The notes under the pieces were generated by a model. It did no database searches. It saw only the letters and a list, made by a program, of their open reading frames with translations, and was not told where the DNA came from. Of a DNA stretch of 54,675 bases, positions 1 through 54,675 are shown piece after piece. The position numbers were made by a program, and so were the translations under genes. This DNA comes from a virus: the IMG/VR virus record IMGVR_UViG_3300023199_000165, positions 1-54,675 of that record; one strand, written 5' to 3'. How positions within the stretch are numbered: the stretch's first letter is position 1; each line of letters opens with the position of its first letter.

Positions 1-1834
1 CAAAATCTTCAGAATCCCCTAAATCAGAATCCCCTAAATCAGAATCCCCTAAATCAGAATCCCCTAAATCGGAATCTCCTAAATCAGAATCAAGATCGTC
101 TTCTAATGATAGCATATCTTCGCCCATAGCTTCTTTAACTAGTTCACGCCTTTTTAAAGCTCGTGATTGTAAAAGTTGCTCAAGCATATCAGTTGCCTTC
201 TTATCCTTTTTCTTACTCTCTTTCTCTTCCTTCTCATCTTTATCTTCTTTCTTTTTCTTATCCTTTTTCTTATCTTCTTTTTTATCATCTTCTTCTTCTT
301 CTTTTTTCTTTCCAGCAGCTTCTAGAACTAATGAAGCCTTTTTCTGAAGAGACCTATAATCTTTAATTGCTTCTGAAGAAAGCTGTAGGAGTTGCGCAGT
401 AACTATATCACCTTTTGAAGAATTTTTACGGCCCTCAAGAGTTTCAGCAAGAACAGCAAGTTCATCAGCGCTTCTCTCAAGATCAGCAAATACTTCTACT
501 GCCTGCTCAAGAGTGTTGCCGTCATTTGCTTCCATTGCGGTAGCAGGAGCTGTTCCATCACAAGCACACTGGGCTTTTTTACATTTCTCGCAAAGCTTTT
601 CATCCTTTTCCTCTTTCTCTTCATCATCTTTATCATCTTCGTCCTTATCTTTTGCGGCCATAGGAGATGGCAATTCTCCTTCACCCTCGCCAGTTTCTTC
701 CTGCATAAGGTCTTTTAAATCACCAAGTGCTTTTTCAGCATCGGCTAGATGACTATCTAAAGAAGAAATGACAGAATCTACTGGATTTGAAGCACCTTCT
801 TCAAGTTCATCTGCTGATGGACCTTCATCTTCTGCTGGCGGAGGTGTTGGTAGAGAGTCTCCACCAGGAGCACCGCCACCCATTTCTGGCATTCCCACAT
901 CAGGCATTCCAGGCTCAGCAGTTTTAAATAAAGGCTGTCCAGTTAAAAGATAAGCGACCTTATTAAGACCTTTTGAACGAACAGCTGCTAATAGGTTTTT
1001 ACCATATTCTCTACTGTAAAGATTATTCCATCTTTTTTCCAACTCATCTTCAAAAATTTGCTCACCAGTTGCTTCAAGAATTTTTTGGTCGTTAGCAAGA
1101 ACAACCCATTTTGAAGCTTTTTTGTTGATTACTTTTTGATCAGCATCGTGGAAAGCAAGCTTAAATACAGCTTTTAGATTGGCACGAAGTAGTTTCTTTT
1201 TAAGAGCTTCTTCATTACCATAGCTTTGATAACCGGGATGCATACCATCATTACCTGGCTCCATTCCTTGACCTTCCATTTGCTTATCACCATTGGTTTT
1301 TAGGTTATTATTTGTTGGGTCAACTGGATATGGAGTTGCTGAAGGATCATTAATTCCCCCACCTCCAAGATGGTAGGCATTTTTTACAGAACTTGATGCC
1401 AATCCTAGAAGCTCTTTATACTCTTCTGGAAGTTCATCACTGGCATTTGATTCTGTAACTTTTTTAACACCATCATCAGTATCAATGTAAGTGTTTCCCT
1501 GCATATCTTTGTAGGTCTTACCACCTTCAGCCTGTGAAAGAAGTGCATGGCGACGCATTTTGCGTTCGTTTAATTCGGCACGAGAGAGCATTTTTTTTAG
1601 TTCTAACTCAGAACGACCAAAACTCTCGTATCCAGGGTGTAGACCATCATTGCCAGGTTCCATCCCCTGACCTTCCATTTGTTTATCACCCTTTGTTTTT
1701 AATTGATCATTTATTGGATCAACTGGGTATGGAGTAGTTGAAGGTTCATTTACTCCCCCGCCGCCTTGGTGGTATGCGGCCTTAAATAGTTCACGACGAG
1801 CTTTTGCTCGTTGCTGTAGCTTAGCATCAGACAT
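1..1834 (-). CDS. Nested in-frame scaffold protein from an internal start (partial)
   Basis: Within the protease frame, codon 441 is an ATG (1832-1834) preceded by AAGGAGGAGAGCATA, one of the best ribosome binding sites in the window. Translation from here would make a separate protein sharing the C-terminal part of the protease gene, as lambda Nu3 is made from within gene C. The product has a basic N-terminus, two copies of a Gly/Pro-rich module, an acidic central part, a four-Cys patch (CEKCKKAQCAC), a Lys/Glu-rich charged region and Asp-Ser-Asp-Leu-Gly repeats running off the window. Scaffold function is inferred from position and composition; no family is recognised. Confidence 0.6.
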   Translation of the reverse strand, partial: MSDAKLQQRAKARRELFKAAYHQGGGGVNEPSTTPYPVDPINDQLKTKGDKQMEGQGMEPGNDGLHPGYESFGRSELELKKMLSRAELNERKMRRHALLSQAEGGKTYKDMQGNTYIDTDDGVKKVTESNASDELPEEYKELLGLASSSVKNAYHLGGGGINDPSATPYPVDPTNNNLKTNGDKQMEGQGMEPGNDGMHPGYQSYGNEEALKKKLLRANLKAVFKLAFHDADQKVINKKASKWVVLANDQKILEATGEQIFEDELEKRWNNLYSREYGKNLLAAVRSKGLNKVAYLLTGQPLFKTAEPGMPDVGMPEMGGGAPGGDSLPTPPPAEDEGPSADELEEGASNPVDSVISSLDSHLADAEKALGDLKDLMQEETGEGEGELPSPMAAKDKDEDDKDDEEKEEKDEKLCEKCKKAQCACDGTAPATAMEANDGNTLEQAVEVFADLERSADELAVLAETLEGRKNSSKGDIVTAQLLQLSSEAIKDYRSLQKKASLVLEAAGKKKEEEEDDKKEDKKKDKKKKEDKDEKEEKESKKKDKKATDMLEQLLQSRALKRRELVKEAMGEDMLSLEDDLDSDLGDSDLGDSDLGDSDLGDSDLGDSEDF

Positions 1835-3154
1835 TATGCTCTCCTCCTTATTGATGTTAGCGTTTTTTTGAATACCATTTGCTAAATCATGGAGTGCAGT
1901 TTGCATGGTATCCAATTTATTTGTAATTTTTAAAATCTGTTCAGAAATGTCAGTAGCCAGCCTATTTCCCCTTCCCTCTGGAACCCAGTTTAGGTTTGGT
2001 CCAGCACTGTGAGGATCTTGAGCTATATCCCCCCTTCCTCCAGTCATAGCTAGATTTCCAGCAAGACCATAGGGAGGGACAACTTCCACTTCATCTTTTT
2101 TATCAGTTATTTCACTTAAAAGCTCATTATATTGCTTTTCTAAAATTTCTTTATTTTTCAGCTCGTCTTCTTTTTCAATTAAAGCACGAAGCCTGCTTAA
2201 TGTTTCAACTTCTTCACTATTAAATGCTTGTTTTTTAACAACATTTTCCAAAGAAGCCTTTAAAGTTATGATTTCATTTTCAATTCTTTCGAGTTCCCCT
2301 GGCGTTACGCAACCTGCTTTTTTAAGCTCTTCAATTCTATCACCTTTTTCTTGTGAGTATGAATTTAGGTGAGCAATTACTGTTCTTAGTTTAGCAAGTG
2401 GATCAGCACCAGTGACAACAAGGCTTAATTCAATTGGAGATAAATCAACGTTAATTTCTCCATAACAGGCTCTTTTTTGAACACAGGGACAATAATCTGC
2501 CTCAACTTGTGCAACATTTCCACATTCATAGCAGATTGACTTTCCTACGGCTGTTCCCATAGATACGCTATTAGCATAGCCAGTAGCAACTTTTCTGGCA
2601 AGATCAGGATAGTTTACTTTATCAAGAGCACATAAAGCAATTACTCTTTTAAACTTATCATCGTAATAAGTATCAACAATAATACCGCGAATGCCGTCTA
2701 CTGAGCTGCTCTGATGATCTTTACATAATGGGCGACCAATCCAATTTCTATATGCCTTTTTTAATTCTGACTCAGGAAATATATCACCATTATTGTTTTT
2801 ATATGGTTTTATATTTGAATCTGAACAATTCCATTTCCAAGAACCACTTTTATCGTCAATTTTCCATTCAGCAGTTATTGGTTTTCCAGAAGAGTCTTTT
2901 TTTATTTCACCCGTATTTTGGTCAATAAGAGCGGCGTTCGCCGAATGTAGCATTATTGCTGTAAAGTATAAAAAATCTTTTGCTTTTGGAGCAACGCGTC
3001 TTAAATTATTAGCGAACTTTACAAATCTTTCTCTAATTTCCAAATCACTGGCGGCAACAGAGCTGAGCAGAGCATCTTTAAAATCACTATTTGGGCTTGG
3101 AGGTGTATAATTATTTGAATTAATTAGTCCTGTAGCATATTTAACAATCGTCAT
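1..3154 (-). CDS. Prohead protease fused in frame to scaffold-like region (3' end outside window)
   Basis: The frame is open from the ATG at 3154 to the window edge (more than 1,050 codons); the C-terminus is missing. Residues about 60-255 look like a capsid maturation serine protease: His147 in RPLCKDH and Ser198 in NSVSMG match the His/Ser layout of S78/HK97-type prohead proteases. Cys208, 211, 222 and 224 resemble a zinc knuckle. Residues 260-350 are coiled coil, followed by a Gly/Pro-rich linker. From Met441 onward comes a scaffold-like part with a duplicated module, a Lys/Glu-rich stretch and an acidic repeat tail. GGAG precedes the start by about 10 nt. Protease before scaffold, downstream of portal, is the classical head-gene order. 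The protease family call is by motif only, and how much of the gene is made as one chain is unknown. Confidence 0.75.
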   Translation of the reverse strand, partial: MTIVKYATGLINSNNYTPPSPNSDFKDALLSSVAASDLEIRERFVKFANNLRRVAPKAKDFLYFTAIMLHSANAALIDQNTGEIKKDSSGKPITAEWKIDDKSGSWKWNCSDSNIKPYKNNNGDIFPESELKKAYRNWIGRPLCKDHQSSSVDGIRGIIVDTYYDDKFKRVIALCALDKVNYPDLARKVATGYANSVSMGTAVGKSICYECGNVAQVEADYCPCVQKRACYGEINVDLSPIELSLVVTGADPLAKLRTVIAHLNSYSQEKGDRIEELKKAGCVTPGELERIENEIITLKASLENVVKKQAFNSEEVETLSRLRALIEKEDELKNKEILEKQYNELLSEITDKKDEVEVVPPYGLAGNLAMTGGRGDIAQDPHSAGPNLNWVPEGRGNRLATDISEQILKITNKLDTMQTALHDLANGIQKNANINKEESIMSDAKLQQRAKARRELFKAAYHQGGGGVNEPSTTPYPVDPINDQLKTKGDKQMEGQGMEPGNDGLHPGYESFGRSELELKKMLSRAELNERKMRRHALLSQAEGGKTYKDMQGNTYIDTDDGVKKVTESNASDELPEEYKELLGLASSSVKNAYHLGGGGINDPSATPYPVDPTNNNLKTNGDKQMEGQGMEPGNDGMHPGYQSYGNEEALKKKLLRANLKAVFKLAFHDADQKVINKKASKWVVLANDQKILEATGEQIFEDELEKRWNNLYSREYGKNLLAAVRSKGLNKVAYLLTGQPLFKTAEPGMPDVGMPEMGGGAPGGDSLPTPPPAEDEGPSADELEEGASNPVDSVISSLDSHLADAEKALGDLKDLMQEETGEGEGELPSPMAAKDKDEDDKDDEEKEEKDEKLCEKCKKAQCACDGTAPATAMEANDGNTLEQAVEVFADLERSADELAVLAETLEGRKNSSKGDIVTAQLLQLSSEAIKDYRSLQKKASLVLEAAGKKKEEEEDDKKEDKKKDKKKKEDKDEKEEKESKKKDKKATDMLEQLLQSRALKRRELVKEAMGEDMLSLEDDLDSDLGDSDLGDSDLGDSDLGDSDLGDSEDF
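11..91 (-). repeat. 15-bp tandem repeat coding for GDSDL units
   Basis: Five direct copies of a 15-bp unit (AGAATCCCCTAAATC; the fifth copy differs at two bases) lie inside the scaffold reading frame and encode an acidic Gly-Asp-Ser-Asp-Leu repeat. The unit length is a multiple of three, so copy-number changes keep the frame. It is a coding repeat, not a CRISPR array. Confidence 0.85.
1181..1777 (-). repeat. Duplicated 66-residue module in the scaffold part
   Basis: Two copies, 1577-1777 and 1181-1378, encode near-identical segments. Each begins AYH(Q/L)GGGG(V/I)N, continues through TPYPVDP and KQMEGQGMEPGNDG, and ends in a Leu/Lys-rich helix. They are separated by about 66 unrelated residues. 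This is internal duplication within one gene. Confidence 0.8.
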
Positions 3155-3210
3155 TTAAGTAATTCTCCACTAGTTTTATTAACCATGATTTATTTTTCCA
3201 ATTATGGCTT

Positions 3211-3885
3211 TTATTTAATCTTACAAGAGTTATATTTTTTTTCTTTACATACTTTATTTTTAATTTTATCTAAAGATTTAGCATATTTGTGAACTTTCTC
3301 TCCATAAGGCTTTATAGAAAAATGATGTTCGCCATCATATTCAATAGCCAAATTCACTTCAGGACACCATATATCTAATTCTAATGTATAATTAGTTTTT
3401 GGATTTCTAATTGTTCTTCTATCATTATATTTCCAAATCAAATTATTAAAATATGTTTTTAAAACTTTATAAATATATTTTTGAGGATAAGATTTTCCTC
3501 TATCAGAATGTCTGCCCGGTTTAATTTTTTTTTATAATAGGTTTTTTTAACTTTAATAGCACCTAATTTACTACACCTTTTAGAACAATATTTAGTTTTC
3601 TGTGTTGAAGAAAAACTATTTTCACATTCAATACAAGTAAAGGAGGTGGGAGGTTTTCTTCTACACGCATTATTTATTCTATATTTATTCCATCTCCAAC
3701 AGTTTTTACAATATTTTTGATTGGGGGCTTTTGGCTTATATTTGACTTCACATCTACAACATAATTTTTTTTTTATAACCAAAGCTGCCTTTACGCTCTC
3801 TTTGATAATGTTTATTACATAATTGTTTAACTTTATATCTTACTTTGTCTTTACAACCATTATATTTACAAATAATATGGCTCAT
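3211..3885 (-). pseudogene. Frameshifted zinc-finger homing endonuclease with PD-(D/E)XK-like nuclease end
   Basis: Three pieces in alternating frames read as one protein. The N-terminal piece from ATG 3885 (MSHIICKYNGC...LCNKHYQRER) has a Cys/His zinc finger typical of phage endonucleases. The middle piece has two further Cys clusters (CRCEVK...YCKNC; CIECEN...YCSKRC). The C-terminal piece has LELDIW and IEYDGEHHF, like Vsr/DUF559-type nucleases. The joins fall at an A10 run (3765-3774) and an A9 run (3525-3533); removing one A from the first and adding one A to the second restores a continuous frame. It may be a decayed gene, an assembly indel or a slippage product. It sits between the 48-aa gene and the protease gene. 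Confidence 0.7.
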
Positions 3886-3895
3886 CTGCTATTAA

Positions 3896-4042
3896 TTATT
3901 TCCCCTTTTTAATCTTTTTATCTTTGGGTTTTTCTTTCTCGGCCTCTTCAAGAACTTTTTTTATATTTTCATTAGGCATTCTTTTACCATCTTCAGGCAA
4001 AACTTCTTTTATTTTTCCTGTAGAATATTTAATAATTGCCAT
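3896..4042 (-). CDS. Small lysine-rich protein (48 aa)
   Basis: A 48-codon frame starts at ATG 4042 and ends at TAA 3896, abutting the 209-aa gene upstream. Its first nine residues, MAIIKYSTG, closely match the protease N-terminus, MTIVKYATG, and the nucleotides are similar too. The rest is charged (EEAEKEKPKDKKIKKGK). It may be a remnant of a duplicated 5' end of the protease gene, with the endonuclease between the copies, or a small virion protein. Function unknown. Confidence 0.55.
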   Translation of the reverse strand: MAIIKYSTGKIKEVLPEDGKRMPNENIKKVLEEAEKEKPKDKKIKKGK

Positions 4043-4672
4043 TTATGCCTCCAATATTTTTAAAATACGTGCCCTGCGAATAAATCTATTTTGTATATCA
4101 CTTCCTATTATCTGTTCCCGTCTTATTATATTTTGCTCAAAATGAGGTTTCAGTTGCTTATCAACTATGTTTTCCAAACTTTGTGATAACTCATCTAAAG
4201 TTTTTGAAGCATTTAATATTTTTGAAACCTGATCTTTATCATTAAAATCTTCAAATGCTTCTATAAACTCTTCAGCAAATTCTTTTAACTGCTGCATAGC
4301 ATCTTGAATTGTTGTTTTCAATTGACGAGTTTTTGTATCTTTTTCCAGAGGAGCTAATTTATGTATAATACCTTTACTTAATAGATTACCTCCATTATCC
4401 TTTTTTCCAGCAAAATATTGTATTAAATCGGTATATCTTTCTTTTGCCCCTCTCTGAAACCTTCGCAGTAAGTGTCTCTGCTCTTTTAAAGACGAAGAAT
4501 CAGCATCTGGTGTTTTTTCTAAGACATTTACTAATCTTAAATCTTGTTGTCTAACCGCCCAAAGCTTTTTTATAAAGTCAGAAAATGCCCTGGTTGCCTC
4601 TCTAGCTGCCTGTCTCTCTTCATCTGTTATGTCAGAAGAACGTTGAGCAGAATAAGAAAATTTATTAATCAT
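4043..4672 (-). CDS. Helical virion-module protein of unknown function (209 aa)
   Basis: The start is placed at ATG 4672 (MINKFSYSAQ) because GGAGGGG lies four bases upstream; an ATG five codons further up has no such site. The protein is almost entirely alpha-helical and charged, with long stretches rich in Glu, Lys and Gln, and no cysteine cluster or membrane segment. It lies immediately upstream of the 48-aa gene and the prohead protease, the position of head-core proteins in T4-like phages. No family recognised. Confidence 0.7.
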   Translation of the reverse strand: MINKFSYSAQRSSDITDEERQAAREATRAFSDFIKKLWAVRQQDLRLVNVLEKTPDADSSSLKEQRHLLRRFQRGAKERYTDLIQYFAGKKDNGGNLLSKGIIHKLAPLEKDTKTRQLKTTIQDAMQQLKEFAEEFIEAFEDFNDKDQVSKILNASKTLDELSQSLENIVDKQLKPHFEQNIIRREQIIGSDIQNRFIRRARILKILEA

Positions 4673-4751
4673 TACGCCCCTCCACACAATTTTACTATCA
4701 TTTTGTATAGATTAATATTAATAGATTTATACAGTTTTTCTATAGTGTTAA
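4673..4751 (-). promoter_or_regulatory. AT-rich intergenic with palindromic core and TATAAAT box
   Basis: This gap before the 209-aa gene contains the palindrome ATTAATATTAAT and, on the minus strand, TATAAATCTATTAATAT (4715-4731). That resembles TATAAATTTCTATCAATAT in the 38.6-kb leader. A T4-like late promoter (TATAAATA) is possible, but in such AT-rich DNA the resemblance may be chance. Confidence 0.2.
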
Positions 4752-5843
4752 TCAATCAACCGTCCCGTAATTACTGAAAAAAGGTGGAAGGGTCATTCCC
4801 TGGTTCATATTCTCTAATATCCCATCCTCTCTTAAACCAATTGAATTGGCAGCAATATCTTCATCTAACATATTAACATTACTAGAGTTTTCTAACATAT
4901 TGTCTAATATATCTATTACGGTAGATGCCTCTTTGTGTAAGTTACCGTATGAAAGCTTAGTAGCCAGTTTAGTTAGAGTATGAATAACACTAGAAGTTTT
5001 TATATCTGCTGGTGGATCATTATGGTGAAATTTTCTATAATCATACCATTTTGTTCTGCCCTTATTTTTTTGTCTCTCTCTTTCCACTTCTTTTAAAGAT
5101 CGCTCCACTATTTTTTTTACTGTTTCTGTATATGGAGCTTCACCACTTTTTTTATGAACTTCATTAGGAATATCTTCATAATTTTTGCCATATATGTATT
5201 CATCTGGCGACGGCCGTACTTTTGAAACAACTGGCATATTTTTCTCTTTTGGATTATATCCTTTCGGTGCCGGAATAACTTGAACAAGTTCATCAATAGC
5301 CTTGCTCCTCGCATCATCAAAAAATCTTGAATTTTTAGCAAGTTGCTCTATCTTTCCCTGATCTTCTTCCATCTCATTTCTTTCATCTTCAGACATAAGA
5401 TCTAAATCATGATATTTTGGATCTACGGCTGCTCTATCTAAGTATGTCATATTAATTTGATCTATAATTTCTCCAGAAAGTGCGTGACCCAAAGTTGATT
5501 CAAACCCTTTTTCTTTCCAAGAGTTAATTAAAAATCTTTTGGCTTGTTCAGCAGTTGCTCTATTTGGATATAAAGCCTCAATGTCATCCCCAATGGATAA
5601 AAATGTCCAATCTCTTGTATCTCCTTGCGTCTCACTTCTGCGTAACATACAATCTCTAATTGCCTGCTGTAAATTACGCTTTTTAATTTGTTCAACTACT
5701 TTGTCAGCCAAACCTGAAGCTTCAAGCTTCGCTCTTAAACTATCATTACAAATTATATTAACAATTTGATCATCTTTCCACATAGCTGGATCTTCTGCTA
5801 TTGGAAGTGTATTCATAGCCCTCTTACTTAAAATATATTGCAT
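4752..5843 (-). CDS. Virion-module protein with N-terminal LSKRA site (363 aa)
   Basis: The protein begins MQYILSKRAMNTLP, with the LSKRA motif at residues 5-9, so cleavage there would remove a very short leader. The body is mixed helical and charged. Near residues 300-330 is a copy of the recurrent helical hairpin (KLATKL...EASTVIDILDNML). The tail is polar. It starts 5 nt downstream of the stop of the 1,581-aa gene. No enzyme motif recognised. Capsid-internal location is inferred from the motif and position. Confidence 0.75.
   Translation of the reverse strand: MQYILSKRAMNTLPIAEDPAMWKDDQIVNIICNDSLRAKLEASGLADKVVEQIKKRNLQQAIRDCMLRRSETQGDTRDWTFLSIGDDIEALYPNRATAEQAKRFLINSWKEKGFESTLGHALSGEIIDQINMTYLDRAAVDPKYHDLDLMSEDERNEMEEDQGKIEQLAKNSRFFDDARSKAIDELVQVIPAPKGYNPKEKNMPVVSKVRPSPDEYIYGKNYEDIPNEVHKKSGEAPYTETVKKIVERSLKEVERERQKNKGRTKWYDYRKFHHNDPPADIKTSSVIHTLTKLATKLSYGNLHKEASTVIDILDNMLENSSNVNMLDEDIAANSIGLREDGILENMNQGMTLPPFFSNYGTVD
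5817..5831 (-). other. Candidate maturation cleavage site LSKRA
   Basis: Encodes LSKRA at residues 5-9 of the 363-aa protein, close to the N-terminus. Cleavage is inferred, not shown. Confidence 0.45.
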
Positions 5844-5848
5844 TTTAA

Positions 5849-8800
5849 TTATCTTCCTCCTCCTCCCAGTGGTAGTGGAACAGACATAATTCCCATAGGG
5901 TTATTCCCAATTTCCGCGTGCCAAGGCTCATATGACTCCATAGTTGTCGCAAATGGCTTATCTGACGGTGTGACCGTCAAAGGAGTGCTTTTCCTTTCCT
6001 TTTTAAGTGCCTCAATGGTTGGAATATCCAGCTTTCCTGTTGGATTTAAATGTCTTTGAAGTTGCCATTTTGACAACTCAATTGCGAATTCTCTGCTATT
6101 GGGATCAAGTTTCAAAAAATCTTTATTTGCCGTTTTTATAAAAGATTTAGTGTTATTAGATAATGAGGCATTATGGATTGTAGCTTCCTCAATAGCATTA
6201 AAAGCAGAAACTATCTTATCTGAACAAAGAAGAGTTATTCCCTCTTTTAACATTTCTTTTTCGTTATTTAACAATACATTAGCAACAAACTTTAGGTTTG
6301 GCTCAGTCATAGGTTTATTTGGGAGAAATTTATCCCTTATATCACTTAAAACAGTTGATGCTTGAAGCAAAGAAGCCGTTGTTTGATCCAGCCTTGATTC
6401 AAAAGGCTTCTTAATAACATCAGAGCTTATTTTGTCTGCTAAATTAGCAATATTAACTATAGCCTGATTAAACTGTGCCTTTTCCTCTGGTAGCTTAAAT
6501 TTATAGATATTTGTTTTGTCGTTAAAAACTATATATAATTCTACTTTTCCAAAAAATTCAGCATATTCCTTGTTTTCATTAATCATTAAATGAACAGTTA
6601 ATTTGTCACCTGTAGATTTATTTCCAACTTCAGCAACATATCGGTTTTTCCAAATGTTTCCACTTAAACGTTGAAAAGATAATTTGTTTAATATATAATT
6701 AGGTATTAAACTACCCAACTCCTCTTCTGTTCCAAATGGATTTGATTTCGTATTTTCAATATCACCACTTATAAATGCATTAACATAAAGTGGAATGCTG
6801 TTAATAAGATCACTTACCGTTGCTCTATCCTCTGTTCTCAAGTGCCAAGTATTAACTGGATGACCATCTTGTTTATTATTAGATCTCCACATATCAAAAT
6901 CTTTTTTGAGCTTCTCTATGATTTCAAAAACATCTGATGAAACAGCTATATGATAAATACCACTAAAATTAGCATAACTTAAAATTACTTTAACATTGCG
7001 AATTGAGTTAGTTTCATCTTTAAAAGCCATATTAGCAACAACAAATTCTTTGGTACGGGTTTTTTCAGTTCTTATTATTGACCATTTAAAATCATTATCT
7101 TGATAAGAAAATACGCTCATTATATCCTCTATGCCTTCCGCTCTTTTTGAAAGAGAAGCATCTTTATATCCCAACTCCTCCGCTTTATCATAATAAACTA
7201 AATATTCATCTTCATATTCTTCATCTTCATATTCTTCATATTGATAATTACTTGGTAAGAAAGATTTTCTGTCCTTTGCGTTTATAGTAATAAGGCCAAG
7301 TTCTTCTGCCTGAGCCAAAAATTCTTTTCTATTTGAAATTACTCCTATCAATTCTACCTCTGGGTCTGATGGATTAAGCCATCCTTCTGTTCTTAAAGAC
7401 CCAGAATCCCCTGTATTTGAAATTCTTTTTCCAGTAATTTTGTCTACAAAAGAGCTATTATCACTTTCAGAAAAAGAGACAACAGGTCCTGAGAAAACAA
7501 GACCTAAAAATATTTTTCTAGATTGCTGAAATAAGAAGTCTTCATTTTTTGATACACATATTTCTTCATTTAAATTAGAAAATTTAGTTAAAATTTGTTT
7601 AAAATTATTTTTTACATTATATAAATCTTCATCTGTTAAACGATTAGTATTTATAATGTGTATCCAATTTCCTTCAACATTTTCGTAGTCAATAAACCTC
7701 TCTTTTATTCTAAAACTAACTTTACTTGTATTATATGAAGTATTATCAATATAAATATCATAAACATATTCATATTTATTTAAATAAGAGTTAAATTTTT
7801 CTCTTAAATTTGGATGCGTTGAGAAAATACGAGTAATTAATAGTTTTGTCATTTTAAAAGAGAATTCAACCGTTTCTTCATTGGCTAATCTTTTAATAAT
7901 ATCATCAGTGAAAATTTTTGAAAATTTATCAGTATTTATATTTGGATATATCTTATTTAAATTAAAATAGAAAAATTCTCTACTATTTTTGTTTAAAAGT
8001 TCTTGGGCTTTATTAAACCCTATATCATAATAATAATTATATAAATGATTAGAGAAAAAGTCAATGGGATAAATAGATTTCGCATATTGTTTTCCAAAAT
8101 CAGGATATTTTTCGTGTAATTTAAGTGTATTAAAGACCATATATATATCTTGATCTCGCCTATATTTATTTAAAATTGAATTTAAGGCATCTTCAGTAAA
8201 ATCTGGATGCTCGTAATCTTTGTTTTTTTGAAAAAACTCAAAAGGATGGTCTAATGCCATATACTTGGCTGTTTCTTTATCTTGAATGTAATTTTCTGAC
8301 CGTTTTGATAAAGACCCATAAACATTTTTTTGAAAAAATCCAATATAATTTAAATCTTCCCATTTATCAATGGCAAGAAAATCTTTAATACTTGCTTCTG
8401 TTGTTCCGTCATCTGTTTTTATAACAGCAAGACCGTTTATCGGAGCATTCCTGCTCATAAGAGCATTTTGTACTGCCTTTATAGAAAATGGAGTTTTATC
8501 TGGAAGATCAATGCCATATTGATTTCCCATAATACTCACTCTTGACCATACATCTAATATCTCTTTCTCTATTTTCTTTTTAATAGGGTCTGTAGTATTA
8601 TATTCAATAAAAGTAAATTCATTTTCATTCATAACTTTTGCTTGCTCAGGAGTTAAAAATTCGTTTAATTTTTTAGCAAGTTCTTGATAGTGACTAGAAC
8701 CAGAAGGAACATCTATTACCTCTCCTGTCTCTGTATTAACCCAAAAACCATCAATGTTCATAGCCGTTTTAGAGTAGAGACAAGAAGATGAAATCTTTGG

Positions 8801-10594
8801 CAACTTAGACATAAACTCTTGTTCTTGCCTTTCGGCTTCACCTTCTCCTAGATGAGGATTAGAGAGAATATCTTCTTGCGTCCTTGTTTTCCCTATATGA
8901 CCGCCTTCGTGAGCTATTGTTTCCATTATCGCACGGATAATAGCTAATTGAATATCTCTTTCTGCTCTTCCAGTCAGATGTTGTTTAACATTATTAACGA
9001 TACGATCTTTGAAAATATGAACTTCTCTGGGGTCCTTTCCTGGACCCATTTCAACGTGTCCAAGCTGTCCAGAACCTCCACCTTGATGAACTACAACTTT
9101 TGTTACATTATTAAGCAGTGCTGGATCATATGTTTTCACTCCAACAACTGCCTGTTGTACTAAATTATCTAAAGGTTCAATAACCACATTTGGACTTTGC
9201 GGAATAGGCTTTAAACCTGGAGCATTTATATTGGGGCTTGGAGCAAGGGCTCTTTTGCTTAATGGCTTTTTACCTATTTTAATATTCGCAAAATTTTCTC
9301 CTGCCATTTGGATACGAACAGTATCTGCTTTCCACTCATATTTTTTATCCTTAAAGTCTAAAAATTCAGGCTTATCTTGTGAAAATCCTACAGTCATATG
9401 TGGAACCCATCCGTATTGCGACGGCAAATCAACTAAATTACTCACTACAGTTTCCAATTCTGTCTGTAAAGCACTTAAGCCTTTCGCATTTGGGACTAAG
9501 TAGATAGGAAAGCCATCCTCGCCTGCGTGGAAAAATCCTGATCCAGCAATGCTCATTTTAAGAGGCTCGTGTTTAGAACAAACCTTTTCAACGGCTTTTT
9601 TTATAGCTTCTCTGGTAATTTTATTTAAATCTTTAGCTTCTCCAAGATACAATAAAGTTAAGTGTAGTCCATCAGTAGAAACTGACTCTTCATCAATTAA
9701 ACCTGCTTTTGTTAATCGTTTTAAAATATTATCAGGAAGCATTAACGCAACCATCGCACCCGTATGCTTTTCTTTTTTAGCTTCTGTAATAAAACTTGCC
9801 CTTTTGCTTAAAGGATAAATAGCGGACGCAAGAGTGCCTATTCTACCGTCTTTTAGGTAGTCAGGTTCAAGTGTAGGTATAAGATATTGGTTTTTAAGAG
9901 TTCCAGGCTCGTGCCCAACTTCGGCAGCAGCCAATTCAAGAGCAGATTTAAACTCTTCTTTGAGCTTCTTATCTCTCTCTTTTTCACCCTTTGGTGGAAG
10001 TTTGCCTTTACGCACTTGCTTTAATGCTTTTCGCATTTCTTCATTCGCGTGAAGACCACGAATGTCTTTTGCGGTAATTTTGAATTTTTTTAGATAGGCG
10101 TTAATATTATCAGCGTTAATTGAATAATCATCACCTTTAAATACTTTATCATTCGGCCTTTTGTCTTTTAACAACTCTTTTAAAACTTTTAAAGTTCCTT
10201 TTTCACTAACTGTTTTTTTTTGTTTTACGCCAGATTTACCAACATATTTAATTGTAGCCTTTCCGTCTCTTATAGTGAAATGTTTTTTCATCCAAGTAGT
10301 GACGCCATAATGCTTTAAATTTCGTGCGGACGCAGAATTACCTACTCGCTCATAAGTTTCATCTATGAGTGCTACAGCTAAAGCAGTGTATTTAGTTTTC
10401 AAATCGCCACTTTGTAAATCTTTTCTTATTTGAGAACGCAATTTAGATAAAGATTTAGATAAAGATTTAATTCTTTTCATCTTTTTCTTGTTTCTATTTT
10501 CTATATGTTTTTTGCTGTAAACATAAGTTATATTTCCACTTTCTTCTTTACGCTTCTCAACATAATTTTTAGCTTCACGAATAGATAAAATCAA
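5849..10594 (-). CDS. Giant multidomain polyprotein: topoisomerase IB, 2H phosphoesterase, zincin (1,581 aa)
   Basis: The start is a TTG at 10594 with AGGAGAAGGA just upstream; it overlaps the previous stop as TTGA. Domains in order: topoisomerase IB, about 60-245, with all five catalytic residues visible (Arg83 in ERVGN, Lys120 in GKSG, Arg179 in KDIRG, His228 in EVGHEPG, Tyr237 in NQYLIP). Then LSKRA at 262. Then a 2H phosphoesterase, 275-435, with HLT at 311 and HMT at 399. Then LSKRA at 445. Then a zincin-like domain with HEGGH at 562-566 and a possible third ligand in GEGEAE. Unknown domains follow, bounded by LSKRS at 762 and LSKRA at 1148. The C-terminus has a peptidoglycan-binding-like stretch (LQRHLNPTGKLD) and a Gly-rich tail. 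It lies between portal and protease. I infer a capsid-internal polyprotein. Confidence 0.85.
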   Translation of the reverse strand: MILSIREAKNYVEKRKEESGNITYVYSKKHIENRNKKKMKRIKSLSKSLSKLRSQIRKDLQSGDLKTKYTALAVALIDETYERVGNSASARNLKHYGVTTWMKKHFTIRDGKATIKYVGKSGVKQKKTVSEKGTLKVLKELLKDKRPNDKVFKGDDYSINADNINAYLKKFKITAKDIRGLHANEEMRKALKQVRKGKLPPKGEKERDKKLKEEFKSALELAAAEVGHEPGTLKNQYLIPTLEPDYLKDGRIGTLASAIYPLSKRASFITEAKKEKHTGAMVALMLPDNILKRLTKAGLIDEESVSTDGLHLTLLYLGEAKDLNKITREAIKKAVEKVCSKHEPLKMSIAGSGFFHAGEDGFPIYLVPNAKGLSALQTELETVVSNLVDLPSQYGWVPHMTVGFSQDKPEFLDFKDKKYEWKADTVRIQMAGENFANIKIGKKPLSKRALAPSPNINAPGLKPIPQSPNVVIEPLDNLVQQAVVGVKTYDPALLNNVTKVVVHQGGGSGQLGHVEMGPGKDPREVHIFKDRIVNNVKQHLTGRAERDIQLAIIRAIMETIAHEGGHIGKTRTQEDILSNPHLGEGEAERQEQEFMSKLPKISSSCLYSKTAMNIDGFWVNTETGEVIDVPSGSSHYQELAKKLNEFLTPEQAKVMNENEFTFIEYNTTDPIKKKIEKEILDVWSRVSIMGNQYGIDLPDKTPFSIKAVQNALMSRNAPINGLAVIKTDDGTTEASIKDFLAIDKWEDLNYIGFFQKNVYGSLSKRSENYIQDKETAKYMALDHPFEFFQKNKDYEHPDFTEDALNSILNKYRRDQDIYMVFNTLKLHEKYPDFGKQYAKSIYPIDFFSNHLYNYYYDIGFNKAQELLNKNSREFFYFNLNKIYPNINTDKFSKIFTDDIIKRLANEETVEFSFKMTKLLITRIFSTHPNLREKFNSYLNKYEYVYDIYIDNTSYNTSKVSFRIKERFIDYENVEGNWIHIINTNRLTDEDLYNVKNNFKQILTKFSNLNEEICVSKNEDFLFQQSRKIFLGLVFSGPVVSFSESDNSSFVDKITGKRISNTGDSGSLRTEGWLNPSDPEVELIGVISNRKEFLAQAEELGLITINAKDRKSFLPSNYQYEEYEDEEYEDEYLVYYDKAEELGYKDASLSKRAEGIEDIMSVFSYQDNDFKWSIIRTEKTRTKEFVVANMAFKDETNSIRNVKVILSYANFSGIYHIAVSSDVFEIIEKLKKDFDMWRSNNKQDGHPVNTWHLRTEDRATVSDLINSIPLYVNAFISGDIENTKSNPFGTEEELGSLIPNYILNKLSFQRLSGNIWKNRYVAEVGNKSTGDKLTVHLMINENKEYAEFFGKVELYIVFNDKTNIYKFKLPEEKAQFNQAIVNIANLADKISSDVIKKPFESRLDQTTASLLQASTVLSDIRDKFLPNKPMTEPNLKFVANVLLNNEKEMLKEGITLLCSDKIVSAFNAIEEATIHNASLSNNTKSFIKTANKDFLKLDPNSREFAIELSKWQLQRHLNPTGKLDIPTIEALKKERKSTPLTVTPSDKPFATTMESYEPWHAEIGNNPMGIMSVPLPLGGGGR
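7139..7153 (-). other. Candidate maturation cleavage site LSKRA
   Basis: Residues 1148-1152 of the 1,581-aa protein, just after an acidic Glu/Tyr/Asp-rich linker. Confidence 0.45.
8297..8311 (-). other. Candidate maturation cleavage site LSKRS
   Basis: Residues 762-766 of the 1,581-aa protein, a Ser variant of the motif between two unknown domains. Confidence 0.4.
9248..9262 (-). other. Candidate maturation cleavage site LSKRA
   Basis: Residues 445-449 of the 1,581-aa protein, between the 2H phosphoesterase and the zincin-like domain. Confidence 0.5.
9797..9811 (-). other. Candidate maturation cleavage site LSKRA
   Basis: Residues 262-266 of the 1,581-aa protein, between the topoisomerase IB and 2H phosphoesterase domains. 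Confidence 0.5.
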
Positions 10595-10929
10595 ATTCCT
10601 TCTCCTGGAGAACTTAATAGCCTCGCCAATTCAATTAAAACCTGCTGAATAAAAGCCGGATTTAGCCCGCTCAGCAGGTTTTTTGTTAAACCAACGGATT
10701 GTCCAATCACTGAAGAGGGGGGCATTGTTTTACTACCAACTTCCCCTGGGTTAATTCGTATAATTTTGCCTTTAATGCGAGCTAAAAAGCGACTTCTGTC
10801 CTCTCTCGGCACCCGATAAAATACAAACTGCATTATTTTCAATATACTTTCCGCAGTTCTTCTGGCAGCAATATCCTTATTGTAAACCTCTGCCCTTTTA
10901 GAGATTGGAAGGTCTCTAATAGACAACAT
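10591..10929 (-). CDS. Small virion-module protein with N-terminal ISKRA site (112 aa)
   Basis: Begins MLSIRDLPISKRAEV, so the ISKRA motif ends 13 residues from the start, the size of a T4 capsid-targeting propeptide. The leader MLSIRD also resembles the start of the giant protein encoded next (MILSIREA). The rest is basic and helical, ending in a hydrophobic segment (SGLNPAFIQQVLIELARLL). It is translationally coupled to the 1,581-aa gene by a TTGA overlap. No family recognised. Confidence 0.7.
   Translation of the reverse strand: MLSIRDLPISKRAEVYNKDIAARRTAESILKIMQFVFYRVPREDRSRFLARIKGKIIRINPGEVGSKTMPPSSVIGQSVGLTKNLLSGLNPAFIQQVLIELARLLSSPGEGI
10891..10905 (-). other. Candidate maturation cleavage site ISKRA
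   Basis: Residues 9-13 of the 112-aa protein. An N-terminal propeptide-like position. Confidence 0.45.
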
Positions 10930-10937
10930 AATTCACC

Positions 10938-11300
10938 TTATTTACAGTATTTTTTAGGCAATGCTTTACAAGCTGCTCTTAAAGCCTTGTTCTCAGGATC
11001 CTTTTGTCCCTTCTCTTTGACTTTTTTAAGAGTTTCTTTATAAGTCTGCTTAAACTTATTAAGAGTTCTTGCGGGACAATTCATCTTTTTAAGATGTCTT
11101 AGCCACTGAGCATAAGTTTTTAAAGGAACTTTAGCCGCTTCACGAATAATTCCGTCAAGCTTGTTAGCTGCTTCAAAATACCCCTTTTTGTCAAAAGCAT
11201 CAGCAATGTCTGCTAATTTTTCCAAATCATTTTTATCATTGCTTTTTAGAATATCTAAAAGCTTAACTCTTGCCTCTTTTGATAATTTATCAAAACTCAT
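10938..11300 (-). CDS. Small helical protein with hairpin motif (120 aa)
   Basis: Begins MSFDKLSKEARVKL; LSKEA resembles the LSKRA motif but has Glu in place of Arg. Residues 25-55 carry the recurrent helical hairpin (LADIADAFDKKG...AANKLDGII). The C-terminal half is Lys-rich with scattered cysteines (MNCPAR, AACKALPKKYC). It overlaps the stop of the 163-aa gene as ATGA. No family recognised. Confidence 0.7.
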   Translation of the reverse strand: MSFDKLSKEARVKLLDILKSNDKNDLEKLADIADAFDKKGYFEAANKLDGIIREAAKVPLKTYAQWLRHLKKMNCPARTLNKFKQTYKETLKKVKEKGQKDPENKALRAACKALPKKYCK

Positions 11301-11788
11301 TTTTGTTCTCCTTTATTAAAATAATCCCACCAATTTTTAAATTCTCTTGGAGGACTTATGGCTGAGGTTAATATAAACCCAGATTTTAATATATTTTCGA
11401 ATTCTTTCATTTTTGAATATTCAAAGTTGTTTTCATCAATAATTCCAACTAAATATTTTTGTTTGAGCAGTTTAGCCATTTTATATGCTTTTTCAGCAGA
11501 TATTTTATACCTATGTTTAGTTGAACATTTACTAAATTTTTTAAATTCTAAGATTTTTGGAAGCAACTCATCAATATTATCTGCCATTTCATATTCGCCA
11601 TTTTTATCTAGAATATCTGCTATTTGTCTTAACTCAACTGTAGCTTTTTTAATATTTTCCTTAAACATATGCTCCATACAAGTTGTTAAAGCATCAGCTA
11701 AATATATATTACCAGTCTTATCCATTTTATCAATTATAGAAAGTAATTTTTTAACTATTTGTTTTTGTTCTAATAAATTAGTTTTCAT
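11297..11788 (-). CDS. Helical protein with two hairpin motifs (163 aa)
   Basis: Two consecutive copies of the helical hairpin lie in the N-terminal half: IIDKMDKTGNIYLADAL at about 17-34 and QIADILDKNGEYEMADNID at about 56-74. A C-terminal domain follows (AYKMAKLLKQKYLVGIIDE). It overlaps both neighbours by four bases (ATGA), so it is translated as part of a coupled run with the 102-aa and 120-aa genes. No family recognised. Confidence 0.7.
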   Translation of the reverse strand: MKTNLLEQKQIVKKLLSIIDKMDKTGNIYLADALTTCMEHMFKENIKKATVELRQIADILDKNGEYEMADNIDELLPKILEFKKFSKCSTKHRYKISAEKAYKMAKLLKQKYLVGIIDENNFEYSKMKEFENILKSGFILTSAISPPREFKNWWDYFNKGEQK

Positions 11789-12093
11789 TTTCTAGTTGCT
11801 CTCTTATTCACAGCTGTCGGTCTGCGAGTTATAGATGTGAAAACAGCCTGATAATATTCAAAATCTGGTTGCCAAAAAAGAGAAATAGCATCTCCATTTA
11901 TATATAAAGTCCCATTGTCAGGAATTTCAAAAACAATTATATTGTCCTCTACTTCTTTTACAAATCCACGAAAATACTCCTTATTTGCCGCCCACGATTC
12001 AGAATAAGTCAAGGTTTCAGCTTCCTCTCCTAAATAAATACATAATTCTTGATCTATAAAGCGATTTTTAATAAAATTGGCAGAACCCATCAT
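11785..12093 (-). CDS. Small beta-rich protein of unknown function (102 aa)
   Basis: AAGGAG lies two bases before ATG 12093 and five before ATG 12090; either may be used. The sequence alternates in beta-strand fashion (NIIVFEIPDNGTLYINGDAI) and ends in a basic tail (RRPTAVNKRATRK). A small barrel fold is possible, but I recognise no family. It is coupled to the 163-aa gene by an ATGA overlap. Confidence 0.6.
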   Translation of the reverse strand: MMGSANFIKNRFIDQELCIYLGEEAETLTYSESWAANKEYFRGFVKEVEDNIIVFEIPDNGTLYINGDAISLFWQPDFEYYQAVFTSITRRPTAVNKRATRK

Positions 12094-12119
12094 AACTCCT
12101 TAATTTTAATATTCTATTA

Positions 12120-15100
12120 TTAATAGTCTCTAAATGATAGAATATAATTGGATTTCTTAATTTGACCTTGAGATAAATACTCTTCCAGCCTTTTTAAGGC
12201 TTCAGAAGGGTCGGAAGTTTCAGAAGATATTTTCTCTGTCCTCTCTAGCACCATTTTCCAAAACTCTGGATCTGGATTGTCTTCACTACTCAGAACCAGT
12301 CTGCCAAACTTTTCGAAGAATTTTTCCTTATCATTGTCGCTTCTTACCTCGTGCATCATTCTAATAGGTTTCCACCTGTAATCTCCAGGTATTATATATG
12401 CCTGAACTAATAAATACTCTCCATCATATAAAGTAGTATCTTCTTTATTAAACTTTAATGTATGATAATTATAGTCTATAATCTCATCAACCTTATTATC
12501 TTTCTCCTTTAAAATTTTAAATTTTATTTCCTCAGGAACTGCTACCTCTCCATTTAAAATTCTAGGATATTTTTCTTTTATATTAATAACTTCTTCTGGA
12601 TTTAGTTTCCAAGCACCAAGAACTTTCATTATTCTTGGTTTTTTAGAAGAATTTTTTCTTAGAGGCTTGCCATCTTTATTTAATTTTAATTTAAGATTAC
12701 AGCTAGCGTGGAAATCATCTCCATTTTTAACTTTAGTTATAAAAAATGTCCCTTCCTCACCATTTGATGGAATTCCATCAGTTTTTTCATTAACTAAAAA
12801 TGAATTTAATCCATAAATTTGAAATCCATTTTTTACTCGTAGCATTCTATCTAACCAAGAGCGAAGCAAAGGTATATAGAAATCTGCTCTATTTTCCTTA
12901 GTTGAGCGTTTTATTTTTTTCTTTCTTTTAATAACCATTCCATCTTTTTCAATTTTTTCATAATATGAATATTTTGAAAGCCAAGCAATGAATAGGTCTC
13001 TATTTTTTTCTGAAAAATCTTTTATCTCATCATACAGAGCCATAAGTCTTAAATTACTTTGATGTTTTTTTGAATATTTAATTTTAGAAACATCTTGCCC
13101 AGAGTTAATCATTTCAGCTAAAACTGAAGAGAATTTTTTTGTTAGACGTCTGTGCTTAATATCCAAAATACTTTTAGCATATTCGGCATATTTATCATAA
13201 AGAATATCTAGATGCTGATCTGCCTCTTGTTCAGACTTATCTGATACTCCAGGAACTCCTTCATCTATTACAGATGGCTGAGAAATCCAAATTGATCTCA
13301 TATAAGGATCCCATATTAGCCCGCCTCTACCCATAGGTCCTTTGCCCCAAGCCTCTCTTGGCGTAAATCTAGAACCATCGTGTGGACAGATAAAAGGAAC
13401 GTCCCATATTGCTTTAGCAGGAAGTCTTCTTTTATTATCTGGCACGTCATCAGCCTCACTGCCTTTCCCCTGCCAAGGAGGAACAATATCATACTCTTTT
13501 TTAAAATATCTTAAAGCCTTTTTTCCTGCCTCAGTATCCCAAAAGCTTTGTCTTTTTTCCTCACTCCAGTCTATGGAGTTTAGAGGAATTTTTTGTCCCG
13601 GACAATTTTCATTAATACATATTAAATGTAATGTTGGAACACCAGTCTGATTTGAAAATAGTTTATAATCTTTTTCTACTTCAGATATTTCATTTTTAAG
13701 CATCTCGTTACGAATTAATAGCTCGTCTTTATATTTCTTTTTAGTATATAGCCTTTGTAGGTGCCTATTTTCCTGTTCCTCATCCTCTGAAATAGATAGT
13801 CTTTTATTTAATCCATTAATTACATTATCAACCTGGGCAATTTCCATTCTCAATCGCTTGTGATTTGATTTTAGATCTGAAAGTTTGCTTTCTGCCGTTT
13901 CCGCATATTTTTTACAATTTGGGCAAGACCAAGTGTTTTTAGACTTACTATCTTTTTCCATTATATTTGAAAAGGCGCCCTTTGCTGCTTTTGCTCTACA
14001 TATAGAACATTCTGGCAAACGCTTTTCAATTAAATCTCTTTCTTTAGCAATAACTTTAGTCATAGAGTTATTTAAAGCCTTATATAAATAATTCGGCAAT
14101 AAATACTGGTGCTTTTTATTTTCATCACTAAGATAAGTATTTAAAATGTCTGCGAAAAAAGTTAAAGCATATTTTTTATAAGTTAGAGCTGATGGCAAGT
14201 TTCTTATATTATGATTATCTAGTCGCTTTTGTAATAAATTGTTTTCTTTTTCTAATTGAGCAATAACTTTTTTGTTGGGGCTTTTCTTAGATTTTTCTCT
14301 TTGTAATTTGGACCCAATATTTTCTAAAGCAATTTGAAGCTCTTCTCTTATTTCTTTAAATCTATCATATTCATTTGGCTCAAGCATTGTAAATACACCA
14401 CGAGCCATTGTTCCAGCAATATTGTTATTTAGCCATCTCTTTGCGATATTAATTGTTAAAGAAGGATATATCCAATTTTTAAGAATTTCGTCTCTATTTT
14501 CTTCTTCATCTAGTATTTGCCAAGTATCTGGTTTAGCAAAAACTCTTGTTGTCGCATAACCATCTTTAAAATTTTCTACAGAAAAAAGCTCTTTCGCTTT
14601 ATCAGACATTTCTGGCATAATTATATCATCAGCAGAAGGCCAGTCTTCATAAGGCTCAAAAGAAAATCCATATATAGTTTTTCTATTTTGAAGTTTTAAA
14701 ATTTTGGTCATAGTTTCGTGGGGAGTTTCTTCTCCATCCACTATCTTTTTTTTTAAATTTTTTAAATCATTAGATGAAAGTTTTAGAGAGTCTGGTTCCG
14801 CTTCTGTAAGTTCTTTAAAATCCTCAGCATCTTCAACTGTGTCAAAATCACTTACATCTTCAAGAGTACTAGCCTCATTTACTTTTTTTTTTATATTTTT
14901 ATTTCCTTGTGAAGTAAATTTTTTTTCTATCTCTTTAAGTCTAGATTCTTGAGTTTTAAGTTCTGAGTCTATTTCATTATGCCATTTCCTAACGTCTTCT
15001 TCTGAAATTTTATCTTTTCCAGAAATCATTTCTTTTCCAATTGATTTTGAAAATTCATCAGCTCGCTGACTATCTTCTAAACTCAACTTTCCTTCTCCAC

Positions 15101-17813
15101 TTTCGCCAAATAATGAAATAGCATCTTCATAATTAACTTTGTCTGTATATACAATCCTGCCTTTGATAATGTTTCTAATTATAGCAATTCTATCTAGCCT
15201 TTCTTTTAACTTATCCTTTTTAACTATAATTTCCTGTAAAGTTTTTTTGTATTCGTCTAAACTATCTTTTTCCTCTATAACTTCTTCTTCATTTTCCTCT
15301 GGAACTTCTTCTTCATTTTCCTCTGGAACTTCTTCTTTAGTTTCCTCTGGAACTTCTTCTTTAGTTTCCTCTGGAGATTTTGATTCTTCATCTGAAATCC
15401 CCAACATAGAAAATAAATCAGAACTATCTTCATCTTCTTCATCTTCTTCAATATTTTTTAAATCTGAAAGCATTTTTTGAAGTTCAGTATCGCCACTATC
15501 TCCCTTTACATCAGGATCCATTAAATCTTTAAAAGAATCAACAGATTTCTTTTTTTCTTCAATAATTTCCTCAGGAACACTTACATCAGGCTTTGTCTCT
15601 TCTTTTTCTGGCAAAGGAGAAACTATTTTTCTTCTTTTTGGTTTCTTCTCCACAATTGGCTCTTTTTTCTTTTCTTCAACAGGTTCCTCATCAACAACAA
15701 TTTCTTCAGGAGATAATACCTCATCGCCCCAATCTAAGCCTTGCTGCCTAAGCCATTCATCTCCTGGATCGTTTTCATTAGAAACTTCCTCTGATTTAAG
15801 CCTCTCATATTCTTCTGGATTTTCAAATTTAATTCTTTGTAGATTTGGATCATCTTCCAATTCATCCGCAAATTTCCACAGCTCTTTTAAATCCATAGCA
15901 TATGATACTTTATCCTTAATCTCTGAAACAAGTATTTCTGCTAAATGTTCTGGCTCAACATTATATCCAGTAATTAATTCATCATCTTTTTCAAAAGGAA
16001 CCTCTCTTGAAGCAGTTTTGTAAGATGAAAATTTATCATTAATTGCCTCATTTGTCATAATGGCAATTGGACAAATTGAGTTAGATATAATATCTCTAAT
16101 GCTATTTAAAAAAGTTATATCATTACCAACAATATAAATTCCATTATAACCATTGTTGCTATATAGATCATTAGACATATTTATAATATTGCCATTTTCG
16201 GAAATAGCACTTGAATTTATTGAAGCGGTAGATACTGATATATTATTTCTCTCAAAAGCATCTTTTGCTTTAAAGTATTCTTTATCATTGAACACTGGTG
16301 GTACGATCATTAAAACTTTTTTCATAGCTCTAGAGGAAAGGAAATCATCATCAACTGCGTTATAAGAATAAGGTTCGGTAGGAGCAACCGCCTGATATGG
16401 CGATTGTCTTATTACGCCTCCCTCACCTAATGGATGAGGATCAGTTCCGTGCCGATTTCCAAAATCATTGTTATTATAAACATCATCAACTTTTTGGTCA
16501 TTTGCTAAATCAAACCTTATAATATAAAACTTATGATCATCGCCAAACCTTTGTTCCAAACCATCGGCTGTTCTATCACCATAGGCTTTTCTAATTCTAT
16601 CTGTATTCATAACTGACTTATCAATTATTTTAAGATTAAAAGGATGGGCTCCGCCATATGTTTTACACCTAACAACTTCATTTACATTAACAGGAACATC
16701 ATTTGCTCTAATTGTGTATCGACGTTTCCCTGAACGAATATCTTCAACATATTGCGATGGAAAAAATAGCGTTCCAGGCTCATTAAAATTAGCTCGTTTT
16801 GATAACAAAGAAGCAGTTGTTGGCTTGGGTATAGAATTCCAATTTTCTATAACCCATTCACTAATGATTTTCGTATTATAAGACCAAAACTCATCTTCAG
16901 TTATTTTTTGACCCAATTGTTCCTCATACTCTGCCCAAGCAGTATCTCTTAATCCCTTATCATATTTAAAAATACTGCGTAGCTTATTAACGGTGTCATT
17001 TAAAACAGCAATAAACTCTTCTCGCTTTATTCCTTTTAAATCATATTGGACTTCTTCGGTTATAGGATGTTGTGAAAATTCAGTTCTTGCCTCTTCAAAA
17101 TCTGTTTGATCAGGAGAAAATTCAATTACCCCTTCTTGAAAAGTTTCATCAGCCCTTTTGCTTAAAGAAAACTCATAAGATGTTTCACTAGATTTTAGAA
17201 TTTTTTGAATAGTTCTTAATCTTTTTAAAGAACTACTCTCATAGGCTCCTGGAGAAGCCGTATACCACCCATCTCTTCCAAGCTGACGGAAAAACATAGG
17301 ATCTCCAGACAGAAGTAGGGCTCTGCTTTTGGCATATCTTTTTCTACTTAGTACTTGTAAAACTCCTCTTACTCCATCAACAAAAGATCTATATGCTCTA
17401 AAATAACGTGGGCGCCTCTCTATACACTTTCCTTTAGGACACTTGTTTGAAGGTTTTAGCCCTTTGCGACAAGGAACGCATTCATCAGATAGGACTGATG
17501 TATAATATCTTCTTTTTTTCCAACCATCACCAGCTTTTATTCCAGCAAGGTTATAGTTCATTACTCTCTTGCCCCACCCAGTCTCGTGAGCGGTAAAGGC
17601 TGTTATTAATTTGGCAGAAGCAGGAGATAATCCAAATTTAATGGCGGCATTATAAACCTTTATAGTGAAATCTTCCTTTCCTTTAAAAGAATTCCACGAT
17701 AAACTAATGCGATTCTTCGTCCCACCTTTGTTCTTATATAATAATTTTAGAATTTCTTCTAATTTGCCCCCGTTTTTTACCAAAACTTCGGCTATTTTGT
17801 CAATAAATAACAC
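12120..17813 (-). CDS. Giant multidomain polyprotein: peptidoglycan hydrolase, ASCH-like, DJ-1-like, zinc ribbons (1,897 aa)
   Basis: The start is a GTG at 17813, eight bases after GGGGAG. Domains in order: a glucosaminidase/lysozyme-like domain, about 45-205 (catalytic Glu77 in TAHETGWG; NLAGIK), with an inserted four-Cys patch (112, 115, 125, 130). Then LSKRA at 217. Then a helical unit. Then LSKRA at 337. Then an ASCH-like domain, 343-440 (FPSQYVEDIRSGKRRYTIR). Then LSSRA at 492. Then a DJ-1/PfpI-like Rossmann domain, 497-640. Then an acidic low-complexity stretch with four EE(T/N)xEEVP-type repeats (about 815-848), coiled coils, a CxxC...CxxC ribbon (1269-1300), further Cys sites, and a large C-terminal part I do not recognise. 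It lies downstream of portal. I infer a virion-internal polyprotein whose first domain could attack the cell wall. Confidence 0.85.
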   Translation of the reverse strand: MLFIDKIAEVLVKNGGKLEEILKLLYKNKGGTKNRISLSWNSFKGKEDFTIKVYNAAIKFGLSPASAKLITAFTAHETGWGKRVMNYNLAGIKAGDGWKKRRYYTSVLSDECVPCRKGLKPSNKCPKGKCIERRPRYFRAYRSFVDGVRGVLQVLSRKRYAKSRALLLSGDPMFFRQLGRDGWYTASPGAYESSSLKRLRTIQKILKSSETSYEFSLSKRADETFQEGVIEFSPDQTDFEEARTEFSQHPITEEVQYDLKGIKREEFIAVLNDTVNKLRSIFKYDKGLRDTAWAEYEEQLGQKITEDEFWSYNTKIISEWVIENWNSIPKPTTASLLSKRANFNEPGTLFFPSQYVEDIRSGKRRYTIRANDVPVNVNEVVRCKTYGGAHPFNLKIIDKSVMNTDRIRKAYGDRTADGLEQRFGDDHKFYIIRFDLANDQKVDDVYNNNDFGNRHGTDPHPLGEGGVIRQSPYQAVAPTEPYSYNAVDDDFLSSRAMKKVLMIVPPVFNDKEYFKAKDAFERNNISVSTASINSSAISENGNIINMSNDLYSNNGYNGIYIVGNDITFLNSIRDIISNSICPIAIMTNEAINDKFSSYKTASREVPFEKDDELITGYNVEPEHLAEILVSEIKDKVSYAMDLKELWKFADELEDDPNLQRIKFENPEEYERLKSEEVSNENDPGDEWLRQQGLDWGDEVLSPEEIVVDEEPVEEKKKEPIVEKKPKRRKIVSPLPEKEETKPDVSVPEEIIEEKKKSVDSFKDLMDPDVKGDSGDTELQKMLSDLKNIEEDEEDEDSSDLFSMLGISDEESKSPEETKEEVPEETKEEVPEENEEEVPEENEEEVIEEKDSLDEYKKTLQEIIVKKDKLKERLDRIAIIRNIIKGRIVYTDKVNYEDAISLFGESGEGKLSLEDSQRADEFSKSIGKEMISGKDKISEEDVRKWHNEIDSELKTQESRLKEIEKKFTSQGNKNIKKKVNEASTLEDVSDFDTVEDAEDFKELTEAEPDSLKLSSNDLKNLKKKIVDGEETPHETMTKILKLQNRKTIYGFSFEPYEDWPSADDIIMPEMSDKAKELFSVENFKDGYATTRVFAKPDTWQILDEEENRDEILKNWIYPSLTINIAKRWLNNNIAGTMARGVFTMLEPNEYDRFKEIREELQIALENIGSKLQREKSKKSPNKKVIAQLEKENNLLQKRLDNHNIRNLPSALTYKKYALTFFADILNTYLSDENKKHQYLLPNYLYKALNNSMTKVIAKERDLIEKRLPECSICRAKAAKGAFSNIMEKDSKSKNTWSCPNCKKYAETAESKLSDLKSNHKRLRMEIAQVDNVINGLNKRLSISEDEEQENRHLQRLYTKKKYKDELLIRNEMLKNEISEVEKDYKLFSNQTGVPTLHLICINENCPGQKIPLNSIDWSEEKRQSFWDTEAGKKALRYFKKEYDIVPPWQGKGSEADDVPDNKRRLPAKAIWDVPFICPHDGSRFTPREAWGKGPMGRGGLIWDPYMRSIWISQPSVIDEGVPGVSDKSEQEADQHLDILYDKYAEYAKSILDIKHRRLTKKFSSVLAEMINSGQDVSKIKYSKKHQSNLRLMALYDEIKDFSEKNRDLFIAWLSKYSYYEKIEKDGMVIKRKKKIKRSTKENRADFYIPLLRSWLDRMLRVKNGFQIYGLNSFLVNEKTDGIPSNGEEGTFFITKVKNGDDFHASCNLKLKLNKDGKPLRKNSSKKPRIMKVLGAWKLNPEEVINIKEKYPRILNGEVAVPEEIKFKILKEKDNKVDEIIDYNYHTLKFNKEDTTLYDGEYLLVQAYIIPGDYRWKPIRMMHEVRSDNDKEKFFEKFGRLVLSSEDNPDPEFWKMVLERTEKISSETSDPSEALKRLEEYLSQGQIKKSNYILSFRDY
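15295..15375 (-). repeat. Acidic coding repeat (EETKEEVP / EENEEEVP)
   Basis: Four tandem copies of a 24-bp unit inside the 1,897-aa gene encode a Glu/Pro/Val repeat that separates the N-terminal enzyme domains from the coiled-coil and zinc-ribbon part. Confidence 0.7.
16326..16340 (-). other. Candidate maturation cleavage site LSSRA
   Basis: Residues 492-496 of the 1,897-aa protein, directly before MKKVLMIVPP, the first strand of the DJ-1/PfpI-like domain. Confidence 0.4.
16791..16805 (-). other. Candidate maturation cleavage site LSKRA
   Basis: Residues 337-341 of the 1,897-aa protein, directly before the ASCH-like domain. Confidence 0.5.
17151..17165 (-). other. Candidate maturation cleavage site LSKRA
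   Basis: Residues 217-221 of the 1,897-aa protein, directly after the peptidoglycan hydrolase domain. Confidence 0.5.
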
Positions 17814-17829
17814 TATTATATCTCCCCAT

Positions 17830-19110
17830 TTATTTAATTAGAGCTTTAAGTCTATTCGTTCTTGCCTCTTTACCGCCAGACTGTTTTCCAAGCATAAGAT
17901 TTAAAGAAGTGATTTTTCTCTTATCCGTCACCAAGGTTTGTTTTGATGGATCAAATTTCATTTTATTTATAATCTCATAATTTCCGTCTTCTTTGTTTTG
18001 AACCCATATTAAATCCGAAGGAGCTTGTTTTTGAGGTGCTTCCAAAGTCTCTTCTTCAAGAATCTTTTCATAAACTTCTGGAGCTATTGTTTCTTCTGAA
18101 ACTTGTTTTTTAGCCGGTTTTTCTGAAACAATATCTTCCTCTGATACTGAGATTTCCTCTGGCTCTTCAGAAATAATATCCTCTTCTGAAACTGGCTCAA
18201 CCTTTTCTGGGGCAACTGGAGTTTTAAATTTCCCTTCTGGTGTCTCAAGAGTGTCCTTTTCCTGTGGCTCCTCTTTCTTTTCTTCGCCAATATTTCTAAG
18301 ATAAACAAATCTATCATCGTTTTCGTCCAATATCTCCCAGGCACTTCCTGCTCCCATATGAGTCTTTACCAAAACTGGCAGCTTCCCACCCTTGTTGGTT
18401 GGCATTAGTATTTTATTCCCATCTCTATTTAAAATTCTAAAATGACTTTTCCATTTACTAATTAACTCTTTACTAATTCTTATATCTCCATTTGGATTTT
18501 CTTGAAAAGTATTTGGATTTCTTTTATTAAGCTCTTCCCACTCCTGATCCAATTCAGATTTAAAAAGCTCATCATCAGTTATTTTATCTTTTTTTTCAAG
18601 TTCTGGAACTTTTCCAATCTCTGTTTCATTGGCATCTTCTGGAAGATCTTCGCCTTTTTCTTTTTTATCTTTTAAATCTAAAACATATGCCATTAACTTC
18701 CCATAAGCTGTTCTAAAGTTGCTCATTTGGTTTTCAGATAAAACATTATTTGACTCTGTTCTATTCCACCAACTAACCAGTTGATACTGACTCAAATCTT
18801 TTTGAGCTTGTTTATTTTCTTTTATTTTCTTATCTAATTCTTTATCAGCAAGCTCTTGTAGTTTTTTCGCCTCTTTATGAAGCTCACGAAACTCTTTGAA
18901 GAATAGTTTTTTAACATTTCCACTCAATTTGTTCCAAACCCAAGACCATAAGCCAGCCTGCTTAACAAAGTCATTAGAGTACTTTGAAGATTCGGATATA
19001 AACTGATCAATCAAATTAGCATCTTCGTGAATTCCTATTCCATCAAGAATATCTGCCATTGTTGTGGCCTCTATTATTGTTGGAACCCTAGGAATTTTAT
19101 TTTTGCTCAT
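17830..19110 (-). CDS. Virion-module protein with hairpin motif and acidic repeats (426 aa)
   Basis: GGAGG precedes two adjacent ATGs (19113 and 19110); the second has the better spacing. Residues about 12-35 carry the recurrent helical hairpin (TTMADILDGIGIHEDANLID). A Trp-rich, Lys-rich helical segment follows (LWSWVWNKL). The central linker is acidic, with repeated SEEDI(I/V)SE(E/K)P units, and the C-terminus is short and basic (TSLNLMLGKQ). It overlaps the 91-aa gene by about 14 bases. No enzyme motif seen. Likely a head or neck component, by position only. Confidence 0.7.
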   Translation of the reverse strand: MSKNKIPRVPTIIEATTMADILDGIGIHEDANLIDQFISESSKYSNDFVKQAGLWSWVWNKLSGNVKKLFFKEFRELHKEAKKLQELADKELDKKIKENKQAQKDLSQYQLVSWWNRTESNNVLSENQMSNFRTAYGKLMAYVLDLKDKKEKGEDLPEDANETEIGKVPELEKKDKITDDELFKSELDQEWEELNKRNPNTFQENPNGDIRISKELISKWKSHFRILNRDGNKILMPTNKGGKLPVLVKTHMGAGSAWEILDENDDRFVYLRNIGEEKKEEPQEKDTLETPEGKFKTPVAPEKVEPVSEEDIISEEPEEISVSEEDIVSEKPAKKQVSEETIAPEVYEKILEEETLEAPQKQAPSDLIWVQNKEDGNYEIINKMKFDPSKQTLVTDKRKITSLNLMLGKQSGGKEARTNRLKALIK

Positions 19111-19372
19111 CATTTCCTCCAGAAGTCTTTCTTTTTTCTGCCATTTTAATATTTAATTCTATCTCCCTTGCCTCTTTCTCAGCAATTGTAAACAATGCTG
19201 ATAGCTGCCTTACTCTCTCTTTTGCTAATCTCTCCTGCTTTTTCCATTCAGAAATTGCTATAGATATTTTTTGTCTTAATTTAAATGCCTGAGAAAATTT
19301 GCCCTTTTTAACAAGAGTTTTCATTTTATTATGCCATAATTGACAGTTTTTTTGAAATTTATGGTTGTTCAT
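19097..19372 (-). CDS. Small coiled-coil protein (91 aa)
   Basis: A single long, highly charged amphipathic helix (SEWKKQERLAKERVRQL) with no cysteine cluster after the N-terminus. It starts inside the stop of the HNH gene (ATGA) and ends inside the start of the 426-aa gene, so it belongs to the same translational run. Before the HNH gene inserted, it would have followed the portal gene directly. Function unknown. Confidence 0.65.
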   Translation of the reverse strand: MNNHKFQKNCQLWHNKMKTLVKKGKFSQAFKLRQKISIAISEWKKQERLAKERVRQLSALFTIAEKEAREIELNIKMAEKRKTSGGNDEQK

Positions 19373-19896
19373 TTATCTTTGCCTTCAGCATTAAGATATT
19401 TATGTATTTTTTGAATATGAGCTTTAAAATCATCTACAGGTAAATTAGACTTCATTTTATTGCATACTTTACAACATGGGACACAATTAGACATGATATA
19501 TCCTATATTAGGATTAACTTTATCTATACCTACTGTAATTATTTCCTCTCCACAATATGAGCACGGGCGTTGCCAAAATTTTGAAAATTCTTTAAATGAT
19601 AATCTGAACTCTACACCATACCTTTTTGCATCGGATTTATAAGCCCTATAACAGCCCCTTTTTGATTTATCATATATGTTTTGATATTTATGCTCACATT
19701 TTTTACAAGTATAAGATAATCCATCAACATTAGTTCTATTTTTACGAAAAAATTGCTCATGCTCCCATTTTTCACATTTATTACACCATTTTTTATTTGC
19801 GATCCTTAAAAATACATATTCTTCAACACTAACACTTAATTTTGTTGCAGCTCTTTTAATATCTTGTTTTCTCATTATCTTATAAACATCTGTCAT
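19369..19896 (-). CDS. HNH homing endonuclease (175 aa)
   Basis: A free-standing phage HNH endonuclease that nicks or cuts DNA to spread its own gene. Two zinc-binding pairs (Cys38/41 with Cys64/67; CSYC at 112-115 with CKVC at 142-145) frame the HNH core: GIDKVNP around 123-129, GY at 132-133, Asn137, and CNKMK. It starts one base after the portal stop and overlaps the next gene, which shows insertion between portal and the 91-aa gene without breaking either. Its position next to an intein-bearing portal gene suggests the portal gene is a repeated target. Confidence 0.85.
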   Translation of the reverse strand: MTDVYKIMRKQDIKRAATKLSVSVEEYVFLRIANKKWCNKCEKWEHEQFFRKNRTNVDGLSYTCKKCEHKYQNIYDKSKRGCYRAYKSDAKRYGVEFRLSFKEFSKFWQRPCSYCGEEIITVGIDKVNPNIGYIMSNCVPCCKVCNKMKSNLPVDDFKAHIQKIHKYLNAEGKDK

Positions 19897-19897
19897 C

Positions 19898-22800
19898 TTA
19901 TGGGCCTCCCGTTGGAGAGCCGGGCCCTAGCGGAGGAATATTTGAGCCGCCCTCTGGCGCACCGGCGCCTCCAAGACCACCACCACCTAACTCTCCAGAT
20001 GGAGGTGGAGCTAATTCAGGAAGGCCGCCGCCACCCATTCCTCCAAGGTCACCACCAGGTAATCCAAGACCCATATCGCCGCCAGGCATTCCGCCCATAT
20101 CAGCTCCTTGACCCTGACCGCCAGGTTTTAGCTCTCTTTTAACATCATCAACTGGTTCAGCAATTTCTTTCTCCGGATTAAGTGTTCTAAGCTCAGATAG
20201 AGACATTGTCATTAATGCTTGCTCCTCTCTCTGTCTAATAACATCGTTAATTAACTCCTGTCTCTGCTTAATTCTTTCTTCCTCATAATTTAATCCAAGG
20301 CTCTTATATAGAGTTTGTAATGAAGCCTGCTTTTGAGAAACAAGCCCAGTGATATTTCCAATATAATCCTGTAAATCATAAAGATTCATTTTATTCCACT
20401 CGACTTCAGGAATTATAAGTTTTTTTCTGCCATCATCATAAGTAAAAAAGTTGTTTAATTCACTAATTGGAGCAAAAATTTTATTTTGAAGCCAATTAGC
20501 AACCATATTTCTAAAATTAAAGTATCTTTGCCTTAGCACTTCTAAACCAATTGATGCTGAAGAATAAACAGCACTTTCTGTATCAACAACTGCTGGAGGA
20601 ACCATTAAGCCAGTATAAATATTTTTAATAATTAATTCCATATCAGAGCCAATATCTAGTACCGCTCCTTGGGCACCAACTCTTGAAATATCAACTCCAG
20701 CGTGAGTAATAAGCTTAAAATCTTTATCATATTGAGCTTCTTCAAGCATTTGTTTAAAATCTTCTAGATCTTCTTGTGTCGCTCTATATTCCCCATCAGT
20801 GTTTCCACCAAGCTTAACAACTGTAATCGGATTAACCAAACCATCAGCTTGAGCAAATTTTGCCTCTCTTAGTTTATCATAAAGCATTAAATCTTTAAAA
20901 GTGCTGACAATAACACTTGTTCCTCTTACATCATAAGGACTTGAAAGCATTTTTAGATGAGAAACATTAAAATTGTCCAACGGAATATCTTGACCAGCTC
21001 TTACGTGATATAATATCTGTTCAGGAATTTGTTTTCTTAATTGAACATCCGCTGGATTGTTGCTCATTACAAGCCTCTGTAAAACAGCATCGGGTCTTAA
21101 TGAAATCATTGGCTGTCCAGCAAGGACAGTTTTCTTTACGTGTATGTAATCGGGGTTCTGAATAATAATTTTGCTCCATTTCCCAGATTCTTCATCTAAT
21201 TCAGCATAAGGAAAACAATTATGAACAGCAATTCCTTCTACACAATAGGAATGATTATCATCTACTTCAAAATTATAAAGAGGCTCGCCAATTGGTAAAG
21301 ATTTTCTCTCAATTTTTTTAATAGGGGCTATAATATGACCGTCTTTTGAAAACTTCACCCTTGGAACATTATTGGGCTTTAATGGTCTTTTTTCTTTTTC
21401 TTCATTTAATTTATCTTGTTTTGTTTTATATAAATTAAACTTGTTAGCATAAAACAAAGGAACTTCTATAAAATATATATCATTTTTTCTATTTTTAGAA
21501 TGCTTGTTTATTGAACAAGTTATATAATTTCTCGCCAAAATATCTTTAATTTGAAAAGCCAATGTTCTTGATATAGTCGCCATACATATTCTTCCACTAT
21601 GTATCCACCCATCTCCATCAATAAAACCATTAACTATTTCCATTTGTTTATCTGCCGGCAAATTCATTATTTCACTTGAAAGCATTTTCTTATCACTGTA
21701 TTGTCCAGCAAATTTTTTTATTTTTTTAGCAAATAAAGAAGTGGCGTCTCTTTTAGATAAATTAGATCTTAAATAACCATTGTTTCCATTAAGTGATAAT
21801 CGCAAATTACAGTTTTTAAATATTGGTTTATAGTAATTCCATAAATTTTCATCTGTATTTGAAATAACAACACATTTTGGAACTGAAGTTTTGTTATAAT
21901 AAGAATTATAATCAAGACTGCCCTCCGCAGAATAAATTCCTATTAATCTACATAGGTCTTTTGAAATTGATGAAATATCTTCCTCTTCCCTATTAACCGG
22001 GATTATACAAAAATCATTAATAGATAATTCGCCAGACTTTATCCAGTCCCATTCCCATTTATCTTCATTTTCAAAAGTTGGGCGAGAATTAATAATTTTA
22101 CTTCTTTTTTCGTTTCTGTTAATATTGCCTACCTTCGAAGCATAAATTGGATGATTTGATGATAATTCAATAGGTTCATTTTGCCCTTGAATTGTTATTG
22201 ATAAATATTCCTTGTGCTTCCAATTAATTTTTCTCTCTAATACTTCTTTATATTCTCCCGTGTGAGTTAATACTAAATCTCCTACCTCAACCTCATCAGC
22301 CCTTTTAAACCCTTTGCTCAAAATTGTTAAATGATTACAGGACCTTACGCATTCGCCCATTTTCCAAAATTCTAGTGCTATTCCGCTAAGTGACTCAAAC
22401 AGATTCATTTCTTCAATCATATCCTCAAAAAAGTGTAAAACCTTTTTATCAGGGCACTTAATATTCAACTTACTAATTGGATATGTTGCGTGAAGAGTAA
22501 TGGCGTTTCTAACAATCGGATGTAAATCAAAAAAGTTGCGTAGCCAAGCATTTACTGTAATTCTATCTCTTGGCAAATTAAGATTTGCCATAGTAAATAG
22601 AGGAGAATAAATTTCTGGTGCTAGCCTATCTACACCACTAAAAGATGTAGAGCCACCGCCTCCACCTCCGCCAATAGAAGCGGCATTTTTTTGAAATGAA
22701 TCTTCAACAGCTGATTTTCTCATAAAAGATTCACTATGAGCAACAACAGGAGATAATCTACTGTTGCTATTAATTACCCTTTGATTATGTGATTGGTTCC

Positions 22801-23023
22801 ATTCCGACCTATTTAAATCTTTATTATGGTTTGTTGGCATAACAGTATGAGTTTTGTTTAAACTACTATTATCATAGTTTATACCCTCTTTTACCACTCC
22901 CCTATTAACTTGCTCAGCAAGTATTTCTTTCCTATAATTTGAAAGTTTTGATGCTATTTTAGGAGTAATTCTAATTGTTTTAGAATCTCCTTTTTGTCCA
23001 GCTCTTGATGTTCTTCGTGTCAT
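19898..23023 (-). CDS. Portal protein precursor with in-frame intein (1,041 aa; mature about 663 aa)
   Basis: The portal forms the dodecameric ring at the head vertex through which DNA is pumped. The extein has a polar N-terminal arm, a Gly-rich loop (SIGGGGGGGS), then FDLHPIVRNAI and WKMGE joined across the intein to CFPYAELDEE, the usual portal core. It continues with the membrane-free helical domain (VYSSASIGLEVLRQRYFNFRN) and a Gly/Pro/Met-rich tail. GAGG precedes ATG 23023. The gene follows the terminase, the normal order. The intein occupies residues 225-602; splicing must occur for a functional ring. Confidence 0.85.
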   Translation of the reverse strand: MTRRTSRAGQKGDSKTIRITPKIASKLSNYRKEILAEQVNRGVVKEGINYDNSSLNKTHTVMPTNHNKDLNRSEWNQSHNQRVINSNSRLSPVVAHSESFMRKSAVEDSFQKNAASIGGGGGGGSTSFSGVDRLAPEIYSPLFTMANLNLPRDRITVNAWLRNFFDLHPIVRNAITLHATYPISKLNIKCPDKKVLHFFEDMIEEMNLFESLSGIALEFWKMGECVRSCNHLTILSKGFKRADEVEVGDLVLTHTGEYKEVLERKINWKHKEYLSITIQGQNEPIELSSNHPIYASKVGNINRNEKRSKIINSRPTFENEDKWEWDWIKSGELSINDFCIIPVNREEEDISSISKDLCRLIGIYSAEGSLDYNSYYNKTSVPKCVVISNTDENLWNYYKPIFKNCNLRLSLNGNNGYLRSNLSKRDATSLFAKKIKKFAGQYSDKKMLSSEIMNLPADKQMEIVNGFIDGDGWIHSGRICMATISRTLAFQIKDILARNYITCSINKHSKNRKNDIYFIEVPLFYANKFNLYKTKQDKLNEEKEKRPLKPNNVPRVKFSKDGHIIAPIKKIERKSLPIGEPLYNFEVDDNHSYCVEGIAVHNCFPYAELDEESGKWSKIIIQNPDYIHVKKTVLAGQPMISLRPDAVLQRLVMSNNPADVQLRKQIPEQILYHVRAGQDIPLDNFNVSHLKMLSSPYDVRGTSVIVSTFKDLMLYDKLREAKFAQADGLVNPITVVKLGGNTDGEYRATQEDLEDFKQMLEEAQYDKDFKLITHAGVDISRVGAQGAVLDIGSDMELIIKNIYTGLMVPPAVVDTESAVYSSASIGLEVLRQRYFNFRNMVANWLQNKIFAPISELNNFFTYDDGRKKLIIPEVEWNKMNLYDLQDYIGNITGLVSQKQASLQTLYKSLGLNYEEERIKQRQELINDVIRQREEQALMTMSLSELRTLNPEKEIAEPVDDVKRELKPGGQGQGADMGGMPGGDMGLGLPGGDLGGMGGGGLPELAPPPSGELGGGGLGGAGAPEGGSNIPPLGPGSPTGGP
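21218..22351 (-). mobile_element. Intein with LAGLIDADG homing endonuclease in the portal
   Basis: The likely first residue is Cys225 (CVRSCNHLTILSKGFKRA), followed by the block-A pattern and GDLVL; a second Cys at 229 is an alternative. Block B is SSNHPIYA. Two dodecapeptides mark the endonuclease: LIGIYSAEGSL (about 360-370) and VNGFIDGDGWI (about 464-474). The C-terminal splice block reads YNFEVDDNHSYCVEGIAVHN, ending in Asn602, with Cys603 as the +1 nucleophile. All splice residues are present, so it should be active. Length is about 378 residues. Confidence 0.9.
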
Positions 23024-23034
23024 TAATACCTCTT

Positions 23035-24873
23035 CTATCTTATTTTGGGTGCGTAGGCTAATATAGGCCGTGCCCTCATACTTTTATTAATATCTGGATT
23101 TACTTTAAACCCGTGAGTTTTATCGAATTTATAAGCCAAATAGGCATAAATTAAAGCCATTAATCCATCGTTGGGTCCGCTACCTTTAATATAACTTTGG
23201 TGAGGCTGCCCGTTACGCATTTTTATTTTACTTTCCATAGAACAACAGTGGTTAATTAACCAAGCAACTCTCTCATAACTGCCCCAAGGAAATCTAATAT
23301 GACCTTTTCTCAATAGGTCAAAAACTTCACCAATTATTTTATCTTTATCTACAACTATTTCCAATTCGTCTTTATTATATTTAACTCCGCCAGCAACCAT
23401 TCCAGAGTTTCTGGCAGTTTTATATTTATCACCATATATTTTTTTCAACTCTAAAGAAATGTCTTCGGCAAAACCAATATCGCCAACTGCTGATTTTATT
23501 CCATATGCTCTAAATCTATTATCAATAAATGCTTTTTTAGAATCAATATCAAGTTTTTTAAGTTTTTCAGCAAACTCTATATTGAACCTACCATCGTGTT
23601 CCACAGATAAAACAACTCCGCAAGAATAAGATTGCCCCTTTTTAGCTCCATCTATGTCGGGTTTGCCACCCCAGTCCATTCCAAGATATGTAGTTTTACC
23701 TTCAAGCCTTTTTAAAACTAGTCGGTCAGGATCTCTACACATATTGTAAATTACATCAAAAGTAATAGGGGTGCTCTCGCCAGAGTGAAATTCCCCTAAA
23801 ACTTCGTTTTGCCAAGCAACTTCTGTTTTAGTTGGATTGTTTTCTGGCTTTTGTTTCATAATTACTTCTTTTGAAAAAAAAGGAATAATTAATTGGTTAA
23901 AGTGAAACCCAACAAAACTTGAATCTTCTTTTCCAGGGGAGACAATCCACTTGCCTCTTTCAATTGCCTCTACCTTATCCTGTTCCTCTCCACAATCTGG
24001 ACATTTAACTATGTTTTCATATAACCAAATTTCTTTTTCCCAAGCATCTGATTCTGGAGTGTAAAGTAAAAAGTAATTATTACAATTATAACAGCCAAGA
24101 TAATATCTTCTCTGATCTGAACTCTCCCACATTTCGTGAAAAAATGAACCTTTTTGCTTTGGTGTTCCAAAATATACCTGAACTCCTTGACGAATCGGTC
24201 CGTGCTTTGCCATCGCTAAACATTCAGTAACAACCGGAATGGCTCCTTTTACCATATCCTGAACCTCATCGCCAAAGAATACATCAAAAGTTCTACCACG
24301 AACTCTTGTTCCATCAATACCTACAGACTCACACCATAAAACATTTCCTTGCTTAAACTGCTTATATTGTAGTGAATCAGAGGCATCTCTTCCACCTTCT
24401 TTTCGAGCATTAATATATGGCTTTTCTTTGCCTGGTTGCCTTTTATCTTCAAAATCAGGATACATTATTGAAGAATTTATCATTGTTTCCAACTTATCTT
24501 TTGAAAAAGAATGCATAAGTTCAAGTTGCGGAAACGCGTGCATAACTCTAACTGGAGAAGTCCCATTTTTTCCATAAAGTCCGCTTGCTACCAAATATAG
24601 CTCAATAACAGATGCCATAGTTGTCGCTCCAACCTGACGCCCTTTTACAATAACAACAGGTTTCCCAGTTTGAGACATTGCGTCTGTAACAATATGTCTA
24701 TAAATATCGGCAATAAACTTCCAGCCGTTGCCAGTAAGCTTCATTGGCTTTCCATCAAGAGTTAGATATGTTTCAGCAAATGATACGGGATCGACTTTCA
24801 TCAACTCTTTTTTCAAAGAGTCGAAGCTGTTTTCTAACGACCACATATCACCTTTATTTATCATCTTAATCAT
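23035..24873 (-). CDS. terL: Terminase large subunit (612 aa)
   Basis: ATP-driven packaging motor and headful or site-specific nuclease. Walker A is KGRQVGATT (77-85), Walker B VFFGDEVQD (198-206), and the coupling motif YFGTP (234-238). A zinc site (Cys261/264, Cys291/294) is inserted as in GpA-like terminases. The RNase H-fold nuclease shows Asp400 in GMDWGG, Asp465 in VGDIGFAED and Asp569 in NDGLMAL. It ends in TAG 11 nt before the portal start. Codon 10 is an alternative ATG with a GGTG-like site. The small subunit is not obvious nearby. Confidence 0.92.
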   Translation of the reverse strand: MIKMINKGDMWSLENSFDSLKKELMKVDPVSFAETYLTLDGKPMKLTGNGWKFIADIYRHIVTDAMSQTGKPVVIVKGRQVGATTMASVIELYLVASGLYGKNGTSPVRVMHAFPQLELMHSFSKDKLETMINSSIMYPDFEDKRQPGKEKPYINARKEGGRDASDSLQYKQFKQGNVLWCESVGIDGTRVRGRTFDVFFGDEVQDMVKGAIPVVTECLAMAKHGPIRQGVQVYFGTPKQKGSFFHEMWESSDQRRYYLGCYNCNNYFLLYTPESDAWEKEIWLYENIVKCPDCGEEQDKVEAIERGKWIVSPGKEDSSFVGFHFNQLIIPFFSKEVIMKQKPENNPTKTEVAWQNEVLGEFHSGESTPITFDVIYNMCRDPDRLVLKRLEGKTTYLGMDWGGKPDIDGAKKGQSYSCGVVLSVEHDGRFNIEFAEKLKKLDIDSKKAFIDNRFRAYGIKSAVGDIGFAEDISLELKKIYGDKYKTARNSGMVAGGVKYNKDELEIVVDKDKIIGEVFDLLRKGHIRFPWGSYERVAWLINHCCSMESKIKMRNGQPHQSYIKGSGPNDGLMALIYAYLAYKFDKTHGFKVNPDINKSMRARPILAYAPKIR

Positions 24874-24875
24874 TT

Positions 24876-25943
24876 TTATAGTTTCGTTGGTTTCGCAAAC
24901 ATTTCATTATTTCCATCTTCCTCTCCACCATCAGTAATAACTAAAACAGTGTGAGTTAAACCAGCAACATCATCTCCTTCATCTGGAAGATCAACCTTTT
25001 CCTCTTTAATCTTTTTCTCTATATACTTTTCAATATCTGGATATTGATCCGCAACCCTCTCTTTTCTCTCTTTGTCAATCATCTGCATAATTGCTGGAAT
25101 GGCAATGTGCCCTCCGCGAGATTTACATAGATTATCTATAAAGTTCTTTAACCCCTCGTTTTTTTTTAAAATTTCAGGAACATCGTCTTTGGCATCATTT
25201 AAACACTCATGACAGTCTGCTAATTTTTTAATTTTTGAGTCGATCAGGCGGGCTAGCTTATGATTACCCTGTTCTTCAAGTTTATTTGCTAAACTAATAA
25301 GCTGTAAAATTTGACTTGCTGCCTCTTTTTCATTATAAAACATAGTTATTGGGGCGGGCTCACCAGTATAGTTTGCCCCCATTTCATTTAATAAATCACC
25401 TTCAAGATCTTTAAATAGAGCAGAAAGTTTGTTTGCTTTCCCCCTGTGCTTTTCATAATTATAGTTAGAACCCCAATAATTTGAAGATCTCTCTTCTGCT
25501 ACAGAAAGTAAATAATCTTTAACAATGTCTGTTCCATACTTGTATGGCCAATTTTCTTCTACCCAATTATCAATATCAGGAAAAGTATCGTATTTGAGAT
25601 TCCAACTTCTTAAAGTTTCTCCAAAACCAAATACTTTTCTTTTTGTTTCTTCTAAATCAGTGTTTTCCAGAAGTCTTTTCTTTCCCTCTTCATCTTTATA
25701 CTCATTATCAGAGGCTGTTTTTATATTTTGTTCTTCTTCACCCTCAACCAAATTAAGACCAACTCTATTTCGCAATTCAGAAACTTTATCCTCAACAGCG
25801 TTGAGATTTTGTTTCATCTGAAAAAGATTTTTAATATCATCTAAAGGATTTGCGTCTTTTCTTAATTCTTTTTCAGCAAAATCTTTAAGCCAATCAGGCA
25901 TAGGCTTTGCTCTTTCATAGTCATAATATTTATTATTAGTCAT
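24876..25943 (-). CDS. Virion-module protein with hairpin motif (355 aa)
   Basis: Acidic and helical. A helical hairpin copy (LANKLEEQGNHKLARLIDS) is followed by a short Cys motif (CHECLND) and a segment with CKSRGGHIAIPA. It carries NIKTASDNE, one of several KTA tripeptides in this module. It ends two bases before the terminase start and overlaps the preceding endonuclease gene by eight bases. A packaging accessory role is possible from position, but no family is recognised. Confidence 0.7.
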   Translation of the reverse strand: MTNNKYYDYERAKPMPDWLKDFAEKELRKDANPLDDIKNLFQMKQNLNAVEDKVSELRNRVGLNLVEGEEEQNIKTASDNEYKDEEGKKRLLENTDLEETKRKVFGFGETLRSWNLKYDTFPDIDNWVEENWPYKYGTDIVKDYLLSVAEERSSNYWGSNYNYEKHRGKANKLSALFKDLEGDLLNEMGANYTGEPAPITMFYNEKEAASQILQLISLANKLEEQGNHKLARLIDSKIKKLADCHECLNDAKDDVPEILKKNEGLKNFIDNLCKSRGGHIAIPAIMQMIDKERKERVADQYPDIEKYIEKKIKEEKVDLPDEGDDVAGLTHTVLVITDGGEEDGNNEMFAKPTKL

Positions 25944-27078
25944 TAAATTTCTCCAAATATATTTTAAAATCTTTTTCCCAAATTGAAACTATTTTATATC
26001 CAGCAGATTTTAAAATAAACTCTCTTATCATAGTGTTTTTTAATAAATCTCTATAAGATTTTTTATTAACTTTATTTATATCATCTAAATTATATATTTT
26101 AGGATTTCCATGCCAAAAGTCTCCATAAAATTCATATATAGTATTTGTTTTTGGGCAAAATCCATCAACAAAATATCTTTTACTATCAATAACTATAGAA
26201 ATTTCTCTGTTTTGTTGTAAAATATTTAGACTATCAAGCCATTTTTGTGATATTTTTGAAACTTTAATAGAACACGAGGGACAATGAAATCTTTTCCTAT
26301 CAACTACTCTTGCTTTCCAAGATTTATGATTTTTATTACTACATTTCCACCATACTTTTTTATGACTTCCAAAAACAACATCTTCTGGAGTTAAAGTTTT
26401 ATTTCTAGTCGGATGCCATTCTTTCGCTATCTCTGGATATACATTTTTTAAACAATTGTCTTTACATACTTTTTTATTTGAACAATATGGGCACCCTCTA
26501 CCCTTTACTCTGTCTTTTACAGATGCTTTCCAACTATGTTTATTATCACATACCCACCAAAACATTTTTCCAGTTCCCGACAAAACTTCTTTGGGAGAAA
26601 TAATATTTTTTATATAATCCCATTCTCTAGCAATTTCAGGATACAGTGATGATAAATTATTATCGTCGTACACTTTTTTATTTGAACAATATGGGCATTT
26701 ACTATTACCTAATACCCTGTTATTTATTACCGCTTTCCAACTATGTTTTTTATCACATATCCACCAAATTTTTTTACTACTGCCATATGATATCTCATCA
26801 GGTTTACTACAGTTTTTATTAAAATCCCATTCTTTTATTATATTTGGATGAGTAATTAACAAAGAATTTTCTTTTAAAACTTTTTTACCATTACAATACG
26901 GGCATCCATTTCCAGCCACTCTACTAGAAATGTCCGCTTTCCAGCAGTGATTAGTATTTCTTTTACATATCCACCAAGCTTTTTTATGACTTCCATGAGT
27001 AATACTATCTATATCCAAAATATTTTTATCAAAATCCCACTCATTTTCTAAATGAGGACTATGTTTTAGTAATAGCAT
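25936..27078 (-). CDS. Zinc-finger repeat homing endonuclease, DUF4379-like (380 aa)
   Basis: Four tandem treble-clef units of about 60 residues, each with the pattern EWD..KN, GS.KK.WW.C, H.WKA, R and CPYC..KKV. These match the zinc-ribbon repeats (DUF4379) of phage-borne endonucleases. The C-terminal nuclease has SQKWLDSL, VDGFCPKTN, YEFYGDFWHGNP and a closing EKDF segment, resembling a Vsr/PD-(D/E)XK fold. GGAGAAAT precedes the ATG. It overlaps the 355-aa gene start and so has inserted without disrupting it. Two relatives lie at 40-43 kb. Confidence 0.8.
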   Translation of the reverse strand: MLLLKHSPHLENEWDFDKNILDIDSITHGSHKKAWWICKRNTNHCWKADISSRVAGNGCPYCNGKKVLKENSLLITHPNIIKEWDFNKNCSKPDEISYGSSKKIWWICDKKHSWKAVINNRVLGNSKCPYCSNKKVYDDNNLSSLYPEIAREWDYIKNIISPKEVLSGTGKMFWWVCDNKHSWKASVKDRVKGRGCPYCSNKKVCKDNCLKNVYPEIAKEWHPTRNKTLTPEDVVFGSHKKVWWKCSNKNHKSWKARVVDRKRFHCPSCSIKVSKISQKWLDSLNILQQNREISIVIDSKRYFVDGFCPKTNTIYEFYGDFWHGNPKIYNLDDINKVNKKSYRDLLKNTMIREFILKSAGYKIVSIWEKDFKIYLEKFND

Positions 27079-27086
27079 ATTTCTCC

Positions 27087-27884
27087 TTAACTAAAATAAG
27101 CTGAACTCCACTCGCCAAACCCACTTGTTCTAGAAGGATCCTCATTATCTCCCAAACGAAGCCTGTCACGAAAACAGGGATAGCCCATATCAGTCATGAT
27201 TTGAAATATTGATAATTCTTCTCTTGGTTTAATATCATATTTTGATTTTGCTTCTGAATAAAGTTCTTCCATATTTCTTCCGCCAGCAACAACGCCGTTT
27301 ATCAAAGCACCCACCACAGCTCTTTCAAATGGTGTTATTACTATCTGCATTCCATTAAAGTGAGGAGCGGTCGCTTCTTTAACCAGCTCAGGATCATCTC
27401 CCGCTCTGCGACGTTTTTTTCTTTCCTGCATCATTCTTTTAATTCCATCAAGAGCTAATTCAATTTGATCAACATATTGCTCAACAACGTGTCTTTTGCG
27501 ATCAATGTCTTCCGCATCCAAAACGCCTTCATAATCGCTTCTTAAAGCACGAGAAATGTCAGAACAAAGCTGCATATATTGCCCCTTTGCTCTTTCCATT
27601 TCTGCCCTGTTCCCTCTAATTTGAGAAGGTTTTTTAATTCTTCCAAGCTCTTTTTCAAGATGTTGTGGAAATAATTCAGACTTCCCACTTGAACGCCAGT
27701 CATCACTTTTATTTTCCATTTGTTCTGGTTTTTGTTCTTTTACAGGAAGTTGATTATTTTCTTCATTTGTTTTTACAGAATTATCATCTAATAACATTTC
27801 ATATAAATCTTCTTCTGCCACAGATATTATATGACTATTGTTATTTTCTTCGACAACCAGTAAATTATTTTTTTCCTTTGTCAT
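27087..27884 (-). CDS. Virion-module protein, unknown (265 aa)
   Basis: GGAGGG lies six bases before ATG 27884. The N-terminal 75 residues are acidic and low-complexity. The middle is helical and basic (KRMMQERKKRRR). The C-terminal part is more compact (GMQIVITPFERAVVGALING...MGYPCFRDRLRLGD). It is coupled to the 71-aa gene by an ATGA overlap. Such proteins near the terminase can be packaging or head-completion factors, but I recognise no family. Confidence 0.65.
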   Translation of the reverse strand: MTKEKNNLLVVEENNNSHIISVAEEDLYEMLLDDNSVKTNEENNQLPVKEQKPEQMENKSDDWRSSGKSELFPQHLEKELGRIKKPSQIRGNRAEMERAKGQYMQLCSDISRALRSDYEGVLDAEDIDRKRHVVEQYVDQIELALDGIKRMMQERKKRRRAGDDPELVKEATAPHFNGMQIVITPFERAVVGALINGVVAGGRNMEELYSEAKSKYDIKPREELSIFQIMTDMGYPCFRDRLRLGDNEDPSRTSGFGEWSSAYFS

Positions 27885-28096
27885 TCGGATCCCTCCAAAT
27901 TTATTTTATCTATCTTTTTAATAATATTGTTCATTTCCTCTATTAAGGTCTTTTGTAACTTTATCAAGCTTTTTATACTATCTGATAAAGAATTTGATAA
28001 ATATTTTTGACTACAAGAGTAATTGACAGCATTATAAGAACCGTTTCTTTGCGCCTTATTGTTTTCTTCAGTCTTAACTAAAGCAGGTTTTACCAT
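27881..28096 (-). CDS. Small helical protein (71 aa)
   Basis: A polar, Asn/Ser-rich N-terminus is followed by one amphipathic helix (IKSLIKLQKTLIEEMNNI). GGAGGAAAT precedes the ATG. Its stop overlaps the 265-aa start. Function unknown; possibly a small chaperone or linker for its neighbour. Confidence 0.6.
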   Translation of the reverse strand: MVKPALVKTEENNKAQRNGSYNAVNYSCSQKYLSNSLSDSIKSLIKLQKTLIEEMNNIIKKIDKINLEGSE

Positions 28097-28121
28097 ATTT
28101 CCTCCGTTCCCAATTCGTTTA

Positions 28122-28628
28122 TTAGTTTGTATGAAGCTTATCTAACTTGGAAACTAAATCTAACATTCTTTCAGTCATTAATTTTTGGGAGTTTATTAAA
28201 TCTGTCATTTTTTCTACCGAAATTACTTGTCCAGATTTAACATCACCTATATTTGAAGCCAAATCTTCTTTAATAGTTTTTAACTGAATATACATATTAT
28301 CTAATTGATTATTTATTTGTCTTACTAAAGTTAATATTTCAGCAGGCACGTACCACTTAGGAACGTGGTTCTCATTAAATACAGAATGCATCTCTAATAA
28401 ATTATCTGTACTTTTCCTAATTGCTTTAATATTTTTACTTACATTATTAGCAAATTCAGTGCTTAAATTAATGCTCAGATCAGGAGACTTGTTTATTTCT
28501 ACCTCTTGCTCTGTTCTCTTATCTATGAAGTATTTTACCACTTTAACAAGGGTCCATACAACCCCTATAAAAAGGGCAGATAATGCGGGGCTTGCTAACA
28601 TAGAAATTGGTGTAGCGGCGTCAGCCAT
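28122..28628 (-). CDS. Membrane-anchored coiled-coil protein, possibly holin-like (168 aa)
   Basis: One strong transmembrane segment lies near the N-terminus (about residues 10-33, ALFIGVVWTLVKVVKYF), followed by a long charged coiled coil (NNQLDNMYIQLKTI). AGGAGATATT precedes the ATG. The architecture fits a membrane-tethered lysis or virion-assembly factor. A holin would usually be shorter after its membrane helices, so the label is tentative. Confidence 0.6.
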   Translation of the reverse strand: MADAATPISMLASPALSALFIGVVWTLVKVVKYFIDKRTEQEVEINKSPDLSINLSTEFANNVSKNIKAIRKSTDNLLEMHSVFNENHVPKWYVPAEILTLVRQINNQLDNMYIQLKTIKEDLASNIGDVKSGQVISVEKMTDLINSQKLMTERMLDLVSKLDKLHTN

Positions 28629-28642
28629 AATATCTCCTAAAT

Positions 28643-29521
28643 TTATGGTTTTAATTTATATTTCTCTATTGCTTTGTAATTAATACTATAATCTATATTC
28701 CTATTTCTAACCCAAGGTTTAACATTCCACTTATATTCATATTCTTTAATTGGACATTTTCCAATTATATTAACTAATTTATTAAGTTCTCTTAATGGAA
28801 TGCCGATAGCATTACTTTTATAATGAGTTGTATTTATATCTAAATCTTCTTTCATTCTTAATCTTAAAAACTCAACCTCTTCATATGTAAAACCATTAGA
28901 ACATAATTTTCCACTATATTTCCCATTTTTTATAGTTCCATCACCAATAAACCAATGTAATAAAGAAGTTGGTGTTAATTTCAAATCTTTTGGAATAGTT
29001 TTAATATATTTTCTATTATTCCATCCAGAAGGTTTGGCTTGATTGTAATTTTTATTATTATTATACCATATTTTATGAAGTGTTCCAAGTTCCACTGTAC
29101 TTCTGGTGTTAAATCCATAAGTATTTTTACTTTCTCTATATCTAACAGGATTAGATTTAAAAGGTATATTACTTTTTTCAAATATATTTATTAAATATTC
29201 TACCCAAGTTTTCTGTTTTGTTTCAATCGAGAAATATGCTTGAAACCCAGAAGGAGATATTAAGCTTCCATCTCCAAGCATTTCCCCATTTAACACCTCA
29301 ACTAAATAATCATTTATAGGAACACTTATCTTAACTCCTTCTCTAATTTGCTCAGATTTAGTTAAGTTTTTTAATCTAATGTTGCTTTTTCTAAGCCTGC
29401 TCTTTACTAAATTTCTATCACAGCTTAATAACTTTGCTATTTTATTTAAACTTAAATTGTCATTACAATATAACTTAATTATATCTTCATTCTTAACATC
29501 TGTTCTTTCTTTCCCCATCAT
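28643..29521 (-). CDS. LAGLIDADG homing endonuclease with N-terminal helix-turn-helix (292 aa)
   Basis: The N-terminus has a helix-turn-helix (LSLNKIAKLLSCDRNLVKSR, about 23-42). Two dodecapeptide motifs follow: VLNGEMLGDGSL (76-87) and LLHWFIGDGTI (187-197), each with the catalytic acidic residue. It is free-standing and not inside another gene. It starts within the stop of the 208-aa gene (AAATGATGG). Confidence 0.85.
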   Translation of the reverse strand: MMGKERTDVKNEDIIKLYCNDNLSLNKIAKLLSCDRNLVKSRLRKSNIRLKNLTKSEQIREGVKISVPINDYLVEVLNGEMLGDGSLISPSGFQAYFSIETKQKTWVEYLINIFEKSNIPFKSNPVRYRESKNTYGFNTRSTVELGTLHKIWYNNNKNYNQAKPSGWNNRKYIKTIPKDLKLTPTSLLHWFIGDGTIKNGKYSGKLCSNGFTYEEVEFLRLRMKEDLDINTTHYKSNAIGIPLRELNKLVNIIGKCPIKEYEYKWNVKPWVRNRNIDYSINYKAIEKYKLKP

Positions 29522-30144
29522 TTCCTTTCATATTGTTTTATTAAATTTCTAATCATATTTTTTTTACTTTTAAGTTTATTCGCTTTTTTAATACACTCTT
29601 TAATAATGTTTCTTAAATTATCAATATCATCGTCATTTAAATTTGTATTAGTATGAATTTTATTAATAACTTCTTCTTTATTATTGTATAATAATGCTTT
29701 TTTTAAAATAAATGGTGCTGCTGTTCCAACCAGAGAAAATAAGCCGTGAAATAAGTTTCTGCTCTGCTGGTTATCAGCATAAAAGCCAATAGGATAGGCA
29801 TATAATCCATCTAATCCAATTCCGCTAAATGTTTGAGCATATAGGGGACTTCCTCCAATAGCAGGAACACTCATTCCTTCACCATAATCGCCATAATCAC
29901 AATTAACTGCTTCCAGACTTTTTATAATATTTTGAGCATAAGGACATCTTTTGCCAGTTTTATAATGAATATATACTCTTTTATTTGCTTTTTCAGTTCT
30001 TTCTTTTTTATCTTCTGCTACTAAATCCAAAGGAGCCATATGATTAATTGCTTCGCCAGCATTTTCGCAAGCAAGTGGAACAGGGAGCCCAAATGGGCAT
30101 TTTTTACCTTCAGTTTTTTTGCGAATAGTTGATTCTTTTTTCAT
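29518..30144 (-). CDS. Virion-module protein, unknown (208 aa)
   Basis: The N-terminal half has paired cysteines in KKCPFGLPVPLACENAG and RCPYAQN plus NCDYGDYG. The middle is Gly/Tyr-rich (SGIGLDGLYAYPIGFY) with a hydrophobic segment around GLFSLVGTAAPFILKK. The C-terminus is a Lys/Asn-rich helix. It overlaps the cupin gene stop and the endonuclease start. No family recognised. Confidence 0.65.
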   Translation of the reverse strand: MKKESTIRKKTEGKKCPFGLPVPLACENAGEAINHMAPLDLVAEDKKERTEKANKRVYIHYKTGKRCPYAQNIIKSLEAVNCDYGDYGEGMSVPAIGGSPLYAQTFSGIGLDGLYAYPIGFYADNQQSRNLFHGLFSLVGTAAPFILKKALLYNNKEEVINKIHTNTNLNDDDIDNLRNIIKECIKKANKLKSKKNMIRNLIKQYERK

Positions 30145-31451
30145 TTTTTTCGCCTTTTTCTTCCCTTAAGAAGCAATTTATAATAATTTACGAAATCTTG
30201 AGCAGCATCATAGGCGGCATCTACTGCTCCTTGCTCCATATGTTTTCTTCTCTTATCAATAAAATCTCTTATATCTTTATATTTAGAAATATCATCTCCA
30301 GAATATAAATGCGGCTCATTTTTAAATTTATCTACATCATCTCCACCTTCTGGAATATAATGAGCGTGTTTCCCCATATGTTCTGCTTCTGCCGCATCAG
30401 CTTCTTCTTTAGTTTTATGGATAGTTCCATCTTCGTGATGAGGAGGACTATATATTGTATATAACTTTAGAGATGAATCAGATTCATTAATTACATTATG
30501 TTTCACCCCTGCTGGAACAAGGGCTGCTCCCTCCTCTTCTATAAAATAATTTTCACCATTTAATATAAATTTTGCCATTCCCTCTTCTATTCTAAAAAAC
30601 TGATCAACGTCATTATGAACCTCTTCGCCTATTTCTTCTCCTGGCTTTAAAGTCATTAAAACTAATTGTTCATTTGCCCCAGTATATATGACATTTCTAA
30701 AATTTTCATTTTCTAGAGTTTGTTTTTGAATATTACCAGTAAATGGTTCTTTACTTGCTTTTATGCTAATGATTTCGTTTTTAGTCTCTATAACACCGTC
30801 TTTAATATTAAAAGCATATTCTTTTAATTTTTGTCTTTTCTCTTTCCATTCTTTTAACCCACCTGGAAATTTATTCATAAACTCTGACATTTTTCCAGAC
30901 CAAGGAAGATTTTTCTTCTCTTTTGAAAAATCATAATCTCCTGGTCCAGACATTGGAGCAAAATGAGCAAGTGATTTTTTTTCCTTTAAGCTCTTTATTA
31001 AAATTTCTATTTCTTCTGGAGTTAAGTTAAGCTTTTCTAGTTCTGCCAAAGCTTGCAAAAATTCTTTTCTTCTATATTCATCTTCTACAGTTTCAGGGAT
31101 ATCTGACATATCTGAAAAATCAATATTTGCCGTTTTTTCTGGTAAATTATTATATTCAGTCCATCTTTTTTTCTTACTTTTATCTCTCCACTCTCTCCAC
31201 TCTTTAATTCCTCCTGGAAATTTTTTTAGAAAATCAGCAACATTCCCATAATAAGGAGACTGCTCTCTTTCTTTAGCTCCACCTTCTAGTCCATAATCCA
31301 TATTTGATTTCCAGGGATTAGGGGTACTTCCATCATTTTCAGGAACATATTTAGAAATCTTTTTTATCATTCCATCGAAATAGCTTGAAAGCTTATTAAA
31401 CTCATCCAAACTTATAGTTTCGGCAAGCTTTAAAATCCTTTCTAATTTCAT
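30141..31451 (-). CDS. Cupin-domain protein with duplicated FPGG motif (436 aa)
   Basis: Residues about 245-335 form a cupin: motif 1 around GEEIGEEVHNDVDQFFRIEEG (His279), and motif 2 PAGVKHNVIN (His318, Asn322). Before it, two copies of a short motif, KFPGG(I/L)KEW (77-85 and 194-202), each end a segment beginning YGN or SGK, suggesting a repeated binding element. The C-terminus is charged. As it sits in the virion operon, coupled on both sides by overlaps, the cupin may be a structural or sugar-binding module rather than an enzyme. Confidence 0.75.
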   Translation of the reverse strand: MKLERILKLAETISLDEFNKLSSYFDGMIKKISKYVPENDGSTPNPWKSNMDYGLEGGAKEREQSPYYGNVADFLKKFPGGIKEWREWRDKSKKKRWTEYNNLPEKTANIDFSDMSDIPETVEDEYRRKEFLQALAELEKLNLTPEEIEILIKSLKEKKSLAHFAPMSGPGDYDFSKEKKNLPWSGKMSEFMNKFPGGLKEWKEKRQKLKEYAFNIKDGVIETKNEIISIKASKEPFTGNIQKQTLENENFRNVIYTGANEQLVLMTLKPGEEIGEEVHNDVDQFFRIEEGMAKFILNGENYFIEEEGAALVPAGVKHNVINESDSSLKLYTIYSPPHHEDGTIHKTKEEADAAEAEHMGKHAHYIPEGGDDVDKFKNEPHLYSGDDISKYKDIRDFIDKRRKHMEQGAVDAAYDAAQDFVNYYKLLLKGRKRRKK

Positions 31452-32221
31452 ATTATATCCTCCAGAAGGAATTGAACCATATGGTGCTTTGCTACCTCTT
31501 TTGTAAGCAACTTGCTTAAAGGAACCAGTGGTAAAATTTTATATTTTGATAATAAATTAAGAGTGCCCTTTGTATCTATATTTAACATCTGATTTATTAT
31601 TTTTTTGCTTTGATTTTCTGGCAAATTCCTTACCTTAAGTCTGTTTTTAAAAATAGCTCTTTCAAGTTCAGGGTCAATACTAAAATCATATTTTATTGCC
31701 ATTTTAAGAGCCCTTAATATTCGTCTAGGATCGTGCCCAATTGTTAATTCTGATCTTACAGGAGTTCTTATAACGCCATTTTTTAAATCATTATAAGACT
31801 TTCCAGTAATATCAATTGGCTTTTTAGATAAATCAAGAGGCTGTAGAAACGCATTTATTGTAAAATCCCTACTAAACATTTCTTTCTCCAAGCTGCTTGG
31901 GTCATCCAAACCCTCTTTTTTAAGCTCTTCTTCAATGTTAGGTATTATAAAATTATTAGAAAAATCAACTTGAATATTTTTAAAACTTAAAGATGCGTGC
32001 CCATCATCAAAATCCTTATATTTAGCCTTTGGCCACTTATTTAAAGCAGCTATTGATAAGGCATATGACCCTTCATCGCCCGTCGTTATATCAATATCTT
32101 TTATTTTCTTAGGAACTCCCAAAAGCATATCTCTTGGTAATCCACCAACAATATATGGTTCAGAAATATTGTTTTCTTCTGCCAAGTCTTTTAGCTCCGC
32201 TAAAAGTTCTGCTAGTTTCAT
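31448..32221 (-). CDS. CCA-adding enzyme / poly(A) polymerase family nucleotidyltransferase (257 aa)
   Basis: Class II nucleotidyltransferase head: GGLPRD (26-31), KDIDITT (41-47) with the metal-binding Asp42/Asp44 pair, and VDFSN (Asp86). The neck motifs RDFTINAF (118-125) and DPRRILRALK (164-173) follow. In bacteria the family adds CCA or poly(A) to RNA 3' ends. The protein is short (usual size about 400 residues) and lacks an HD domain. It is embedded in the virion operon with ATGA overlaps on both sides, unlike the usual phage tRNA-maintenance genes near tRNAs. Confidence 0.82.
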   Translation of the reverse strand: MKLAELLAELKDLAEENNISEPYIVGGLPRDMLLGVPKKIKDIDITTGDEGSYALSIAALNKWPKAKYKDFDDGHASLSFKNIQVDFSNNFIIPNIEEELKKEGLDDPSSLEKEMFSRDFTINAFLQPLDLSKKPIDITGKSYNDLKNGVIRTPVRSELTIGHDPRRILRALKMAIKYDFSIDPELERAIFKNRLKVRNLPENQSKKIINQMLNIDTKGTLNLLSKYKILPLVPLSKLLTKEVAKHHMVQFLLEDII

Positions 32222-33909
32222 CCTTTGACCTCAATAACAGGAACATAAGAAGTTGTTATTGTCTTTGGTGGCTCTCCTATAACTCCAGGAGCGTCTTCTA
32301 GCTCTGGTAGGGCTCTAACACCTTCCTCAACTTCTAGATTTTCTACAGGCTCCCCAGGAGCTTTATCGCTCTGCTCTGCTCCTAAACCTTCCATATCAAT
32401 TTCTTCAGGTGCTTCAAAGTCCTCAGTATTTTCACTTTCTTCTTCTAAGCCACCTTTCAACTTTCCAAGAGCCTCGTCAAGTCTTTTTTCAATATAAGAG
32501 GTTGCTTCAATTTGTTTTGCCTGTGCCTCACCAAGTTCAGGAAAATGTGAAGCAATATTTAATGCTTCCATCATCATATCGGCTTTTGCCAACTCTCGTA
32601 CCAAACTTCTCTCTTTAAGTTTTTTTTGTATGGGCTCTAAAATAGAAATAACATCCTCTGTTTTAGCATTTTTATAAGGATTTTCTTTAAAAGAATCTTG
32701 TTCTTCACTTACTTCTAAATCTTTAGGCTCCTCTTCCATAGGAGGTTCCATTTCATTTTTCATCTCTTCGGGAAGCTCCCCTTCGCCATCTAAATCTTCT
32801 TCTTCTGGCATATCTGGAAGGGGCGGAATTGTTTCTTCTCCAGCATTTCCACTCTCAGCTGGATTTGGGTTAGATTTAATATCATATTCTCTTCCAGTAA
32901 GTGCTTTTTCAATTCTGGATGATAAGTCTTCAGGGTCTTCTGCTATCTTTTTTAAAATATGTGAATAATCAGATAAACCATATTTTCTATCTAACCTATT
33001 AGCAGTTCTAACAATACAATCATTCATAGTTGCTTCGGTCTGAAGAAGTAATATTTTTGTTCGCAAGTCATTTAACTCGTGATGTAATGATTCAAGAACG
33101 TTTCTATCCCAAACTTCGTGAAAATTCTCCAAAGTTCTTTCTGCCCTATATAACTTATTAACAATATCTTTTTTATGGTCCTTTAGAGTTTTTTCCTTTT
33201 TATAAGTTCCTCTTGGTCTTCCAGGACCTCTTCTTGACTGTGGAGTAGGCACATTCATAGGAGCAGTGGGCTGTGTATTTTCATTAGACATATCATCCAA
33301 ATCACTTTCTTGAGGCTTCATCCAATCAGGCAGATTAAAAGCAACCTTGCTTCTTATAGGTTTTAAGCCATATTTATCGTGATCTCCACTTTCGTAAAAT
33401 TTTGCCCAATGACCAAAATTAAGTTTTTCCATAGGGTCCCAATCCTCCATAATTTTATCAGAAACTTCATCTCTAGGAAAACCTTGATAAATTCCATCGT
33501 GAATTTTCTTTAAAGCATCTACCCATTTATTAATATCTCTGCTTGGTTGAGAATTTGATTCCATAACGCCTTGAATATTAGGGTAAGCTTTTTTATTAAT
33601 AACCACATCATTTAAAGATTTTAAAAAAGCAGTTCTAATATCATTTAAATCAACATTTTCTTTATGTTTTAAATAATTATATGTGGCTTTAACAATAGCA
33701 TCTCTATTTTTATCATTAATATATCCAAGCTCTTCACAAACATCTTCGCAAAAATTATCAATATAGAAATATAAGTTTCTATTCTCATCACTTGATATAT
33801 CCAAGTCATTAAAAGTTTCGGCGTCATCCTTTGCCAATTGCCAAAGGTCATCATTCATTCCATCTTCGTTTATATTAACCATACAATCAATAGAATAATT
33901 TGTTGCCAT
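32218..33909 (-). CDS. Virion-module protein with AT-hook-like motif (563 aa)
   Basis: An N-terminal helical domain runs to about residue 200 (NVDLNDIRTAFLKSL). A basic RRGPGRPRGTYKK segment resembles an AT-hook, so minor-groove DNA contact is plausible. A helical middle follows, then a long Glu/Pro-rich acidic tail. It overlaps the 246-aa gene stop by one base (TAATG). No enzyme motif seen. It may bind DNA during packaging or in the head. Confidence 0.65.
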   Translation of the reverse strand: MATNYSIDCMVNINEDGMNDDLWQLAKDDAETFNDLDISSDENRNLYFYIDNFCEDVCEELGYINDKNRDAIVKATYNYLKHKENVDLNDIRTAFLKSLNDVVINKKAYPNIQGVMESNSQPSRDINKWVDALKKIHDGIYQGFPRDEVSDKIMEDWDPMEKLNFGHWAKFYESGDHDKYGLKPIRSKVAFNLPDWMKPQESDLDDMSNENTQPTAPMNVPTPQSRRGPGRPRGTYKKEKTLKDHKKDIVNKLYRAERTLENFHEVWDRNVLESLHHELNDLRTKILLLQTEATMNDCIVRTANRLDRKYGLSDYSHILKKIAEDPEDLSSRIEKALTGREYDIKSNPNPAESGNAGEETIPPLPDMPEEEDLDGEGELPEEMKNEMEPPMEEEPKDLEVSEEQDSFKENPYKNAKTEDVISILEPIQKKLKERSLVRELAKADMMMEALNIASHFPELGEAQAKQIEATSYIEKRLDEALGKLKGGLEEESENTEDFEAPEEIDMEGLGAEQSDKAPGEPVENLEVEEGVRALPELEDAPGVIGEPPKTITTSYVPVIEVKG

Positions 33910-34649
33910 TATGCCTCATCAACCTCAACGTCAGATATATTTGCTGAAATTTGTTTTGTAGTCTTGCTGATTGAATTTAAACTTCCTGACCTACCAGTTC
34001 TATATGAAAGTGCGGATAATTTTTCATTCAACTTATCTAAAAATTTAGAAGCCATTTCTGAATCCATTTCTAGCAAAATTTCTCTAACAGCCTCTCTAAT
34101 AACTGACATTTGATCTTCAATAACAGTTATATTAATATTTGTTTCTATAGTCTTATCAGCAATTTGATCTACATATTTTGCCCATTGTTGTATTGTTGAA
34201 GTCCAACTGGTAAAATATTTATGAAGATTTGCTTCTTCATTTACAGATAATTCTCCTCTTGAAGCCCTATCAAATAAATCCTCAACTCTTGATTTAACCA
34301 ATACTAACAAATCTCTTAAATTGCTCCTAACATCAACGTGAACATTTGCCGCTTCTTCAATCTTTTCTTTATAAGAAGGCAATGACTTCAATTTTTTAAT
34401 AGCCTTTTTCTCTGCCTTTTCAGCCTTTTTCTCTTTTTCAGCCTGCCTAATAAGCTTAATTGCCTCTTTATCTATATTTAAATGCTCTTTTCTAAATTTT
34501 TGTAAAGTTGTTGGAGTAATATGCTTTTTATTATCCTTAGGATGCTTTTCCTTTAACCATTTACTCACTTGTCTTACTCCCATACCATTGGAGAGCATTT
34601 TTACGATTTTATTAACATTCGGATGTGTTAAAATTTTTTCATAAGCCAT
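33909..34649 (-). CDS. DNA-binding-like helical protein; possible small terminase (246 aa)
   Basis: Residues 10-55 look like a helix-turn-helix (MGVRQVSKWLKEKHP...TPTTLQKFRKEHL), followed by a Lys/Ala/Glu coiled coil and a helical C-terminal domain. Size and layout (N-terminal HTH plus oligomerising coil) fit a terminase small subunit, but it lies about 9 kb upstream of the large subunit and I see no diagnostic motif. An unknown regulator is equally possible. Confidence 0.5.
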   Translation of the reverse strand: MAYEKILTHPNVNKIVKMLSNGMGVRQVSKWLKEKHPKDNKKHITPTTLQKFRKEHLNIDKEAIKLIRQAEKEKKAEKAEKKAIKKLKSLPSYKEKIEEAANVHVDVRSNLRDLLVLVKSRVEDLFDRASRGELSVNEEANLHKYFTSWTSTIQQWAKYVDQIADKTIETNINITVIEDQMSVIREAVREILLEMDSEMASKFLDKLNEKLSALSYRTGRSGSLNSISKTTKQISANISDVEVDEA

Positions 34650-34733
34650 ATTTAATCCATAAAATTAAAGCCCGATAGGTGCTCGTATAGAGTAAAAACG
34701 AGACTTACCGAGCAAGTTAATATAAAATACAAT
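34650..34733. other. Intergenic with small inverted repeats
   Basis: GCTCG (34681) can pair with CGAGC (34709), or CTCGT (34682) with ACGAG (34698). The two five-base stems exclude each other. No U-tract follows, so this is not a clear terminator. It might be an RNA processing site or chance. Confidence 0.25.
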
Positions 34734-35438
34734 TTAATGAACAGGTTTTAAAGCAGAACTTCTTGAATCATAGAAACGATTAGGAATTCCACCATAGTTA
34801 AAAGTGCTAGGTGTTTGATTTGCTACACTTCCACCTGGAACTTTTTGACCTTTATAATTAGTATAACCTACTTCATAATTATATACTTTACCGTCTAGAG
34901 GACATTGATAAGTTCTTTCGGCAACTCTAATTGCCTGAACACCTATATGATCTGGACAATATCTTGTAGTAATAGCACCTTCATTTCCTGGAATTATCGC
35001 TTCACTATCGTTTGCGCAATTCTCTTTATTTCCCATTACCTGTGGAAAAAATCCATAATCCCTGTTCTCATTTTTAAAGGCTGCTGCTGTTTTCTTAAAA
35101 CACTCTTCAGCAACATCTGCCAATCCATAGGCTCCATTTTCATCCAAATAATCAGCAAACAATAACAAATCTTCTTTTTCTTTTATCTCAGGAGCATCAT
35201 ATCCTTTTAAAACAAGCTCTTTATTAAGATTTAAAACATTTTCTAAAGAAGATGTTTTAACATTTTCATAAGATTTTATTAAGCTTACAAGACCTCTGTA
35301 AAATCTGTTAAAATCTTCAACGACTTTTTTAAAATCCCGAGGATTTACATACTGTAAATGAAGCTTATTAACAACTTTTGCTTCTAAGTACATTTGCCAG
35401 CTTTTTAATTGTGTAACTAAATTTTCTAATTTTGACAT
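34734..35438 (-). CDS. Virion-module protein with hairpin motif and Cys-rich C-terminus (234 aa)
   Basis: An N-terminal helical region is followed by the hairpin (LLLFADYLDENGAYGLADVAEE) and KKTAAAF. The C-terminal half changes character, with NCANDSEA, RYCPDHIG and YQCPLDGKVYNYE. These cysteines could bind zinc, and the region could form a compact beta domain. The last 30 residues are Gly/Asn/Pro-rich. It directly follows the 91-aa hairpin protein. No family recognised. Confidence 0.7.
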   Translation of the reverse strand: MSKLENLVTQLKSWQMYLEAKVVNKLHLQYVNPRDFKKVVEDFNRFYRGLVSLIKSYENVKTSSLENVLNLNKELVLKGYDAPEIKEKEDLLLFADYLDENGAYGLADVAEECFKKTAAAFKNENRDYGFFPQVMGNKENCANDSEAIIPGNEGAITTRYCPDHIGVQAIRVAERTYQCPLDGKVYNYEVGYTNYKGQKVPGGSVANQTPSTFNYGGIPNRFYDSRSSALKPVH

Positions 35439-35714
35439 CTATAATCCCCTAATTAAAATATCTATAACATTTGCTAACTCAGCATTCCCCTCTTCATCTA
35501 ATATGTCGGCATACTTAACTAAATTGTCCTTTACGCTCGTTGTTTTTGTATTGAGTTTTCTATTATAATCACTAATTGATTGTCCCAATTCATATAAAAC
35601 CCTATACAAAGCTTTTGTTATAGGGTGGTTTGGAGAAACCCTTTTAAGAGTTGTAAAAACCTTTTGTAATTCACGATGGTTGTTCCTAACCCTAGTTAAA
35701 AATTCCGCTGACAT
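35439..35714 (-). CDS. Small helical protein ending in the hairpin motif (91 aa)
   Basis: All-helical. The last 28 residues are a textbook copy of the recurrent hairpin (LVKYADILDEEGNAELANVI), and the protein ends right after it. GGAG lies nine bases before ATG 35714. That the motif can form the C-terminus argues it is a self-contained tag. Function unknown. Confidence 0.7.
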   Translation of the reverse strand: MSAEFLTRVRNNHRELQKVFTTLKRVSPNHPITKALYRVLYELGQSISDYNRKLNTKTTSVKDNLVKYADILDEEGNAELANVIDILIRGL

Positions 35715-35718
35715 TTAG

Positions 35719-37404
35719 TTAGTCTCCAATTAAAGTTTTTGCCGTATTAAAAAAAGCACCTTCTTGATTTTCTTGCTGTCTGGCATAATAGCTCGCTTTT
35801 AAATGATATTCTCCATTCTCATCTCTTACAAGTTCATGAGCAGGTCTACCTAATTTTTTATGAATAGGATACATTGAATTAGGAGTTTTAATAAACTGGT
35901 CCTTATCTTCAAATGATTGAGATAAATTATTCTTAGCCTTAACAACATTGGAAAGAATTCTTTGATAATCTGAAACAACGGAGCAATAAGTGTCGTCATC
36001 AAATCTCTCTGCTATTACTTTAATAACTTCATCACAAGTGTTTATATCTCCAGAAGTTGCTGATTTTATAATTATTTCTCTTAGTTCGTGAACACTCATA
36101 GCAAGTAAAGGACTGTTTCTTCTAACAAAGCCATCATCGCCCGCTTCTCTCATCGCAAATGCGTGAATTCTCTCTTTTGTAAAATCATCAATAAAGTCAT
36201 TTTTAGCAAAAACAGAAGGAAGTAGAGGAGTGCTTCCCTTCATCTCAATAGGAACTTCAATTGAAACCTTGCCCTTTGGAGTATTTATTGTTGCTTCACA
36301 TATAAAACCATCATCGCAAGGAGCAGAAATTCTAACCTGAGTTCCTTTAAAACCCATAGAAGAAAGCTCTGAAACTACAATTCTCTTTGCTAATCTAACA
36401 GAAGCTTGTGGATAGCCAACAGCTGCTTCTAAAACACTCTCTTCTAATTCTTCAGCAACCATTTTTAGTGGTTCAGGAAGCTCTGCCCGTGGAATTTCAA
36501 CTGAGCCAATATCTTGCTTTGCGTCTTCAATATTGGTATAAACTTGATCTGAAGCGGAAACGGCTCCGTGATTTGAACTAGGAAGCATAGAAGTAATTTT
36601 ATCAACCTCTTCCTGTTCAGCAGTTTTTACAGTATTCCCTGTAAGTTCATCCAAAGTATTTAAAATAGAAGAAGTGGTGATTAGTTTTTGATCATTTCCA
36701 ACACTAGCATTTACCAGATAGTCTTTAAGATTTGATTGAGTTAAAGTAGCAAAATTATTGCCTGCGACAAAAATACTTGGCAACTTTTCACCAGAGGCTT
36801 CAGTAGGAATAAATACACGCTTTGCCCCTCTATTTGTGTCTAAGTCAGTAGCAAAAACCAAAAAACGCGAGTTTCCACCAACAAGGCGAACCCGCGAATT
36901 AGAAAAACCTAATGATTTCAACTCAAGACCCACTTTATCTTTTGCGTTGGCGGCACGCTGTGGATCATAAGTATCAACTTTTGTTTTAAATATGTTGCCC
37001 AAATCTTCAGAAAAGACAGGATTTACTTCATCGTGAATATCACCCTTCTCAGGATTGTCACGAATACCAGCAATATATTCTTCGTTTTTGTATGAAGTAG
37101 ATTTAGGACCTGATGTTTTAAGCAAATCACCAAAAATCTCTCTAAATCTGGTCCCACTGGCATTTAATCCAATAAGCTCCTGATAAATATTTTCAACCTC
37201 TGCTTGACTCGTTATTGCCTCAGGATTTTCCTTATACATCCTTTCAATAACTGAAGAAACAGCACGAACTACTGTATCTTGTGGATAAGTTTCCGCAGCA
37301 ATTTTCATTCTCTCATTTACATCCTTTAATAGGAATTTTTTACCGCCGTTTAATCTTTCAAGCAACATCTGTGCTTGATTTTTTAGAGAGCTAATATTGC
37401 TCAT
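35719..37404 (-). CDS. Virion-module protein, unknown (561 aa)
   Basis: Contains two similar halves by eye: KSLGFSNSRVRLVGGNSRFLV (about 190) and SSMGFKGTQVRISAPCDDGFI (about 350), each followed by a beta-rich segment (RVFIPTEA; VSIEVPIEM) and SIFVAGN / SVFAKND. That suggests an internal domain duplication. It carries NTVKTAEQE between the halves. It is the second gene of the virion operon. Size and duplication could fit a major structural protein, but no family is recognised. Confidence 0.7.
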   Translation of the reverse strand: MSNISSLKNQAQMLLERLNGGKKFLLKDVNERMKIAAETYPQDTVVRAVSSVIERMYKENPEAITSQAEVENIYQELIGLNASGTRFREIFGDLLKTSGPKSTSYKNEEYIAGIRDNPEKGDIHDEVNPVFSEDLGNIFKTKVDTYDPQRAANAKDKVGLELKSLGFSNSRVRLVGGNSRFLVFATDLDTNRGAKRVFIPTEASGEKLPSIFVAGNNFATLTQSNLKDYLVNASVGNDQKLITTSSILNTLDELTGNTVKTAEQEEVDKITSMLPSSNHGAVSASDQVYTNIEDAKQDIGSVEIPRAELPEPLKMVAEELEESVLEAAVGYPQASVRLAKRIVVSELSSMGFKGTQVRISAPCDDGFICEATINTPKGKVSIEVPIEMKGSTPLLPSVFAKNDFIDDFTKERIHAFAMREAGDDGFVRRNSPLLAMSVHELREIIIKSATSGDINTCDEVIKVIAERFDDDTYCSVVSDYQRILSNVVKAKNNLSQSFEDKDQFIKTPNSMYPIHKKLGRPAHELVRDENGEYHLKASYYARQQENQEGAFFNTAKTLIGD

Positions 37405-37418
37405 TTGCTCGCCTCCAA

Positions 37419-38564
37419 TTAGTTATTTTGAATTCTATTTTCATAATCTAGTTTTGCTTTTTCTAAATTAGTATCGAATGTCACTTCAGTAAATTTTATG
37501 TGACTACGATATGGTTCTGCTTTCGCTACTATATATTTTACAACATCGTTTTCATAATCATTTACTTCTACCATTATAATCATATTTTTAGGATCAGAAA
37601 TGTCCATTTTGCGAACAAAATGATCTACACCCAAACGATCTTTAAGTTCTCTATTTATTAATTCCTTTACAGGCTCATCTTCTCTAAAATGACCTGGAAT
37701 CTCACGATAAGGCTTTGTTGTTTTTTCAGGGACAATGTTTAATTTTGTTTCATCTATGTTTGGAAGTTCAACAAAATCAGGAGTAGGGTCCTGCCTTATA
37801 TTAAACTTCTCAGTGCCATCAGCAGATTTATTTAAACTTTTTTTTTTTAATTCAGAGAAAAGAGTATTTACTTTATCTACAAGTTTTAGACTCTCTTTTA
37901 ACTGTTGCGAAGCAGTCTTTTCTTCTGACGGTTGTTCAGTTTTTTTACCATCAATCGCGTTTTGAATATCGTGAATTTTTTGCAAAACATCAAGACTTGT
38001 GTTTAATTCATTAATATCTCTTACCTGTAATCCATCAAAATCATTCCTGCTTAAATTCTTTCCTTTATGAACTTTGTTGAGTAAAGGACCAAAATTATTT
38101 GCTTTTTTATAAATATTTCCAATCTCGTCATAAGAAAGAAGAGCTGCCTTTTTGGCTTCAGGAAGATCATCAATAAATTTGGCTAGGAAATTTTCATCTA
38201 ATGATAGTTTTTCTTTAATTAAATTGCTAAGCTCAACAACATCTTCTTTAGTTTTTGCTCCAAAATCAGAAGCAGCAACTCTATGAATAGGTGTCCCAGA
38301 ATACATAATAGTTAAATTAGCTTCCTTTTTGTCAGATTCGACACTCCAGTTTAACTCTGTGCTTAATTCTTCATCTTTTAAATCGTAAGTTCTAACCAAA
38401 AATTCATTGCCGTCATCATCGGCTTGAACTTGCCATAAATCGTCTTCCCCCTGAACCTTAAAAACATCAAATGCCACACGCACCATTCTGTGTTCATTGC
38501 CCTCTACAGGCATTTTGTTTTTATCAGGATTTAGAGTTTTATTAAGGAAATCATAGTCCAGCAT
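37419..38564 (-). CDS. First gene of the virion operon, unknown (381 aa)
   Basis: GGAGGC lies four bases before ATG 38564. The N-terminal half is beta-rich (HRMVRVAFDVFKVQG...ELNWSVES). The middle is helical, with EEKTASQQL and a Lys-rich stretch, and the C-terminal domain looks compact (PKNMIIMVEVNDYENDVVKYI). It follows the longest non-coding stretch of the window and so is likely the promoter-proximal gene of the operon. No family recognised. Confidence 0.7.
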   Translation of the reverse strand: MLDYDFLNKTLNPDKNKMPVEGNEHRMVRVAFDVFKVQGEDDLWQVQADDDGNEFLVRTYDLKDEELSTELNWSVESDKKEANLTIMYSGTPIHRVAASDFGAKTKEDVVELSNLIKEKLSLDENFLAKFIDDLPEAKKAALLSYDEIGNIYKKANNFGPLLNKVHKGKNLSRNDFDGLQVRDINELNTSLDVLQKIHDIQNAIDGKKTEQPSEEKTASQQLKESLKLVDKVNTLFSELKKKSLNKSADGTEKFNIRQDPTPDFVELPNIDETKLNIVPEKTTKPYREIPGHFREDEPVKELINRELKDRLGVDHFVRKMDISDPKNMIIMVEVNDYENDVVKYIVAKAEPYRSHIKFTEVTFDTNLEKAKLDYENRIQNN

Positions 38565-38834
38565 ATCGCCTCCGCATAATTTATTGCTATAAGCAACCTA
38601 AATGTATAACTTTTCGTATAAATACGTTCATCTTAAATATTCGCATATTGATAGAAATTTATAGGAGTTTGGAGACAATAAGTGTATGATTATTATAGGA
38701 AAGTAATTATAGGTGGGATTTTGTGATGAGAATTTGAGGTAAATAAGACATAAAGCCCCAGAATTATTGAATTTTGTGATTTGGAAAAGGCTCGGGAGTG
38801 TAGACGGACTACCCCCTTGAGAAAATAATAATGA
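38565..38834 (-). promoter_or_regulatory. Leader of the virion operon: no gene, candidate promoters and palindrome
   Basis: No frame longer than about 20 codons. On the minus strand there are two TATAAT boxes (38706-38711 and 38692-38697) without a good -35, TATAAATTTCTATC at about 38650-38663, and a perfect palindrome CGTATAAATACG near 38615. A short hairpin TTGCTTATAGCAA lies just before the first gene. A GC-richer stem-capable segment (GGGGGTAG/CTACACTCCC) lies around 38789-38816. A promoter is expected here, but which element acts cannot be told. Confidence 0.4.
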
Positions 38835-38869
38835 AAAAATAAAAAAATGCCTAAAGAATATTAGGCATT
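38835..38869 (-). terminator. Rho-independent terminator after the sugar dehydrogenase gene
   Basis: On the minus strand, AATGCCTAA pairs perfectly with TTAGGCATT (stem 9 bp, 38861-38869 with 38846-38854, loop of six), followed by a T-rich run (TTTTTATTTTTT). It lies about 60 bases past the dehydrogenase stop and separates the replication-side transcription from the virion operon. Confidence 0.85.
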
Positions 38870-38930
38870 ACTTGTATCATAAGCAGATGTTCTAGTACCA
38901 TTGTTGATGCTATATTTCCACAAACTAGCA

Positions 38931-40268
38931 TTATAACCTCACTATCTTATTACTATCAACGCCTTTATAGGCATTTCTAGTATCAACTACTACTTTTGAA
39001 CTATTTAAAATCATATTATAATCAATATTTGAGTGATTTGTGGTAATAACAGAGCAGTCAAAACTTTGATTTAGCTCCGTACATAATTCAAATTCCTCTT
39101 TTACCATCGAATACATATCTCCTCTTGGAGTCCAAATTTTCTCCACATAAGGATCATAATATAATGTTTCAGCTCCCTCTTGATGAAGAAGCTCAATTAA
39201 ATCAAGAGCTGGTGATTCTCTTACATCATCAATGTCTGGTTTGTAAGCAACACCAACAACTAAAACAGTTGATCCATTGATAGGCTTTTTAATCTTATTT
39301 AAAGCAGAACTTATTAGGTTTAATACAAATATTGGCATTTGAGAATTAATCTCTTCTGCAAGAGCAATGAATTTTGAGTTAAATTTCAAAGTTTTTAATT
39401 TCCAAGCCAAATAATGAGGATCTTGGCTTATACAGTGACCACCGCACCCAGGACCAGGAGTAAACTTCATAAAACCAAAAGGTTTCGTTGAAGCAGCTTC
39501 AATTACTTCCCAAACATTTATATCAAGTTTTTGACAAGCAATTGCTATCTCATTAACAAGCCCAATATTTATCATTCTAAAAGTGTTTTCTAATATCTTG
39601 GTCATTTCAGCCACTTCCGCCGAACTAGCAGGAATTACAGTCTCGACGACATTCTTGTAGAATGCTGTCGCAACCTCTGTCGCCTCTTGTGTCGTTCCTC
39701 CCACAACCTTCGGTGTATTATATACATTATATGTAGGATTGCTTGGATCAATTCTTTCTGGAGAGAAAGCAATTAAAGGTTTTTGAGGTTCATAGTCTTC
39801 TAAAAGTTCAGTAAAGGGACCACTTGTAAATGTAGGATATACTGTTGATTCCAATATAACAAGTTGTTCATTTTTAATAGATAATAAAGTTCCATAGATA
39901 GTCTCGGCAGCATTTAAAGCAGATGAGACATCAGGGTCTTTTGTTTTATTAAGTGGCGTAGGAACACAAACTAAAATAATATCAACTTCTAAATCATGTA
40001 GATTATACTTTTTAACTGCATTAAGCATATTGCTTTTAACCAGTTTCGAAAGATATGATGAGGGCACATCCCCTATATAGGAAGTGCCCTCGTTAATCTT
40101 ATCCACTTTATTTTCATCTAAATCAAATATAGTTGTCCTATATCCTGATTTAGCACATTGAACAGATAAGGGGAGCCCTACATACCCTCCCCCAATTATT
40201 AAAACCTTAGCAGTCTTATTTTTTATACTTTCTTTCAACACTTTAATTACCCCACTTCTCAATAACAC
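38931..40268 (-). CDS. UDP-sugar 6-dehydrogenase (WecC/WbpA-like, up to 445 aa)
   Basis: Oxidises the C6 of a UDP-sugar (glucose, ManNAc or GlcNAc type) to the uronic acid with NAD. The Rossmann motif is IGGGYVGLPL (25-34). The central CVPTPLNK and SPERIDPSN, the catalytic Cys279 in GPGCGGHCISQDP, and the C-terminal VGVAYKPDIDDVRESPA are all present, so it looks active. The long frame begins at GTG 40268 inside the upstream endonuclease gene; GTG 40241 just after that gene stop, with GTGGGG upstream, is the more likely start (436 aa). It may modify a capsular or surface sugar. ManNAc versus glucose specificity is not resolved. Confidence 0.88.
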   Translation of the reverse strand: MLLRSGVIKVLKESIKNKTAKVLIIGGGYVGLPLSVQCAKSGYRTTIFDLDENKVDKINEGTSYIGDVPSSYLSKLVKSNMLNAVKKYNLHDLEVDIILVCVPTPLNKTKDPDVSSALNAAETIYGTLLSIKNEQLVILESTVYPTFTSGPFTELLEDYEPQKPLIAFSPERIDPSNPTYNVYNTPKVVGGTTQEATEVATAFYKNVVETVIPASSAEVAEMTKILENTFRMINIGLVNEIAIACQKLDINVWEVIEAASTKPFGFMKFTPGPGCGGHCISQDPHYLAWKLKTLKFNSKFIALAEEINSQMPIFVLNLISSALNKIKKPINGSTVLVVGVAYKPDIDDVRESPALDLIELLHQEGAETLYYDPYVEKIWTPRGDMYSMVKEEFELCTELNQSFDCSVITTNHSNIDYNMILNSSKVVVDTRNAYKGVDSNKIVRL

Positions 40269-41178
40269 AATATCCTTCTGCTTTTAAATATTGTGATCTT
40301 ATTATTGTATTTAAATATAATTCTCCAAAAGTCTTTTTAACTTTATCATTATAATCATTTAAATCATATATCGTAGGATTTCCGTGATAATAGTTCCCGT
40401 GATAAGAAAATACTATATTATGTTTTATAGAAAACCCATCAACAGTGTAAACTCTTTTCTTTGTTTTTATGGGGTATTCTCTTTCAATTTTCCCATAAAC
40501 TTTTTCCATTTTATCAAGCCACTTTTGAGAAGTATTTGATACTTTTTTAGAACATTTGGGACAGTTTTGTCCTATTACTCTTTTATATGGAGAAGTTTTC
40601 CATTTATGTCCTTTACTACATTTCCACCACACTTTTTTATGACTTTTAGGAACAATATCATTAGGAAAAATAGCATTTCTATTATAATCCCACTCTATCA
40701 AAATATTTGGGAATAAAGTAGATAGACAATTATTATTATTTGCTTTTTGATTAACACAATATGGACACCCAGACTTAAGATTTGTTCTACTAACAATATT
40801 AGTTTTCCAACTAGAATTACATTTATTGCACTTCCACCAAGCAATTCTATTACTCTTTGATGTAACATTATGTGGGCTCATATTTTCATTTTTATTATAA
40901 TCCCATTCTTTTGCTATCTCTGGAAATTTGGCAGACAAACAAGTAAGTTTTGTTGCTTTTTGTCCAACACAATATGGACATCCAGATTTAAGCGTAGTTC
41001 TAACTTTTATACAAGTTTTCCATATATTTAAACATTTCTTACATTTCCACCACGCTTTTTTATTGCTACCATAAGTTAATTTATTGGGATCCAATCCCAA
41101 CTTATTATTTTCTTTCCAGTCCCACTCTTTCATTAAATTTTCATAACTTATCAAATATTTATTTTTAGCAACCATCAT
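40243..41178 (-). CDS. Zinc-finger repeat homing endonuclease, DUF4379-like (311 aa)
   Basis: Three treble-clef repeats (EWD..., WWKCKKC/WWKCNKC/WWKCSKG, CPYC or CPKC), then a nuclease domain with TSQKWLDKMEKVYG, VDGFSIKHN, FSYHGNYYHGNP and a closing EKWGN. The nuclease half is nearly identical to that of the gene at 41,564. It lies directly upstream of the sugar dehydrogenase, and its end overlaps the longest frame of that gene. No strong ribosome binding site is seen. Confidence 0.8.
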   Translation of the reverse strand: MMVAKNKYLISYENLMKEWDWKENNKLGLDPNKLTYGSNKKAWWKCKKCLNIWKTCIKVRTTLKSGCPYCVGQKATKLTCLSAKFPEIAKEWDYNKNENMSPHNVTSKSNRIAWWKCNKCNSSWKTNIVSRTNLKSGCPYCVNQKANNNNCLSTLFPNILIEWDYNRNAIFPNDIVPKSHKKVWWKCSKGHKWKTSPYKRVIGQNCPKCSKKVSNTSQKWLDKMEKVYGKIEREYPIKTKKRVYTVDGFSIKHNIVFSYHGNYYHGNPTIYDLNDYNDKVKKTFGELYLNTIIRSQYLKAEGYCVIEKWGN

Positions 41179-41243
41179 TTATATTTTCTTCTAGCTTTCC
41201 CAAAATGCTCTTTCTCCTTTATTGCTCCGCTTTTATAATAATT

Positions 41244-41558
41244 TTAACTTTCATTTTTTAATCTCACTGTTGTCTTATTTACACAAGTAGTTTTATTCAA
41301 GCTGGGTCGGCTTTGCTTACCATCCATAGTTTCAATTAATAAATTGGAGGCATCTTCCAATGTAAAATAAGAACAATTATATTTGTCATTCTTTCTCTCA
41401 ACAATAAAAGCAACAGGAAACTTATCAATATTTGGAATATCCACTAAATGATTATACTCAAAGCATAAAATTAAATATCCAATCTCGCTCTTTATAACTC
41501 TCATTTCCCTGAAATTATCAGGGTCTTCACAATCACTTGAATTTATTGTCTTTACCAT
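41244..41558 (-). CDS. Small protein of unknown function (104 aa)
   Basis: A compact alpha/beta sequence with IGYLILCFEYNHLVDIP and FPVAFIVERKNDKYNCSYF, then a polar tail (NKTTCVNKTTVRLKNES). It is flanked on both sides by related endonuclease genes, so it is either an original resident between two insertions or cargo moved with them. No family recognised. Confidence 0.55.
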   Translation of the reverse strand: MVKTINSSDCEDPDNFREMRVIKSEIGYLILCFEYNHLVDIPNIDKFPVAFIVERKNDKYNCSYFTLEDASNLLIETMDGKQSRPSLNKTTCVNKTTVRLKNES

Positions 41559-41563
41559 TACTA

Positions 41564-42682
41564 CTAATCACTCCATTTCTCAATAAGACAATAGCCCTCT
41601 GCTTTTAAATATTGAGACCTTATTATTGTATTTAAATATAATTCTCTAAAAGTCTTTTTAGCTACACTATTATACTCATTAAGATTATATATTTCAGGAT
41701 TCCCATGCCAATAACTTCCGTGGTAAGAAAATATTATATTATGTTTTATAGAAAAGCCATCAACATTATAAGTTCTTTTAATTGTTTTAATAGGGTATTC
41801 TCTTTCAATTTTCCCATAAATCTTTTCCATTTTGTCTAACCATTTTTGAGATGTTTTGGATATTCTGTTAATACAATTAGGGCAACCATTTCCCTTTTTT
41901 GTGCGACAGCAAATATAAGTTTCCCAATTATGGCTACATTTACTACATTTCCACCATACTTTTAATGAACTTCCAAAAACAATATCATCTGGACTTAAAC
42001 TACTATTTTTACTATAATTCCACTCTTTCGCTATATCTGGACATACCGAAGATAAACTATTTTCATCACAAACTTTTCTATTACTACAATAAGGACAGCC
42101 ATTGCCTTTTAAATGGTCGTTTGCGATTTGAGAAAATTTTCCATGGATATTACAAATTATAATTATCGGCTTATAACTTCCTTTATATTCGCATAATTTA
42201 TAATCATACTTATAACCGTGAGTTTTTCTCACTTTCTGAATAAACTCTTCACTTGATAGTAATTTCTGCCTACTCAGCTCCTCTAAGGCACATCTTTTAC
42301 AACCATAGCCACTTAAATGACTAATAGGGCGTTGTAAAAACTCTCCGTGAATAGAACATATAATTTTTATCTTAATATGATTTTTTTTATATCTTACTAA
42401 GGAATAGTTGTATTTATTACTATGTACTTTCTTTGCTTCTTTTATAAATTGCTCAGTTGTCTTAGTTTTATTTTTTTTCATTCTTATAAGACCACATTCT
42501 TTACAACCCATTTTACCAGATATATGATGATTTGGTCTAATTAGAAATTCTCCGTGAATAGAACATATAATTATACCTTTTGTTTGATTATTAATATAAT
42601 TAAATTTAGAATAATCATACTTGTTCTTATGTATAATGTTAGCTTTTTTTATAAATTGTTCTAAAGTTTTTCTTTTTACCAT
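41564..42682 (-). CDS. DUF723/DUF4379-type homing endonuclease (372 aa)
   Basis: Three N-terminal repeats of the DUF723 kind (FIKKA..IHKNKYDYS, IICSIHGEF, H.SG.GCK.C), then one DUF4379-like unit (EWNYSKNSSLSP...WWKCSKCSHNWET...CPNC). The nuclease domain is shared with the 311-aa neighbour (TSQKWLDKMEKIYG, FSYHGSYWHGNP, EKWSD). It is a chimera: different DNA-reading repeats on one nuclease. It lies between the HTH gene and the 104-aa gene. Confidence 0.8.
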   Translation of the reverse strand: MVKRKTLEQFIKKANIIHKNKYDYSKFNYINNQTKGIIICSIHGEFLIRPNHHISGKMGCKECGLIRMKKNKTKTTEQFIKEAKKVHSNKYNYSLVRYKKNHIKIKIICSIHGEFLQRPISHLSGYGCKRCALEELSRQKLLSSEEFIQKVRKTHGYKYDYKLCEYKGSYKPIIIICNIHGKFSQIANDHLKGNGCPYCSNRKVCDENSLSSVCPDIAKEWNYSKNSSLSPDDIVFGSSLKVWWKCSKCSHNWETYICCRTKKGNGCPNCINRISKTSQKWLDKMEKIYGKIEREYPIKTIKRTYNVDGFSIKHNIIFSYHGSYWHGNPEIYNLNEYNSVAKKTFRELYLNTIIRSQYLKAEGYCLIEKWSD

Positions 42683-42692
42683 TACTTATCCA

Positions 42693-43136
42693 TTAAGAAT
42701 TTTCTGGGTCTTTTGCTCTCAATTCTTCCATTTCTTTTAAAATTAATAAAACCTTCTCATCTTTTTTACATATCTTTTTGAGTTTCTTTATGGCTCCACC
42801 ATATCTTTTTTTTCCATTCGAATAGTCTATATTACCTTGTAATAATTTATGTACCGTAGTCTGATGAACTCCAAGCTTGTCAGCAATTTGACTTTGTGTT
42901 AAACCCTCAAGTCGTAAAGTAACCACCTCTGTTTGTCTCTTAGTTAATGAAGAATTAATAATTCTAATGACTTCTCCCATTAATTTCTGTCGCAACTCTA
43001 AAAATTTATCAGAGTACTTTGCCATATTAAGTTGACCACGAAGTCCTTGATTTGACTGAAAATCTCCTAAAATATTCGGATCAACAGATATTTCTACTAT
43101 TTTATACTGATAAGAATCAGATTTATTTTTTTTCAT
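42693..43136 (-). CDS. Helix-turn-helix regulator, sigma-70 region 4-like (147 aa)
   Basis: The start is placed at ATG 43136 (MKKNKSDSYQ), six bases after GAGGG; a longer frame to 43211 would run into the primase gene. The core is LTKRQTEVVTLRLEGLTQSQ followed by IADKLGVHQTTVHKLLQG, the sigma-70 region-4/LuxR-type HTH. The C-terminus is basic and acidic helices. It could be a phage transcription factor switching gene classes or a sigma-like adaptor. No region 2 is present, so it is not a full sigma factor. Confidence 0.75.
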   Translation of the reverse strand: MKKNKSDSYQYKIVEISVDPNILGDFQSNQGLRGQLNMAKYSDKFLELRQKLMGEVIRIINSSLTKRQTEVVTLRLEGLTQSQIADKLGVHQTTVHKLLQGNIDYSNGKKRYGGAIKKLKKICKKDEKVLLILKEMEELRAKDPENS

Positions 43137-43155
43137 TGAATACCCTCTTTGTATA

Positions 43156-43926
43156 TTATTTCCAGATAGGATTAATATTTTGGTATTCGCTGGCTTCATT
43201 AAGCACTTCAATTACTTTTGATGGTGTGTGTTTTACAAGAAATTCATCCATATCATTTATATCTTTTGGAAATGGATTTTTAGCCAATAAAGAAGTATGT
43301 TCCGTTTTATTTTTTTCTACTATTTGGCTCGCAGCAACTTGAGTTTCTGGCTCATTATCAAAAATGAGCACTATCTTGTTAGCATATCTTGATAATAAAG
43401 CCATTTGTCTTTTAGAAAAGAATTTTCCACAAGTCGCCACTACATTTTTTAGTCCATTTTGATGAGCAGAAATCACATCAAAATATCCCTCTACAACATA
43501 TGCCTTTCCAGAATTTAAGATTTCTTTTTTAGCAAAGGATAGCCCAAATAAATGCTGCCCCTTTTTATATGGCAAATTCATATATTTTGGTAAGCCCTTT
43601 TCTTTTAAAAAAGAATTATCTTTTAATGCTCGACCAGCCATAGATATATATCTACCATATACATCCCTAATTGGCATAACCAAATTCCATAGCTTAAATT
43701 TACTATAAGAAGCGTTTTTAATTATACCTGACTTTCTAAGCTCTCTTGGGTCTATTTCCACAAATATTTTTTTCAGATCTTGAGGAAATAGACCCAATTG
43801 AAATTTATCAATATAATCAGCATTAATTTTTCTTTTAAAAAGGTATTGTATAGTATCTTTATCTTTTAAAAGTCTTTTGTGACACACTTCCGTCACACTT
43901 TTATAAATATTGTTTTTATTACTCAT
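43156..43926 (-). CDS. dnaG: DnaG-type primase catalytic subunit without zinc domain (256 aa)
   Basis: Makes RNA primers for replication. The N-terminal part resembles the DnaG basic subdomain (PIRDVYGRYISMAGRAL; KYMNLPYKKGQHLFGL). The TOPRIM fold shows VVEGYFDV (Glu146, Asp150) and IFDNEPE (Asp190). The usual N-terminal zinc-binding domain and C-terminal helicase-binding domain are absent. The gene upstream encodes a protein with two zinc ribbons and overlaps it by eight bases, so the primase may be split in two. Confidence 0.85.
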   Translation of the reverse strand: MSNKNNIYKSVTEVCHKRLLKDKDTIQYLFKRKINADYIDKFQLGLFPQDLKKIFVEIDPRELRKSGIIKNASYSKFKLWNLVMPIRDVYGRYISMAGRALKDNSFLKEKGLPKYMNLPYKKGQHLFGLSFAKKEILNSGKAYVVEGYFDVISAHQNGLKNVVATCGKFFSKRQMALLSRYANKIVLIFDNEPETQVAASQIVEKNKTEHTSLLAKNPFPKDINDMDEFLVKHTPSKVIEVLNEASEYQNINPIWK

Positions 43927-44245
43927 CCTTGTTCTTTAGGTATTGTTTTAAACCAACCATAAAGGCTGAAGTAATATGAACTTGAGTATCACATTTCTCA
44001 CAAAACGCTTTGTCATCTTTAACATATAAAGATCTACTTTCATTACATTTTTGACAAAGTGACATAAACGGCTGTTTCTTTTTATTTCTTAAAAATTGCC
44101 CCATTCCCATTAACGCCTTCTTGGTAAATTGCGTTATGTTTCTTATAGGATTTCCGCAAGATTCACAAATTACTTCATTTGTATCTTTATCTAATTTAGC
44201 ATTAGTACTTTGTAAACAACCTTTCGTTGTACAATTTATTAACAT
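43919..44245 (-). CDS. Double zinc-ribbon protein, possible primase zinc subunit (108 aa)
   Basis: Two zinc ribbons: INCTTKGCLQS...VICESCGNP and SLCQKCNES...AFCEKCDTQ, joined by a basic helix (TKKALMGMGQFLRNKKK), with a similar helix ending the second unit, so the protein is an internal duplication. The overlap with the TOPRIM primase gene suggests it supplies the template-reading zinc domain in trans. A transcription-factor role is also possible. Confidence 0.65.
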   Translation of the reverse strand: MLINCTTKGCLQSTNAKLDKDTNEVICESCGNPIRNITQFTKKALMGMGQFLRNKKKQPFMSLCQKCNESRSLYVKDDKAFCEKCDTQVHITSAFMVGLKQYLKNKDE

Positions 44246-45369
44246 TATTCCTCCTCATCTGGGACTTGCTCTAATTCTTGCTTGCTATTATCCTGTTTAT
44301 AGTCATTTAATTTAAAATCCTTTATTTTTTGAATAATTTCGTTTCTTAAATTATCATCTAGTAAGGCTTTAGCAGCATTATCTTTTCCTACCCATTTTTG
44401 GTCCCCATAAACATATGAAGTGTTAGTTGGTCTTTCTAAGATAGAATATTTTTTTGCCAACTCAAAAACTTCTAGATTTTCATCTACAGGACCTTTTAAA
44501 AATTCTATTCTAATATCACAAGATTTAAAAGGAGGTCCAACTTTGTTTTTATCTATTCTAGTTCTCATAGTATAACCAATTAAATCTCCTCTAGAATCAT
44601 ATATTTTAGAATCTTTATTCTCTAATCTAGCAAAGTGAACCATAACCGAACAGCCGTGTTTCCAAGCCGAACCGCCAGTAGATTTTTCAGGATTTCCCCA
44701 TAACTGCCCAGGATCTACTCTAACCTGATTAATGGCAATAAAAATAACTCCAGTTTCTGCTAACAAAGGAATAAGCTTCCTAAGCTCTGGAGGTAAAAAC
44801 CTACCCATTAATGCCATATTTGGCTTTCCTGGCTTACTTTGTTTTTCCATAGGAGGCTGAACACAAGCAATACTATCTAATACTATTAGACCACATCCTG
44901 ACTTTTCCGCTCCCCCTGTCGCTTTAATTAAATCAAGCAAACCAAGTTTAGCCTTTTCCTTACCATATTCTTTGTGCGGAACACCACAAAGCCTTTCAAA
45001 TATCATTACACCATCATTTTCTTTAAATAATTGAAGCCTCGATAAATCAACCCCTAAAACCTTTGCCCATTCAGGATCAAAAGTTTGTTCAGCATCAATA
45101 AAGAAAGCCCAATTTTTGGGATCTTTTTTTTGCCACTCACGAATTGCTATCAAGCTCATAAGAGTTTTTCCACTGCTCTCTTTTCCAGCGAATTGAACTA
45201 TTCTTCCCTGTGGTAATCCCCATACCCCAAGAGCCTCGTTGAGCGCCTGTGATCCAGTAGGGCTTACCTTTACTGTTTCTATTAGATCAGAATCTGCTTT
45301 GTAAAGAGATTCTTCTCCAAAATTCTTATTCATCTGTTTCCAGATCTTTTCCATTGTCGTCTGTGCCAT
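44245..45369 (-). CDS. recA: RecA/UvsX-type recombinase (374 aa)
   Basis: ATP-dependent strand exchange. Walker A is GKESSGKT (62-69). FIDAEQTF and LIVLDSIACV (Walker B, about 161-170) follow, then the mobile loop 1 region, FIAINQVR (210-217) and STGGSAWKHGCSVM. The length matches bacterial RecA and phage UvsX. The C-terminus is acidic. Its start lies 44 bases inside the dnaJ gene, so expression is probably coupled. Confidence 0.93.
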   Translation of the reverse strand: MAQTTMEKIWKQMNKNFGEESLYKADSDLIETVKVSPTGSQALNEALGVWGLPQGRIVQFAGKESSGKTLMSLIAIREWQKKDPKNWAFFIDAEQTFDPEWAKVLGVDLSRLQLFKENDGVMIFERLCGVPHKEYGKEKAKLGLLDLIKATGGAEKSGCGLIVLDSIACVQPPMEKQSKPGKPNMALMGRFLPPELRKLIPLLAETGVIFIAINQVRVDPGQLWGNPEKSTGGSAWKHGCSVMVHFARLENKDSKIYDSRGDLIGYTMRTRIDKNKVGPPFKSCDIRIEFLKGPVDENLEVFELAKKYSILERPTNTSYVYGDQKWVGKDNAAKALLDDNLRNEIIQKIKDFKLNDYKQDNSKQELEQVPDEEE

Positions 45370-46309
45370 TTTTCACCTCGTTAATTTTTTTAATTTGCTC
45401 TTCGTTTAATTTCGGTATCTTGATATTTATACCTACTATGTGGTTTCCCTGACTCAATCCACAACCGCGTAGTCTTAGTAAAGATCCTGGTTGGGTTCCC
45501 GCAGGTACTTTAATTTTTTTAATCCCAGCTAACGTATTAATGCTTTTAGAGCAGCCAGTAATCGCATCCAAAGCATCTATTATAATATTACTTCCTATTT
45601 CTCCTTTTGAGTTATTTACTACTTGAAATTCACTATGTGGCTTATATCGTATAATTACACGTAAATTATCATCAATTTTAATTGAACTCCCTTCTTTTGT
45701 TCCAGAAAGGACATTAATGTTTATATCTCTTTTAGAAATAACTTCTCTATTTCCAAAACAAGTTTTACAGACAGACTTTGGCTTTTTGCCAAAGCCCTTA
45801 CAGACTCCGCAAGGAGTCGTCATAACTATCACACCTTGTTTTACTGTTCTCTGCCCAGAGCCATTACAAGGGTCACAATTATCATCTGACAAAAGAACTC
45901 CTGAACCATTACAACTATGACATTTTCTGGCTTCCTTAAGCTCAAATTCTTTATTAACTCCACTATAAATTTCTTCTAAAGAAAGAAACAAATTTACACT
46001 TCTAATTCTTCTCGTATTCTGGCGATTAAAGCCTCCAAACGGAGTTCCACTAAATTGACTAAAAATATCATTAATGTCAAATGGAGAAAATCCCTGAAAA
46101 TCTGTATTTTGGTGTTGAAAAGGATTATAATTACCATCCTTTAATAAATTATACGCTTCATTTATTTCTTTTGTTTTACTTTCTGCTTCAGCTTTATCTT
46201 TTTCTTTATGTAGGTCTGGATGCCATTCACGCACTAATGTCCTATAAGCTTTTTTAATTTCATCTTTTGAAGCATCTTTAGAAACACCTAAAACTTTATA
46301 TGGATCCAT
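45326..46309 (-). CDS. dnaJ: DnaJ-type co-chaperone (327 aa)
   Basis: The J domain (1-65) has HPD at 30-32, so it should stimulate a host DnaK. A Phe/Gly-rich linker follows, then four CxxCxGxG-type zinc motifs (130-133, 145-148, 167-170, 181-184), with the last two slightly degenerate (CKGFGKK, CFGN), then the C-terminal substrate-binding domain (VPAGTQPGSLLRLRGCG). Close to full DnaJ length. It sits among recombination genes, where it may remodel replication complexes or aid capsid folding. Confidence 0.93.
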   Translation of the reverse strand: MDPYKVLGVSKDASKDEIKKAYRTLVREWHPDLHKEKDKAEAESKTKEINEAYNLLKDGNYNPFQHQNTDFQGFSPFDINDIFSQFSGTPFGGFNRQNTRRIRSVNLFLSLEEIYSGVNKEFELKEARKCHSCNGSGVLLSDDNCDPCNGSGQRTVKQGVIVMTTPCGVCKGFGKKPKSVCKTCFGNREVISKRDININVLSGTKEGSSIKIDDNLRVIIRYKPHSEFQVVNNSKGEIGSNIIIDALDAITGCSKSINTLAGIKKIKVPAGTQPGSLLRLRGCGLSQGNHIVGINIKIPKLNEEQIKKINEVKNGTDDNGKDLETDE

Positions 46310-46913
46310 TTTCTATCTCCGTTAAACATCCTGCCCAGGCAACGGCAATCCCGTCTGCCTCATCTCCAGTTTCAACAGCAACATTCCCTTTTGTGTTTAA
46401 GGGACCTTTAAATCTCTTATCTAAATGTTCAACTATGATAGAAGGAACCTCATCTTTTTCAATTTTTTTACCTAGTGATAGAAGTTCCTTAATCTTTGTT
46501 CTAACAGTTGATTCATTTATAAATTTAATCTCCTTGTTAGAAACTAAACTCGCGGCAACTGAAGTAACTCTATTAAAGCCAGCTAACACAGTAATTGTTT
46601 GTGCGGAAGACATACCTCTTTTAAAACTTTTCTTTATTTCTTCTACATAAATAACTGAAGGATCTAGGTCAGAGACAAGTCCCTGTATTCTATTGAATGT
46701 ATTTGAAAGTCTAGTAATTATATCTCCCTTTTTTGCTTCTAGTGGTTTTATATGACCATAAGAAACAAGTTTGGGCATTTTTTCTAATGTTAGAAGACCC
46801 CAACCAATAGTTGAAGAACTACAGTCTATTCCCAATATAGTAGGTTTTTTAGTTTTTCTTCTAATTCTAATTATTCTTTCTTTTGGTCGTCGTGAGCGAG
46901 ATTTTTTAGCCAT
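46296..46913 (-). CDS. RuvC-like Holliday junction resolvase (205 aa)
   Basis: RNase H-fold nuclease of the RuvC family: GIDCSSSTIGWG (Asp30), IYVEEIKK (Glu91 or Glu92), and the C-terminal acidic pair ETGDEADGIAVAW (Asp184, Asp187). A very basic N-terminal extension precedes it (KKSRSRRPKERIIRIRRK). It probably trims branched DNA before packaging and acts with RecA. It overlaps dnaJ by 14 bases. Confidence 0.88.
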   Translation of the reverse strand: MAKKSRSRRPKERIIRIRRKTKKPTILGIDCSSSTIGWGLLTLEKMPKLVSYGHIKPLEAKKGDIITRLSNTFNRIQGLVSDLDPSVIYVEEIKKSFKRGMSSAQTITVLAGFNRVTSVAASLVSNKEIKFINESTVRTKIKELLSLGKKIEKDEVPSIIVEHLDKRFKGPLNTKGNVAVETGDEADGIAVAWAGCLTEIENGSI

Positions 46914-46914
46914 A

Positions 46915-47463
46915 CTATTTTAAATAATAATTTTTAATTTCTTCAAAAACATCCTTAACTGAATTTAATTCAGCATAAGCTTTCTTGCTGCCTTGGCTTT
47001 TATAACTTTCGCCAAATACACCTAATAAATCATCGACAAGCTCATTACGAGATTTATCAATATTTGCCATATCAGAGTTTAAAAACTTTTCTAATACGGA
47101 ATTGACCTCACTATTAAGGTCAGTTAAAAACTTAATTCTATTTCTTAAGGACTTAATTTCTTCTTCAACGAGAGAATTATACCTATCAGCATTCTCTACT
47201 TTTGCTCTATAAAACGCGACTAGCTTTTTAAGTCTTTTATTATCATCCTCTAATTTAATAGTTTCATAATCTTTCTGACCAACAATATCGCCTTTTTTAC
47301 CTAAAGAAGAAACGGGAACAACGCCAGTCAGCTTTCTTACCGGAACTTTTTCTTTATTTTCAAGAGCAACAGTTAGCCTTTTTTCAGGGGCTGTTTTCTT
47401 AACCACAGTTTTCTTACCTTTTGCCTTCTTTTTTACAGAAGTTTTTACTTTCTTTTTTGACAT
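46915..47463 (-). CDS. Lysine-rich coiled-coil protein (182 aa)
   Basis: The N-terminal 35 residues are strongly basic (KKKVKTSVKKKAKGKKTVVK), a likely nucleic-acid contact. A coiled coil of about 80 residues and a helical C-terminus follow. It ends in TAG one base before the resolvase gene start. It may be a DNA-binding accessory of the recombination genes. No family recognised. Confidence 0.65.
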   Translation of the reverse strand: MSKKKVKTSVKKKAKGKKTVVKKTAPEKRLTVALENKEKVPVRKLTGVVPVSSLGKKGDIVGQKDYETIKLEDDNKRLKKLVAFYRAKVENADRYNSLVEEEIKSLRNRIKFLTDLNSEVNSVLEKFLNSDMANIDKSRNELVDDLLGVFGESYKSQGSKKAYAELNSVKDVFEEIKNYYLK

Positions 47464-47471
47464 ATTTTCTC

Positions 47472-48074
47472 CTAATTTTTAATATCAGAATTTGAAGATA
47501 GGTCGTGCTCATAATAAGCTGTTAATAAATCCTCAACTTTATAACCAATTAAAGCCAAATCTTTCTTATTAACTTCTTCAAACTTTTTACAAACTCCAAG
47601 AATTTTAGCTTCATCAAGTTTGCCAGAATCAATCATAGATGCTTTAAAAGCATCCCAACAGCCATCATAATGTTGATCTTTTACTGAAGCTAATTCAGTT
47701 AAAAATACATCATAAGTAATAATATCATTAAACATACTTAAATCTAGCTTGTCAAAATTAAGCTGAGTTTCTAAATAAGATTTAAACTTATCAATTTCAT
47801 CCAAACAAGATTCAAATCTGTTTAAATAGACATTAGTGTCATCACAATCTGATATTACTTCGCTTAGCAAAAATGTCATCTCTTGATCATCAATTCCCTT
47901 AAATTTGGGGGCACTACAGCCTATTCCATATTTATGAGTTATATTCATAACTGAAAATATTAATTTTTGACTTATACTATTAACATCAAATAAAACTTTA
48001 CTTTCCATTCGCGATGGATTGGAATTAAAATATTCTACTTTATGGTTTCCTATTTCCAGAGTTTTATGCTCCAT
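47472..48074 (-). CDS. Unknown protein of the replication module (200 aa)
   Basis: Acidic alpha/beta protein with scattered cysteines (GIGCSAPKFKG, RFESCLDEID, GVCKKFEE), not arranged as a zinc site. It lies just downstream of the strong hairpin that follows the ssDNA-binding protein gene, so its expression may be lower than that of its upstream neighbour. No family recognised. Confidence 0.65.
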   Translation of the reverse strand: MEHKTLEIGNHKVEYFNSNPSRMESKVLFDVNSISQKLIFSVMNITHKYGIGCSAPKFKGIDDQEMTFLLSEVISDCDDTNVYLNRFESCLDEIDKFKSYLETQLNFDKLDLSMFNDIITYDVFLTELASVKDQHYDGCWDAFKASMIDSGKLDEAKILGVCKKFEEVNKKDLALIGYKVEDLLTAYYEHDLSSNSDIKN

Positions 48075-48105
48075 ATTGTTCCTTAATTAATTGATATTAT
48101 AATAA

Positions 48106-48157
48106 ATAACCCCAGCAAATCTGTGTTGGAAATTAATTGGTGATTTACCGGGGTTAT
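48106..48157 (-). terminator. Long hairpin after the ssDNA-binding protein gene
   Basis: Minus-strand ATAACCCCGGTAAATC pairs along its whole length with GATTTGCTGGGGTTAT (16 bp, two G-T wobbles, loop of 20). The tail TTTATTATAATA is only partly U-rich, so it may act as a leaky terminator or protect the mRNA 3' end of the upstream gene. Confidence 0.65.
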
Positions 48158-48168
48158 GTTTTATTATA

Positions 48169-48801
48169 TTATAGATCTGTTAAATCATCATCAAATGTAA
48201 AGTCTTCATCAGTTGCTGATGTTTTTACACTTGCCTGCCCAGAAGAAGCTCCTCCGGGAACGGAGAGTCCCAATTGAGTTAGCTTTTCAGCAACTTCCTC
48301 GGGAGTTGGAGGTTGAGTGAATTTTCCTAAATCAACTTTTTCGTTAAATCTCTCAATCATCACTTTTTCCTCTGCTGTTAAATCAGTAGATGGGTATGGA
48401 AAAACGGTATAAAGAGGCTGTGAGCCTTTCGGACCTCTTTTAATATTAATGTCATACTTCTCAATTGGACCCCATTTAGAATTTGTGACCAAATTCTTAA
48501 TACCAACATAAACCTGAGTTGAAATTTCAAGGATTTTTGGTATATCAGACTTTCTATCTAAGACTCCAACATACCATCTTGTTTGAACTTTCTCTCCACG
48601 CTTCATTAAGGGACAATTATGAACTGAACTTTTAACCTTACGAGGTGCTCCGGTTGAGTCTTTCACCCAAGCAACGTGAAATTGAAAGGGCTTTGTGAAA
48701 ACTCTTACATCGTTGTCTCCTTCTACCAAATTCATAAAATCACTCGGAGTTGAAACGTCTCCTTCTTCCCATTCTACTTTACCATATTTTACTTCTGCCA
48801 T
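48169..48801 (-). CDS. Probable ssDNA-binding protein, gp32-like (210 aa)
   Basis: A central beta-rich domain, with aromatic residues suited to stack on bases (QTRWYVGVLDRKS; TQVYVGIKNLV; LYTVFPYP), is followed by a flexible linker and a highly acidic tail (DEDFTFDDDLTDL), the hallmark of SSB/gp32 proteins that recruit partners. AAGGAGAACAA precedes the ATG. A strong hairpin follows the gene, fitting a highly expressed product. Close to the gp32-like proteins of large phages; assigned by architecture. Confidence 0.75.
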   Translation of the reverse strand: MAEVKYGKVEWEEGDVSTPSDFMNLVEGDNDVRVFTKPFQFHVAWVKDSTGAPRKVKSSVHNCPLMKRGEKVQTRWYVGVLDRKSDIPKILEISTQVYVGIKNLVTNSKWGPIEKYDINIKRGPKGSQPLYTVFPYPSTDLTAEEKVMIERFNEKVDLGKFTQPPTPEEVAEKLTQLGLSVPGGASSGQASVKTSATDEDFTFDDDLTDL

Positions 48802-48887
48802 TTGTTCTCCTTTTGCCCTGGTACTCCTTGTACATTAATGGGCACTGTTAATTTTTGGCGTTATGCCTTTCTATATTTCCAACACAT

Positions 48888-49148
48888 TTATTTATTAAAT
48901 GTTAAATTTGAAATTTTCTCAACCTCACCTAGTGGAATCCACTCCTCTTCTAAGAGTACGTTAGAAGGGAGTTTGTCGACATCATAAGTGTAATAGCCTA
49001 TTCCATATACGTAGCCATCCGCTATTTCGAATTTAGGCTTATTTCCATTTTTACTTACTATAATAAATAGCTTATTTTGTTTAACTTTTGTGTCATCAGC
49101 ATATCCTGTCTGCTTAAGACAGACCCGATAGATAGGCTTTATTGTCAT
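48888..49148 (-). CDS. Small protein of unknown function (86 aa)
   Basis: The start is set at ATG 49148 (MTIKPIYR) behind GGAAGTAA; a longer TTG-initiated frame would overlap the upstream gene. It is beta-rich (LFIIVSKNGN; GYVYGIGYYTYD) and compact. It lies between the possible UvsY-like gene and the ssDNA-binding protein. No family recognised. Confidence 0.6.
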   Translation of the reverse strand: MTIKPIYRVCLKQTGYADDTKVKQNKLFIIVSKNGNKPKFEIADGYVYGIGYYTYDVDKLPSNVLLEEEWIPLGEVEKISNLTFNK

Positions 49149-49153
49149 TTCAT

Positions 49154-49684
49154 TTACTTCCAATCTGTTTCTCCAAATTTCATTGTATTTTCGTGTCCTG
49201 AAGATTCATTAAACCCAGAAGAATATTGATGTTTTGTTTCACTCCTAAGCCTTTCTTTCATCATTTGATGAGTTTTTAAAAAGATTTCATATTTTCCATC
49301 AAACCATCTTCTGGCAGCTTCTGCTTTTAAACACCTGTCAACTGCTTCTAAATAATTAGAATTACATTTTGCTTTATGCTCCGCCAAAGAAACAGCCATT
49401 CTAGGCTCCTCTTCTTTGGCTTTTAAAACTGCTTTAGAAAACTCAGCAACTTTATCTGATTTACATTTTTGCTCTACCCACGTTAAATGAGAAAGAATTT
49501 CACTACACCTGTCGGCAGCTCTTAAAAATACCATAGCAAGATTTTCAGCTACTTGTAAAGGAATACTACTGTCTTTTGGTATTTTACTTGCGATGTTTTT
49601 AAATTCAGTTAAATCTATATTTGAAGGATCAAATTTCTCTAACTCTTCACCCAAAGTAGCAATTTCTTTATCATTATTGTTCAT
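49154..49684 (-). CDS. Helical protein, possibly a UvsY-like recombination mediator (176 aa)
   Basis: A mostly helical acidic-to-basic protein. The segment AEAARRWFDGKYEIFLKTHQ near the C-terminus and the flanking coiled coil recall phage UvsY-like mediators that load recombinase on SSB-coated DNA. The genes around it (ssDNA-binding protein, RecA, RuvC-like) fit such a role. The similarity is weak by eye. Confidence 0.5.
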   Translation of the reverse strand: MNNNDKEIATLGEELEKFDPSNIDLTEFKNIASKIPKDSSIPLQVAENLAMVFLRAADRCSEILSHLTWVEQKCKSDKVAEFSKAVLKAKEEEPRMAVSLAEHKAKCNSNYLEAVDRCLKAEAARRWFDGKYEIFLKTHQMMKERLRSETKHQYSSGFNESSGHENTMKFGETDWK

Positions 49685-49955
49685 TATTATTTTGCTCCTT
49701 TACCCATTTTTCCATACGCCTAAGTCTCTGATTAATCATTAAATTTTGAAGAAAAAATATTACTGCCCAACTCACCTTTTTTTTTAAAGGTAATTGAACT
49801 TGTGTTAAACAACCATCTCCGTCCACTTCGAAAATATTTTTAAACTGATTTTTACCATCATAATTTCCAACAGTAAACTCGGCTACTAGTTTTTTATAGT
49901 AGTCATATTCTTCTTCTGTCATATCTACTGATTTAAAATCAATAATTCTTTTCAT
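49674..49955 (-). CDS. Small protein of unknown function (93 aa)
   Basis: The start is set at ATG 49955 (MKRIIDFKSV), four bases after AGGAA; a longer frame begins inside the upstream gene. The first half is alpha/beta (TEEEYDYYKKLVAEF), then a moderately hydrophobic segment (VSWAVIFFLQNLM) and a basic helix. The hydrophobic stretch is too short to be sure of membrane insertion. It overlaps the next gene start by 11 bases. Confidence 0.6.
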   Translation of the reverse strand: MKRIIDFKSVDMTEEEYDYYKKLVAEFTVGNYDGKNQFKNIFEVDGDGCLTQVQLPLKKKVSWAVIFFLQNLMINQRLRRMEKWVKEQNNNEQ

Positions 49956-49956
49956 A

Positions 49957-50553
49957 TTATTTCCTGCGAACAAGTCCGCCACCACCACCCAATGCTTGTT
50001 GGTTTTGCGACTTTCTAGCTTTTGTTAATTTTTCTAAAATAGGATTATTTGCTCCTTCAGAAAATAAAGAGTCTTCTGGAAGTGCCTCCTTTGAGGCAAA
50101 CTCATCATCAGGTAAAGCAATACTTTCAACAGTATTATATTTCTTATTTACCGCCTCGACCATCATTTTTTCCCTTTCTTCCTCTGAAATTCCTTCTTTT
50201 TGAAAAGAATCAGCTGAAATTACATCCTGCTTATTTTCTGAGTCCTTAATAAGCTTAGCGGTGGGACTTAATATTTTATTTTGCCTTTTACTTAGTGAAG
50301 GAGAATTGGAAATTTGATAATTAGACTCAATTCCAGAGGCATTTATTCCATATTTAACAACCAACGCCATAGCTAACTTATGAGCGGATTCCTCACGAAT
50401 TGCTATTTCCGAAGCGATAGTTCTCTTTACATCCTCAATTGTCGCCATTGCTTCTTCATCCATAATAGAACCGCCACAGGCAGGACATTGATTTGTCGCT
50501 ATTGCGTGCTTAAACGATGCTAATAACTCTGTTTCACACGTTATACATTTCAT
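49957..50553 (-). CDS. Zinc-ribbon protein of unknown function (198 aa)
   Basis: An N-terminal zinc ribbon (CITCETELL...NQCPACGGS) is followed by a helical segment and a long polar, probably disordered tail with a Gly cluster (GGGGGLVRRK). It contains LSKRQ, which resembles the virion-site motif but lacks the final Ala. AGGAGT precedes the ATG. It lies between the polymerase and small genes. Role unknown, perhaps an RNA- or DNA-contacting adaptor. Confidence 0.65.
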   Translation of the reverse strand: MKCITCETELLASFKHAIATNQCPACGGSIMDEEAMATIEDVKRTIASEIAIREESAHKLAMALVVKYGINASGIESNYQISNSPSLSKRQNKILSPTAKLIKDSENKQDVISADSFQKEGISEEEREKMMVEAVNKKYNTVESIALPDDEFASKEALPEDSLFSEGANNPILEKLTKARKSQNQQALGGGGGLVRRK

Positions 50554-50589
50554 ATTCTAACTCCTAATATACCGATTTCCTATCATATG

Positions 50590-53500
50590 TCAATAGACTT
50601 TTGTAATTTCTCTAAGCATTATTGATTTAAACCCATTAAATTCACTAACTTGACATTTGGCCTTTATAGGAAATCCTTCTTTTATTTTACTTTTTGCTTT
50701 TTTAAATGTTTCAGGCCAAAACGGTGCTACGGTCATCTCAGAATTTGTTCCATACATATCCTCTACCTGATACTTTATCATAGGCTGACCAATATATTTG
50801 CCCCGTTTAATTTTAAATTCTCTAAGTTTAGTTTTAATTAAAACTTCTACAAAAATATGCTCTCTATCTGGCAAACTTTTCAGTCTTGATAATGGAGTAA
50901 CGTGATAATCATCTGTAAAAAAACCCGGAAATAAATCCTTAAGACTTCCAGACACTAATTCTCCAAGAACTTCTTGCTCATATCTTAACATTTGAGTATC
51001 AGACCATTCCTGATTTTCTTGAAACAAGGATAAATCATCAAAAGTTAATTCACCAGCATAACCATCTCTACTTTTAACATAAGTATTAACTTTTGCTCTA
51101 TTCTTTTTAGAAAAATCGTGAACGTCTTTCCTACATAAATTTAAAGAATTAAAACATCCCGCTTTAGCTAATGCTTCCATTTTTGACTTATTAACAACTC
51201 TTCCATCTGTTTTATAGAAAAACTCTGCTAAAGAAGAGTATGGCTGATTTTCAACTATAGAATTTATAGCTTTTTCTCCTAAGCCTTTTATTGCTTCAAA
51301 ACCCATAACAATTGTACTGCTATCTAGAACTTCATAACCAGCAGAGCTTTGATTAACATCAGGTGGAATAATTTTAATATTAAATCTTTTACATTCTCTT
51401 TTAGCAATATTTACTTTTTCTTCTCTACTGGCAGCATTTTTATTAGTTACAACTTTCAAATATGCTGCCAAGAATGCGACAGGATAATGTCTTTTTAGAT
51501 AAGCAGTATAATATCCCATTATAGAATAAGCAACGGCGTGAGCTTTATTAAAACCATAGCCACTAAACACCTTAATTACCTTATCCCATATCTCTTGAGC
51601 TGTTTCGTGAGGCATATTATGAAATTTCATAGAATCTGCCACGAATTCTGCTTCCGTTTTAAGCATTAAATCACTATTTTTATCTTTATCTTTAGTTATT
51701 TTTCTAAGAGCGTCTGCTTTATTTAAGTCCCAACCAGCTACATATTTGGCAACCTCCATTAACTGGTCCTCCATAATACATAATCCATAAGTAGAACTAA
51801 GTGCTTTTTTCAAACTAGGGTGAATATAAGTTATTTTAGATATTCCGCGACGCCTTTCTATATACACCTGTCTTTCATTTTTATTTGTAATTTTATCTTT
51901 TTCCGCAGAAGATGGTCTTCCAAGGGCATTAATGATTGCTATGTCAAGAATATCTGTTGGTTTAATATACTTACATAGGGCAACCATTGTTCCAGACTGG
52001 CCAAGTTGGAAAACACAATTTGTGTGACCTTTTTGAAGCATTTCATATGTTTCTTCATCATCTAAAGGAATATCTTCCATTTTAGAAATTCCTTTATTAT
52101 GAAGTGTTTTAATATTCTTAAACGTTTCGTCAAGAACATCCAAAGTTGATAGAGCCAAGAAGTCCATTTTAACAAGACCATTCATTTCACTACGTTTTTT
52201 ATCATATTGAACAGCGACAGATCCATTTTTATCAACTCTCAATGGAATAAAATCCACTAATGGAATATCTGAAATTACCATTGCTGCTGCGTGCGTAGCA
52301 TAATCTTTTGGATTTCCAACAATTTTTGAAGCATACTCTATAACTTCTGGCGCCTGTTCAGCAAATTTAGCAAAATCTTTGGAAATTTCTAGAGCCTCTT
52401 CTATTGTTGAAACCCTATCATTGTTATTATTTTTATCTGGAATTGATGCTCTAATTTTATTAGAAACAGTAACATAATTCTCGCCTGGAGCAATTAAATT
52501 AGGTAATACATTTCTCATTGATTTTATTAAATCTGGAATAACATTTTTAGGAGTATATGTATTTATATTTGATATTTGAGCACACTTGTCCTTTCCATAC
52601 TTTTGAATAACATATTCTTTTACCTTGTCTCTTCCAGCAGATGTAAAATCTGTATCAATATCTGGAAGATCTTTTTTCCATTTATTTTGAAATCTTTCAA
52701 AAATAAGATCAAATTTTATAGGATCAACTGAATGAATATCAAGCAAATATGCTACTATACATCCGCCACAGCTCCCTCGGCCTGGGCTTACAAGAATTCC
52801 ATTATTTCTTGCCCAATTAATATAGTCAGCAACAACTAACATATAAGAAGAAAAATTATTGCCTTCCAAAACTTTAAGCTCTTTTAAAACTCTTTTCCAA
52901 ACCTCTTTTCTATCTTCATTATTTAAATGACCATATTTTTTTAAGAAGCCTTTAAGACATTTATATCTCATATAACCTAAAGCCTCTGAATCAGCTTCTT
53001 TAAGCTCTTCTTTCTCTATTCTTTCTGTTTTCCATTTAATAAATTCATCATAGTCTTTTTCTTCTGAAACAGGAAATTCAGGAAGCCTGTTTCCTTTATT
53101 TTCCATATAATCTGGATTTTCACAACTATCGGAAATAATTATAGTGTTTTCGACTGCCTCTTTTGCTATTTCTTCACCATAATATTCGTTAAAAAATGAA
53201 TAAACTTGCCTTCCATCTTTAACATAAAACTCATTAATTCCATACCTATGCCTATTTGGGTCATCAACTGGTTTCTTTGAGTTAATGGCAAGCATAACAT
53301 CGTGATAGTCTGCGGCTCTTTTATCAATATAATGTGTATCTGTGGCAGCCATTAAAGGAATATTATATTTTTTAGAAATTTCTATTAAAGCTTCATTAAG
53401 TTCTTTTTGTTTTATCGGCGGATTATTTTCACTTTCAACATCAATATGATGTGCGTGAATTTCTACATAAAACCTATCTTTGAAAATTTTATTAAGTTTC

Positions 53501-54039
53501 TTTACAACCTCTTCAGCATCTTCATAATTTCCTTGTCTTAAAAACCAATTTACTGGACTATTTGAGCAACCTGTTGTTGCTATAATTCCCTCTGAATACT
53601 TCTCTAAAAGATTCCAATCGGTTCTTGGATATACCTTTCCCATTGTAACTTGGAAATTTTTAAATGACTCAAAATTCATTTTAAGAAGATTTCTATAACC
53701 TTTTTCATTTTTACACAATAAGGTAAGATGTTTTCTTTTTTCATATTTTCTTCTTTTTGTTTTCGATTTTATTGGCTCAAGGGAATGAACAAAATATATT
53801 TCATTTCCAGGAATAAACTTCACACCTGTTCTCTTATAGGCTTGAAAGGCATCGTAAAATCCTGCCAAATAGCCATGATCGGTTAATGCCACTGACTTTT
53901 GTCCAAAACTTTTTACCTTATCAAAAAGTTCATTTATGTCAGATAACCCATCTTTCATAGAACCTAGATTAGAATGACAGTGTAAAGTAGCAAATTCAAT
54001 TTCTTTCTTCAAATTATCTCCCATTTTATGCTTTAACAT
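50590..54039 (-). CDS. dnaE: DNA polymerase III alpha subunit, DnaE type (1,149 aa)
   Basis: C-family replicative polymerase. The PHP domain (HCHS at 20-23; LTDHG; ATDTHY) is followed by the palm with SPGRGSCGG (418-426), the catalytic pair in PDIDTDF (Asp462, Asp464) and a third acidic site in KMDFLALS. Then the fingers (YGLCIMEDQL; GYGFNKAHAVAYS), helix-hairpin-helix and a C-terminal OB-like domain (FVEVLIKTK). Full bacterial DnaE length. The start may be ATG 54039 or ATG 54024; neither has a strong binding site. It overlaps the upstream gene. Confidence 0.93.
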   Translation of the reverse strand: MLKHKMGDNLKKEIEFATLHCHSNLGSMKDGLSDINELFDKVKSFGQKSVALTDHGYLAGFYDAFQAYKRTGVKFIPGNEIYFVHSLEPIKSKTKRRKYEKRKHLTLLCKNEKGYRNLLKMNFESFKNFQVTMGKVYPRTDWNLLEKYSEGIIATTGCSNSPVNWFLRQGNYEDAEEVVKKLNKIFKDRFYVEIHAHHIDVESENNPPIKQKELNEALIEISKKYNIPLMAATDTHYIDKRAADYHDVMLAINSKKPVDDPNRHRYGINEFYVKDGRQVYSFFNEYYGEEIAKEAVENTIIISDSCENPDYMENKGNRLPEFPVSEEKDYDEFIKWKTERIEKEELKEADSEALGYMRYKCLKGFLKKYGHLNNEDRKEVWKRVLKELKVLEGNNFSSYMLVVADYINWARNNGILVSPGRGSCGGCIVAYLLDIHSVDPIKFDLIFERFQNKWKKDLPDIDTDFTSAGRDKVKEYVIQKYGKDKCAQISNINTYTPKNVIPDLIKSMRNVLPNLIAPGENYVTVSNKIRASIPDKNNNNDRVSTIEEALEISKDFAKFAEQAPEVIEYASKIVGNPKDYATHAAAMVISDIPLVDFIPLRVDKNGSVAVQYDKKRSEMNGLVKMDFLALSTLDVLDETFKNIKTLHNKGISKMEDIPLDDEETYEMLQKGHTNCVFQLGQSGTMVALCKYIKPTDILDIAIINALGRPSSAEKDKITNKNERQVYIERRRGISKITYIHPSLKKALSSTYGLCIMEDQLMEVAKYVAGWDLNKADALRKITKDKDKNSDLMLKTEAEFVADSMKFHNMPHETAQEIWDKVIKVFSGYGFNKAHAVAYSIMGYYTAYLKRHYPVAFLAAYLKVVTNKNAASREEKVNIAKRECKRFNIKIIPPDVNQSSAGYEVLDSSTIVMGFEAIKGLGEKAINSIVENQPYSSLAEFFYKTDGRVVNKSKMEALAKAGCFNSLNLCRKDVHDFSKKNRAKVNTYVKSRDGYAGELTFDDLSLFQENQEWSDTQMLRYEQEVLGELVSGSLKDLFPGFFTDDYHVTPLSRLKSLPDREHIFVEVLIKTKLREFKIKRGKYIGQPMIKYQVEDMYGTNSEMTVAPFWPETFKKAKSKIKEGFPIKAKCQVSEFNGFKSIMLREITKVY

Positions 54040-54349
54040 ACTCTAAAATAATAGATTCAAACTCATCAAGATATATAATAGCAGATTTTTTCTTAAGTGT
54101 TATTTTAATATCCTTTAAACGATTTATTGCTGTAATTGAAAAATCATTATTTTCTACTTTTAATAGAGAGGTTTTATTAAAATCAAATGCCGGCTTTCCC
54201 AATTTATGAATTAGTGGTACTATCTCTTTACTTATTTTTTTTGGTAATTTATAAGCAATTGTTATACTTCCACAATTACAAGAATTAGCAAATTTTCTAG
54301 TAATTTTATTTTTATCTAGTTCCGGATTATCCTTAAGAGATATTTTCAT
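54026..54349 (-). CDS. Small protein of unknown function (107 aa)
   Basis: Alpha/beta protein with a short cysteine pair (SCNCGS) and alternating basic strands (TAINRLKDIKITLKKK). Its start shares a base with the stop of the upstream frame (TAATG), and its end overlaps the polymerase start. No family recognised. Confidence 0.6.
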   Translation of the reverse strand: MKISLKDNPELDKNKITRKFANSCNCGSITIAYKLPKKISKEIVPLIHKLGKPAFDFNKTSLLKVENNDFSITAINRLKDIKITLKKKSAIIYLDEFESIILEYVKA

Positions 54350-54612
54350 TAATTTGATGCTGCCATAACTAACTCTACTGGAGTTCCTCCTGCTGAGTGT
54401 GCTGCTACGGAAGATAAAATTGTAGCATTCATATCTGTTTCTTCTTCATCTAAATTATTATCATCACTTCTAATAAGTTCTACAGTTAAAAAATCTTGTT
54501 TTACTACGAACTTCTCAACGAAAAAGTCAAAAGTTTTTAAATTTAAATTTAGATTTTTACGACAAGTCGCCGATAATGAGCTGAGCGGGTGTTTTATTGT
54601 TTGTGGTACTGA
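54349..54612 (-). CDS. Frame without a normal start; probable C-terminal part of the right-edge gene
   Basis: An open frame of 87 codons after TGA 54613 has no ATG, GTG or TTG until codon 61 (MNATILSSVAA). It reads like real protein (FDFFVEKFVVKQDFLTVELI). It overlaps the upstream frame (54557-54675) in the +1 phase; dropping one A from the AAAA at about 54593 would join the two as one protein. So this is either a frameshifted gene, a programmed +1 shift, or a very short gene from the internal ATG. Confidence 0.4.
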   Translation of the reverse strand, partial: SVPQTIKHPLSSLSATCRKNLNLNLKTFDFFVEKFVVKQDFLTVELIRSDDNNLDEEETDMNATILSSVAAHSAGGTPVELVMAASN

Positions 54613-54675
54613 TCAGTTGCAAAGTTGGACCCTGCCCATTTCTCAATGCTTTTGCAAAAACCATCCTTACAGCGT
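54557..54675 (-). CDS. 3' end of a gene entering from the right edge
   Basis: The frame is open from the window edge to TAA 54557, giving VRMVFAKALRNGQGPTLQLI and a further short tail. Too little is visible to identify it. It may continue, after a one-base shift, into the frame at 54349-54612. Confidence 0.4.
   Translation of the reverse strand, partial: AVRMVFAKALRNGQGPTLQLISTTNNKTPAQLIIGDLS

Follow-up and report, generated by a model that had tools for sequence, protein, structure and literature searches.

A conserved internal start signal in a giant-phage gene that joins a prohead protease to a probable scaffold protein

Can a single open frame of a phage provide a prohead protease and, from an internal start, a free copy of the protein to which that protease is fused? 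The question is raised by one end of a 54,675-base virus fragment (hereafter the window, i.e. the whole stretch of DNA analysed), in which the minus strand carries a single frame running from an ATG at 3154 as far as the edge of the window, that is, 1051 codons with zero stops. The first-pass annotation had placed a second start, the ATG at 1834, in frame with the first and 440 codons from it, with no stop between the two regions. Both statements hold ((3154-1834)/3 = 440), a detail left unsaid being that the gene lies on the minus strand. The internal site had also been located inside the protease coding sequence; this is correct in that it lies within the frame of the N-terminal part (N-part), but it falls outside the catalytic domain, which ends near residue 262, and follows a variable linker of about 175 codons that ends in a predicted helix. 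Because the fragment is cut at base 1, no common stop is seen in the window, and the shared C-terminus is visible in relatives only. The features of the gene are the following:

3165-3168, minus strand: GGAG preceding the protease start codon, a weaker site by duplex energy (-6.4 kcal/mol)
1835-3154, minus strand: N-part of 440 codons with the prohead (head maturation) protease module and the linker, from PHROG, phage G and fold matches
2369-3034, minus strand: protease domain, residues about 41-262, with residues invariant in 27 sequences
1841-1969, minus strand: predicted long helix, residues 396-438, closing the linker just ahead of the internal start (AlphaFold2, moderate-to-low confidence there)
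1841-1849, minus strand: internal Shine-Dalgarno (SD) sequence AAGGAGGAG, from duplex energy, synonymous constraint and relatives
1832-1834, minus strand: internal ATG, where the free C-terminal part (C-part) is predicted to start, from frame, SD and relatives
1-1834, minus strand: C-part, probable scaffold/core protein, Lys/Glu/Asp-rich; the window edge cuts it after 611 aa of the 700-950 aa expected
1616-1774, minus strand: module of about 53 aa, copy 1 (YHQGGGGVNEP...DKQMEGQGMEPGNDGLHPGYESFG), from repeat comparison
1217-1375, minus strand: module of about 53 aa, copy 2, from repeat comparison

On the minus strand the letters before the internal ATG read AATAAGGAGGAGAGCATA-ATG, and AAGGAGGAGAG spans 1849-1839. 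With respect to the ends of the gene, a short tandem repeat encoding DSDLG units is found where the C-part is cut off (6-95, minus strand), and broken endonuclease-like reading frames occur immediately ahead of the protease gene (3211-3782, minus strand). Homing-endonuclease-like ORFs are also present in two relatives (L026 and L027), between downstream head genes.

The internal SD had been described as excellent, and its calculated duplex with the anti-SD bears this out: at -12.9 kcal/mol it is the strongest among the window gene starts scored (the next being -12.3), and it is stronger than any found at 249 further in-frame ATGs of window genes, the best of which reached -10.5 kcal/mol. The corresponding value for the protease start is only -6.4 kcal/mol. 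SD sequences are common at window gene starts (median -7.3 kcal/mol, compared to -2.7 kcal/mol for internal ATGs), and it thus appears that the phage initiates translation by SD pairing. A search for an internal sigma-70 promoter before 1834 gave 10 promoter-like sites when 12.7 were expected from shuffles; a 9/12 promoter match at 1860-1833 overlaps the SD and the start, and was therefore not counted as a promoter.

Relatives were collected in four scans of viral contigs, the contigs being up to 480 kb in size, and none were found among bacterial genome contigs searched with close-relative patterns. Out of 189 loci with a hit, 186 contained both modules, in one open frame in every case (186/186), and the remaining three were cut by an end. 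The protease and the C-part were always fused in the 100 distinct relatives. In these loci the linker from the protease domain to the internal ATG came in 54 different lengths (91-222 codons), none with a stop, so that the fusion as such is kept. Comparing the internal site among related phages had been put forward as a check on the proposed start, and this comparison came out in its favour: an SD core with an in-frame ATG was present at the junction in 100 of 100 distinct relatives (99 plus one, L063, counted after re-anchoring), and in 30 of 30 after thinning to <45% identity. By comparison, an SD core preceded 447 of 3248 other in-frame ATGs (14%). That is, the internal start is conserved more than expected by chance. 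The ATG precedes the first repeat module by 5-21 codons in 99 of the 100.

Conservation of this kind could also have arisen at the protein level. In that case the fusion would be the only translation product, the SD-like letters would simply encode a conserved Lys-Glu-Glu, and free C-part would be released by proteolysis, as at the herpesvirus R site. Lys and Glu residues are indeed conserved at the junction, and per-sequence codon-recoding tests, too weak alone, gave p 0.0085 for the window and 0.1-0.7 for the others. A whole-gene synonymous-codon scan, seeking codons whose similarity exceeds what amino acids and codon usage account for, points in the opposite direction. In the clade of the window (clade A, 10 sequences), the top 12 of 1418 scan windows all begin within -9 to +11 codons of the internal ATG, and the two highest sit on the internal SD (z 9.8 and 9.5). 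The codons AAG GAG at the SD are invariant in all 10 sequences; in the window gene, AAG makes up 27% of Lys codons and GAG 26% of Glu codons. In a wider set, the Glu-Glu pair at codons -3/-2 is encoded by GAGGAA in 52 cases, by GAGGAG in two and GAA-first in none, as opposed to 885 GAA-first pairs out of 1117 elsewhere in the same genes, although these junction codon statistics are inflated by an anchoring step that favoured SD-core ATGs among a few near the junction, a bias from which the clade A scan is free. Furthermore, the start region is more accessible than other in-frame ATGs (median unpaired 0.62 vs 0.44, p 4e-26), and across clades the SD and the ATG are retained at differing codon positions and with differing residues. 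Synonymous constraint on the SD, the opposite GAG/GAA preference of two adjacent Glu codons, the accessible start and the shifting position all argue against a purely protein-level origin of the motif, which we regard as quite unlikely.

The signal from the scan varied with the clade. In one other large clade (30 sequences) the junction only ranked 20-32 of 1276 scan windows, i.e. in the top 2.5% but not highest, and no peak was seen at the junction in clade B, because the alignment is too gappy there. Strong synonymous constraint in the 30-sequence clade also falls on codons -91 to -85 and -18 to -17 and around codon +147, counted from the internal start.

SD-like sequences within genes are known to affect elongation, and the conserved stretch might thus act without any start, either as a ribosome pause that lets the protease fold before the C-part is made, or as a frameshift signal. 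However, the stretch is always followed at initiation spacing by an ATG, which pausing does not require, and in the window stops in the two remaining frames come 1 and 27 codons past the internal ATG. This explanation appears very improbable. Internal initiation at 1834 is, in contrast, strongly supported at the sequence level, and since a strong internal start signal is kept in 100 distinct relatives, the free scaffold part is very likely made in addition to the fusion.

The N-part matches head maturation protease families (phrog_18299, E 1.5e-12; phrog_2774, E 9.8e-18) and is 32% identical to gp19 of Bacillus phage G (E 5e-21). The best Foldseek match of its AlphaFold2 model was 5jbl, the gp21 protease of T4 (prob 0.82, E 0.023). 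Comparison of the model by VIA gave Z 8.4 to both 1vzv and 5jbl_A (112-126 residues, rmsd 2.7-2.9), followed further down the list by many herpesvirus proteases, the T4 gp21/herpesvirus matches spanning Z 8.2-8.4. Judging from the model, the N-part has the T4 gp21/herpesvirus-type (assemblin/gp21) protease fold; lambda gpC did not occur among the matches listed. His147 (2714-2716) and Ser198, the latter within the motif VSMG (2561-2563), are unchanged in 27 sequences, those of phage G and actinophages among them, and are probably the catalytic residues. Near the active-site Ser lies a zinc-knuckle-like insert, C208-x2-C211-x10-C222 (2488-2533, minus strand), that is likewise invariant, including in phage G and actinophages. 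The protease of some relatives is interrupted by inteins at the conserved motif NNN^CFPPGT: a full intein with a LAGLIDADG endonuclease in one case (L023:6300-7423) and a mini-intein in two others (L021/L022:6276-6733).

The C-part measures 706-949 aa where complete in relatives, and Asp, Glu and Lys together make up 27% of its residues. Its structural model, of low overall confidence, shows long helices and a single small alpha/beta domain amid much disorder, and matched no solved fold, no known scaffold fold and no HK97-fold; a direct sequence search of solved structures returned coiled coils only. A module of about 53 aa (YxQGGGGVNEP or YFQGTEEP ... DKQMxG) occurs in exactly two copies in nearly all relatives examined (L007 to L203), copy 1 lying 7-22 residues past the internal start, and is possibly a capsid-binding or cleavage element. 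Near the C-terminus, 54 aa of the relatives' C-part align with gp21 of phage G (HHalign E 1.3e-6, for those residues only). As gp21 is separate from gp19 in phage G, a stand-alone protein can carry the C-part's end. Two wider homologies were considered and set aside: in Gram-negative jumbo phages (Saruman, Motura, Lu11, Erwinia), the proteins next in line after the protease look similar by eye, but HHalign gave this no support, and it gave none to homology with the C-parts of actinophages.

Upstream on the same minus strand are the portal gene (19898-23023) and the large terminase gene (23035-24873), placing the gene in a packaging/head module. The window itself stops short of the major capsid protein (MCP) region; in 11 of 12 relatives an MCP homologue has a gene of its own, which lies about 8-11 kb downstream in those cases where the distance was checked. 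This bears on whether the C-part could itself be the MCP fused to the protease. A weak match to PHROG 4523 ('major head and protease protein') and the protease-scaffold-MCP fusions proposed for phage MD8 (PMC8508860) would go along with such a fusion, but the separate downstream homologue and the lack of an HK97-fold match rule it out in relatives, and actinophages have annotated MCPs two genes on, so that an MCP identity is hardly credible. The head module of the window also encodes a 1581-aa protein (5849-10594, minus strand) in which a topoisomerase IB core of eukaryotic type (PF01028, E 2e-26) precedes a 2'-5' RNA ligase/LigT domain (PF13563); its ligase part is also matched by a PHROG that carries the label 'head maturation protease'.

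Position, composition, the helical/disordered prediction, the presence of a separate capsid gene and the separate counterpart in phage G make a scaffold a good candidate identity for the C-part. Alternatively, the C-part made by internal initiation could be another internal head component, ejected or core-associated, that is packaged together with the protease. Giant phages do pack many internal head proteins that are cut by the prohead protease (PMC5694885, PMC7411985), and the C-part lacks a match to known scaffolds. On the other hand, it is placed between portal/protease and MCP with no other obvious scaffold candidate adjoining it, it is highly charged and helical/disordered, and it is covalently linked to the protease. 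We therefore consider a non-scaffold head component rather unlikely, although it deserves more weight than the alternatives discussed above.

The interpretation that we judge likely is that two co-terminal products are made, a protease-scaffold fusion and a free scaffold, with the C-part most likely serving as a transient prohead scaffold or core. The first-pass annotation had predicted two such products, and the sequence, the modelled fold and the 100 distinct relatives support this. Weak initiation at 3154 would yield the prohead protease fused to the long, charged, mostly helical/disordered C-part, while strong independent initiation at 1834, from the SD in the linker, would yield the C-part alone with the same C-terminus. 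The free C-part would then build a transient prohead scaffold or core, the fused copies would co-assemble with it and so carry the protease into the core, and at maturation the protease would degrade both the core and itself, as happens in lambda, T4 and herpesviruses. The scaffold function, the ratio of fusion to free protein and the targeting to the prohead are what we infer from this arrangement. In the giant phage SPN3US, a C-terminal extension has been proposed to target the protease to the prohead (PMC7411985), which fits with a fused C-part bringing the protease inside. The predicted excess of free scaffold stands in part: in the clade of the window the internal site exceeds that of the protease in strength by 3-6.5 kcal/mol, and more scaffold than fusion is plausible and well motivated for this clade only, whereas in most other relatives the internal SD is modest and not the stronger one (median -6.0 kcal/mol, compared to -6.8 kcal/mol for the protease's own).

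The gene works like lambda C/Nu3 and herpesvirus (HSV) UL26/UL26.5, yet belongs to a distinct family. In lambda, the scaffold has an internal in-frame start within C/Nu3 (Shaw & Murialdo 1980, as cited in PMC8508860). The likeness to lambda noted in the first-pass annotation applies to the layout, with protease and scaffold in one frame, an internal in-frame scaffold start and the capsid protein downstream. It does not extend to the protease fold, in that lambda gpC is a ClpP/SppA-like serine protease and the protease here is modelled as T4 gp21/herpesvirus type; the C-part is also far larger, with a duplicated N-terminal module. Mu and Pseudomonas Mu-like phages likewise have an in-frame scaffold start within the protease gene, preceded by an SD (ACGAGGA in PaMx73; PMC4378225), but these are different phages with a much smaller scaffold, and no sequence match was seen here. 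The protease-scaffold layout of HSV UL26/UL26.5 (PMC12474303) is similar as well. Given the herpesvirus/T4-type fold of the protease, the resemblance to UL26/UL26.5 would be one of fold as well as layout. UL26.5 is expressed from its own transcript, whereas here the free form would be translated from the fusion's own mRNA through a bacterial ribosome-binding site, as in lambda and Mu.

Closer counterparts are found in other phages. In Bacillus phage G (JN638751), gp19 is homologous to the N-part and gp21 shares the end of the C-part, in the same order before the MCP (gp27); unlike here, gp19 and gp21 are separate genes with gp20 between them, and there is no fusion. In actinophages (Stormageddon gp13, C1 cluster gp92, Finch gp17, Phrappuccino gp53 and Phabba gp102), a homologous protease is fused to a long C-part ahead of an MCP gene two genes on, but these C-parts are not detectably homologous to those of the window's family by HHalign, and only a weak SD (-4.6 to -5.7 kcal/mol) is found at the corresponding Met.

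No description of a nested start in the gene family of the window was found in the literature searched, most subscription journals being outside its scope. The head scaffold of giant phages has been hard to identify: it was still unconfirmed in 2017 (PMC5694885), and gp22 of SPN3US has been proposed as a candidate (PMC7411985). A sequence-defined candidate, covalently tied to the protease, is now available across at least 100 distinct phages, and the proposed mechanism, internal initiation, is testable by one synonymous mutation. The nested protease-scaffold design of lambda, Mu and herpesviruses would thereby also occur with a herpesvirus-type protease, in phage genomes of up to about 480 kb. 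We lean towards the broader view that a widespread group of giant phages obtains its transient scaffold from this nested gene, which would combine a herpesvirus-type protease with a herpesvirus-like layout, and that the ratio of fusion to free scaffold may be set by an internal SD whose strength varies from clade to clade.

Follow-up and report, generated by a model that had tools for sequence, protein, structure and literature searches.

Giant head-module polyproteins in a phage G-related virus carry a recurrent hydrophobic-x-K-x-A signal at domain borders, a candidate processing site for putatively virion-delivered enzymes

The stretch of viral DNA analysed here (hereafter, the window) is an entire IMG/VR record of 54,675 bases and probably represents part of a larger virus genome. 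Four of its proteins, two of them giant, contain LSKRA or a related pentapeptide and are encoded between the portal protein (upstream) and the head maturation protease (downstream), a gene order that close relatives keep. The features of this module are as follows.

2..3154, minus strand, running off the window: head maturation protease with a fused scaffold-like region; protease domain at about residues 44-267; phrog_18299 (E=5.6e-12), phrog_4523
2..1834, minus strand, running off the window: candidate nested in-frame scaffold gene, read directly from the sequence, with AAGGAGG and an ATG at about 1834 (MSDAKLQQRAKARRELF)
4752..5843, minus strand: 363-aa cassette protein, MQYILSKRAMNTLPIAEDPAMW..., an internal cassette in the relatives G002 and G004
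5817..5831, minus strand: LSKRA at residues 5-9 in the 363-aa cassette protein
5849..10594, minus strand: polyprotein A, 1581 aa; topoisomerase IB (TopoIB) / 2H phosphoesterase / zincin / X1 / X2 / X3 / peptidoglycan-binding-like C-terminus
7139..7153, minus strand: LSKRA1148, X2/X3 border of polyprotein A
8297..8311, minus strand: LSKRS762, X1/X2 border of polyprotein A
8762..8776, minus strand: YSKTA607, degenerate motif at the zincin/X1 border of polyprotein A; ISKRA starts X1 in the related locus L097, and AlphaFold2 confidence falls at 605-610
8795..9154, minus strand: HExxH zincin-like metallopeptidase cassette, polyprotein A residues 481-600 (ETIAHEGGHIG and alignment)
9248..9262, minus strand: LSKRA445, 2H/zincin border of polyprotein A
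9293..9766, minus strand: 2H phosphoesterase (2'-5' RNA ligase-like), polyprotein A residues 277-434 (Pfam 2_5_RNA_ligase2, 2.6e-13)
9797..9811, minus strand: LSKRA262, TopoIB/2H border of polyprotein A
9890..10528, minus strand: topoisomerase IB core, polyprotein A residues 23-235 (Pfam Topoisom_I, 2.4e-26)
10591..10929, minus strand: 112-aa head-module protein, MLSIRDLPISKRAEVY...
10891..10905, minus strand: ISKRA9 of the 112-aa protein
12120..17813, minus strand: polyprotein B, 1897 aa; glucosaminidase-like / X / ASCH / DJ-1/PfpI / acidic / large unknown
15867..15881, minus strand: LWKFA645, PfpI/acidic border of polyprotein B; 6 relatives have [LI]WK[IVF][AG] in this position
16326..16340, minus strand: LSSRA492, border ahead of the DJ-1/PfpI-like domain of polyprotein B
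16494..16769, minus strand: ASCH-like domain, polyprotein B residues 349-440, homologous to Pfam ASCH matches in L006, L012 and L013
16791..16805, minus strand: LSKRA337, X/ASCH border of polyprotein B; dip in AlphaFold2 confidence at residues 332-338 between two folded domains
17151..17165, minus strand: LSKRA217, glucosaminidase/X border of polyprotein B
19898..23023, minus strand: portal protein with a LAGLIDADG intein, at the upstream end of the module (phrog_16240, 1.8e-46; PF14528; PF14890); homologue of phage G gp14

The protease reading frame probably contains a nested in-frame scaffold gene, since a strong ribosome-binding site and an ATG lie at about 1834; by analogy, this is likely to be a scaffold arrangement as in lambda C/Nu3. 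The scaffold part of the frame (about 1834 and below, minus strand) contains L..RA..RR repeats, and the related locus L097 has an internal MSDKELRQRAAARR start, the same as the presumed scaffold start of the window. Portal inteins with homing-endonuclease sequence are found at differing positions (window 19898-23023, L084 1570-4686, L086 307-4593), L086 has an additional intein within a LigD phosphoesterase cassette (7334-16870), and broken or frameshifted homing-endonuclease-like frames lie between head genes in the window (3211-3782) and in several relatives. WWKC/GCPYC zinc-ribbon-like repeats occur elsewhere in the window. The ends of polyprotein A homologues have in common a Pro/Gly-rich tail, GIMS[IV]PxPxG.. 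(window 5849-5950), and a similar GMTLPPFF tail ends the 363-aa protein (window 4752-4820); these tails possibly have a role in capsid contact.

The head maturation protease is encoded in the same module as the polyproteins. The first-pass annotation had taken it for a T4-like enzyme, which its sequence does not bear out: it groups with gp19 of Bacillus phage G (32% identity over residues 44-261) and with the head-maturation proteases of mycobacteriophages and of Gordonia and Rhodococcus phages (phrog_18299). Judged by sequence, the protease is of the phage G/cluster C type and not of the T4 gp21 type. The protease matched no Pfam family, and a PDB profile search with it gave nothing meaningful; a distant fold relation to T4 gp21 (S77) may exist. 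For both portal and protease, the nearest cultured homologues are those of phage G (gp14 and gp19), followed by those of actinophages.

All nine sites proposed earlier (5817, 7139, 8297, 9248, 9797, 10891, 16326, 16791 and 17151) were found in the four proteins named, near the N-terminus of the 363-aa (residues 5-9) and 112-aa (ISKRA9) proteins and, in both giant proteins, at positions flanked by domains recognised with Pfam or BLAST. LSKR followed by Ala or Ser, which the first-pass annotation had not found by eye in the replication genes, is missing elsewhere: no other protein of the window has the motif, and other instances of LSKR or ISKR precede D or Q. When residues were shuffled across all 48 window proteins, 0.027 copies of LSKRA and 0.17 of [LI]S[KS]R[AS] were expected, against six and nine observed, respectively. 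The codons differ between copies (TTA AGT AAG AGG GCT, CTT TCA AAA AGA GCG and TTA TCA AAA CGA GCT, for example), so that selection on the motif acts at the protein level, and a repeated DNA element is ruled out as its source. Two weaker members, YSKTA (8762-8776) and LWKFA (15867-15881), can be added to the same series of sites. The original observation is confirmed and is much stronger than first stated.

Relatives were gathered by alignment scans with the portal, ASCH, protease and zincin sequences (about 170 loci), the closest of which encode giant proteins at the corresponding position. These scans yielded about 20 related polyproteins from metagenomic phages, and 21 proteins entered the comparison of domain cores and linkers. 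L213, a short tblastn match, was omitted because it looked like an unrelated locus. A scan of viral contigs with the whole 1581-aa protein as query and scans of genome contigs found no relative, no polyproteins of this type occur in any cultured relative, and the major capsid protein was not identifiable in the close relatives. The motif scan suggested in the first-pass annotation showed that LSKRA is kept at homologous borders in diverged relatives. In this set, all 39 copies of the strict motif fall in the 13,010 aa that lie outside conserved domain cores, and the 21,455 aa of the cores contain none. The pentamer that recurs most often de novo is LSKRA, with 20 contexts whose flanks are unrelated; ISKRA comes next, and Phe occupies position -2 in 20 of 37 sites. 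At the X/ASCH border, h-x-K-x-A (h, hydrophobic) stands at the same place in 13 of 13 relatives, as LSKRA, ISKRA, VSKRA, LSKHA, LSKLA, LQKWA, LQKCA, IVKCA or LVKCA, with K and A invariant and the upstream flanks essentially unconserved. The same two residues are invariant in the zincin alignment (8/8), and seven proteins, that of the window among them, have [LI]WK[IVF][AG] at the PfpI/acidic border.

The base composition of these relatives spans about 30-56% GC. In G001 (301,683 bases, 30% GC), five of five copies of [LIFMV]SKRA fall in the two polyproteins (0.23 expected; 300 kb scanned), and G003 has four copies, two in polyprotein B, one in the zincin protein and one in an 874-aa protein (0.07 expected). 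G002 (56% GC) has two exact copies only, both N-terminal, and LSKLA, LSKMA and LSRRA at internal borders; the signal therefore persists, in degenerate form, through a large change in base composition. Most copies in G004 and G005 lie within the same module, two ISKRA occurring in other G005 proteins, and homologues of the 112-aa protein have LSKRA, LSKRH, LSSRI, LSNRI or LSIRD at the same N-terminal place. The ASCH/LigD-Pol border has no recognisable motif in any relative, and at the POL/PfpI border the motif is missing in several. A few copies are C-terminal (ISNRA2404 in G005, LSKRT1764 in G002), where cutting would free just a few residues. Both kinds of exception count against the motif being a cutting site. 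The neighbourhood of the TopoIB homologue in LR745208 contains no LSKRA, so the motif is not universal among TopoIB-carrying huge phages; its absence from the 40 kb examined of G007, a distant relative with the same protease family and no giant polyprotein seen, is expected and uninformative.

The signal extends beyond the polyproteins. In three genomes, 27 of 100 head-module ORFs have an N-terminal h-x-K-x-[AS], compared with 19 of 429 elsewhere (p=2.7e-10; since homologous borders do not count as separate events, p-values overstate the evidence here). This enrichment ties the motif to the head and not just to the polyproteins; the window protease itself begins with such a form, MTIVKYATG. 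As expected of processing by a head protease, the same short sequence is thus common to the presumed cut sites (most cassette starts) and to other head proteins. The cut consensus of T4 gp21-type proteases is [LI]-x-E; the recurrent motif contains no Glu. Shuffles, relatives and N-terminal enrichment agree that the motif is non-random, stands at borders or N-termini and is mostly confined to head-module proteins, as the first-pass annotation held. LSKRA, the form it named, is the commonest one, but the consensus is broader: because K and A are invariant at the borders and h-x-K-x-[AS] recurs N-terminally in the head module, LSKRA is one form of h-x-K-x-A. It is almost certainly a selected signal of cassette borders.

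AlphaFold2 models based on homologue alignments are of mixed, modest quality (mean pLDDT 69 and 53). In polyprotein A, residues 8-250 and 471-604 form mostly confident folds with the motifs outside them, the 2H domain itself being poorly modelled. In polyprotein B, a helical domain (about 265-330) is separated from ASCH (about 340-440) by a stretch, 332-338, where confidence falls under 50; confidence is also low over 441-497, LSSRA492 included, ahead of the PfpI-like fold. The motifs are accordingly predicted to occupy low-confidence linkers between domains.

The decisive evidence comes from cassettes that are internal in one virus and free-standing in another. In the window, L084 and L097 the zincin cassette is internal and preceded by LSKRA, and in other loci it is a stand-alone protein with an N-terminal motif (MFYLSKRA in L098, MIPLSKRA in L100, MTDFLLSKRA in L095, ...SFSFSKRA in L093). 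In L097 the order is [ISKRA]X1-[LSKRA]zincin, swapped with respect to the [LSKRA]zincin-[YSKTA]X1 of the window, each cassette retaining its own motif. The 363-aa (PIAxDP) cassette, stand-alone in the window with an N-terminal LSKRA, is internal in a G002 polyprotein after LSRRA (LSRRAALERLPIAADPVMW; E=1e-10 to the window protein in a two-sequence comparison) and in an 865-aa protein of G004 after IRKLA (IRKLADMERLPIMADPILW; E=3e-8, likewise). A ParB-like insert occupies several differing positions, following LSKRA or LSKRD in G001 and G005. In stand-alone cassette proteins the motif lies inside the first 4-17 residues. Longer architectures are modular in the same manner, for example (motifs in parentheses): ligase (LSKRA) lysozyme (LSKRG) X (LQKCA) ASCH, Pol (LSKRH) Y, PfpI, B6 (ISKRA) LigD 3'-phosphoesterase in L086; ligase, ParB-like insert (LSKRA) lysozyme (FSKRA) X (LSKRA) ASCH, Pol, B6, phosphoesterase in L084; and phosphoesterase (LSKRA) ParB-like insert at the end of a G001 polyprotein, the names lysozyme and ParB-like being read from the sequence without a Pfam match. 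Because cassettes that are fused, split or reordered keep the motif at their start, the comparison of sequences indicates that signal plus domain is a unit of evolution.

Polyprotein B of the window is without ligase, polymerase and 3'-phosphoesterase cassettes. In L086 and other relatives the corresponding polyprotein has a DNA ligase domain (2e-32) and a LigD 3'-phosphoesterase (2.4e-22); the LigD polymerase-like domain is sub-threshold (0.002 in L008), yet aligned across relatives. LigD-type domains occur as head-module cassettes in L086 (7334-16870), L084 (7277-15583), L006, L008, L088, G001, G003 and G004, with the complete set in several. Some relatives may thus possess a virion-packaged DNA end-joining kit.

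In a sister clade (L012/G006), ISKRA precedes ASCH in a polyprotein of 4150 aa whose borders otherwise carry a longer motif, approximately [AGS]SR[LIF]DxIxK[LIV]A, in nine copies; this motif shares its K-h-A end with the window signal. Sister-clade loci include L201 (G006) 2056-14508 and L013 13242-19406, with a further copy in the next giant ORF, and KRLDKIIALA, with a similar end, is found at the C-terminus of the preceding protein. In L013 (4726-11681), L012 (6837-13157) and L015, small paralogues with differing bodies have a common leader, MILxLIKLANKLDxLGYKKESxxIDxLIKxA, which has the look of another targeting leader, longer than the first. The window proteins at 10938-11300, 11297-11788 and 17830-19113 contain related LDxxGxxxEA stretches.

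The closest known kinds of system are the polyvalent proteins and the processed internal proteins of T4 and SPN3US type. Polyvalent proteins of phages and conjugative elements are predicted to be injected with DNA, and polypeptide processing has been proposed for them (Iyer et al. 2017, PMC5512222). They too are giant, mix 2H phosphoesterase, zincin and cell-wall enzymes, and adjoin portal or head genes. The window proteins likewise join unrelated activities in one polypeptide (TopoIB, 2H and zincin in one; glucosaminidase, ASCH and PfpI in the other, the glucosaminidase-like match being weak at 7.7e-6, under the curated Pfam cut-off) and are encoded with phage packaging genes, between portal and head protease. 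They differ in that the accessible part of the source reports no recurrent short inter-domain or N-terminal signal, in that relatives add LigD ligase, polymerase and 3'-phosphoesterase cassettes, and in that the candidate processor is the head protease and not only an in-cis zincin (PMC5512222). A literature search for phage polyproteins with an inter-domain motif, in which subscription journals were mostly outside coverage, returned the polyvalent-protein paper only.

The T4 internal proteins are packaged and ejected enzymes with a short N-terminal leader of about 10 residues, which can both target the protein and be cut by gp21 (PMC9026906); T4 differs in that its protease is unrelated by sequence, its cut consensus is not h-x-K-x-A, and the signal is not repeated within multi-enzyme polyproteins as it is here. 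In SPN3US, also a huge phage, the head protease gp245 cuts head proteins of the SPN3US/phiKZ type, ejection proteins among them, at the tripeptide-scale consensus A-x-E, at several sites per protein; these cuts strip propeptides off single proteins, whereas the motifs described here separate distinct enzymes (PMC10052503). DarA of P1 is a head-internal substrate of the head protease (PMC12810830). For none of these three do the accessible parts of the sources describe a signal that separates different enzymes (PMC9026906, PMC10052503, PMC12810830). In Bacillus phage G, some head genes, gp13 (MKRLISKTA) for one, have h-x-K-x-A close to the N-terminus, but the interval from portal to capsid genes encodes no giant polyproteins. 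A Gordonia phage head protein annotated as head maturation protease/RNA ligase (phrog_18402) also places a 2H domain in the head module, a likeness limited to the 2H region (26-33% identity).

Several explanations of the motif have to be weighed against processing by the head protease. Chance recurrence starts from the fact that L, S, K, R and A are common residues in an AT-rich phage, and is refuted by the shuffles (0.027 LSKRA expected in the window) and by the homologues, in which LSKRA is the top de novo pentamer and none of the 39 copies falls in a domain core; we give it practically no weight. That the motif has no present function, being left over neutrally from gene fusions or acting as a generic linker, would accord with the clear fusion and splitting of cassettes, but K and A are invariant amid unconserved flanks in 13 relatives of about 30-56% GC, and an in-frame start with its own ribosome-binding site is missing close upstream of most internal copies, which makes this reading very improbable. 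The latter observation also led us to reject internal translation starts as the general reason for the motif; such a start is possible at LSKRA1148 (start 7 codons upstream, purine-rich stretch 26-28 nt upstream) and at LSKRA445 (start 15 codons upstream, SD-like stretch 40 nt upstream).

The motif might instead be an encapsidation tag, docking on scaffold, portal or capsid and left uncleaved or cleaved incidentally, with the polyproteins delivered whole. A cut 4-17 residues from the start of a stand-alone protein would remove almost nothing, fusion of tagged genes would leave tags internal, and about 10 N-terminal residues are enough for the packaging of T4 internal proteins (PMC9026906). One tag per polypeptide would do, however, and three to five are kept at the same borders in relatives whose domains are 30-50% identical, in what are predicted to be unfolded linkers; because several copies are retained per protein, cutting is the easier explanation, and we consider the tag unlikely. 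Least unlikely among the alternatives, though still improbable, is cleavage at the same sites by another protease, be it the in-polyprotein zincin, the PfpI-like cassette or a host enzyme, either inside the virion or once a new cell has been infected. Polyprotein A contains an HExxH cassette, HELxH sequences are also present in the sister-clade polyprotein, and LSKR/A presumably resembles dibasic sites, which we counted in favour of this reading. Zincins have, moreover, been put forward as processors of polyvalent proteins by Iyer et al. (2017, PMC5512222). Against it, a conserved border has W, C, H or L in place of the R but keeps K and A, which disfavours dibasic (Kex2-like) host cleavage; L116 has a zincin without the motif; and h-x-K-x-A is shared with the N-termini of many head-module proteins, the head protease included, which favours that protease over an in-cis zincin.

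On balance, we therefore think it probable, if by no means assured, that the head cluster of this phage G-related huge phage encodes modular polyproteins that are cut at h-x-K-x-A by the adjoining head protease, their enzymes being delivered by the virion. Each cassette would open with the processing signal, mostly (F-x-)[LI]-S-K-R-A; the prohead would be loaded with cassettes; and, as the head matures, the protease encoded next door would cut within the signal, the Ala or its immediate neighbourhood being the likeliest place. The enzymes so freed (in the window, topoisomerase IB, 2H phosphoesterase, zincin, glucosaminidase/lysozyme, ASCH and PfpI; in relatives, additionally LigD ligase, polymerase and 3'-phosphoesterase) would then leave with the DNA, and in stand-alone cassette proteins the signal within the first 4-17 residues would serve as a T4-like short, cleaved targeting leader. 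Such cutting would account for the many copies per protein, their position in linkers and the sharing of the motif with head-protein N-termini. A wider proposal, to which we give somewhat less than an even chance, is a 'cut-and-shuffle' delivery code: a single head protease would read h-x-K-x-A both as a leader in stand-alone virion proteins and as a separator in polyproteins, so that enzyme genes fused behind it become packaged and released effectors, the set in some relatives comprising the three LigD activities as an end-joining kit that the virion would deliver to serve the incoming genome, and the sister clade using a second border code.

On the question of where, and by what, polyvalent phage proteins are cut, the conserved signal offers exact predictions, about nine cut sites in one phage and dozens in its relatives. 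If the proposal is true, virion-delivered effectors would be predictable from sequence, as head-module genes that open with h-x-K-x-A or contain it ahead of a domain. The LigD cassettes suggest that the particles of some huge phages contain a toolkit for DNA end joining, and such a set, if indeed delivered by the virion, would suit the circularisation or repair of incoming DNA.
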